Positions 1 through 64,000 of a stretch of DNA of 64,000 bases are shown here, one piece after another (positions within the stretch are counted from its first letter, which is position 1; each line of letters begins with the position of its first letter). The notes under the pieces were generated by a model. That model had not been told where the DNA came from, ran no database searches, and worked only from the letters and a program-made list of their open reading frames with translations. The translations under genes were made by a program, and so were the position numbers. The DNA is from Branchiostoma floridae. Lineage: Eukaryota > Chordata > Leptocardii > Amphioxiformes > Branchiostomatidae. The stretch covers positions 5,602,692 to 5,666,691 of the forward strand of contig NC_049985.1 in the NCBI RefSeq assembly GCF_000003815.2, given 5' to 3'.

Positions 1-1048
1 GTACTGATGAAGACCACAGATGTTTGTTTTCCAAAATGTTTACTGGAAAATTAAAGAAGGTTGTGTAACCAAGAAGACTTTGTTCAATTAATCTACCAAC
101 CTGATGAAACTATTTACGCATCTTCTCTCCATGTGTTCTAAATTTCCCTTCATCACCTTCACACAATATATTCACAAGAACATGGACGTGTTTTAGGACC
201 ATTTATTCAGTAATCAAGTCTCTTTTTAATGAAGCAACATCTGAAGTGGAGATACGTTGTCAATTGTCCTTAACTTATGTATATCTATTCAGAAAACAGG
301 TAATTTTCATAACAAAATACAAGAAAATAGTCTCTAGAGAACCAAGGTTGACAGTTTGCTTTCTTTCATGTCTCCAAATAGAATTTCTTCTTGATACAGT
401 GTTACACATAATTGTGTCAGCACAATCAATGTGAATATTCTAAAGATGTTAGGGCTATACTACATGTCAAGCGTTTTTATAAGTCTTTAACACACTACAA
501 TAGAAATGTCAATGATATTTTACCTATATCTGTACAAAACTTCATAGTTTTCTTCTACTATCTTTTGATAAGCTCACTTTGCTTTAGACCAGTTGGCTGT
601 AATTTTTGCATATGCTATAATTACTTCTTTGTCAGGAAACAAATTGTCTCATGTTTTCTGTACAATTAAAAACATTGAATTCGTAATTCATTTATTTTGT
701 ACATTTGCCCTGCAAGCTAAAAGTTATGTGTATCTGACTAAAATCCCTTTGATCACATGCATATGCAACTTGATAAGCAATTTCTGTAAAGTTGTAGAAA
801 AACTGTTCATACTAATGTTGGTTACAATGTATCTTGGCATCTTAAAAACCACATTCAATTGATTCAGATCAAACATCCTTGTCAAAATTAAGTTAAGGCT
901 GTATCTATTAGATATATGGTACATAGTTTGTTGTAAAAGGAGCAGATATATCTGTTCTATTTCATTCCATCGACATCTATGCAGTTACAAAGTAGGATTT
1001 CCATTTCATCTTCTTAAAGGCACAAAATGTTCTCTCAGCTACTCACAG
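1..1048. other. AT-rich 3' flank of the mucin-like gene
   Basis: No convincing exon was found here on either strand. On the minus strand this is downstream of the mucin-like gene. A strong donor-like ACT|GTGAGT sits just after its stop near 1042, so a 3' untranslated intron or a further exon is possible. Candidate minus-strand AATAAA signals (TTTATT on plus) lie near 201 and 690; neither can be chosen from sequence alone. Confidence 0.4.
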
Positions 1049-4000
1049 TCACAGTGGTACTCTGCCATCCACCCTCAGCTCTGTCACCCCGGCTTCTTCC
1101 TCCAGGTCAATCACCTGGACGGACTCACTTGTAGACTCTGCTCCTGGCAGAGTTGTTGCCTCCTGTGCACCTCTGGTTGTTGGTTCTATTCCCGAGGCTG
1201 TCGTTGTGTCAGTCATCTTCTCACTGGATTCCTGTTTGGGTGTTGACTTTCTGGTTATGTCCTGTGGTGTCTTGTAATCTGGTGTGGCTGTTGTAGTAGT
1301 TGTTTTGTGTACTGGTGTTGTAGATTTGTCTTGTTGTCTTTTATCCATCATATTTGTGGAAGTGATCCTGACTGTAGGCTCAGTAGTTGTTTCAGCTGTT
1401 GTTGTCTTGACTGTCTCTGTTGTTCTTGACAGCTTTCTCAATGCTGCATCTTTTTCAGTTTCTTTTGTGGCTGTCACTGTGGATGCACTGCTTGTGGTTA
1501 CAGTTTTGTCAATTTTGGCCATGTCATCTTCAATATGTGTAGATGTTTCAGGTGTTGTTGTTGTTGCCAGGGTTGATGTCTCACTGATGATCACAGTACC
1601 ATTTGTAGTAGCTGCATTTTCTGATGCCTGACTTGTTGTTCTTACATCTTCAACTTTGGCACCGTGTGTTGTAGAAAGAACTGATGTTGTCTCATCTGGC
1701 AGAGAGGCCGTTGTTGTTTCTGGTACAGCACGTAACCTTTTCACTGTTTCTGTGTTTGCTTGTGTGGACTTGTCTTCATTAGTCTTCCCTGTGGTGGTTG
1801 AGAGAAAGCCTTTTGCATGTGCCAAAGTTACAGTTATTCCCTTGTCTGTGAGCATTTCAGAAGTTGTAGCTGTTGCCTCTGTTGTGCTCAAATCCTTTTC
1901 TAACATCTTTTCAGTAACTGCTAGTGGCCCACTCTTTGGAACAAACTTTTCTGTTGATGGTAGAGTGCTTCTTGAAATTGCAGTTGTTGCAAGGGCTTTC
2001 ATCTTACCTTGTACTGAACCTGTGCTCGTCTCTTGTATTTCTGTTGTCATTACAGATACAGGGATGCGCTCAGAAGTTGTTGCCTTCACTGGTGTGACTG
2101 TCCTAGTGGAAGCTTTCTTTGTAGTAACACTTGATGTGGTCTGAGGGAAAGTTGCATCTGTTTGAACTTGAACTCTTGGTGGTCTGGCAGTCAGTACAGT
2201 AATGATGGCTGCTGCGTTCCTCACTGGTGCCATGGCTGTAGTACTTTTCAATGTCTGAGTGGTGCTAAGTTGTGTGGTGGTCCTTTCACCTTCTGACTGA
2301 GCAGTTGTGTTTGCAGCTAGAATCTCTTCTGTAGTTCCTTCGACTTTAGGAGTCCCACTTGTTGTTTCTTTCAATGTGTCTGATTCCTTGTTTAAAAGTA
2401 AGGAAGATGTGTTGATTAGATTTGACAGTGTGGTAGCTTCAGGACTCTTTGTTGTCTCAGCTATTTGCCTTTTCGATTCGTCAGTTACCTCGATGTGTTT
2501 GCTCTGAGGTGTTGAGACACTGGTTGTCAAAGGCCTCCCTTGTGTTGTTGATGACTCTGTTGTCCTAAATGTTGATGACATCTTTCCCTCTGTGGTCTGG
2601 AACAAGCTGGTACTTGCTGCTGCTGCTGTAGAAGGCGTCACAGTTGTAACAGAGACATCTTTGCCCTTGCTTTGCTCAGTTGCCATGTTGTCAGGAGATT
2701 GACCTTCATGGAGGCTTCCTGCTGCTTTGCCTACAGTTGATGTTCTGTCGTAAGTTGTGTCAGTCACATCAGTTTGTGGGATTGTTGTTGTTGTATACAA
2801 TGGTGAATCTGTTGTCAAAATGGCTTTAGTGGAAAACGTCTTCTCTGTTGTTTGTGGGACTGCTGTTGTGGTCCTTGCAGTTGCGGGCAGTGCTTTTTCC
2901 GCTGTCAGATTTTTCTGCTCTGTTGCTGGTAAAGCTGTGGAGATTGTGCTAGTGTCTTTCTTTGTTGCTTCATTGGGTTTTATTGTTGTAGCTCCTGGTG
3001 TTGTTGTATCAGGTCTCATCGTCAAAACAGTGATGATGGCTGGTAGACGTCTTTCAGGCAGAGTTTTAGCAGAGCTTGGCATTTCTTGGACACTGGTAGA
3101 AGTTTCTGATGCTGTGTCAAGCATTGTGCTGGTGGTCAGTTCTGTTGTGGATAATGTTGCTGGATGTCCAATTTTGTCAGCATAAGTTGAATTGTTTGGG
3201 AAACTTGTCACAGAAACTTTTCTATTTTGAACTGTTGTATCTTCTGTCTTGCTAGCTGCTATTGCAGCTCTTGTTGTCGTTGGCGTATGCTCTGTTCTTG
3301 CTGATTCTGAATCGCGTTCTGACAGTGAAGACAGTACATTGGTTGTAGATATCTTAGAGCTTGATGTTTTCATGTTCCTCTCTGTTGTTGTAGGTTCTTC
3401 TTGCCTTGGCTTAGTTGTACTAAAGTTTGCAGTTGTAGTAGTAGCTGTCTTAGTTGTTGTTTCTGCTGTATGCTGCATAGTTGATGATGGCATGTTGTCT
3501 TCCTGATCAGACCCTCCAAATGTCACAGTACTCACAGTAGATGATGTTGGCTCTGTGAGTCTTGGTGTTATGAATGTTGTTGATTTTGGCATCATTTCAG
3601 TGTTAATGTCCATCTCTTCAGTTTGTAGTAGTGAAGGAGATGTAGTGGTGTCCAATGAAGTCTTTTTCTCCACATCCTCCCCATCTTTGTGTATGACTGC
3701 ATTTTCCTCAGTGTCAGGGTACTCTAAGTAAAGACTCCCAGCGGTCTCTCCTCCAGAGGCACTTTGGTCAACATTGAGTATTTCCACATAATCCAAAGCT
3801 GTTGTAACTTCTGTCACTGCTGTAGAGGTTACCATATTTGTTGTTGATGGAAGAGGACTATTTGTTCCCTCTGTGGTGCTGTTCTTCATTGGTGCTGTTG
3901 TCGTTGAGGTTGTGCTTTGGGTGCGTGCTTCGGTTGGTTTCGCTGACACAGACGTTTCCTCTGCCATTAGCCCCAAATCTTCCACCTTTTCAGCTTCTGT

Positions 4001-7000
4001 CTTGAATGTTGTAGACTCGACTGTCGTCTCTGATGTCAAATCAGTTACCGTAGGGATGGAAGTTAACTCTGTACTGTGGGGAAGCCTTGCTCTTGTTGAC
4101 AAGTCAGGCTTGGTTGTTGTAAGAGGAGTGTCAACTGGAGGCCGGGCAGTCAGCACCGTTATGATGGCTGGCAAGCGCCTAGGCTCTTCCTCCTTTTGTG
4201 TTGCTGATGGCTTTGTGGATACTGCAAGCATATCTGTCACAGGTTCCTTTGTAGTTTTTGCCATTGTGGTGCTGTCTGTCTGTGTCATCAATGGGGTAGT
4301 TGTTGGGAGGGTTGTTGTGACCTTAACGTCATGTTGCGATGCAGTAGAACTATCCATTTCTGCTGTCTCCATACGTTTGTCTGAGGAAGCTGCTAAAGTT
4401 GGCTGGACAGGTACAGTACTTGCATTAGTTTTGAACAGTTCATTCATCTGATTTGAAGTGTCATTGAAGCCATCAACTTGAAGATGTCCTCTACCTCTCC
4501 ACCATCAATGCCCTCCAANNNNNNNNNNNNNNNNNNNNNNNNNNNNNNNNNNNNNNNNNNNNNNNNNNNNNNNNNNNNNNNNNNNNNNNNNNNNNNNNNN
4601 NNNNNNNNNNNNNNNNNNCAGTCTTGTGGCCATCAGCTCTGGTTTTTCTGTTCTCTGTTTGACTTCTGGCTAGTTACAATAGGTGAAACAGTTGTCATGT
4701 GTGCATATACTGTAGATGTCCCAGGTGCTGATTTGTTGACTGTTCTGGTTTCTTCAGTACTTGCTCCAGTTGGCTGTGTCACCACTTCTACCATCTTGGA
4801 TAGTTTGACTGTTACAATGTCCCTTAGAGCTGGGGCATTTCTAGTGGGTGGAACCTCCTTCACAACCATATCTGCTGTTGTTTTCTGCATTGGGGATGGC
4901 ATTGTCACTGTTTTTGTAGAAGATGGTATTTCACTTGAACTTTTTGCTTTCTGTGTCGTTAGATTTTGTGTATCTGTTAAAGTTGCCACCATTGGTGTTG
5001 TGCTCTGTACTCCAGATGCCGCCTGTGTGGCATTTGTTGCAGTATTGCTGTTTGCAGTAGCCTCTTTTTCTGATGTTCTGGGTTGCTCTGTACTGTCCAC
5101 TGCCAAGGTGTTCTGCACTGTTGTTCCATCCTCCTCAGAGAAGGGCTCGCCTGTTGATAAGAAGTCAGTCTCTGTTGTTGTGCTGCTAACCTTGGTATAA
5201 ACAGTAAAAGGTTCTACCTTGGATTCATTAGGTGAATCAGTCTTAATCATGGCTTCCATTGTTGGAGGAGGGGCATCAGTTGATAGCTGTTCATCTTCAA
5301 GTGCAACAGTGTCATCTTTGGGACCTTCTTTGTTTGCTTTTATCTTCCCTATCATGTGAGCTGCAAGATCTGATTCAGCTGTAAACATTTCAAGGTCTAA
5401 AGTTTCTTCTTGGGATGTGGTAGTTGGTCTGTCAGTTGCAAAGTCAGTTACTGGCTTTTCAGTTGTTTCCATCAATGCCTTGTTTGTTTCACCAATAGAT
5501 GATGTTGGGTAAGCTGTTTCAGTGAGTATTCTCTCTACTGTTTTACCAGTCTCAGTAGTCCTTGCACTTGAATCTGAAGTGTTTCTGGCACAGTTGTAAT
5601 AGTAGACACAGGCATTGTTGAANNNNNNNNNNNNNNNNNNNNNNNNNNNNNNNNNNNNNNNNNNNNNNNNNNNNNNNNNNNNNNNNNNNNNNNNNNNNNN
5701 NNNNNNNNNNNNNNNNNNNNNNCAGTCTCAGTAATCCTTGCCCTTGAATCTGAAGTTGTTTCTGGCACAGTTGTAGTAGTAGACACAGGCATTGTTGAAA
5801 CAAAGGAGGTGACTTTTTGTTTCTCTTCCTTTGTGGGTAGAGTGTTTGTTGGCACAGTTGTTTCCATTGAAGGTACCACTGTTGTCAGTTCTGTATCCAT
5901 CCTTGCATCTGTTGTTGCTACTCCTGTTGTTGTTTGTGTTGTTGTTTCTTGTAGGTTTGTCAAAATAGTGTCTTTTTTGTCTGATTCAGCCCCCTTTCCA
6001 TCCTTGCTTGAAACTATCAGATCTGTTGGTAGGATGTCTTCTCCATGCTCATCAGCCAACAGGGGACCACATTGGCCCAAACCACAGGGCACCACGGTTG
6101 GTGTTTTGTAAACTGCAGTTGTGTCTCTGTCCTTAGTAGATGGCTTTGTAATGGGCTCTGTTGTGTCTTTGTTCTGATTGGTTGGCTCTGTGATAGGTTC
6201 TGTTGTACCTCTGCCCTGATTGGTTGGCTCTGTCACATATTCTGTTGTTTCTCTGCCCTGATTGGATGGCTCTGTTGCAGGTTTTGTTGTACTTCTGTCC
6301 TGAATGGTTGGCTCTGTTACACTCCCTGTTGTTTCTTCGTCTTGATTGGTTGGCTCTGTAACATACTCTGTTGTTTCTCTCTCCTGATTGGATGACTGAG
6401 TTGCTGGCACTGTTGTTTCTCCACCCTGATTGGTTGGCTCTGTAACATACTCTGTTGTTTCTCTCTCCTGATTGGATGACTGAGTGGCTGGCACTGTTGT
6501 TTCTACATCCTCATTGAATGGCTCTTTAACATACTCTGTTGTTTCTCTCTCCTGATTGGATGACTGAGTGTCTGGCACTGTTGTTTCTCCACCCTGATTG
6601 GTTGGCTCTGTAACATACTCTGTTATTTCTCTCTCCTGATTGGATGACTGAGTGGCTGGCACTGTTGTTTCTACATCCTCATTGGATGGCTCTGTGGCAA
6701 GTACCAATACTTGTGATGGTTTCTCAGGGAGTTCCTGATTAACTTTGCTTCCGTCCTCTTGTTTTGATTGCTTCATCTTTTCCTCATTTTTCTGTTCTGC
6801 TTCAGAGCCTGTAAACAATGACATGGCTTCAACATCCTCACCTTCATCTTGCAGAAAATCTCCAGATAGAATTCTTTCAAAAGCATCATCACTCAGTGCT
6901 GCAGTAGTCATTGTAGTTTCTTCCATACTACTCTGTCCACCTGCATCCTCTGTGGTTTCTTCTGAAGTCTCTTCAGACTCTGATTGGACAGATGTGTCAC

Positions 7001-9772
7001 CACTACTTTGATAGTCATACTCTGCACTCGCTTCCATGTGGAGACCAGAAACTGAGCCATCTGCAAGGAGTGGCAACTCGACCATGCCGTCAGGTACTTC
7101 CTCACACAGTACGTCAGCAGGTTCCATCACTTCAACGTGTTCCAGCCAACTGGCATCTCCACCTTCTTGACTTGAATTTACAGTTGGCTGCTCATCCTTG
7201 TCTTGATCTTTGTCTTGGTCTTGTGTTTCTTGGACTGTTACTACTTCTGGACCAAAAACCTCAGCTTCTAGGTACCTAGGAACATCTGTGGGTTTTGATT
7301 CTGTGGTAGCCTTTGCTGTGGATGTGGTCATGATGTTCTCAGTGGCTGCAGGTAGTGTAGTGGTTGGTGAACTCTTGTAAAGGTTGGTTTGCTGTGGTTC
7401 TGTCTGAAGGTTCTCTTTCTGTAGTATCTGTGTGGCTGCAGGTATTTTTTCACTTGGTGCTGACAGGACAGAAAAGGTAGTGGTCTGTTGGTGGTCATCT
7501 TTTGCAGCCATTGTTGGTTGAAGAGTGGTCAGCTTCTGTTCCATCTCAGCTAACTTTTGAGTAGTTATCCTGTCTTCTTCCATGACAGAAATGGTTGTTT
7601 GTGAATTGGTTGTCTGTGGATTCTCCTCTGGCCTCTGTGTAGTACCTTGATTGTTTTCCATCTCAATCATCTGTTCCAAGTGTGGAGTTGTGGATTCTTT
7701 CTTCTGAGTGGACACTTCTGCTTCTGCTGGGATGGCTGTTGTAGTCTGTTGACGTGGTCTGTCTTCTTGTATATTGTCTGGCTTAGCATTTTCCCTTGAA
7801 GTTGATGCTAGGACTTCTTCAGTTGGCTGCACTGGCACCAACTTCTTATCTAGGCTAGCCCTTGTTGAAGTAGGTATCATTTGTGTAGTTTGACCGATGG
7901 TTGGCTCTATTGTAAGTACAGCAGGTATGTTGCTGTTTGTTGTGTCATCTGTTGCACTAGATTTGCCAGTTTCTTTCAGGTTTTTGCTTCTTCCACCATC
8001 TTGGACTGAGCCTCCATCCCGTTGCCATCCTTCCGGAAGTTCTTGGTTTGTCCCTATTGTAGCTTCTTCTTCCCTCTCTTTTGTATGTGCAGGTAATGCT
8101 GGCTGAAGGATGTCATCTTTCTGTTTTTGTGTCACTTCTTCTGTTGGCCTGTAAGTGGTGGTAGCAACAACTGTCTGTGATGTTTGTGAGTTGACGGACA
8201 CCTCCTTTTGCCTAGGTGGGTCCGTAGACCGTCCTTCTTTTGAGCTCTGTCCCACCCTTGACGTTACCTGTGTTGGTTGCGGGCTTGTAGAATCTGCCGT
8301 TGTGCTTGGTGATTGGGTTGTCTTTGGATCGACTTTTGTACTTGGTGAACGGGGTGTTGTAGTATCCAGCCGTGTGCTCGGTGACTGTGTAGTCGTAGAC
8401 TCTACTGTTGTACTAACTGACTCAACAGTAGTGGGATTTACTGTTTTGCCTTGTGACTTGTCAGTTTTAGGATCATGTGATGACTGTGTACCTTCTTCTT
8501 GTTGAGTGCTTTTAGTTGGCTTTACTGTGGTGTTCATCTCCATTCCTGCAAAGGCTGCACTGGTTAAGTCCTGTTTGGTAGTTGATGTTGTGTGCAGGGC
8601 AGGTGTGACTGGTTTTGTCTCAGTCTGTTGCGTTGTTTTGGCAGGTGTAATGGTAGTACTAGCTTGGTAGGATTCAGCAATCCTTTCCATTTTGTCTGGC
8701 ATTTGATGTTGTTCAGTTGTGGCTCTCTCAAAGACACTACTGTCATCCCCTTGCCAGCCTTGTATATCCCCACTTTCATCCACTTTGATAACCTCACTGA
8801 CTGAGGAAGCTTCATCTGTACCTTTAGATGCTGGTGTTTTCATTGTAGGATCACCACCTGTTTAGGTTAAGAAGGGTTTTTCAGAAAGATGGCATCGCAG
8901 AAATGTATCAAAACTAAAACAAGAAGACGGATTGCTTTGGTATCCGATGGTTGTTGTGATTTCTTACCAAGTTTTCAGCACCAAGGACAGAGGATGTCAA
9001 ATCATATGATCATGTTATATTGTTGAGAAATAAAGAATGACACTCAATAAGTGACCATAAACAGTACTGAAAACTCTCCTTTGCCTGTGTGTGCAATGTA
9101 TGTGCTAACCTATTCCTTTAAGAGCCTTAGGAAAGTTGGAATCACTGATCTTTTTGAAGAATTACGTTGGTAGTTTGTTACATTGTCATTTATAGAGTTA
9201 CCACAGTATCACAATTTACCAGTTATAAGGTACATACTGCAAGTACAGTAATCGTATGACATACCTTGCTCTGACGTTGTCAGGTCCTCCATACTCTTCG
9301 GTGGTGTGGTCACAGGTGTGGTAGCATTCTTTGGGCGCTCTGTCGCTTCTGTGGTGACCTTCACCTCATCTGTACCAGTGGTACTCAGGAGGGCTATGGT
9401 CTGCCTCGTAGATGTGGAGTAGACGCCATCCTGGGTAGTGCTACCAGGGATGGTTTGGGTTGTGGCTGGGAGTCTGCCAGGGGTGCTGGTGCCTGCACTT
9501 GCAGATGTGGTGCCCAACTTCACCTCACTGCTGGGTGGCATTGTTGTAGCTGGGTCTTGATCTACCTCTGGAATCTTTGTGGTAGAGTCCAGGGTGGTGG
9601 GTTGTGTGTTGGGGTACCCGGGTGGTACCATCTCATCCTCGTGTATAGGGGAGGGCGGGGTCTGTACTGGCATGCAGGCTGTCTGCTGTACGGCCCCGAA
9701 CGTTGTCCACAGCACCAGCACGGTCAGACGGAGAGGTGGCAATCCTGCCACTGCAGATGCTGTCATCCTCAC
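1049..9772 (-). CDS. Secreted mucin-like Thr/Ser-rich protein
   Basis: This encodes an extracellular, probably heavily O-glycosylated mucin-like protein; I do not recognise a named orthologue. The first coding exon (9772-9265) starts MRMTASAVAGLPPL and continues through a hydrophobic VLVLWTTFGAV core, a good signal peptide. It ends at a GTATGT donor in phase 1. An acceptor places the next exon start at 8857 in matching phase, reading G-D-P-T-M-K-T. That exon runs to a stop at 1049 and is dominated by Thr, Ser, Pro and Glu. It holds a 14-residue array of the type TEPTNQxxETTExV (about 6135-6700), an STTVESTTTQSPS-type array (8290-8420), a CGLGQCGP island (about 6060-6090), two acidic Tyr-rich Ser-Gly islands (about 6990-7025 and 3721-3800), and a recurring hydrophobic island RLPAIITVLTARPP. 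Two N gaps (4519-4618, 5623-5722) and probable one-base errors (near 5576 and within 4448-4518) break the reading frame, so the true length is about 2,900 residues only if it is one exon. A transmembrane segment was not seen. Confidence 0.7.
4519..4618. other. Assembly gap (100 N) in the mucin-like exon
   Basis: Run of exactly 100 N, so probably of arbitrary length. Just to its left (4448-4518) the protein-like minus-strand frame LEGIDGGEVEDIFKLM runs into a stop, while the long mucin frame continues one frame over. This suggests a one-base error beside the gap. Confidence 0.95.
5623..5722. other. Assembly gap (100 N) flanked by near-identical copies
   Basis: Run of 100 N inside the mucin-like exon. 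About 80 bases left of it (5545-5622) repeat the bases right of it (5723-5800) with four differences. One of these is a missing T (GAAGTG against GAAGTTG) that shifts the frame. This is an unmerged haplotype or repeat collapse rather than a biological frameshift. Confidence 0.9.
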
Positions 9773-9784
9773 TGGCTGTCAGAT

Positions 9785-12700
9785 CTGGAGAAAAAACTTT
9801 ATTTTTAGACATTGTAGTGGCCGTATTCTGTATTGTACATTTATGAGTACTATAGTCTTCATTGTAATTTAGTGCCTTTGCGCAGAGTCATAGTCTGTAT
9901 AGACTGACTGTAGTGGTAGTATAAACTGAATTAACTTGTAGTTAGATCAGATCTATGCATTCATTTCATGATTATAATAAACTCAGCTTCAACTCTTAAC
10001 CTTTGTGAATTGTGACCTTGGAATGACATCTTTCCACTGAATTTTGTCCATCTGGATGAATGTGACATGTCTCGTATATACTGGTCTTGTACTGTATGGA
10101 CTTACATCAGTTGAAGGGGTAACATGGAGCTGTCTTGAGATGAAATTTAAAAAATCAAGATTTAATTATCATGTCATTGTGGAATATTGTTAGAACAGAG
10201 ACAAGTAGAGGTATTGTAGAGACAAGGTGTCTGTGTCTGTATAGCCATTTGATCGCCGCCATGCTAGATAGATACACATGGTCAGACATTGTTAATGGTA
10301 CCTCATATGAGGATGAACTGAACTGAACTGATAACACACCAGCCTCACAGGCACATGGTGCGGTAGCAACTGGTTATGACATTACACTGTGTGACCTGTC
10401 ACATGCACACCTAACCATTGCAAGCACTGTTTAATAGTTTTTTTAACAGTCATCAATCCTCGGTTGGTAACTCTGGTACTCAAGGGCAACAATATTTCTT
10501 GTTCTTTTTGGGGCTGACATTGGGTACTTAGTAGTTGGTACATCCACCAGTTTATTACAGTTTACTACAGTTTATTACAGTTTGTCACTGTAGGTACACA
10601 GAGACCAAACGTCCAAGCAGCAGCAAGTCTGTAACAATTGTGATTATGCTGTCTATCAATCCTTACTGTAAGCCATACTGTAATCCATGCTCTTGTCACA
10701 CTCTAGTCACATTTCATCAAGACAAGGTAGTGAATAGTTAAGATTACATTCTTTCAAAGATTTCTTTTTGGTTTCTACAAATGTGTAGAGTGCAGGTGCA
10801 GTAGTACAAAGAGTATTGTCAGTTGTAACCCGAAAAAGGACAATGAACTGTTCTATTTCCAACCAGCACTTCGCCCATCATAATCGCCATTTGATATTCC
10901 AGGTCTGTCCCGCTGTGCAGATTTTCTGCTTCAAGTTTTCCTACACAAACTGTAGCTAAGAGGCTTAACGCTCGCATGGGTGGCCGTGAATTTCGCAAGC
11001 TCGGCCGCATTGTTCGACACGGCAGGAAATCTCTTGGGAACAGGCCGCCGGTCAGAGGTGGACGTGACCTCGTCTGGTGCATGGGTGGGCGTCTATCAAT
11101 CAGGCCAGCGATGGTCGTTTGATCGCTGGTTAACAAATAAGGCTTGACCTTTCAAGACAGGATGTCTATTTCTGTCCCAGCCATTGTTGGAGCCATGTTT
11201 TTTGTGAGAAACAGAAATACTTCGCGCCGGCCTGAGGTTGCTGGGTGCACGGTACACGTGGTGAACATGCATTGCCAGCGTGGGTGATTGAAACCCTCTT
11301 GGTGCCTGGCACGCTGTGGATCGGCTAAACTCCGCCAAACTACCGAGAGGTACACTTGGTATGAGTCATCAGGGTTTCTTGGAACACATCCAAGTAGTTT
11401 TCATGAATTTTTAATTTGGGGCAAACTCATGTTTCTTTATCAGAGCCAGCTAACTTTATTTTATTGAGGACAGTCTTCAGACTTCCAAAAACCGGAAGAA
11501 AAAAAGAAAAATGGAAAAGAAATCCTAAAATTTGAAACAATTTTGTAATTGATGACTGTAGTTCTGAGGCAGAACACAATTTTTTTAATAGGAAAAATCA
11601 TTGGTGTCATCCATAAAGCAAGTCTTCCTTAAAAAGAATTTTGCAAGTAGAATTCATCAAACAGCTGAACTCAATTTTCCCTTTCAAAAGAAAAATAGCA
11701 GAAACACAGTCCATGCCTCTTAGACTTCATCATAAGGTGAGGTGCTTATAGAGGAACCAATTTAAAGACAAAACTGTTAAAATTGTTTAGAAGGGTATAG
11801 ATTTCAACTTAAAGTTCAAGAAATTGAATTGTAGGCACTTATTTGATACAGGATGATCTGGAAGGAGTAAAGAAGATTCAGTCATTGTCCCAAACATTCT
11901 TGTTTAACTCCATGTTAGGCAAATTTTAAAGTTATTTTGCATGGTCAAAGGAATTGCAAACACAACTGAAATCAGATTTGAAAAATCCTTTTTACAGTTA
12001 TGACATTTATTTTGAAAATAAACCTTAAGATTTCTTTTTTTTTCTTCCAAAGGTTCTATTTAGACCATGTTGATAAGTTGCTAGTTATCGTTTGTTGTAT
12101 AAATGAACCCATTTGTATGGTTATTTTCAAGATATGAGGATTACACGTGAGTTGCTGAAATGTTCTACACTGCTCTTTCTCTAATATGGAAGTTTCCATT
12201 GTGAAAGATAATCTGCTTCTATTTGAACCTATATTTCTTGCAGAAAAAGTGTCCATAAATCATTTGAATTTGTGCTTATTTTATTTTCATTGATTGCTTT
12301 TTTAAGGCCGCATGTATGTAAATTATGCTGCCTTTCACAAGCATCTGGCATAAATGTGCTGTAATATCAAGACAAGACTGATATTGCTGTAGTGTGAGCT
12401 GTGTACTGTTTTTGGTCTAGATAAAGTTACGATGGCCTGAGCACCATGAAAAGAAAAATATGTCTCTGGCAAGCCTAATAAGGTATTCATCATATTCATT
12501 CAGTACACGTAACCTAAGTACATGGGAAATATTTGCTATTCATTAACGATCATTAATTGCTGTAATTGGTGTGAAAAATATTCTTCTGTGGGTGGGCATT
12601 AGCTAAGTCTTATTCAGGACAGATAGACTTTATGTGAATTTTGTATTAATTAGCTTCAAATTTTCTTGGCTTTGCAAATTTGTCTGTTTCTGAAGTAAAT

Positions 12701-14033
12701 TTTAGATCTTGACCACAAATTGATGTGATCAAATTAAAGGCAGAATGTGCCTCACACAAAGATTATTCAGCAAATACTAAAGCAACTTAAGACAACAAGA
12801 TTAACAGACAAATGAGCTTGAAATTATTTCCTACACTTGCACTGCAAGTTCCACCTTATTTTGCGGCATGAAGCAAAAAATTTTCTTCAAGCACTTTTAA
12901 AGAAAACTCCATCAAACACGTGAAGAATGAATCATTTACAGTAGTGCTGAATTCCTTAAGCATTAACATTGTACAGATACTGGCAACCCTGTACCAGTGA
13001 CCACCTACACATAAGGCTGATGTGACCACTCTTTTGCCATCCCTAAAAATGTGTTTCAGAAGTCCTATGGCCATTATCCTGTTTTTAGTGACCACTCACT
13101 CACTTAAAAGTGACCACCCGGCCTGTGCACAAAACCAGATTTTCTCGGTCTCCTGAATGGTCATCTTGGACAGAATTGACTAGTAAAATCTCCTTGGTAA
13201 ATTCAATGATCATTCTCCAAGCACCCCCATGAATCTTTCTTCTATTGTTGGGACTGTTTGACACTAGTATATAAAACTGCTGTCAGTCAACACAAAGTCT
13301 TTGCCTAATGCAAACTCTTTTACAAAGTCCATAAAAGTGATCATCTTTCACACATTTAATTTACATTGTAACACACAGAGTATTTGCTTGTATAAACAAG
13401 TTTACAAGTCCACGATAGAAATGATAATCTTTTACACAGTTCATTAACATTGTGATGTACAGCATATTTGCTCGTACAAAATCTTTTACAAGTCCATAAA
13501 AGCGATAATCTTTCACACAGTTCATTTATGTTGTGATCCACAGTGTGTTTATATCAGTCACAAACTAACCTTAAGTGATGGCAAATCAAGAACTTCTAAT
13601 GATTGCTAGGAGCAGGAAAAAAACTAAGTCTTCATATCTATCGTATTCGAATCTGTATAGCTAGTTTAACTGCCCTTTGGTGTAACACACCAGCTTTGCA
13701 GGCACAAGGCACGTTATAAGCTGGTTATATTACTCTGAATGACCTGGCCCACCTAACCTTTGTACATCTATCTGCAAGCCATAGTTTGATGCTATCTACT
13801 GCCGATGCCCCTACTTTACTAGGTACCAATATGTTCTTCTCTATGATAATTCTATATATGGAAAACTTGCCATTCTATCATATCAATGATAACCTCACAC
13901 CTTTTCATGATGAATGATAACGATGAATCCGATATTTTGCGTTGAACTGTACCATGATATATACTGTCATTTCAAGTTCTGTCAAGAGCATAGAATCTGA
14001 TACAAATTTTAACGAAGAGAACAAATTTCCTAC
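9785..14033 (-). other. Probable 5' intron of the mucin-like gene
   Basis: On the minus strand a good acceptor (TTTTTTCTCCAG|ATCTGACAG) precedes the start codon by 12 bases, so the ATG exon is probably not the first exon. The interval has no supported coding exon. A more GC-rich patch at 10810-11340 has short open frames on minus but nothing recognisable; it may be regulatory. A dispersed repeat pair (ACACACCAGC...CTGGTTAT) lies at about 10325-10430 and 13683-13765, and a tandem repeat at 13316-13545. Confidence 0.4.
13316..13545. repeat. About 81-bp tandem repeat, nearly three copies
   Basis: Units share TTTCACACAGTTCAT, an ACATTGTGAT-type core, a GTATTTGCT-type core and TTTTACAAGTCCATAAAA. 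Starts fall near 13349, 13431 and 13512. The repeat stays open on the minus strand because the period is a multiple of three; I see no reason to call it coding. Confidence 0.7.
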
Positions 14034-14420
14034 CTTCAACTGACGAACTTCAGGATGAGAGAAAACAAAATCTTCCGCTAGCAGAGAGGGAAGCTGCGCA
14101 AGGCCTGGCTGCTTCCACGGTCAGGTCTAGAAGGATCTGTAGTCTTCCACAAGTCCTCTGCACTCCGGCCTTGACGAGAGGCAATTTGGCACTGCGATCA
14201 CCCAACAAGTGGCTCTGGAAGTTGTGAGGATGGGCTCATATGTGCTCTTTCAAGGCTTGACGGCATTGGTTCCTGGGCCCTTTGGTTCCCGTGGCAACCC
14301 CTTGGGTCTCCACGGCGACCATTGTCCTCCCGGGTCCTCATGTGCTGAGTCTGTGGTTCGCCCGTGGGGTGCCTCAGCCCCTCTGACGTCAAACCCTCTT
14401 TGGCATTCTAATGTGAAGAT
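14034..14420 (-). promoter_or_regulatory. Candidate non-coding first exon and promoter of the mucin-like gene
   Basis: This GC-rich patch stands out from AT-rich surroundings. On the minus strand it ends in a consensus donor (TTGAAG|GTAGGA, last exon base 14034), and the next good minus-strand acceptor is directly before the signal-peptide exon at 9784. No long frame starts here, consistent with 5' untranslated sequence. It could instead be an enhancer or belong to another transcript; an RNA 5' end would settle it. Confidence 0.35.
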
Positions 14421-17187
14421 TTGATCTAATCAGAGGCGCGACCTTCCACAATGAGGGATTGTCAAATGACCAGCAGATGTCATTCGAGTGGAAAACTGCG
14501 CTACACGAGGTGTGAATGCCGTGGCTAATCATGTTAATTACACAGGCGACAGGCATGGAATATTTATACGTACCGAGCTGGACCGTTATAACTCCAGTTC
14601 TGGGGATCTGTTGAGAACAGTTGGTACATCTCTGAATCAAAATTATATGGAAACTGCCATCGTAGTAAAATTCACTTGTGATAAATGATACTACAAGTTT
14701 TAAAACTCCCCCATTAAAGCTATGAAATGCATTTCATTGTTCTTGTTACATATACAGTAATGACATTCAAGAGGAAAATATTTCTCTTTAAAACTTTTTT
14801 TTGCGTGTGAGTGTGTGTGTGTGTGCGTGTTTCCAACTGTTTGTGGTCAGCACACCTTAAGACCCTCCAGATAGATTGTGATCATGATATCATGGATGTG
14901 GGTTCACCTTGGTCTTGTTACCTTCTATAGCAGTATCATAATTGGCAAAATGTTTGTGATTGTTTCTCCCTGGGCAAGGACATTGCAACGACCTTGCACT
15001 GGGGAAATCAAAAAACAAAGGTCAACGATAGTCTTTTGGCACTATTTCCCTTAAAATGCCTACTTTATATTCATGAATTTCAGCAGTAATTGTAGTAGCA
15101 ACGTGCATGGGTTTCTGAGAGGTTTGAGATGGTCATGAGATAGGTTTCTTTGTTGCCACACACAGAACTTTATCTTTAAGAATTTGAATTTGGAACTGTT
15201 CATATGTCAATGTTTTCCACAAGGACAGGGCCATCTGTCACAATATCATGTGTTAACATGATAGGCCTGATGTACCCTACAGGTTTTTCTGCTTGTTTGT
15301 TTATTTGTTTTTTTGTTTTGCATAAACCAGATAGTGAGTGTGAGTGGCATAAGTGTTGATCTGCCTTCAAGCCTAGCACACCAGTTTTGTACATAAAGTA
15401 TTGCAAATTATAGATTAGCCAGTGGTAGGGTCACTTGATGGTGCTCATACCAATAGGTGTGGTGGGTTCTTTGGAACATTCCAGGCATTATGTCCTATTG
15501 CAGAGGTCCTTAGCTAGATTCTCACATGTTTTAAAAGGATTTTCAAAGGGTACAAAATTGGGTTGTGCCAGGGATTTGAACCCATGACGTTAAGATTCTG
15601 AGTCTGTAAAGTAGCAGTGCCCAGAAAGTGCTAATGATAGGACTTGTATTTCTGTCAACTACACTAACCATGATCTCCAAACAGAAGTTGGATGGCAACA
15701 TTGTCATGTTTATCTATGTCACTGTTGTCTAACAGGAAACTGTTTATAGCAGAAACAGGAAGCTAATGGAACAATATTGAAACACTCTTTTTATGGGGGA
15801 CCTTTGCACAAAATTTCAACAAAAATCTTACTAGTACTTTTAAATTATTTAAGTTTGTAAATTTCATTCAACACAAGCAAATTGCTTACCTCAACTTTTA
15901 ATGAAAGTTACAAACTTTGGTATGGATTGTACCAACACAGATGAACTTTCATGCTAACAATCTTTTGTGATGCTTTCATGTGTCATTATTAATGGATATC
16001 AAGCCTGTGTTCACACACTCTCTTACTGGATGGGGTTATTGACCCCGAGAACAGTCCGGCTGGCCGCTAGGAGTGCAACTTAGTCAAGTTCCCATCGTTA
16101 AGTGCATTATTTGTTATGAGGACACAAGATGATGTAATTGGTGTAAAATCTGTCATTATAAATGGATATTAAGTTCTTTAAGTTCTTGGTTCTCTGAGTT
16201 TCTAGCCTGTGTTCACACACTGTCTTGCTGGATGGGGTTGTTGACCCAGAGAACTGTCCGGCTGGCCGCTAGGAGTGCGGTTTTAGCCAGGCCATCTAAG
16301 TTCCCATCGTTAAGTGCGTTATTTGTTCTGAGGACACTAGATGATGTAATTGGTGTAAAATCTGATTCTCCACACACGCACATGGTCCAGTGGTCCGCAA
16401 TGGGACTCAAGTGACCTCAGAAGTGACCAAGTGACTTCCCGGCTATTTTAGGATCATACCCAGCATGTTGGCTTTGTAGGTACTGAGTATGGATAGACTT
16501 TGTTCACTTCATTGGGTCTATAAATAGATGGTTTCTATACAAAATACCCAGCGTGTATTGTGCTGTCTCATATTCATATATTACACTACCACAAAGAAAA
16601 AAATTATGTACTCGGTAATCTAGTTAGCTATGCCCTATTCCTAGTATAAATGAGTACTATACAGTAGATAGAGTGCCAAGATTTGAAATCGTTAGATTTT
16701 GTTTAAACTCTTGACAATGTGAGAATCTAACAAGTCTAATATTATAGACTATATTTTTCCATTCAGTTTAATACTAGATTCTCGTCTTGCTCAATCACTA
16801 CACCCTCACAATACCTGTCTCAACAGCTTCTTTCCTTGGACTTTCAGAATATGGAACATTACTTTTTTTCTAAGGAGTTCTAATCCCACCAAATACAACC
16901 CACAAGCCTTCAAAATCAATGCGCACTGCTATCTCCTTACCTCATTAACTAAGTTCAGTACCTTAGAAGTCAGACTAGCACTGTTGTTGCATTGAGCAAC
17001 CGTTAAGAAAAGTGTTATTACAGTATGTACTTGAAAGATTCTCCAACCATTGTCCTCTTCCTAAGAGAATGTCTTTTGCTCATGACAGCCTAAAAGAGAT
17101 GTATGTTGAAAGTTATTTGAATACAGATTTAGATGATTATGAATCACATTTCAAACTTAGTTTGTGACTCTTATTTTCACCTTACAG
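14421..17187. other. No gene seen; two decayed repeats
   Basis: No exon was supported on either strand, although upstream DYNC2H1 exons would be expected on plus if the gene were compact. It contains a (TG)n tract near 14808-14830, a minus-strand tRNA-like SINE fragment at 15540-15620 (B-box-like GGGTTCAAATCCC, reverse of 15571-15583), and a direct duplication of about 200-bp period at roughly 15985-16360. Confidence 0.5.
15985..16360. repeat. Direct duplication, period about 200 bp
   Basis: Two diverged copies share GTGTTCACACACT, CTGGATGGGGTT, GTCCGGCTGGCCGCTAGGAG, TTCCCATCGTTAAGTGC and GATGATGTAATTGGTGTAAA in the same order. The second copy carries a small insertion in the middle. No function is suggested. 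Confidence 0.75.
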
Positions 17188-20100
17188 GCTGACCGTCTAA
17201 TGTTTGCCATCCACCTGGTCCACGGCATGCACCCAGAGCTGTTCCAGGAGCAGGTCAGTCACACAGATTCTGCTCTATACAGGGTTGGACAAGTTTTCTA
17301 AGATTCACTTGTCCTATTGAGCAAGAACATAGAAAATTTACTTGCCCAAACTAACTTTTCACTTGTCCGGACATTTAATTGACATTTGTCAAAAGTATTT
17401 TCAATTTCATCAATGGAATTCTTATTTTGTTTGCTGAGCTTGGCTCTATTTTTCTGCCGCTACAGGCCGTTACGCTTTGATTTGTATCCCCCATAGTATG
17501 CATGCTGTGATTTGGTCCCTAATACTTTGCGTTTCATCCTGCATAGGGGTCTTTCTGTTCTTTGAAACAAAATATATTCAAAGGTAAAAAAATTTGGCTG
17601 AGTATAAAATTGGCCCTCAAAATGCAAAAAATATTATTCCTTAGGGTTATAAAATGATATTAATGTAAAAATCATCTGTAAAAAATCCTGGCAAAAACTC
17701 TTCACTTGACACAGGCAGTATTGATGCCTTTATTGAGTTTATGAGTCACAACTCTGTGGTAAGATCTGTACACATGAATCCCACTGTTTGTGTTTTACAG
17801 GAGTGGGAGATGTTCCTCGGACTGATCATTGCAGACACCTTCAGGAGACAGGTGAGAATGGATGTGAATATTGTTACAGAAGAAAGAGAAAGTGATTTCA
17901 AACCAGGTAGCCCAAAAGAAGTCAAGGAACACTCTCTCACTGGTCGCGACAGGGAAGATTGATATACAGTATGTGTGAGTTCATTGAAACAAGGGAAATT
18001 CTCCTAGCGCTTTGGATTTGATGAACAATGGAAACAGTCAGAGTGCAAGATTCTTTCAAGATACCAGATACTTTTTGACATACCATTACTATCTCTTGTC
18101 ATCTTAGTGTAAGGTTTGCAAGTTAGTAACTGGGAAATTTTCAAAAAGGTCTAAGGGAGATTTTTTGCATTCATTTTTTTTTTTAAATCCTGCAAAAAGG
18201 TCATGGAACTTGCAAATCTTTCCCAAGGTTTTAGTGTCTCAAAAGATCAAAGGTTCAGATTTTCTTCAGAATATGTCAAAATCATCTAATAAAGTACAGT
18301 GAAATTATGTCTCCTGTACTTGCTGAAAATGCCATTTTCTTTGGTGGTTTCTTTATTTGATATTGGATACATAATTCACCCAGAGTCAATGCATAAAACA
18401 TGAGGTATCCTACAGTGCTCGCAGGAAACAGCCCATTGCAATCTGACACGTTCACACCTGATTATAGGATTTTGTGAAACCACAACNNNNNNNNNNNNNN
18501 NNNNNNNNNNNNNNNNNNNNNNNNNNNNNNNNNNNNNNNNNNNNNNNNNNNNNNNNNNNNNNNNNNNNNNNNNNNNNNNNNNNNNNTATGCTACGTAGGG
18601 ATCTGCTTGGAGATTAGTTCCTGCCCATATGGGCTAAATGCAGCAATTTGATTGTGTTACATGGGCTACTAAAGGCGAAGTACTATTGCATGTAGTGTTA
18701 CAAGACTGTACAATTAGTTAACAATAATCTAGAGCTATGCTATCACTACATCTATTGCTTACATGCCTCTTCCCTTTTGTTTAAACAGGTGTATACGAAC
18801 TCACAGAGTGTTTGCTGTACAAATTGAATGTTGTCTGTGACTGTCATTATATGTAGAACAAGCAGTTGGTCTTTACTTAACTGTTTACATTGTGTGTCTA
18901 CCTTGAGAACACTGATAAGAGTTGGATATGTCATTGTAAATGTATAAAGAACACTCTATTAAATATAAAATTATATTAATGATCGATCTATCCCATCCAC
19001 AGGACTCCCAGAAACAGCTGCGTGAGTCCCTCCCGTCATGGATCGACCAGGAACGAGCAACAGATGTCCAGCAGCTCAAGGTGAACTTGTTGAAAAACTG
19101 CTATGATCTACTAACTGCTGTAACCGTAAATGTTGAAATTTTTGCAGTGATGTTTTCACAGTGACCTCTTTTGTGCAAACTTAAACATTATATTTATGTT
19201 GATCAAGATTATTCAGGCACACTGTATTAATGTTTACAGTATATCTGTAAGTCTTGTTCAAATCCTCAAAGATTAACTCCTTGTGGGGTCTAAATTAATA
19301 AGCCTGGTAACCATACCAGCATGAGTTCTAGGGTGCTTAAAGCATTGCCTGCCAGCCCAGTTCATTAGCGCACTTTTACAGGATTGGTAACTCGAAATGC
19401 CAACTACATTGTGCACCTAAAAAGAGAGGCTGCCAGAAACAGGCCATACAATGCCTAGTAGACTGGGCCCAGGAAAGAACACTAAGCTGAACAGTAGAGA
19501 TAAAGAAATTAAGTCAGAACCATTCTGCAATAATAATGAACCTATCATAGATAAATTCTAAAGAGTTAATTAAAATTAAATTCCAGCATTGAAAAATACC
19601 AAGAAACAAAAGTAGACATTTCCATAAAAAATCTAAGACTTTCAGAGTGGTCAATGATGCGGTACACATCGGATCCTGTTCCCCATCCTTAAATCATGAC
19701 CAAGGCCACTACAGTCTTCCCACAATCTACAACACTCTCGTCGTGTCATATGCTGATCAGAGTTGACAAAGAATGGCAGATGCCACCGTCTCAAAAGCTT
19801 CTCAAGATTGCCTGTTTATCTCACGAGTATCAGTTTAATTTCCTAACTTCTTGTCATAGTATGTTACTTGCTGTGAAAGTGACCCTTGTGTCTCTGTCCC
19901 CAGACAACCTTCCCCAGCCTGCACCAGGCCTTGAACTTGGAGGACAGCGACCTGTGGCTCAACTTCTCCCGCAGCTCCCAGTGTGAGCAGGAGTTCCCCC
20001 CGCCCATCGCAAACAAGATCTCTCTCTTCCAACAGGTGGAAGAAACCATCATNNNNNNNNNNNNNNNNNNNNNNNNNNNNNNNNNNNNNNNNNNNNNNNN

Positions 20101-23100
20101 NNNNNNNNNNNNNNNNNNNNNNNNNNNNNNNNNNNNNNNNNNNNNNNNNNNNGATGAACTTTCAAGTTAAGACAAATGGATATATAATATAATTCAGTGG
20201 TAAGGACTTCTTTCTTACATGTACAGTTAAGTTTCTTAGGGAAGAAATTGTAACAGTTGTGTTTCCAATTAATATTGTGGTTCTGAAAAAATTATATGAA
20301 GGTACGTTGATGAAGGTTAGACATCCAGGTAATAAGATACATGTATGCCAAAAAGCAGTTACTCAAGAAACTGGATATCCAAATCATATCCAGATGCTTG
20401 AGTAACTTTTTTTTGGCATTCAATATGAAGATGCAAGTCTTGAACAATATCCTTGCTTGTTTCTGTAGGTTCTGCTGGTGCAGACCATCCGACCTGACCG
20501 ACTACAGAGTGCCATGAGCTTGTTTGCCCACAAGGCTCTCAGTAAGTACCTTTAAGTTCGACTTACCACACACTTCATACATTCAATCAAGCTGCAACAG
20601 ATTATTGTAAGGATGCTGTAGAATTAACACTGTTTCTTGCTTTGCAATTTAACAATAACAACTTGAGAAGTCCCTGGAACCTACACCACTTCTTCCTGAC
20701 ATCAAAAGCTATCTGACAGGTATGTCCAAGATGAAAGATACAGAATCTAGAAGTTCTGGAAGGAAAGCTGCCAGTGGTCTAAAATGTAATCGACCTTCGG
20801 TTTCCCAACACCATCCCACATCCCAAACATCATCACAATCCAACCAGAGGTTCTTAATATGTTATACAGTGGAAGCCAGTTAATTGCACGTCGGATAAAC
20901 GCACACTTTGGTCAATTGCACGGAATCCCAAAATCCCGTGGTGGTGCGGTCCAACTGGGTAACTTCGCATTATCGCACACGCCGGATAATTGCTCGGGAT
21001 TCGCTCGTAAATTGGGTGTGCAATTAAGCGGCTTCCACTTTACTGACTACAAATATCCAGAGACACATACTAACAAAGACACAGTCACACATATACAGCC
21101 TATAAAATATACCTCCATTGTTCATGCAGGTACAATAATTATGTGGCATATTGTTCCAATGTAGTGCCATCATTCATATTCCAGTTTTACTTAACTGCTT
21201 AGCCATTATAAAGGGCTAAGCCGTTTTTTTTTTCAATGCAAATATCATACCACTGGCTCAGATATTGACTGATGTATCTAGTGATAGATCATGTTAAGAC
21301 TGAGAATTACCTTTTCAGAGGATATCTTCAAGTTGATTTCTCATCTTATGCCATTATTTTCATATTCAAGTTTTACTTAGTTTGTGTGACTTCACACTGA
21401 CATTGAAGATATTATAAGGGGCTAAGCAGTTTATTTTACTTTTATCACGCCACTGATTCAAATGATTGGATGATATATCTACAGTAACTGATACTTGTGT
21501 GATAGACCATGTTTAGACGGAAAGTTATTAGATGATGTCTTCACATTGATTCTCGTTCATNNNNNNNNNNNNNNNNNNNNNNNNNNNNNNNNNNNNNNNN
21601 NNNNNNNNNNNNNNNNNNNNNNNNNNNNNNNNNNNNNNNNNNNNNNNNNNNNNNNNNNNNNNNNNNNNNNNNNNNNNNNNNNNNNNNNNNNNNNNNNNNN
21701 NNNNNNNNNNNNNNNNNNNNNNNNNNNNNNNNNNNNNNNNNNNNNNNNNNNNNNNNNNNNNNNNNNNNNNNNNNNNNNNNNNNNNNNNNNNNNNNNNNNN
21801 NNNNNNNNNNNNNNNNNNNNNNNNNNNNNNNNNNNNNNNNNNNNNNNNNNNNNNNNNNNNNNNNNNNNNNNNNNNNNNNNNNNNNNNNNNNNTACCATGC
21901 GCACACACCAAAAAGGAGACATGTACACACACACCGAGAAGGAAACACATGCGATCACACTGAGAAGGAAACACATGCGCACACACTGAGAAGGAAACAG
22001 GTGCGCACACACTGAGAAGGAAACACATGCACACACACTGAGAAAGAAACACATGCGCACACACTGAGAAGGAAACACATGCGCACACACTGAGAAGGAA
22101 ACACATGCGCACAAACTGAGAAGGAAACAGGTGCACACACACTGAGAAGGAAACAGGTGGGCACACACTGAGAAGGAAACACGTGCTCACACGCTGAGAT
22201 GGAAACACATGCGCACACACTGAGAAGGAAACACATGCGCACACACTGAGAAGGAAACACATGCGCACAAACTGAGAAAGAAACACATGCGCACACACTG
22301 AGAAGGAAACAGGTGGGCACACACTGAGAAGGAAACACGTGCTCACACGCTGAGATGGAAACACATGCGCACACACTGAGAAGGAAACACATGCGCACAC
22401 ACTGAGAAGGAGACATGTGCGCACACACTGAGAAGAAAACAGGTGCGCACACACTGAGAAGGATACACATGCGCACACACTGAGAAGGAAACACATATAT
22501 AGGGACAAATATTTGTATTTAATTTCACAGCCTTTATCAACTTTTTTTTAATCCTAGTGTTATCAACTAAACATATGCAATGTACATGTAACTGTAGCAA
22601 TTGATTATAGCATTTTTTATGACAATATCCTTAAAGTAAAGTTTGTTTTTGCCTCTGTAGTAGGTGTGTTTTAGAGATGAATGATAGAATTTTTTGCAGT
22701 GTGTCTTCATGCCGGTGTTGTTCCTTCTGTGATTCTGCAGGTTGCCATGGGCCAGGGCCAGGCCGACATAGCCATGCAGCTGCTACACGAGTGTGCCCGC
22801 AACGGGGAGTGGATGTGCCTGAAGAACCTGCACCTGGTCACGGCATGGCTGCCTGTCTTAGAGAAGGTGCGGAAACGTCTTCCATTCTCGTTTGCAGTAC
22901 ACGTTGGGGTTAGAGATTGTGCACAGATGATGATGTTCAAGGAATCAGATCAATGCACAATTCTCTGTTAGATCTTTAACTGCGTAATAAAATCATTTGA
23001 GCTTGGCTATTGACAGGTAACTTCTTGCCACAAGAGCAAAAAAAGTCTGATGACAGGAGGCAAAGGACTCTTTAAATCGGGNNNNNNNNNNNNNNNNNNN

Positions 23101-26100
23101 NNNNNNNNNNNNNNNNNNNNNNNNNNNNNNNNNNNNNNNNNNNNNNNNNNNNNNNNNNNNNNNNNNNNNNNNNNNNNNNNNCAAGGACATCCAGTGTCAA
23201 CTGTGTAGAAACATCCTGTCAATAGTGCCAAAAAATTCTTATTGACATGATCTGTTATGTTAGGTTGCAATGTCCCTATATTCATTGTATCAAGCAACAA
23301 TGACACCAATAAATGAGCAGACTCCAGGTTTATTCTAAACTGTATAGCCAAGGACGGCTGAGTGCTACAATATTGTTGTCAGTGATTCTAGAGTTATCCT
23401 AGCTCGAAGGAACATCCTTTCAATAGTGCCACAGAAATTCTAATGGTTCGGAACCTGATATTCCACTTCAGGAGTTGAACAGCCTGCAGCCCCACCAGGA
23501 CTTCCGCCTGTGGATGACAGCAGAGGTCCACTCCCAGTTCCCCACCATCCTGCTGCAGTCCAGTCTCAAGATCACGTTCGAGGTGAAAATCTTTGAATAC
23601 TACACACAGTCTTTCACTTGTTGGTGTACTTTGTCATGCACTCTTACCCAGTATTTTCAGTATGGAAGATGACATATTTATGTTACTTTGTGTCATGATT
23701 CATTCTAATCCCATCTATAGATATATTTGTAAGAATCCAGCCCGTGTTTCACTTGATCATGATGCCCACAGCACATGACTATACTGACCAGGAATCACAA
23801 TATTACCTATAGCACTTCCTCCTGATTAAAAAATCAAGATATACCATGCACATGTGGAATTTCCACTGAATAGAAGATGTGAAAAGCCAAAGTTCTAATG
23901 CCCAACATTGACCTTGACCTTCACCTTTTGAAGAACCACCTGCAGATCAGATATCATCACAATCCATCCACAGCTTGAGTTATAGTAAGTGGTTCAGAAA
24001 AACAGAAATTCCAAAACAGTACCTTCTTTATAGAGTAATTGATTATTGTGACTTTCTTTCCTCCAGGCTCCACCTGGCATCAAGAAGAACCTCCAGCGTA
24101 CTTACGATGCCTGGCCACCTGAGTTCATCGCCAAGGGTGGGAACGTGGTGCGCTCACAGGCCTTCTTCGCCCTGGCCTGGTTCCACGCTGTCTGCCAGGA
24201 GAGGAGGAACTACATCCCTCAGGTATGTAAGGCCTAGAAAAATTAACGTACACCGTCATGTAACTGAACAAGGACATACACGTATTGTGTTACTCATTTT
24301 TACAACCACTGTTCCAAGTCTTAATCTGTTAACAGCTAGAGTGTGAAGGAAGTCAGACTCTGTAACAAAGCGTGCAGAACTATTTGGAAGTCTGATCATC
24401 TAAATTGCCAGGTCAAAAATTTTATGTCTCTTGCCTGCTTGTAAGTTTAAAAAATGCAGTGTAACATGGACAAGCAGGAAGATTTTTTGTCATTTTTTCA
24501 TCATTACCTGCAAATCTTAAAGTCTCTTATACTCTGAATTTGGCAATATATGTACCACAAGTGAACCCTAGTGTACATTAATATTTTACTTCTAGCTCCC
24601 TCATTGTCCCACCTTCAGTCGGACATACATGTGTTTTGTACCTCCAGGGCTGGACCAAGTTCTACGAGTACTCTACAGCAGACCTGCGAGCAGCAGCAGA
24701 TATCATTGATCGCCTCTTCACTGGTAAGGGTCTGCTTACATGTCTGAATGATTGCATGCAAAGGGCTAATCTTGAGATAGTTCAACAGTACATGGGTCTT
24801 ACAAGACTCAGCTGTCTTGCTAAGTTGTCATTGATCCTGTCTGCAGTTGATTCTGTCACAGCTTGCTTGATAATCCTACCTTATATATTACCTTACCTTA
24901 GACCCTCCCGTAATCCTACAGCATCAGAAAAATAAAGCCATTGAACAGTAAGATTAATTGGAATCCTATTCTTCCAGTTGTTTCATTGCAGTCCATGCGA
25001 CTATTGTGTTTTACATGGATTCATAATATGCACATTCATGTATGATTTATCTTATTTAAAACCCAGAGTGCCCAGTTGCCATATGATGTACCTGTAGCAG
25101 TTGTATAAATCATTTTACAATTCTGTCCAATCACAAACAGACCAACGTGAGGTGCCATGGGAGTTTGTCCACGGGCTGTTGGAGAATGCCATCTACGGAG
25201 GCCGTGTGGATAACAACTGTGACATGTCCGTTCTGCACTCGTACCTGGTTCAGTACTTCGACAAGTCTCTGCTCGCAGGCAGCAGCTCACGGGGGAGAGG
25301 GAAGAGACTGGCACCTGGAGTCTCCATGCCTTCATCATGTCACTATGGGGTTGGTATAGGATATAATCTGTATCAGATACTGTCTTAAGATATACTGTGC
25401 ATCAGATTCTGTGTTAAGATATACTGTGTATCAGATTCTGTGTTATTTTTGTTTGTTTATACCTCTATGTCCACCAGTAATGCCAGGGACACATTTCCAA
25501 ACTGGTCTCCAGCTGGGCAGCTTGCAAAAACAAAAAGTATGATATAAAAGACAACAAAAGAAACATATGAAAATAATCGAATCAGTTAAGAGTTTAGTTT
25601 GTGTACATTTTTTGGTATACATGCATGTACATTCTTATTTTTTGTTCCTGCAAACTGATTGAAATTGTGAGCCTGACTTACATGTAAACTTGCTGCTACC
25701 ACATGCCTACAAAAATAGTGTGTTGCACTGAAAGGTCACTCCAAAGGTAACTTGTCATTTTCTTGAGAGGCAACCTAAAGATATAGTTTGCATTGTCTTA
25801 AAACAACTTTCTCTGACCTATTCCTCAACAGGACTACCAGGATGTATACACTTTTATTTTTTGTTCCCACAAACTGCCCATCCATACCTTGGTTTGAAAT
25901 TGTGACCCTGACATAGACCTACCACATGCCTACAAAAATGGTGTGTTGCACTGCACTTTTCTTGAAAGGTGTCCCTAAGATACAATTTGCATTGTCCTAA
26001 AGCAACTTTCTCTTTCTCTCAACAGGACTACCAAGATGTGATTGAGGCCCTTCATGAGGACGACAGACCAGCGTACTTCGGACTCCCCGCCAACATCGAG

Positions 26101-29100
26101 CGGTCCGCTCAGCGTATCATCAGCGGACAGGTGATCGGTCAGCTGAAGGTGCTGATGCGGTCCGAAGCGGCAGCAGAGAAGTTTGACCGTGAGACGTGGT
26201 CCACGGAACTGTCGCCGATCCTCAACCTGTGGAAGAAGCTCAACCAGGTCTGTGTCAGGTGTCAATGACAATCATAAAGGAAAAGAGAAGAAAAGGACTT
26301 AAAGTCCACACCAATTTCATTTCTTGGTTGTCATGTTTTCTGAGAAAAATAAAGAAGAAAATACTTAAATACATTGTCAGTAAATTAGTAGATTAACATG
26401 AATACAGATGGACTCTAAAAAGAAATTCTGTTGAGACATTTTCAGGAGTCAGGGTAGTTGGATGCAACTTTTCCTCCATGCCCTCTCTTTTAATGAATTT
26501 ATTGTGACCCTAAACAGTATGTCACCCCATATCTATTATAGGCATGTTTGGCAACAATGTTTGATCTACCAGTACATCTTTTTCAGGGAGACAGTGGATT
26601 GAGGCTAGCACTGTATTATGAATTCTGTTCATATACTATTAGACTTTTCCCACTTCCCCCAAGAATAATAGAACATGCATGTTGAATTCTGATGATAATT
26701 ATCAGCTCATCCACTTTGATGATGAAAAGTTCAACGAAGGCAGTATGATAGATATTACACAGATTATCATTATATTGATTGACCTTAGAAAATAAGTTTT
26801 GAATTTCCTGACATTAGTTCCAACGCTATGACTTGGAGAATGGAACCTTTTCTGATACCCATTTCCTGGCAGAGACCATAAAACTCCGCAGGCAGGCAAG
26901 TCAAATACAAGTAGCTTTAAATTGAGTTGAATCGTTCATTGAAGGTTGCAACAGTTCAGTTACTAGCACCTTTAAGTTATTAGTTGCTACTCTTCAAGGG
27001 TTGAAGTGTGGCATGTTGACATGTTAGACCTTTGGACCATCTAGTATGAGAATAGGGATCTGTTATTTTGGTGTTATACTGCCAATGTGGCCACTATATG
27101 TTGTCATAAAATTGTTGTTGTTTGTTTGGTTGGTCCATTCGTCTGTTTTTTTGTTTACATATTTCATGTACTTCATTGGTTTGTTGATTAATTAGTTGGT
27201 TTATGATAAACTGTTTTAAAGTATCAAATGATTTTTTGCTTTATTGTATGCAAGTAGGCCTAGGCTTATTGCAAAAATATCATCAATTTGTTTTTAAAAG
27301 ACCTTGCTACATTCATCAGATCTGGCCCAAGGTACTGAGACACCCTCTGTTGATCCGTTAGGAAACTGCAGCTAAAATGTTGCTTTGCAGGACACATTAT
27401 TTTGGTATTAGCTCTCACAGGTAGTTTTTCTTATGTACTAATAACCTGTGTTATATTGTAGTGTATACATTCGTAATGCAAATACAAGTAGTTACTGTAA
27501 ATGCAAAAATTTTCACAGTGGTTTAATGTTCGCGGCATTTGCGGTTGCCACTTCACCACAAATTTAAAACCACCGCAAACATTTTTCCATGGCAGTAAGA
27601 GACTACAGTGCATGGCGCAACCGTGAACTTAAAACCACCGCGAAAAGTCCTTTTTCCCGATACTGCAAAATTAAATCCCCGCGAACTTAAATACATTTAC
27701 AGTAGTGTATACATTCGTGGTGCAAATGCTAGTGGTTTAAACAATTATAGTTAATCCAATATTAAATCCACATCTGATCCCTTCCCAGGCCTCCCAGCTC
27801 CTGCAGCAGCGCATCGCTGCGCCCAGCGACCAGGCCGACAAGCCCATCATCTCCTTCATCCAGCTGGAGCGCTTCTCCTCCGTCAAGCTGGTGCAGAACG
27901 TGCACCAGTCGCTGGCCGCGCTCAGCCGCGTCATCCGGGGGACAAGCCTGCTCACGTCCGACGTGCAGACTCTGGCAAAGTCACTGCTCAGACAGGAGGT
28001 GTGTATATGCACATGTTCAGTTCAGTTCAGTTCATGTACATGTACATTTGTAAATCTCAGGATAGAGTTTGGAATGTGCCAGTATAGAGATCACAACTGG
28101 ACTTAGTGAATCTAAAGATATTCCCGTAAAAGACAGCCAGATCTTTTCAACTTTGATTCATGTCACTTGAGACCAATGAATTGACCTGGAATTTAGGATT
28201 TACAAAGAAGAGACCACCCTAACAAATTCCTAACACCCTGTTTGGAGCTTCTGTCAATGGAAATTCTGATCGGGATCTCTACTGGTAGAATCACAAAAAA
28301 ATGTGGTGGGATCTTAATCATGCTTAGGCCTTCAAACTTAATGCCCCATCTGACTCTGAGAGGGCGTACCTAACTACAATGTATAGCGCGATACTCATCT
28401 ACTATTCGATACCGGTACTCATTTTCACATGAGTCAAGTGAAGAAATAGGTCTTAAGTGCCTTTTCCAAGGGCACAACATTCAGATTCTAAGCCAACAAC
28501 CCTAACCAGAAGACTACCCTGCCACATTGGGGTACTGGTGGCTCTTTAACACTTACATTTGTCCTGTGTTTACTGCAGACTCCAGGAGGCTGGCAGAGCA
28601 TGTGGGAAGGCCCTGAAGACCCCATGCAGTACCTGCGTGCGCTGGTGGCTCGAGCAATGGCCATCCAGGGGTGGGCAGAGCGAGCGGAGGCCGGCACACT
28701 GCTGAGGGACGTCCTGGACCTGTCCGAACTCTTCCACCCGGATACCTTCCTCAATGCTCTCAGACAACAGACTGCAAGGTACATTGTACTCGTCTATTGG
28801 AATCTTCTTAGAGTTTATCAAATAGATCTCCAGCATAGTTGAAAAGTTATGAATATAGACATGCTATCAAAACGACAGTGATAAAAAGCAGTTATTCAGG
28901 CAATCGGATATTATCTTGGAAATGGTTGTCTGATATGATTTTGACCGTGAGGATAGTCCTTGAAGACTGTCAAGCATCAAGGAGTCACATTCTCATTGAC
29001 AGACAGATCTTAAGTTTGTATAATTTTTTTTAGTAACTATTATACTCCACTGCTCAGAAATGATAGTAATTTGAACAAATACTGTTGAGCTGAAGCTTGT

Positions 29101-31382
29101 GTGTTGCTCTGCAGGGACCTGCGCTGTCCCATGGACAGCCTGAAGTTTGTCAGCAGCTGGAAGGGCAGCATCTCGGGCGCCAAGCTGGCTGTGAAGGTAG
29201 GCAGGGCTTTTATAGGCACTTCATCTTAGATTGCTGTGAAGAATAGTTCACAACAACCATGTGATGCAAATGTGATTCTAAAATTGGTTGTCTGAAAATT
29301 TTTTTCAAGCACTATTAAAGACAATGCGTTGAAGTATGATTAGTTGACAATGGTGACAATGTTCCTACAGCAGTATGTTCTGATGTCCATGTAGCAATTG
29401 ACATCCCTATTTTCCATCACCCCCAACTTGTTATGTTAGGGTTATGGTAAGGGTTAGGGGTGTTGGAACATAGGTGTGTCAANNNNNNNNNNNNNNNNNN
29501 NNNNNNNNNNNNNNNNNNNNNNNNNNNNNNNNNNNNNNNNNNNNNNNNNNNNNNNNNNNNNNNNNNNNNNNNNNNNNNNNNNNNNNNNNNNNNNNNNNNN
29601 NNNNNNNNNNNNNNNNNNNNNNNNNNNNNNNNNNNNNNNNNNNNNNNNNNNNNNNNNNNNNNNNNNNNNNNNNNNNNNNNNNNNNNNNNNNNNNNNNNNN
29701 NNNNNNNNNNNNNNNNNNNNNNNNNNNNNNNNNNNNNNNNNNNNNNNNNNNNNNNNNNNNNNNNNNNNNNNNNNNNNNNNNNNNNNNNNNNNNNNNNNNN
29801 NNNNNNNNNNNNNNNNNNNNNNNNNNNNNNNNNNNNNNNNNNNNNNNNNNNNNNNNNNNNNNNNNNNNNNNNNNNNNNNNNNNNNNNNNNNNNNNNNNNN
29901 NNNNNNNNNNNNNNNNNNNNNNNNNNNNNNNNNNNNNNNNNNNNNNNNNNNNNNNNNNNNNNNNNNNNNNNNNNNNNNNNNNNNNNNNNNNNNNNNNNNN
30001 NNNNNNNNNNNNNNNNNNNNNNNNNNNNNNNNNNNNNNNNNNNNNNNNNNNNNNNNNNNNNNNNNNNNNNNNNNNNNNNNNNNNNNNNNNNNNNNNNNNN
30101 NNNNNNNNNNNNNNNNNNNNNNNNNNNNNNNNNNNNNNNNNNNNNNNNNNNNNNNNNNNNNNNNNNNNNNNNNNNNNNNNNNNNNNNNNNNNNNNNNNNN
30201 GTTTGTAATCCAATGCATATCTTTGTAGCAAAAGTTGATGTCACTGCAAAACAATGTGGTTGCCATCATCTCCAATGTTTGTTATTATCTTACCACGACA
30301 GATTGGTGGGTTGATGCTGGAGGGTTGCTCCTTCAATGGGAGTCGTCTCTCCGAGAACCAGCGAGACTCTCCCAGTGTCTGCATCGTACCAAACTTTACT
30401 GTGGCCTGGATTGACAGTAAGGTCAGTACATTCAACAGAACAATCACCCACTGCATAGTAATATAAGTTTGTTTGTTTGTGCTGCTAAAAGCATACTGAC
30501 TATGGTAGCTATTGCTATCCCTCTCCTTGGTGCTGAAAGGCCTTCTTGTTGTTATTACTTTTTAAATTGATGATAAGACTCATTTGTAACCCAGCCTTTT
30601 GGCCACAGAGATGGCAAAGATGTGCCAAAAAGTCAAGTCTACTCTGTTCTACTCACAAATCACACAATCTGTATCATAGTGTTGTTGTCTGCTGTAAAAG
30701 CGCTTTGTCAGTGTTAAAAGCGCTTTGTCAGTGTTAAAAGCGCTTTGTCAGTGTTGTTCAACCCAGGAGCCTCAGCTCCCGCCCCCCCTACTTAGCCCCT
30801 CGCGGGGTCATCTGGGGGTAAAGATATGTAGATGTAGATGTCATTGGTATCTTGTAGTTTGCCTATTGTAGAAGCAATTCTTAAAATTTTATGGACTAAT
30901 GATCAATTGTAAATCATCAAATTATACTTTTTATGAATCCCCTCTAAGATTGATCTACTGTACCCTTGTAAATGCAGAAATGTTTGCAGTGGTTTTGACA
31001 TGCTCGCGGTGGTTTTATGTCCGCAGTTTTCGCAGTGACTGCTTTACTGCAAACTTAAAACCACCGCAAACATTTTCCATTATAGTTTGTGACTGCAGTC
31101 TATGGTGCTACTGTGAACACTCTATTTTCCCACTATCCCGAAAGTAAATCCCTGCAAACTTAAAGGCATTTACAGTATCTATGCGCTTTGAATGATGCAA
31201 TGTAACATTGTGTCTGATTGGTGCAGGGAGCTGACCCCTACCCAGAGGAAGAGGTCATCCAACTGCCGCTGTACTTCAGCGCGGATCGCGACCGTATCGT
31301 GAACCAGGTCAAGGTTCCGTGTGGAGGCAACCAGGACCAATGGGTGCAGTGTGGAGCCGCTCTCTTCCTCAAGAGTCAGTGA
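17188..31382 (+). CDS. DYNC2H1: Cytoplasmic dynein-2 heavy chain, C-terminal exons
   Basis: Dynein-2 heavy chain is the AAA+ motor for retrograde intraflagellar transport in cilia. Visible exons: 17188-17253, 17801-17851, 19003-19080, 19904-20035, 20469-20541, about 20660-20719, 22741-22866, 23472-23582, 24067-24222, 24648-24723, 25141-25349, 26026-26247, 27789-27998, 28579-28778, 29115-29196, 30302-30421, 31227-31382. Junction phases agree throughout, giving about 709 codons. Conserved stretches match the vertebrate protein closely: SWIDQER, RPDRLQSAM, VAMGQGQAD, NGEWMCLKNLHLV, SSLKITFE, CQERRNYIPQGWTKFYE, HGLLENAIYGGR, LNLWKKLNQ, DLSELFHPDTFLNALRQ, LEGCSFNGSRLSEN and the terminal VPCGGNQDQWVQCGAALFL. 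These cover the end of the AAA ring and the C-terminal domain. AAA1-AAA4 and the microtubule-binding stalk are not in the window. An exon between 20719 and 22741 is probably lost in the 21561-21892 gap. The exon near 20660 has no AG before it, and the donor after 25349 is a weak GTTGGT. Confidence 0.93.
17280..17455 (+). mobile_element. Truncated copy of the CAGGGTTGGACAAGT MITE
   Basis: It begins CAGGGTTGGACAAGTTT and follows the complete element at 37240-37565 through CAATGGAATTCTTATT, then diverges; the right terminal repeat is missing. It lies 27 bases downstream of a DYNC2H1 exon, inside the intron. Confidence 0.75.
18487..18586. other. Assembly gap (100 N) in a DYNC2H1 intron
   Basis: Run of 100 N between the exons ending 17851 and starting 19003. 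Those exons join in phase and match the expected protein order, so no coding loss is implied. Confidence 0.95.
19110..19195 (+). mobile_element. Decayed fragment of the CCGCGAA fold-back MITE
   Basis: The stretch reads like one arm of the elements at 27493, 30956 and 43422 (GTAAATGTTGAAATTTTTGC, then a GTGCAAACTTAAACAT segment), with many substitutions and no second arm. It starts 30 bases after a DYNC2H1 exon. Confidence 0.45.
20053..20152. other. Assembly gap (100 N) after a DYNC2H1 exon
   Basis: Run of 100 N starting 18 bases after the exon that ends at 20035. The flanking exons are phase-compatible and consecutive in the family, so it is intronic. Confidence 0.95.
20305..20418 (+). mobile_element. 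MITE with TGCCAAAAAGCAGTTACTCAAG arms, copy 1
   Basis: Starts CGTTGATGAAGGTTAGACAT and contains a hairpin whose left arm (20343-20365) reads TGCCAAAAAGCAGTTACTCA and whose right arm is a near reverse complement ending TTTTTTGGCA. An inverted copy with the same leader is at 44431-44546, and a partial third copy lies near 28884-28935. It sits in the DYNC2H1 intron before the exon at 20469. Confidence 0.8.
20867..21045. mobile_element. Tigger/pogo-like MITE
   Basis: The ends are inverted repeats: CAGTGGAAGCCAGTTAATTG on the left, and on the right the complement of CAGTAAAGTGGAAGCCGCTT followed by the same TTAATTGCAC. A TA precedes the left end, as expected for TA-targeting Tc1/mariner-superfamily elements. 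At about 179 bp with no open frame it is non-autonomous. The internal GCAC/TTGCAC words form further inverted repeats. Confidence 0.7.
21170..21560 (+). repeat. Diverged direct duplication, period 206 bp
   Basis: Two copies share TTCATATTC(C/A)AGTTTTACTTA, GGGCTAAGC, an (A/G)TAGA(T/C)CATGTT block and a TTGATT(C/T)TC block in order. The second copy runs into the 332-N gap, so more copies may be hidden. It lies where a DYNC2H1 exon is missing. Confidence 0.65.
21561..21892. other. Assembly gap (332 N), probably hiding a DYNC2H1 exon
   Basis: Gap between a 206-bp duplication and a 26-bp minisatellite, i.e. in repeats. The flanking DYNC2H1 exons (ending 20719, starting 22741) are not consecutive in the family: about 30-40 residues containing the conserved SPGADPSQELQ segment are absent. 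The gap is the likeliest place for them. Confidence 0.75.
21893..22497. repeat. 26-bp minisatellite with a 156-bp higher-order repeat
   Basis: About 23 units of the form ACTGAGAAGGAAACACATGC followed by GCACAC, with variants (CAGGTG, GGTGGG, CACGTGCT). The variant run AGGTGGGC...ACGTGCTCACACGCTGAGATGG recurs exactly 156 bases apart (22155 and 22311), which is six units. It stays open on the minus strand as a Cys/Ser/Val-rich frame, an artefact of composition. Intronic to DYNC2H1. Confidence 0.9.
23082..23181. other. Assembly gap (100 N) in a DYNC2H1 intron
   Basis: Run of 100 N between the exons ending 22866 and starting 23472, which are consecutive in the protein (LPVLEK then ELNSLQP). No coding loss. 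Confidence 0.95.
25635..26040 (+). repeat. Direct duplication of intron end plus exon start in DYNC2H1
   Basis: The intron tail before the exon at 26026 is present twice (period about 195 bp). Both copies contain TTTTTGTTCC, ACCACATGCCTACAAAAAT, GTGTGTTGCACTG and AACTTTCTCT, then CAACAG|GACTACCA(G/A)GATGT. The downstream copy is the real exon start (DYQDVIEAL); the upstream copy (acceptor at 25830) keeps only about 15 exon bases before diverging into TATACAC. Confidence 0.85.
27493..27704 (+). mobile_element. CCGCGAA fold-back MITE, copy 1
   Basis: Terminal repeats TACTGTAAATGC and its approximate complement ATACATTTACAGTA enclose 212 bp that fold on themselves through TTAAAACCACCGCGAA-type words; no open frame. 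The flanks are themselves a direct repeat: GTAGTGTATACATTCGT appears before (from about 27459) and directly after the element. DYNC2H1 intron before the exon at 27789. Confidence 0.85.
28340..28530 (-). mobile_element. SINE related to the one at 48.66 kb, minus strand
   Basis: Read on the minus strand, this has a tRNA-like head with GGCAGGGTAGTCTTCTGG and TTAGAATCTGAATG, then the body TTGTGCCCTTGGAAAAGGCA, a CACTTGACTCATG word and AAATGAGTA. The SINE at 48658 has the same body in the same order but a different head. It lies in the DYNC2H1 intron before the exon at 28579. Confidence 0.6.
29437..29462. repeat. Short degenerate TTAGGG-like tract
   Basis: GTTAGGGTTATGGTAAGGGT followed by TAGGGG, 20 bases before the 718-N gap. 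Too short and degenerate to call an interstitial telomere block, but it may be the edge of a longer simple repeat lost in the gap. Confidence 0.4.
29483..30200. other. Assembly gap (718 N) in a DYNC2H1 intron
   Basis: Lies between the exons ending 29196 and starting 30302. The protein runs KLAVK then IGGLMLEG, consecutive in the family, so no exon is expected inside. Confidence 0.95.
30694..30755 (+). repeat. 20-bp tandem repeat, three copies
   Basis: CGCTTTGTCAGTGTTAAAAG is repeated with starts at 30701, 30721 and 30741, the last copy turning into GTTGTTCAACCC. It abuts the short retroelement-like copy at 30757-30842, so it could be part of that element's insertion or head. Confidence 0.85.
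30757..30842 (+). mobile_element. Short GC-rich dispersed element, copy 1
   Basis: Shares with 63822-63905 the string GGAGCCTCAGCTCCC, a C-run, CTACTT, CCCCTCGCGGGGTCAT and TGGGGGTA, then a GATGTAGATGT-like repeat tail. The central CCCCTCGCGGGG is a perfect palindrome. The simple-repeat tail suggests a SINE-like or 3'-truncated retroelement; the family was not recognised. Confidence 0.7.
30956..31177 (+). mobile_element. CCGCGAA fold-back MITE, copy 2
   Basis: Same architecture as 27493-27704: CTGTA...TGTAAATGCAG on the left, a GCAGTGGTTTT arm, AACTTAAAACCACCGC, and GGCATTTACAGTA on the right. It ends about 50 bases before the last DYNC2H1 exon (31227), so it lies close to that exon's branch-point region. 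Confidence 0.85.
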
Positions 31383-32340
31383 TGACATCACCCAACTTGT
31401 GTGCAAATGGACTGGTGATGTCACACAAAGCTGTGTTATTAGGAAAACGTTATGTACTACCTAAGAACAGCTCAATTTCCATACTTCTCTGTAGAGACAT
31501 CTCAGTGTGGTGTATAGATGTACTTGTATTTTGACCTTAAAAATTTAAACTGAATATAAAAGATTGAACACTTTGAAGTATTTTTGTGTGTATGTAGAGA
31601 CGATATGACACCGCAATTTATTTGTGAAGAAGATTGACTAACTATCTTGTATATATGCTTGTGATGAAAGTTCTAAAAGTGGGGATAGAAATAACCTGAT
31701 GTAAAATAATGTCATAGAATGTCTATTATTTTGTGCATTCCATTTTAACGTTACCTATGTGATGAAACACTGTGTAAGAAACTGCTATAAAAAAGATAGT
31801 ATACACATATGTTGTTATTGTAAATTTCAAGTGTTTATTGATGCTTCCATAGAGCATATAGTAACATGAAGAGGATATACATGTACATGTCAGACAGTTT
31901 TGGGTCAAAGCATGCTTCTTACTACATGTGTATCTATCCAACTTGTGCATTAATTGGTCTCTAATGTGTTGTTTGTTGCTCAATATGCCCTGCCTAGTGT
32001 TTTTCAACATTCTCATATTGGCAACCCTTTGCAATCTTTTCTTTATGTGACACTGTTTTTCCAGCACACATGGAAAACAAAGTGAAGACAGTGCCAGAGA
32101 CATTCTTTTGAAATTGGGTCTAACCCTTTTGTTTGGTTTATCTTTTTCCCCAGCCAATGTAACATCTATATACTGCTACTATTAGTCGCAACACCTGCTT
32201 AGTTACATCCGTAAATGCTGCCTAGTTACAGCATCTCCAGTTGTGTTGGTGGCCATGCTAATTAGATTCCAGTCAGGCTTTATAGAAATGTGATATGCGT
32301 TGTGATATACAAAGATTAATAAACATTACGTCGTATATCT
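31383..32340 (+). terminator. DYNC2H1 3' untranslated region and poly(A) signal
   Basis: After the TGA at 31380-31382 there is an AT-rich stretch without further exons. The first canonical AATAAA on plus is at 32318-32323. That gives a 3' UTR of about 0.96 kb, reasonable for an animal gene. Confidence 0.6.
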
Positions 32341-32651
32341 CTGTTGTCTATGAATTTTTTATCTTTGCACTTTTGAAAGTTGTTCGGTCTAAGATGCTAT
32401 CAAACATATACAGTGTGGATGCACATGTCTGTGTACTAGTGTGCAGACATGTTGTTAAACTGACACATTAAAGATTGCAAGGGATAGAATACAACTACAT
32501 GTAGCTTGAAAGGTACTTAATCAACATAGTTAATTAAAATAGAGACTGAACATACATGTAGGTTGGCATAGGACTAAAACATTTTGAGGTTTGAAAACTG
32601 AGCAAACTTTATTTGCATATGCATTACACTAGCATATTATGTTATACGCGT

Positions 32652-32684
<33 letters not shown>

Positions 32685-33399
32685 TTTTGTTTTTCAACAT
32701 TATCAAGCATACATTTACCAGGAAACTAAGGTGTGTGTACTTTTGTTGAGTGTTAAGCCACACTCTTAATTTCATGGATGACATCCCCTGGAGACCCCAA
32801 AGTAATGCCAACGGGTAAAAAAAAAAATTTAGAAAAAAATGCTGCTGAACCAGGACTAAACATCCAGCCCATTATTTTTCCAGGCTTGAATTGTCTTATC
32901 TTCACCTCGATCTAGTAAGACTGCAACAGACAATTGTCACCATTTCAATAATGTTTTACTGCCATTACAAGGGCGCTGTGCTGACTGTGTGCCCCTTACC
33001 ACGGGGAGCAGATGCCCAGCTTAGAATTCTGATTGATCAGTCTCTCTATTGGGTCACATGCGGCCACATTTTTTTTTTTTTAGAACAGGCAAAAATCAAC
33101 TTGCTTGCATCATCCATAAAGTTGAGTCAGTGTGGCTTTACCTAATTGACATGTGGTAACTCTATACCATGATGAATCCGTGCTGCAAGAGTTACAATAG
33201 ATCTAGCGATTTACACGGTAGCCTTGTATTAGGGACCCTGCGGAAAAGATCTTCCACCGCCGATTCTGAGAAACCTGCTACTAGAAAAGGCCTCAGGCCA
33301 TGAGACCATATATGGAGCAAGGTATTTAATGTTAAACATAATGTTACCTGCATACAGCATGTTGATACCTGAGCTAGTCTATCGGAAAATAAGAGATAC
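32341..33399. other. Intergenic, DYNC2H1 to GCC2
   Basis: No exon supported. It contains an (AT)n/(AG)n microsatellite at about 32655-32686, a poly-A stretch near 32817, and a poly-T near 33070. Short frames here lack splice-site or codon support. Confidence 0.5.
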
Positions 33400-33715
33400 A
33401 CATGAGTAGTCCACATCGTCGCTATTTTGGCATAGCAGATTCCACAGCCTTTGTGGGTATCACGCCCCTCCTCCAGTAGTTGGTCACGCCCATCTCAGGT
33501 GTCCGAATTTTGCTGTACACAAATTAGTCGCTAGGTTCACAATCAGCTGGGTGCAGTGCCAAGCTCGGTCGATCTGAGCATTTCTTCCTGGTGACGTGTC
33601 AAATTAGTGTTAACGAACACTTTTCGCGATAAAACAGGCCAGATAACAGCACATTAAGGTGTCCCATACGTTGCTGATGCTAGCTGCAAGCTCTGATCCT
33701 TTCTTAGGACGATAG
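33400..33715 (+). promoter_or_regulatory. Candidate GCC2 promoter and untranslated first exon
   Basis: The interval ends in a strong donor, ACGATAG|GTAAGT (last exon base 33715). The next good plus-strand acceptor, TTTTGACCAG at 35795-35804, precedes the GCC2 start codon by 36 bases. No ATG-initiated frame of note occurs and no TATA box is apparent. The TSS position is not defined by sequence. Confidence 0.45.
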
Positions 33716-35129
33716 GTAAGTTTTTTCCCCGGGCGATTTCGGTGTGGGAGGGGGGCGGAACGTGACAGACGTGTAAGGAGGTAAACAACTCCTGATGTTG
33801 ACGTAAAATTTATTCATTCAATATTAACGTCTAGACATCAGTGTCGTAAAGCCACGGGTGGTAGCATACACTTGGCGTACACCTAGCATCGAAGCTTTTT
33901 TTTCGTCGACGCTACCCAGTGCAAAAGACTACCCAAACAAAATTATTGCCAGAATTCCGATAGTATCTCAGAAATCTGTAACGTTATGTCAATGACGGTC
34001 AGACCGAAGACAATTCTTAGACAACAAAGCACATTTTATGTTATGTTACGTTCTGATTTGACATTTGTATCATTGTTATATATTCATATTCTTATAACTA
34101 CAATCTCCCTTTTGTATGTTGAGTTTTCTTACTCTTAGAACGCATTTCATAGGATTATTCAGGCAAAACTGGAGTGATGCCCCAAGCAAAAGATTATCTG
34201 GGTGATTGCACAAGTAAAATTGGATAGTGACGTTAACGTTATATGTGTGTCAAGCTTTCTATGGAGATTAGAGACCAAACATAACAAGTTAGAAAAACAG
34301 TCTTTCATCTAAATTAAGTGATGACATGCAAGCAGGGCTCCAAATGTGCTATCTCTGCTGTCTTCAATAATGTAAATCATGTAATTTCACAGCAATTATA
34401 AAGACAGATAGCAGTGTTTTTAATTCATAGTTGATACAGTACTGGTAATGTTAGTCGTAAAAAGAAGGCATATCCGCTGTGTCATGAATTTGCACTGCAA
34501 AAAAAACTGTGAAACTTAAAAAAAATACCAGTAATATGTCCCCTTCTCCTAATTGGAAATTTAGTTCCTGCAGACTTTGGAACTATTTACAATACATTAA
34601 TGAAGTGATGTAACTTACTTGTAACATTACATATATTCAAAAAGGTAACCACAGAAGCAGAAAAAGCATAGGGCAATCACTGACACTTCATAAGACTTCT
34701 ACAGGAGTTTTTTTACGAGATGCTTAGTCAACTGTGTTATTGTTAACGTCACAGACCGGTCATTCACTCTGCAGAAGCCATCAATTATTGTGCCACTGTG
34801 ACGCAAACACCTGTAGACTCCCCTATTGTGTTTGCAGGTTGTCAGACTGGTTCTACGAATTACGTCATTGTTTTGATTGGGTGTCGAACCTTGAAGAAAA
34901 CCCTTCAGTCGAAAAGTAAAAAATCAAAATCCATTACTGTAAATCCTTATGTTGAACTTTTGCAGCGGTCACCACTCCACCATGAATATACGTTTGCAGT
35001 GTATTAGTATTACTATGATACAATCATTCATTGTTAATTCATACCATTAATTACTTGTTTATCCTTATTGTATCATTATTATTCTATGTATTACTTTACT
35101 TTATTATCATATATCATAATCAATTTTGT

Positions 35130-35285
35130 TTAGTTTAAAGGAGGAGGGCTAAGTATAAGCTTCACAAGCTTTTTCCCTCCGCCTGCACCTGTTTTATCCA
35201 TTGTTTTCGTTTTGTGTTTTAATGTAATACTTGTGTGCGAATAAATAAACAAACAAACAAACAAATAAACAAAACAAACAATAGA
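35130..35285 (+). mobile_element. 3' end of a non-LTR retrotransposon
   Basis: The AGTATAAGCTTCACAAGCTT segment, a CCTGCACCTGTTTTATCC segment and GTAATACTTGTGTGCGAATA followed by AAATAAAC and (AAAC)n form the tail typical of invertebrate LINE 3' UTRs ending in short A-rich repeats. No reverse-transcriptase frame is attached, so it is a 5'-truncated copy. Located in the GCC2 5' intron. Confidence 0.6.
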
Positions 35286-35840
35286 ATTGTTTAACAACCT
35301 CAAATTTAGGACACATCAAAGACCCCCTTTCCCTCCTACCAAGAAGAATAAAACCATTGCAAAAGCAATTAAATGTACACTATCTTATCATGTAAGATAT
35401 GAGGGGATAGGAACTTGACATATTTCTGACAATAAAAAATTCTGACCAAATGCAACAAATGGAGGGGATAGATCAATAGATCAAACAACCCATTTACTCA
35501 GTTTATGATGCATAAAGTATTGATTATATCCTTATCCTTGTATTTATTACATCGTCCCAGGATGAAAATTGATCGTTGATAAAAAGCCTGACACATTTGA
35601 TTGGGAACATTACAACAGCTGTCAACAGGAGACAAGACTCAGGTACTAGTAAGGTAGTCAATGGTTAAATTATTCACCAGTCTGGCCTTCCTAAAGCCTA
35701 GAAGATTACCAGCAACTTTTGTTCAGGTTCATGTTTGTTATCATTCTTCAGTCATGAATGTGCGTATGGATTATGTTGTGAATCCCGTGTTGACTTTTGA
35801 CCAGGTGTTGTAGAGCTGTATCCGTGACGACCAGGTAAAC

Positions 35841-48657: not shown

Positions 48658-48870
48658 GGGGCCGCGTGGCGCAGTTGCGGCATGTTCGCCTCGAGACCGA
48701 GAGGTTGCTTCGAGGTTGGTTCGAATTCGCCTTCCGTGTCACCGATGTTGTGCCCTTGGGAAAGGCACTTTACACGACTTTCCTCACTTAACTCAGGTGT
48801 AAATGAGTATCTAGCTGCGGCTAGTGGCCTTGGCGGGGCTTTGTGGCCGAGACAGGCCTTTAGGGTTTAA
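48658..48870 (+). mobile_element. tRNA-derived SINE
   Basis: It starts with a tRNA-like head carrying an internal pol III promoter: A box TGGCGCAGTTGCGG (48667-48680) and B box GGTTCGAATTC (48718-48728), 38 bases apart. The non-tRNA body follows with TTGTGCCCTTGGGAAAGGCA and AACTCAGGTGTAAATGAGTA, ending near TTTAGGGTTTAAA. Mismatches in the arms and the attached body argue against a functional tRNA gene. It lies just upstream of the histone-fold gene. Confidence 0.8.
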
Positions 48871-48949
48871 ACATTAGCTTTCATGCTTTGGAAATTTTGC
48901 CAAAGTTGTCTGACATATGGTAAACCAGTAGAGCTCGTCGGACGACTTC

Positions 48950-48957
48950 ATTTGCAT
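48950..48957 (+). promoter_or_regulatory. ATTTGCAT octamer upstream of the histone-fold gene
   Basis: A perfect Oct-factor octamer, 97 bases before the start codon at 49054. In animals this element is characteristic of H2B promoters (Oct-1/OCA-S), which fits the H2B-like spacing in the encoded protein. No TATA box is visible between it and the ATG. A single 8-mer can occur by chance, so the support is contextual. Confidence 0.5.
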
Positions 48958-49053
48958 AGAACAACTGAACGCGCCGTGCAGCAGGCTCCGTGCAAACACC
49001 ACGTCTACCCGTTTCTTCACTTTCTCCTGACCTGACACCTGTTTCCACCCACG

Positions 49054-50569
49054 ATGAGAAGAAGAACCAAGCAGATCCGCAGAAGAAAAGGCTCGAGGAG
49101 GCCATCGGACATTCTGAGGGCAGCTTTCGGCTCTTCCGACAGGAGACTTCAGCAGAAGGACGCCCAGCTTCTCAAGAAACTGAATTTGCCCGACCACCGT
49201 GATGACAACGCCTTGGATGCCGTCACTTCCTTGTTGTCTGATATCTTCGAGGTCCTCGCAGAGGAGATGTACCTGTTTGCTGCTCGCGTGTTGGGTATGG
49301 TGTGGCCTTCAAGGATCTACAGATACGAGAAACTGTCCAACTCCGCGTAATGTTTATTAACAACTGCGTCGCCTTGAAAGCGATGCAAAGTCGACACAGA
49401 CTTGCTCGATCAACCTATCACGTGCAGATAAGAAACAGTCGAGCAGAATGGAGGATGGGCTTGTTTTGGACATAACATAAGTAGTTGATGATCAACCGAA
49501 CGGATTGTAACTTGCGTTTGAGGAGTTTACACACTAGAAATGCCGTGGAATAACGTTAGTTACTAAATCGATCCTATGTGTAACGTTATATGTGCTATCA
49601 TCAAGTGTTAACGCTACACCGGTAACGTTGGACTGTTCTGAAATGTTTTGAACTCGTGGGCCAAGAATTGAAGAAAGGGCAAGTCATCAGGAGGTACATC
49701 TGAGTGTATGGGTAGCCAGGAGGACGGCAGTGCTTTATTTATGAATGAATGATTTTATTCCTCAACAATCGCACAAGAAACGATGTATGGCAACCAATAA
49801 CAACTAGTATAGTAGAACAATAACATTTATGGAACAATCATTGACATTTTTGTATGACGAGTGGACGTTGCGCTTCTAAAGGTTAGGACACATGGCAGTG
49901 TTTTCGTTGACGCTTCTGTGGCTGCTGACAACTATCTCCATAACGTAGATGAACGATGAAACTTGAAAACCACTGACGGGAAGACGTTGGCAAAAATTAA
50001 ACTTCTCATGTTTGTAAGGTAGACCTCAGGCAAGATAGGGAAATTACTTCTGTTTTTGCTGCTAACGCAATGTGTGAACTAACCGGCTTAATGTCATATA
50101 ATGACATGCATGTGAATATTCTTAATATCCTATAACTGTTATAGCGTAGTGCTAAGAACAAAATTTTAAAATGTCAATGTCGATTTACATTTGAATGATA
50201 TATGTGGGTGTTATTTATTACTGATCTAGCGGTTAAGATTGTTCAGTACAATGTGCATTTCTTGTGACTTGACGCTCGATGTATCTTGTGTAGTTGGATT
50301 CGTAACTCTAATTGTACCAAATAAAAATTGATATCTCATAAAAATCATTTGTACTCGACTTTCTAGTGTGTTGATTAAGCTTGGTTGTTTTTCATTCACC
50401 TTATTCAAAATAAAAAGTCCAACTTGCTCGGGATTTGAGGTTGCAGGTACCGATCGAGGATCTAGAACGTCTAAAAAGAGCTAGAGAGGATCACCAGGAC
50501 TTGTTCCGGCAACTTGCCCCAGATGATGATGAATTTCCACTCCTCTGGTCTTGGAGAATTTGCAGATAG
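49054..50569 (+). CDS. Divergent histone-fold protein (H2B/H3-like)
   Basis: Probable two-exon gene: 49054-49299 and 50447-50569, joined in phase (122 residues); unspliced reading stops at 49350 (98 residues). The N-terminus MRRRTKQIRRRKG is a basic tail with an RTKQ as in H3. The segment LLKKLN...SLLSDIFEVLAEE aligns without gaps to the H2B alpha1-L1-alpha2 region, matching VLKQV and DIFERIAxEA at identical spacing (24 residues from the first to DIFE). The second exon, VPIEDLERLKRARED, resembles the L2-alpha3 segment of H3 and H2A (P-x-D-[IL]-Q...RR-x-R), and the tail is acidic then aromatic (DDDEFPLLWSW). Residue identity is otherwise low. I infer a chromatin protein or a TAF/CENP-type histone-fold subunit. 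The donor (ATG|GTGTGG) is weak; a neighbouring donor at 49295 would give a different, short end. AATAAA near 50320 could end the unspliced form. No histone 3' stem-loop was seen. Confidence 0.55.
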
Positions 50570-51374
50570 CTACTCCGTGCGCACGCATTTTCGTTTGATC
50601 ATCTGATGCAAAGTCAGAACAAGGGAGTCATGAACTGATGAACTCCTATCAAAAATGCTGTTTTGAAATATGATCGTTCATAGAACACAGGTCATCTGAG
50701 GACACGAGAGGACGGCGTTCTACAACACCGTCTCCTTAGTGCAGTCGTTTGAGATGTGCTCTTGTTCTGATATATCTAACGTTAATTATTTGCCGTACCG
50801 TACGTTTTACCGTACTACATACAACTGATATATAAGGCACCTCTTAAAAAGACACGAAGCAAAAGATCTGATCAGGTGAATTTCATTGGTTGTCCTTGTA
50901 AATATTAACGTTTACAAGAAGTAGATATTGTACTTGGCAAATCATTGCATATATAGTATTAAATATTTCATATGTACAAATTCCATTAATCTTAAAATCT
51001 AACTTACATCTTTTACAACATCGCTGATGTTTCCGTCGCTGGTACATGTTGTTCAACAACAATATATGTAGCCTGAGGCAGTGAACAGGTGTAACAAAAG
51101 TTACAGTGCACACAGTGACACTTGCCGCGTTCTTAACATATGGCATGTAAAAGGACATTGGTCATGTATTTAACGTCACACAGCAGGGTTCAATGACAGT
51201 ATGTTAAATCTGTATAAGGGCGAAGGTGAAGTATTCAACATCGCACACGGTACTGCTAACGTACTGTTCAAAACTCAGCTTGCCTGATTCTAGTACACAT
51301 CTCCGTGCATGTCCGCACATGTCCACTGTGTTTAAGTGTAGGTTGACAGTTTTGATGTTGAACTTCGCCAAACG
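50570..51374. other. Intergenic between convergent genes
   Basis: No exon supported. It is AT-rich from 50750 on; short frames lack support. It should hold the 3' ends of the plus-strand histone-fold gene and the minus-strand UIM gene. Confidence 0.45.
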
Positions 51375-53376
51375 TCACACGGTGACCACGTCGATTCCCC
51401 TGGACTTGAACTCCAAGATGTAAAGGTCCTCGGGATCAAACTCTTCCTCCATCAGACAGCCGCAGAACAGTTTCCGAAGGCGTCTCCCCACTCTGCCAAG
51501 TCCACACTTGAACCTCTTCCACGTACTGGGCTTCTTGGTCTTCTGCGTGATGGACTGCTCTGCCTCTGGGTCTGGCAGTGTGATGGTTTCTGATCCTTCA
51601 AAGGTGATCTCCAGGGGATCCCAGCACACACAGCCGTTATTCGTCACCCTTCTCCTCTCCTGTAGCACTTCTGTCGGCTCGTCGGGTAGCGCCCACCAAG
51701 GTACCTGTTCTACCTGTAAACAACAAAGGGAACCTAGTAGCTGACATCCCTGATTTCAAGTAATGTTATGATGTTATTGATCGCTGTCAAACGTATTGTA
51801 TGTATTATAGTTATTAGATGATAAGCGTTAGTATGACAAATATAAAGTAGTGTATATAGTAGAAATTTCTTGTATTTTATCGAAGAGGACTCCAGGAAGA
51901 GTATTGGTATATTAACACTGATGAAGATTCATTGATAATCAAACAAACAAACAAACATTTCAACAGTCTACCTGAATCAGCCCTTACCTGTCTACTATTA
52001 AGGAGTTCACCCTTCTTGTCATACAAAACAAACAGTAGAAGTTTAAACCTATCCCAAACTTACATCGCAGATACCAAACGTTCTGAAATAGAAAGAATTA
52101 CCTAGTAAACCCTTCAATTGATAACTTATTCGACCGTCTTGGACTACCCCAGCCATTTGCTACATTTTGTTGTGATTTGCTTGTTATTTTTATTGTACAT
52201 GTATTTGTCTCTTTCAGGTGTAATATTTGTAAGTAAAATTTTGCGTCCTGTGCTTTCCTTTGTTGATCAATAAAAATGAAAATAAAGTACCTCGAGGTCG
52301 GCGTCCATGTGACTGTCATATGCGTGATGAACGTCGGCGACGGCGACGCTTGTGCTTGCGTGTCCGTCTTCATCCGAAGAGTAAGCATAGAAGGAGTTAT
52401 CCTTCTCCCAGCTTGTTGGATCGTGATACTTGTGCAGAGACTGGTAGAAGGATGCGTTCGGGGGTGACTGTGCTTTGGATGGAGCGTCCACGTGAACTTC
52501 AGCTTGGACCACGACGGAGTTTTTCTCCGGAGAACTTGACTCCGGCTTCTCGACCACAGTCTGTTGTTCTCTCAGCGACGCCTCCAAGGGTTGTTTCAGC
52601 TGGATGTCTTCAAGTTCAAGTTCTTTCTCTGGAGAACTTGACTCCTGCGTCTTGACCGCATTTTCTTGTTCTCTAAGCGACGCCTCCAACGCTTGTTTCA
52701 GCTGGATGTCTTCAAGTTCAAGTTCTTTCTCCGGAGAACTCAACTCCTGCGTCTTGACCACAGTCTCTTGTTCTCGCAACGACGCCTCCAACGCTCGTTT
52801 CAGCTGGATGTCTTCTAGTTCAAGTTCTTTCTCTGGAGAACTTGACTCCGGCTTCCCGACCACGGTCCGTCGCAGCGACTCCTTTAACGCTTGTTTCAGA
52901 TGGATGTCTTCAAGTTCAACATCGCTGACTCCCTCTTTCTCCTCAAAGAACGAGCAGTCGCTGCATTTCGCCAGCATCTCGTCTATGTCTACGGACGTCA
53001 GACTGCTCACGGAAGTCCACACACTGGGGTGGCGCTGCCTCCGCATCAGGGCACCTGACCAGGGAATCCCTGCCATGACGTCATCTATGGTCTGTTGCCG
53101 TCTGAACCGCGAAAACAGCGGCATGTCTGGGAGCAGTGTACGAGCACGTCCGGCCAGGAAAAATTCGATCGTCTTGTGTTGGTTGTAGAACACTTTCGTC
53201 TTCCATGGCAACTCGTCAACGTTACGAACGCCATAAAGATGTTCCAGAACATGGGTCATACCAAAATGAGCTGTTTCGATGTTCCTTGTTATTTGTACTG
53301 TTAACTTGTGACTTTCCTGAAGTGTAAACAATTCTGATGTCTGTAGGGTAAATCTACAAATAGATCTAGAAATCAT
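51375..53376 (-). CDS. Protein with tandem ubiquitin-interacting motifs
   Basis: Two exons: 53376-52291 (donor CTCGAG|GTAC, phase 0) and 51713-51375, giving up to 474 residues. The middle contains four units of about 34 residues (102-bp DNA repeats, 52560-52930) each holding ELEDIQLKQALEASLREQE, the UIM pattern of acidic run, hydrophobic, Ala, then Ser four later. UIMs bind mono- or polyubiquitin, so a ubiquitin-adaptor role is inferred. In the unit nearest the C-terminus the core Ala is Pro (LKQPLEASL), which should weaken it. The N-terminal part (HVLEHLYGVRNVDELPWKT, FFLAGRARTLLPDMPLFSRF) and the C-terminal part (VEQVPWWALPDEPTEVL, then a Lys/Arg-rich stretch with FCGCLMEEEFDPEDLY) are not recognised. 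The start is uncertain: an acceptor-like CCCTACAG|ACATCAG near 53343 could make the first dozen residues intronic, with further exons upstream. Confidence 0.65.
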
Positions 53377-55554
53377 CGTACACTCCTCAATCGTATCAAA
53401 TAGTATTTGTGCACATCAATGTTTAAGATAACTATTTATCAAGACCTGAAAAATCAAGGTTTTTCGTGCTGTCTTCAGGAATAGAACCGTAATTTGCAAG
53501 AATATTCTAGTGGCGGAAACAGTTATAAAGTCGTGGATTGGAAATAGAAATATTACTTTACTAGTACTTTTAAGGTTCAACGTCTTTCTTTTTTTATTAC
53601 AAACTGGCGGCGGGGTTTTTGGTAAACTGTGCAGTGTTTTCAGTTGACGTGTCTGTACATGTCACCAGTTGCCAATCCTTTTGTGGATGCGTCCATGTTA
53701 TATCATCCTTAGGTATGGTGTCCGGATCCAGGTATGTACTACAAAGGCGGAGGAACAGTTGGCGAAAAGGCCAAAGTTGTTAGGGGAAAGCAGATGATGT
53801 TTAATGTATCCTTATCCTGCATATTCCATTCAGGAAACGATATGTACATAGCCAGTAGCCACTATAGTGCTATAGGTGGCGCTTCGAAGGGGTTACATGG
53901 GACCCCGACGCCTAAAAGCGATCCTTTTTTAACGTCCACTAGTGTTTAGAAAATTTTTAAAAAGGTCATTCAAAAATTTATTTTGAAGACGCCTGAACCT
54001 GTTTAGGAACGCTGTAACTCTAATGTCATGTAACGTTATATTTTCACATTTGTACAAGTCAAACTGAAACACCCTATTAGAGCCTAATCTGCAGTACCGC
54101 TCCCGGCCGTCTCCAGAAAAGTGCCCAAAACGACCGTGAAATTGCCAAAGTTCTGTCTTTTCTGGAATGGAAAATCGCGGAAGGCTCTCAAGGAGTTTTG
54201 AGGCTCATTTAACAAAGCTTTGGAAAATGCGACTTCTTGAACTAAAGAATGATAACGCTAATATTTGATTTCTTTCACAAAAAAACGGGATATATTATTA
54301 ATGACACGTTTCAATTGCATTTTAATTGACGATAGTCATGTCCTGTATGTAGTCATGTTCTGAAGGGTTACCACAAAGTTTCGATCATTTTTCGTGAAAG
54401 AATGCGTTCGTTAATGCAACAGTTCTTTTGTTCATCTATCAATATATCTGATTCTCTTGCAATGCTGTAAAGTGTGTGGAATATTGAAAAGTGCAATATG
54501 ATTTTGAGCGCCAGGAGGAGCCGATTGATGACAGGAATCCTTGTGACATCGAATTCTGTGGCATTTCTCCAGTTTATTCAGCAACATATTCAACATCCTA
54601 CACTCAACACGTGCGATATGAACATGCGAACAAAAATCTGAATACCATGAATGGTATCTGTGAATATGAAAATATCACTACGAAATAGCCTTCAATTCAG
54701 TCTCTCTGTACAATAAACGAACTTCAACCTCGGCATGCCAAGTTATGCACTAAAAGTAACATGATAATATTACATTATATACATATATGAAGGTATATTT
54801 CGATTGTCTGTTAAAATAACGGAAAAGAATTGGTCGATTCTACAATTTTGATCAAATAATATGTAGCAGGTACACCAAATCAGGTAGCAGGTACTATGTA
54901 TAAAATATTTTGTATATTCAAAGGTAATGATAAGATTGCGTCAGCCAAGTTAATACAAATCATAAACTAAACTCTGCCTATCAGCTTCAGCCAGCCTAGT
55001 ACACATTCCCTTCTAGGCAATATCTACAGTATAACGTTATATGTACAGGTTCAATGTACAATGTGTGGACTTAACCTACCTTTTACAACGCACGATTAAG
55101 GAAAGTTCAACATCGTGTACTACAGGTTTGTATTACTCATCTATAGATTAGTGTAGATTAAGGCTATGATGTGCACAGGGTGAATGTATCATCATTTCAC
55201 ATCAGTTGCTTGTAACGTTAACTTCAGCTGTTCAGTAAATACATGTGTACATGCCAGTAGCTTGGTACTTTAGACTGCCATCAGTTTCATAAATTCTTGG
55301 TCCTTAGACATCACGACGTGAAATGTTAGCGATAGGACATGATTATGAAAAGAGGTGGCTAGAGGGGAAGTTGAATTTGAGACTGTGTGTACCAAGTTGC
55401 AGACTTTCTTTTATCAGACGCTTTTTTGACGTACATCTTCCTGTTCAGCATTGATTCTATACTTCACAAATGTGGTTCATACTGTATCATTTACATCTTT
55501 CTTCTGACGGTACTTTGGCAAACACTGTTAAATTGTTCAATTTCATGATAACAT
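53377..55554. other. Intergenic or 5' of the UIM gene; nothing recognised
   Basis: The only frames are short and unsupported (for example plus 53734-53949). Upstream exons or the promoter of the minus-strand UIM gene may lie in the first kilobase. No named repeat was identified. Confidence 0.4.
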
Positions 55555-55560
55555 ATTTAT
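55555..55560 (-). terminator. Poly(A) signal of the LRR-Ig gene
   Basis: TTTATT on plus reads AATAAA on minus, 281 bases past the stop codon at 55841, giving a compact 3' UTR. Confidence 0.5.
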
Positions 55561-55840
55561 TAACAATTGCCAGGCAAAAATGTGTCAAAATGGTCATACA
55601 GACTCATTCCAACCTCAAACTCATCATGAAAGGGCATCAAATGTCTTTTGGGATGATGAAGTCATAGAATGCTACACTGAAATACCGTTCTTGCTGGTCA
55701 CATTCAGGCTCAAGCCGCAAGCATAAGGATTACGGCCATTTTGGAACTACTACTGACAGAGATTGAATGTGATTTTGCATTTCCAAATATTTCAGACACA
55801 ACCATTTTGGGCAGAAGTACGATGGGTTTGAATCTGCCAA

Positions 55841-57814
55841 TCAGGCATCAGTATCATGATGATGTATCAGGTCATGACCGCTAGTTGTTACAGTAGCCGT
55901 GGTGCCTGTGTTGTTGAAAACAACACCAGGGTCTGGACCAACGGACCGATTCCTGGTCCACCTCTTCCAGAATACTATGAAGATGGTGAAACCAATGAGG
56001 ACAGCAACAGTCACTGCAGTAGCGATGAGGGCAATGAGAACAGACAGGGAGAGACTTGGATCAAGTTCAGGCTCTTGGGACGGCAAATGATGAACAAGAA
56101 CAGATAGGGAGAAAGTGGGAGAAGATACAAGGTAGCTGTTGTCCGTCGGATGGATTGAAGTACCAGTGGTATCTGTATATGTAGAAAGAGGTGAAGCGAT
56201 TGTCGTGGGCACATTCACACGGGCATCAGGTAGGGAGGAAATGGGAGAAGATACAAGGTAGCTACTAGTATTGTCCGTGGGATGGGTTGAAGTACCAGTT
56301 CCAGTGGTATCTGTATATGTAGAAAGAGGAGACGCGATTGTCGTGGGCACATTCAACTGGGCATCAAGTAGGGAGAAAGTGGGAGAAGGTTCAAGGTAGC
56401 TGTTGTCCGTAGGGTAGGTTGAAGTACCTGGTCCAGTGGTATCTGTATATGTGGAAAGAGGTGAAGAGATCGTCGTGGGCACATTCAACTGGACATTAAC
56501 AGATAGTGTGGCAGATGTGGAGCCAGCATGATTTGCTGCAGTACAGACATACGGACCAGCATCTGCTGCAGTAACATTGGTTATGGTGATGGTACCATTC
56601 ACTCCCACAGTCACCCTCCCTTCTGACTCAACACTCACAGTCAGCCCAGATGGAAGAATGACTGTGATGTCGGGTGAGGGAATTCCTGAAGCCTGACAGG
56701 CCAATTGAACAGTCGGCTCCTGCACAAATGTGTTATCGTCACCCCTGTGAAAGCTTAGAATGCTTGGTTCTACACAGATCAGATCTTCGGGATTGATATC
56801 GCTTAATTTTTGCCCTTGTAAGTTGACTGGTTGAGAACAAATAATCTGACGTTCAAATGAGTGAGACCCACTCATCCTAAGCCTGAAGGCCGCCACCCTA
56901 CAGTCGCATTGCCAAGGATTGTTTTGGATATTCAATAGAGAGATGGGTGACAACTCGGCATACAATTGGGAGGGCAGAGTCGCTATCTGGTTGTCGCGCA
57001 GATTTAACATGACTAGTTGTGGCAGATTGGAGAAAGAACCAGGGCGAATGTCGGTTATTTTGTTGTTGGACAGAGACAATCTTTGTAGCTGTGGTAGATT
57101 TGAGAAAGTGCCTGAAAGAATGTTGGTTAGTTGGTTGTGATATAGTAATAAATGTTGTAGTTGTGGTAGATTTAAAAACGTTCCGGGATAAATATTAGTT
57201 ATTTTGTTGTGCTGCAGTTGCAGGGAACGGAGCTGTGGCATGCTTGAGAACGCATCAGCATGAATGTTAGCTATCTTGTTGTTGTACAGTTGCAATCTTT
57301 GCAGCTGTGGTAGATTTGAGAAAGTGCCTGGAAGAATGTTGGTTAGTTGGTTGTCATGAAGAAACAACTTTTGGAGCTGTAGTAGACCTGAAAACACACC
57401 AGGTTCAATGCTGTTTATTTGGTTCTTCTGCAAGTGCAGCCATTGGAGCTGTGACAAACCAGAGAATACATCAGCCTGGATGTTAGCTATTTTGTTGTTG
57501 TGCAGACTTAAACTTTGAAGCTGTATTAGATTGGAGAATGTGGCAGACTGGATGTAGGTAATTCGGTTGGAGGACAGATCTAGATGAATCAGACTCCTAT
57601 ATCTTAAGAATGCATAAGGAGTCATGGTTGTGATGACATTTCCTCTCAGGTAAAGCTTAGTGATATTTCTAGGCAGATACTGAGGAACGCTGCTGAGGTT
57701 TTTATTGCTACAGGAGCAGTCTAATGGGCAACTTGTGTTGCAGGCTGCTGTCTGCTTGGCTTCCTTTAAGACGATGAGGAACAGAACCAGTAGTCTCTTA
57801 AGCTTGCCGCACAT
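55841..57814 (-). CDS. LRR-Ig single-pass transmembrane protein
   Basis: A 657-residue cell-surface protein of the broad LRR-Ig group (LRIG, LINGO and AMIGO share the layout); no orthologue is claimed. The order is: signal peptide (1-24, LLVLFLIVL); LRRNT with CNTSCPLDCSC (25-36); ten 24-residue LRRs (about 51-290) of the LxxLxLxxNxIxxIxxxxF type; LRRCT with NPWQCDC (299-305) and later Cys; one Ig domain (about 349-442, Cys373 and the DAGPYVC Cys424); a Ser/Thr-rich stalk of three 40-47-residue repeats beginning NVPTTIASPLSTYTDTTG; a transmembrane helix (about 590-615, ALIATAVTVAVLIGF) with FWKRWTRNR stop-transfer; and a 40-residue tail ending HHHDTDA. The coding region is one exon; an acceptor (CTCTTACAG) lies 5 bases before the ATG, so the 5' UTR is spliced. 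LRR and Ig suggest ligand recognition or adhesion, perhaps immune or neural. Confidence 0.88.
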   Translation of the reverse strand: MCGKLKRLLVLFLIVLKEAKQTAACNTSCPLDCSCSNKNLSSVPQYLPRNITKLYLRGNVITTMTPYAFLRYRSLIHLDLSSNRITYIQSATFSNLIQLQSLSLHNNKIANIQADVFSGLSQLQWLHLQKNQINSIEPGVFSGLLQLQKLFLHDNQLTNILPGTFSNLPQLQRLQLYNNKIANIHADAFSSMPQLRSLQLQHNKITNIYPGTFLNLPQLQHLLLYHNQLTNILSGTFSNLPQLQRLSLSNNKITDIRPGSFSNLPQLVMLNLRDNQIATLPSQLYAELSPISLLNIQNNPWQCDCRVAAFRLRMSGSHSFERQIICSQPVNLQGQKLSDINPEDLICVEPSILSFHRGDDNTFVQEPTVQLACQASGIPSPDITVILPSGLTVSVESEGRVTVGVNGTITITNVTAADAGPYVCTAANHAGSTSATLSVNVQLNVPTTISSPLSTYTDTTGPGTSTYPTDNSYLEPSPTFSLLDAQLNVPTTIASPLSTYTDTTGTGTSTHPTDNTSSYLVSSPISSLPDARVNVPTTIASPLSTYTDTTGTSIHPTDNSYLVSSPTFSLSVLVHHLPSQEPELDPSLSLSVLIALIATAVTVAVLIGFTIFIVFWKRWTRNRSVGPDPGVVFNNTGTTATVTTSGHDLIHHHDTDA

Positions 57815-57923
57815 TTTGTCTGTAAGAGAAGGGAGTGAATGTATGTGATTACAATCGGATGGTCATTTTGTATACTAGGTGCCCCTTAACTTTTTTTGTA
57901 GATTATGGATTACCAATGCAACT

Positions 57924-58067
57924 GGTCACAAAGTTGATACCAAACCTAGCTAAACAGCTAAAGAAAGCTGGGGGAAGAAAAAAATGTCTTTTATTGGTCA
58001 CAAAGTTGATACCAAACCTAGCTAAACAGTTAAAGAAAGCTGAGGGAAGAAAGATTGTCTTTTATCA
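57924..58067 (+). repeat. 72-bp tandem duplication upstream of the LRR-Ig gene
   Basis: Two copies starting at 57924 and 57996 share GGTCACAAAGTTGATACCAA, ACCTAGCTAAACAG(C/T)TAA and GAAAGCTG(G/A)GGGAAGAAA. As 72 is a multiple of three the plus strand stays open through both (VTKLIPNLAKQLKKA twice), but no splice or start context supports a gene. It lies in the presumed 5' intron of the minus-strand LRR-Ig gene. Confidence 0.85.
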
Positions 58068-59300
58068 AACGCATATAGTAACTCAAGGTATTTGTGATGT
58101 AACGCTTCATCACTAAACGAAAACAAAACATAGTATAGATTCTGCCAAAAACGTAAGCATTAATTCCTGGGAAGTTAAGTCCTTTTACATACCCTATCAT
58201 GTATTGCGTTCTCCAGCTGAATGTTGTGTAGATGCAGTTGACAGATTCTTCTGTGTGTATCGAGTTGCGTTGGTTCGTCAAGCCAGCCAGGACCTCCACT
58301 TTTCAACGAATCATTCTTCCAGTTGGCTACCTACAATGTACCAAAGATACACAAATTCACGCACACTCATGTAACGTTATATGCTACTTTTCAGCATAAA
58401 AAGATACACTAAGATCAGGTTACTAGCTTACACCTTTCACAAGTTTGGAATTACCATCACTTACCACTAGTAAAGCATGGCACATTCATCATTAATATGC
58501 AAATTAGGTCCTTATTTGCATAATTGGTTTCTTAATGTTTTCCGTATGCCATAAATTACATAAGCCTTATATATTGAAATCCTACATTTGAAAACACTAG
58601 AATTATATATCTTCCTCATTAGGTATGGAATCTTAGTCCGAATGTGCATAATTTTCAAAAAATTATGCATGATTTATAATTTATATGTAATATTCCATCT
58701 TTGCTCTCTTATTACCCTTGTAGTTATCATCCTTGTAAAGCCGTGCCTGCAGTTCCAGAAAAAATTGCTAGCGGTGACTTTGAAAGAAGCATATAACGTT
58801 ATCGGCCACTTCTTCCGTACAAGAAAAGCGATATGCTACACAAAAAATCAAGACCATTGCATGTTCACTATAAAAGATACGAAAATAACATAACAAACAT
58901 ACAAACACACACACACATATGTACACACACACACACACGCGAGCACGCGCGCGCGCGCACGCACTCACACACACATGTAACAGCACTGGGAAAACACACA
59001 CAATGGTCCCACATGCATAAATACATGCATAAGCGCAGATACACACACAGACACACTGATGTACAAAATCATATGTAGTGGAAAGTTGCGCACACACACA
59101 CATCTGCACACACACACACACAGCCATCCCAGCAGTGCACATTGAATAGGAAAGCCGATTCTCTAATGACTCGGATACAAAATAAAGATTACATTTATTA
59201 TATTTCATTACTATTGTAAGGGTTACGGTACTTTTCAACCTGGTGCACAGCTGTCATCACAAGGTGTCACCCAACGGGCGAACCTGCTAAAATCGCCCGA
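58068..59300. other. Presumed LRR-Ig 5' intron, (CA)n microsatellite
   Basis: No exon supported. CA-rich simple repeats including a CGCGCGCG run occupy about 58905-59125 and produce long but meaningless frames on both strands. Confidence 0.5.
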
Positions 59301-59313
59301 ATCCCTAGTGCAG

Positions 59314-59444
59314 TACTCTCCAAGCAGAGGTTAGGCTCCGATAGAAAAAAATAGACAAAATAGAAAGCCCAATAAAAACGACCCCCCCCCCCAAAAAAAA
59401 AACACGTTAAAAACAGCCGGAGTCTAACCTCTGCTTGGAGAGTA
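59314..59444. mobile_element. 131-bp MITE with 9-bp target duplication
   Basis: The ends are inverted (TACTCTCCAAGCAGAGGTTA on the left, its complement on the right), and CTAGTGCAG is duplicated at 59305-59313 and 59445-59453. A 9-base duplication is typical of Mutator-like elements. The interior is a CCCCCCCCCCC-AAAAAAAAAA tract and A-rich DNA with no frame. It appears inserted in SINE-like sequence. Confidence 0.9.
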
Positions 59445-59499
59445 CTAGTGCAGGACGACGGCCGTGCTTTGACCGAAAATGCCCATTTGGAGCTCATCG

Positions 59500-59640
59500 A
59501 CACGTCACCGAGCTTAGTTCTTGATTGGTGACGAGGACTTTACCCGGACACAACATCGGGTCCTGCCATCGGGATTCAAACTCAGTACCCCCAGGTTCTG
59601 AGTAAACTACCCTACCCACAAGGCCCAGTAACCCTGCCAT
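59500..59640 (-). mobile_element. tRNA-like SINE fragment, minus strand
   Basis: On the minus strand: GGCCTTGTGGGTAGGGTAG (A-box-like) then GAGTTTGAATCCCG (B-box-like; complement of 59571-59583), then GATGTTGTGTCCGGGTAAAG, which resembles the TTGTGCCC...AAAG body junction of the SINE at 48658. Diverged and truncated. Confidence 0.55.
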
Positions 59641-59801
59641 GACTATATTGTTATTTCTAAAAGATACTTGTATATGTCCACTGTCCTTACAATTGTATCT
59701 AATGTCGGTAAAAGTAACCAGAAAAGCGTCAATGACAGTCTTCCCTGGTGTGAGTTCAGTTCATGCCACAAATAACAAGTGATAGTATATGTAACATTAC
59801 T

Positions 59802-60555
59802 TCACCTTTACCCGCGGAGTGACCTTATCCGTAGTATTTAAAGATGGGGTATTCAGGGATGTCACGTCGACGGACGGTGGTTTCAAACTGCAGTCTTTAA
59901 GCCCCGTTTACAAATCAAAAATTTTGCTCGGCCGAGTTGTCAGCGAGCTCTAAATTACGAGGAGGCATGACCCTGATGCCTACGAACAAATGGCAGAGTT
60001 TATTCGTCGGCATCAGGGCCATACCTCATCGTACTTTAGACATCGACAACTCGGCCGAGCTAAATTCTTGATTTGTAAAGCCCCGTTTACAAATCAATAA
60101 TTCAGCTCGGCCGACTTGTCAGCGAGCTCCAAATGGGCATTTTCGGCCGGAGTATGACCGGCGTTTGGGCGATTACGCGGGCTTCGGGCGACTTTTAACA
60201 GCTCGTCCGTTGGGATTTAAACCTCCGTGTGATGTCAGTTGTGCACCAAAAAAAGCAGGAAAGACAATGACTGAACTTTCCGGAGGGAAACACCGAGCCC
60301 CGTCCAATTTGTGACGGTGCACGGGTGCAGATTATTTGATAAAAAGTAAAGCCGATGCTCGGGCGATGTTGATTTTCGCCGAGCTCTGATCTGACCGATC
60401 TACAAATTCGGCCGGCGTCCGCATGAATTGTAAACGGGGCTTAAACTGGGCTTTAAGAAAAATTACAATTTGAAATCGTCGTCCGTCGGCTTGATATCCC
60501 TAAATATCCTATCGTTAAATACAACGGATAGAGGACATCCTGCGGATAAAGGTGA
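59802..60555. mobile_element. Nested fold-back MITEs: outer element
   Basis: The outer arms (59802-59890 and 60455-60555) are about 90-base inverted repeats: TTCACCTTTACCCGCGG, ACCTTATCCGTAGTATTTAA, GGGTATTCAGGGATGTCA and CGACGGACG on the left match the complement of the right with moderate divergence. The element is split by the TTAA-flanked element at 59901-60440. No coding capacity. Confidence 0.8.
59901..60440. mobile_element. Inner GCCCCGTTTACAAATC fold-back element with TTAA duplication
   Basis: The element begins GCCCCGTTTACAAATC and ends ATTGTAAACGGGGC, with TTAA on both sides (59897-59900 and 60441-60444), a piggyBac-like target choice. Inside, 59901-60085 is a smaller palindrome (GCTCGGCCGAGTTGTC facing GACAACTCGGCCGAGC) followed by a second GCCCCGTTTACAAATC at about 60080. 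It is therefore composite: one copy joined to or inserted in another. Confidence 0.85.
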
Positions 60556-60697
60556 ACTAGCGTTAAAACGTTACGTCTACGCCTAGCTTTAACTGTAGTG
60601 CGTGTGGTTGCACTGAGAACGCAGGAGTGTATACAGATACTTCCAACTCGACTATAAGCTTTTCAGAAGTTAAAGAGGCCAATAGACAAGGACTTAC

Positions 60698-60873
60698 CCA
60701 GAAGCAGTATCTTGAAGAACTGTACTAAGACGCAGACACCTGCAGGTAGACTTTACTTAGAAGTCAGATCGAGCCGGCTAAGACAACTCAGAGAAACCAG
60801 GGAAGTCTTGGCTGTGTTACTCGGGGTGTAAACCCTACAACTGCGCAGGTTGGGATCCCCACATATATATATA
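60698..60873 (-). promoter_or_regulatory. TATA box and untranslated first exon, probably LRR-Ig gene
   Basis: On the minus strand a TATATATATAT stretch (60863-60873) sits in GC-richer DNA; a transcript starting about 30 bases on would run to the consensus donor CTTCTGG|GTAAGT (last exon base 60698). The next minus-strand coding exon with a good acceptor is the LRR-Ig exon at 57819. An intermediate untranslated exon cannot be excluded. Confidence 0.45.
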
Positions 60874-60969
60874 CCCCCAGTTTTTGCTCACTCAGGTGAG
60901 TAGAATTGGATTTTACTTTGCGTTACTCTCTTCGCTTCAAGGACTTAGACTCAGGTATGTTTGGAAGAG

Positions 60970-61023
60970 ATGAAAGTCAAATTTGCGCCTATGTTGACAT
61001 TAATTGTAAGCTACATACTTAAG
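60970..61023 (+). CDS. Candidate first coding exon with signal peptide
   Basis: A plus-strand ATG at 60970 gives MKVKFAPMLTLIVSYILK, a compact signal-peptide-like sequence, and the frame ends exactly at a strong donor AAG|GTGAGT (61023/61024). It lies about 100 bases downstream of the palindromic TATA stretch at 60863-60873, so a gene divergent from the LRR-Ig gene is plausible. Two other donor-like sites (after 60894 and 60953) could remove or reorder this exon. The following exon was not identified in the remaining 3 kb; the rest would be outside the window. Confidence 0.3.
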
Positions 61024-63480
61024 GTGAGTATTTGTTGCCAAGAAACATTGTGGCTTTTTCATCATAGTAGAAGTCCATGCCAGTTTCTAACTGGTCGTAC
61101 TGAGAAATTGCAATGCTTGAAATAATCCTGACCTTCAGAGAGAGGAAATGAAAATGTACTGCATCAAAGTATTTAATTTTGCTGTTTTCAGTTGATTTGT
61201 TTGGTTCTCCTTTCTATGATAAAGGTATAATAGAATTACATTATTAACCTATCACAACATCAAGGTTTAAGTATTTCATCCAACAAGACTGATTTTGATA
61301 GTGGGTTTTTGGCTGAGCTTCTGACACCTGTTGGATCAAATCAACAATATTAGTCACCAACACAGTAGAGCTTTCACGTTAACATCGCTTCTTATACCAC
61401 TGGTCTAATGACACAGGTGTCCAATTTCTAACATTTTGTCAAATACTGTAGGTGATTCTGCTTCTTTCATATTTGAAAATCCTCTTAGGCCACACCGATT
61501 TATTTTCTTTGCTCTGACATCTAAAAGTAACATGCAACAACTGGAAATGAAAAGATAAAAACACAGGGCTGAGTACAATACATCAACCTGAAGATATTCA
61601 CTCACAATAACTGTGGTCATGTTGGTGCTCAAAGTATTTCCCCATACTTGCACAATTTGACATTCCAGGCCAAATACATAATCTATACAATCATGTATTC
61701 TTGATTCTGAGAGGCAACAAATTAACTTGTTTCTGCCTTATGAATAATGATGTTGAATTTTGCCAAAGAGTTGGTAGATGATGAAAATAGTAAGCACTGA
61801 CTTGGAAAGATTACATTTCTTTTGAAGTCAGGCCTGAAAATAAGTTGATCACCTAGACAAAACAAGGTGATTAAGAACGGAACTTGTGCTGATTGGAATA
61901 AGGAAAGAATTATACTTCTTAGAGGGGGTAATGTTTTAATTATGCATTCAAGTCATTTGAAAGTAGCGTCCGGACAAGGTCAAAGATGGCAGACTTTAAC
62001 CCCTATAGACCCATACTGTTTGGCAACACAATATAGTCAATAGTCCCATATAGCAAGAACTAAGTTCCTGTGTAATGGTGACACATGCATCCTAGCATGC
62101 ACACACACACACTGCGTACACACACACACACACACACACACACAACACACACACACACACACACACACCTACATATACATGCACATACACACACATTACA
62201 CAGATATCAGCAATCTTGGCTACACTGCAATATCCTTTATGCTAACTGTTATAGTTCTAGTTAGCACTGAAACAGCACTTGTATTACATAAACAGTAATA
62301 ATGAGAAACAATGTTAGCTTTCATGTAACGTTACGTGTATTTCAATGGAGGAAGGCATATACTACACAAGTGGTACCATGATCCCGGAATGTCACATGTC
62401 AGAAGTGAGAGGATCAGTGCTTCTATATATAATCAATAAATCAATCAATCGGTCGCGTGCATCATTTGTTGATGCGTGGAGGCTACAGACAGTTCAGACA
62501 GCTAATGACATATAATGACAGCTGAAAATATCAGTCTCTTTCCAAGTGTGTTGGACCTCATTCTGATGCTTAAAACTTGAGCGGTGTCATCTAGTGACGG
62601 ATGTGCTTTCATACAAAAGGTACCACCACAACCGTTTCAATTAAGATCAATTCAATTAAAATACACTCAATAATATCATTTTGAATTTCTATCTTCAATC
62701 CAAAATGTATTTTCACATCATGCAGCAAAATAAGTCTGTATTCAGCTATACAATTTTTACAAAAACAAAAAGAATTCAGAAACATACTTTGACACAAAAA
62801 GAGGTATGTTGGAGCTAAAACGGTACCTTGAATATTTTACAAATCCACAACGTCTATAGGTAGAACATATACATGTAAATTTGCAACCTGAGATACTCTT
62901 GAAACACAAAATACAAACGAGGTATTTCATTTCAAAGAAGCAGCAGGCAAAAACAAATCCCTTCAGGTGATGCCATCAAAAAGAAGTTGATCTTCACACA
63001 GTTCACTGATGTTTTTGGATCTTGCAATCTACATGTACAACAAAATAAAACTATCTACTTGTACTTCCTTCAATTACATCAATCTGAGATGACATTTAGT
63101 GAAACACAACATAAACCTTCATTTACAGAGATACACATGTACAGTATACTGTCTTTCAAAGAGTTTCTACTTAGTCTAATATCCCACAATTTTAAGTGTT
63201 TCCTTTGCATTATTGTTCTTATTGCAGGTTAAACGCAGACACTGAAGTAACGTATCTGGTGAGTGATCCAGCCAGTGTTTTTCTACAGTCTATTCTAGAA
63301 CCTTAAAGTAACAATGAACTTCAAGACAGTCAATCATGTGTACATCCTGACATGAATTGGCCAACATTGAGGCCACAGCTTTTCACCACAATTTCTGTAG
63401 AAGTTGCAGCTTGTATCAATGTGACACATTTTCCAGGTCTGGAAGACTCTCATAGGTGAGCACTTAAAACTGAGGTCCTT
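61024..63480. other. AT-rich DNA with a (CA)n microsatellite
   Basis: No exon supported on either strand. A (CA)n tract lies at about 62098-62168. A 31-base segment at 63228-63258 has both an acceptor and a good donor (CTG|GTGAGT) but no coding or homology support. Confidence 0.45.
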
Positions 63481-63499
63481 ATCCACATACATGTATAAG

Positions 63500-63965
63500 G
63501 ACTTCAACAGACTGGTCAGTGCTCATTGGTGGTCACTTTCTCATGTCATCATCCATATAAGGGTTTACACAGACTTGTCAGTGCTCATTGGTGGGCACTT
63601 TCTGATGTCATTACCCATATAAGGGTTTACACAGACTGGTCAGTCACAGCTCATTGGTGGGCACTTTCTGATGTCATCATCCATATAAGGGTTCATATGG
63701 TGTTGTCAGTGCTCATTGGTGGGCACTTTAAGATGTTATCATCCGTAGAAGGGTTTACACAGACTTGTGAGTGCTTATTGGTGGGCACTTTTTGATGTCA
63801 TCATCCATATATGCCTGCCCGCCCTAACCCGGGAGCCTCAGCTCCCCCCCCTACTTTTACCCCTCGCGGGGTCATTTGGGGGTATCTTATGCAGATGCAG
63901 ATATATGGGTTTTCACAAACTTGTCAGTGCTCATTGGTGGGCACTTTCTGATGTCATCATCAATT
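63500..63965 (+). repeat. 62-66-bp tandem repeat, about seven copies, interrupted
   Basis: Units contain GTCAGTGCTCATTGGTGG, GCACTTTCTGATGTCATCAT and CCATATAAGGGTTTACACAG (the first two starts, 63515 and 63577, are 62 apart). The last-but-one unit is split after CATCATCCATAT by the element at 63822-63905. The array may continue past the window end. Confidence 0.9.
63822..63905 (+). mobile_element. Short GC-rich dispersed element, copy 2, inside a tandem repeat
   Basis: Same core as 30757-30842 (GGAGCCTCAGCTCCC, CCCCTCGCGGGGTCAT, TGGGGGTA) and a GCAGATGCAGATAT tail. Neighbouring repeat units show the empty site, so the insertion is bounded to between CATCATCCATAT and ATGGGTTTTCAC, with a short ATAT on both sides as a possible target duplication. 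Confidence 0.8.
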
Positions 63966-64000
63966 TACATAGTGTAAGGGCTTGAATATATCACAATATG

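What the first reader, a model, noticed from the sequence alone, without database searches (positions are those of the whole stretch)
48950..50569. Undescribed divergent histone-fold gene with H2B-like core, H3-like tail and octamer promoter
Seen: a basic N-terminus with RTKQ; a segment aligning gap-free to H2B through DIFE; a second in-phase exon resembling the L2-alpha3 region of H3/H2A; an ATTTGCAT octamer 97 bases upstream. Known: RTKQ starts H3, DIFERIAxEA is in H2B alpha2, and the octamer marks H2B promoters. Inference: a rapidly evolved, intron-containing histone variant or histone-fold subunit, possibly germline or centromere related.
Basis: partly seen in the sequence, partly recalled or inferred. 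Interest (0 to 1): 0.75.

Follow-up and report, generated by a model that had tools for sequence, protein, structure and literature searches.

The report
Orphan helical gene, weakly histone-like
A small gene in what looks like an amphioxus genome encodes a basic-tailed helical protein that faintly resembles histone H2B, but the resemblance is too weak to call it a histone.

Summary
The stretches described are there: exon 1 at 49054-49299, an in-frame second segment at 50447-50569, and an ATTTGCAT octamer at 48950. Exon 1 has coding-like codon usage; the second segment does not stand out. Exon 1's H2B resemblance beats shuffled copies (0 of 2000), but its E-value is only about 1 among 1577 compared sequences. 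Pfam, PDB sequences and Foldseek on the exon-1 model gave no histone. AlphaFold2 on exon 1 alone predicts helices of suitable length for alpha1 and alpha2, at low overall confidence. Own H2B genes carry the octamer too (3 of 3 near-identical copies), but with TATA box, 3' stem-loop and no intron. CENP-T, CENP-X and probably CENP-W lie elsewhere in this genome. The H3-like tail is four residues. No second copy was found; no other animal genome could be searched. Most likely it is a lineage-restricted gene for a basic, helical, perhaps nuclear protein; a strongly derived histone fold stays open at about 0.3.

The parts
49054..49299 (+). Exon 1: 82 codons, basic tail (residues 1-16) then predicted helices 17-26, 29-42, 51-81; H2B-like stretch residues 38-71
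49300..50446 (+). Putative phase-0 intron (donor ATG|GTGTGG, acceptor TTGCAG|GTA); not shown by any transcript
50447..50569 (+). Putative exon 2: 40 codons and stop, VPIEDLERLKRARED...WRICR*; coding status unproven
48950..48957 (+). Octamer ATTTGCAT, start 104 bases before the ATG; no TATA motif between it and the ATG by reading
48655..48865 (+). High-copy repeat, tRNA-derived-SINE-like by its A- and B-box-like motifs (motif reading recalled), upstream of the octamer

Best explanation
A real, probably lineage-restricted small gene, single-copy as far as found, whose first exon encodes an arginine-rich tail followed by a mainly helical body. The tail most likely acts as a nuclear-localising or nucleic-acid-binding segment, and the long helix (51-81) as a pairing surface. 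The H2B likeness is then chance or convergence of a helical, Ala/Leu/Glu-rich stretch rather than descent. Shown: the open frame, coding-like codon usage of exon 1, no second copy found, no known family found. Inferred: the helices (single-sequence prediction), the nuclear role, the intron, the restriction to one lineage.
For: Coding-like exon 1. No second copy found in 513 Mb. No Pfam family, one weak NCBIfam match (E 0.099) and no histone among PDB sequences. Helices predicted; Foldseek found no chain. H2B-profile E 0.92 (stop-to-stop segment) and 1.4 (spliced) among 1577 sequences. Against human CENP-T the spliced product scores 51, reached by 23 of 20,000 shuffles, yet this genome's own CENP-T gives 31, reached by 828 of 5000, and chicken CENP-T gives 21: one-sequence resemblances of this strength need not hold within a family.
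Against: H2B likeness exceeds shuffles with three H2B sequences (0 of 1000, 1 of 3000, 0 of 3000 for the core) and with a small H2B profile (0 of 2000), so unlike the CENP-T match it does hold within that very conserved family. Exon 1 ranks first of 740 window segments for H2B, CENP-W and CENP-T, of 11 histone-fold sequences tried. With a mixed profile the true histone fold TAF13 scores lower (5.8 against 6.9 bits), though TAF10, the CENP-W exon and NC2-alpha score higher (8.9, 14.1, 17.0). No transcript evidence was available for any gene here.
Confidence: 0.48

Rival explanations
1. A strongly derived histone-fold protein with an H2B-like alpha1-L1-alpha2 in exon 1 and alpha3 in exon 2, which pairs with another histone-fold protein and binds DNA through its basic tail.
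For: H2B profile 5.9 bits and mixed histone-fold profile 6.9 bits for the spliced product, 0 of 2000 shuffles each; with the H2B profile it scores above the true folds TAF13 0.7, TAF10 0.3, NC2-alpha 1.5 and the CENP-W exon 3.5. In the mixed-profile ranking the rows above it are histone, CENP-T or likely CENP-W exons (some by analogy, and CENP-T and H2B were in the profile). Helix lengths suit alpha1 and alpha2. Octamer as in own H2B genes. Exon 2 raises the human CENP-T score from 41 to 51; 771 of 20,000 shuffles of exon 2 do as well.
Against: E only 0.48-1.4; unassigned segments score 7.1, 6.5 and 5.6 bits on the mixed profile. Allowing for the 12 sequences tried, the best score is reached by 7, 24 and 32 of 1000 shuffles for core, exon 1 part and whole. 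Pfam 0. Foldseek 0 chains. Exon 2 adds nothing to either profile score, and the R-x-T motif of loop L2 (recalled) is absent. No TATA box or stem-loop.
Confidence: 0.3
2. A chance open frame or decayed gene fragment, not a working gene.
For: No conservation could be tested; segment 2 is indistinguishable from background; no family match; a high-copy repeat lies 84 bases before the octamer.
Against: Exon 1 codon usage is in the top 2.1% of 567 background windows, there is an A at -3 of the ATG, and the frame is open.
Confidence: 0.18
3. It is this species' CENP-T, CENP-W or CENP-X.
For: Human CENP-T alignment across the junction (16 of 42 columns identical); CENP-W score 44, 1 of 1000 shuffles.
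Against: CENP-T lies on C6 (41.6 bits; 80 bits for three exons joined by eye). CENP-X lies on C13 (83 bits). A likely CENP-W lies on C2: its C-terminal exon was the lowest of 5 sub-cut-off genome hits (16.3 bits, E 4.56) but reaches Pfam CENP-W at E 0.0024, below that family's cut-off, and the histone-like family CBFD_NFYB_HMF at E 0.00019, above its cut-off; a candidate first exon has 0 Pfam families. The window gene is in none of the three hit lists. Own CENP-T, own CENP-W exon and human CENP-X do not match the product.
Confidence: 0.03

Closest known systems
Histone H2B
   Same: 10 identities in 34 gap-free columns over the end of alpha1, L1 and most of alpha2, including DIFE; basic tail; upstream octamer in the same orientation
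   Different: No significant profile match; no TATA or 3' stem-loop; probable intron; L2 and alpha3 not recognisable
CENP-T histone fold
   Same: 16 of 42 columns identical with the human protein across the putative junction
   Different: No match to chicken or own-genome CENP-T; no Pfam CENP-T_C match; canonical CENP-T elsewhere, with other intron positions by eye
Distant histone-fold proteins such as TAF13 and TAF10
   Same: Similar mixed-profile score (5.8 and 8.9 bits against 6.9)
   Different: Those are supported by structures (recalled); this is not

Membership tests
Histone H2B | Match to the core histone profile (Pfam PF00125) | tested here: not met
   0 families at E up to 10; a typed human H2B gives 76.3 bits
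Histone H2B | Similarity to own-genome H2B beyond shuffles | tested here: met
Replication-type H2B gene | Intronless, TATA box, 3' stem-loop, octamer | tested here: not met
   Octamer present; stem-loop absent by Rfam (both strands) and by a + strand pattern; no TATA by reading; intron only inferred. The three H2B genes examined, near-identical copies, have all four features
Histone fold in general | alpha1-L1-alpha2-L2-alpha3 | tested here: inconclusive
   Helices 29-42 and 51-81 predicted, pLDDT 70.2, pTM 0.32, exon 1 only; Foldseek found no chain, without a control; the spliced product could not be folded here
Histone H3 | ARTKQTARKS tail and H3 core | tested here: not met
   Only RTKQ shared; H3 core score reached by 118 to 193 of 1000 shuffles
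CENP-T | CENP-T_C profile and being the species' CENP-T locus | tested here: not met
   No Pfam match; canonical locus on C6
CENP-W | CENP-W profile | tested here: not met
   No Pfam match; not among the 5 genome hits of PF15510; likely CENP-W on C2
CENP-X | CENP-X profile | tested here: not met
   No Pfam match; CENP-X on C13 at 83 bits
CENP-S and TAF families | Being the species' only locus of that family | not tested
   No genome search was made for them; the Pfam scan of the product found none
Any | Expression and conservation in other chordates | not testable with these tools
   No RNA-seq and no other chordate genome held

The most novel reading that the evidence does not exclude
An intron-containing histone-fold protein descended from H2B, kept under an H2B-type octamer promoter, that has diverged beyond profile recognition and serves a specialised (for example germline) chromatin role.
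Probability: 0.15. Interest if true: 0.6.

Novelty: new member of a known kind. Interest (0 to 1): 0.25.

Why it matters
If only an orphan gene, it is one of many. If it were a histone fold derived from H2B, it would show how far a histone gene can drift while keeping its promoter element, and would give amphioxus a lineage-specific chromatin protein to test.

Tried and rejected
Rejected: identity with CENP-T, CENP-W or CENP-X. The human CENP-T match looked good (51, 23 of 20,000 shuffles) but failed with chicken and own CENP-T. CENP-X motif likeness seen by eye was not significant (four settings, shuffle fractions 0.23 to 0.78). An acceptor just at the ATG, which would make exon 1 an internal exon, scored poorly (44 to 45% of window AGs as good). 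An alternative donor at 49295 scores a little lower (5.6% of GTs as good) and is phase 1; with the same acceptor its frame ends after 12 residues. A viral-contig scan found no relative. A planned control fold of truncated own H2B never ran, so the negative Foldseek result has no control. Plain Foldseek against the PDB never ran as a job of its own; one search reports that Foldseek found no chain. Metagenome contigs and genome contigs were not scanned. A DNA search of the gene without the repeat did not complete.

The coding model used two training stretches in the wrong frame; it was redone, and only the count of open runs is kept. One search failed on N letters and was redone. In one search the CENP-T sequence was recalled and differs from the PDB one; from then on the PDB letters shown were used.

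Full report
What is there. The two stretches and the octamer are in the DNA as described. The window lies at C7:5602692-5666691 of a 513.4 Mb, 431-contig assembly. The size fits Branchiostoma floridae, but that name is recalled and was not looked up. Exon 1 runs from ATG 49054 to 49299; joined in phase 0 to 50447-50569 it gives 122 residues. The donor ATG|GTGTGG is among the best 2.9% of window GTs, and the acceptor among the best 11.9% of AGs, by an approximate recalled matrix. No transcript could be examined.

Coding evidence. With a synonymous-codon model trained on seven other stretches of the window, exon 1 scores in the top 2.1% of 567 overlapping background windows, drawn from 29 open runs. 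The 40-codon second segment is average: 47% of 4806 background windows score as high. Stop-free runs of 40 codons are common here: 240 in 19.6 kb of presumed non-coding DNA, both strands. So exon 1 looks like coding sequence, and exon 2 has no independent coding support.

Is it a histone fold? Single sequences. Against human H2B the core (residues 29-122) scores 42 with 0 of 1000 shuffles as high, the exon-1 part of it 2 of 1000 and the whole product 1 of 1000. Against own-genome H2B the core scores 43 (1 of 3000) and against yeast H2B 42 (0 of 3000). Of the 12 sequences, CENP-W gives 80, 32 and 1 of 1000 and the recalled CENP-T 3, 14 and 6 of 1000 for core, exon-1 part and whole; the other nine (H2A, H3, H4, CENP-A, CENP-X, CENP-S, NF-YB, NF-YC, POLE3) give 118 to 761 of 1000 for the core. 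Taking the best of all 12, 7, 24 and 32 of 1000 shuffles do as well. In one search the further panel (HMfB, NC2-alpha, TAF9, TAF10, TAF12, TAF13, own CENP-W exon, own CENP-T) gives shuffle fractions from 0.034 to 0.897. Of 740 stop-free window segments the exon-1 segment ranks first for H2B (42, next 41), CENP-W (46, next 40) and CENP-T (41, next 40), and not first for the other 8 of 11 sequences.

Profiles made here. A profile of three H2Bs gives the spliced product 5.9 bits and a mixed profile of 12 histone-fold sequences 6.9 bits, each reached by 0 of 2000 shuffles. Controls on the mixed profile: TAF13 5.8, TAF10 8.9, own CENP-W exon 14.1, NC2-alpha 17.0 bits; on the H2B profile: 0.7, 0.3, 3.5 and 1.5 bits. 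Then 1577 sequences were scored (1575 six-frame segments of the window and fetched loci, plus two spliced forms). On the H2B profile the exon-1 segment has 6.5 bits, E 0.92. The 11 rows above it are 7 H2B and 4 H2A segments (two of the H2A rows by analogy with the one translated), and the best row below it that I could not assign to a histone has 4.4 bits. On the mixed profile it has 7.2 bits, E 0.48. The 29 rows above it are segments of H2B, H4, H3, H2A, CENP-T and likely CENP-W (identified or by analogy; H2B and own CENP-T were in the profile, so those match by construction), and unassigned segments follow at 7.1, 6.5 and 5.6 bits.

Curated profiles find nothing. Pfam: 0 families at E up to 10 for the product, exon 1 and the core. 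NCBIfam: one weak match to an oxidoreductase model at E 0.099. PDB phmmer: 6 and 3 weak sequences, none a histone, best 15.2 bits. A likely CENP-W exon of this genome, only 58 residues with flank, does reach Pfam (E 0.00019 and 0.0024), but the candidate first exon of that gene does not, so a Pfam blank is not decisive. AlphaFold2 on exon 1 alone gives helices 17-26, 29-42 and 51-81 with mean pLDDT 70.2 and pTM 0.32. The lengths of the last two suit alpha1 and alpha2, but the tertiary arrangement is not predicted and Foldseek found no PDB chain. No control fold could be run.

Exon 2 as alpha3. Joined, the product aligns with human CENP-T across the junction (16 of 42 columns identical, score 51), against 41 without exon 2; 771 of 20,000 shuffles of exon 2 reach 51 and 23 of 20,000 shuffles of the product. 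Chicken and own CENP-T do not show this, and exon 2 does not raise either profile score (unspliced 6.6 and 7.3 bits against 5.9 and 6.9). The R-x-T motif of loop L2 (recalled) is absent.

Promoter. The three own H2B genes that I fetched all have ATTTGCAT starting 82 bases before the ATG, a TATA motif at -64, no intron and a GGCCTTTTTCAAGGCC stem-loop after the stop; they are near-identical copies, so this is close to one observation. The window gene has the octamer at -104, no TATA motif by reading, no stem-loop and a probable intron. A same-strand octamer within 200 bases upstream occurs for 1.25% of window positions, so it is mildly notable. A high-copy repeat of 211 bases ends 84 bases before the octamer.

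Which histone-fold proteins it is not. CENP-T is on C6 (41.6 bits by exon; 80 bits with three exons joined by eye), with introns at other places by eye. CENP-X is on C13 (83 bits). CENP-W is probably on C2: a C-terminal exon, the weakest of the 5 sub-cut-off hits and chosen by its sequence, and upstream on the same strand a candidate first exon found by my mixed profile. The window gene is in none of these hit lists. CENP-S and the TAFs were not searched for in the genome. No second copy of the product was found: 2 matches, both at its own locus, at E up to 0.001, and 1 match, itself, for exon 1 at E up to 10; the tool scores only the candidates of a first look.

Literature. [quoted passage not shown] this is background only. 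PMC5579357 was searched for terms and gave one reference-list passage. Six searches were seen as listings only, and incompletely where long (20 of 450, 15 of 38, 12 of 29); none of the listed papers looked to me like a description of this gene.

Conclusion. Exon 1 is probably part of a real gene for a basic-tailed helical protein. Calling it a histone goes beyond the evidence, though a much-derived histone fold is not excluded. The H3-like tail is not supported and the L2-alpha3 reading is not established.

Noticed in passing
window 48655-48865: High-copy 211-base repeat (40 of the 41 listed matches fall on it; 2476 first-look candidates for the whole query), tRNA-derived SINE by recalled box motifs, upstream of the gene
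   Followed up: partly
window about 25966-28842, + strand: C-terminal exons of cytoplasmic dynein 2 heavy chain (DYNC2H1): PDB E 4e-28 for 28492-28842, Pfam Dynein_C
   Followed up: partly
window 55841-57862, - strand: Uninterrupted LRR plus Ig-domain protein frame
   Followed up: no
window 52267-53415, - strand: Frame with four near-repeats of LEDIQLKQALEASLRE, like ubiquitin-interacting motifs (recalled); no Pfam match
   Followed up: no
window 1049-9778, - strand: Very long Thr/Ser-rich, mucin-like frames with no Pfam match in the three frames scanned
   Followed up: no
L005 (G000:C5:15631401-15634550): An H4 reading split by an apparent intron (5' part in the frame at locus 723, 3' part in the frame at 1456), unlike the six other H4 loci fetched
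   Followed up: no
L020 (G000:C2:12946000-12955900), - strand: Likely CENP-W gene: C-terminal exon plus a candidate basic first exon, with 0 Pfam families for the latter
   Followed up: partly
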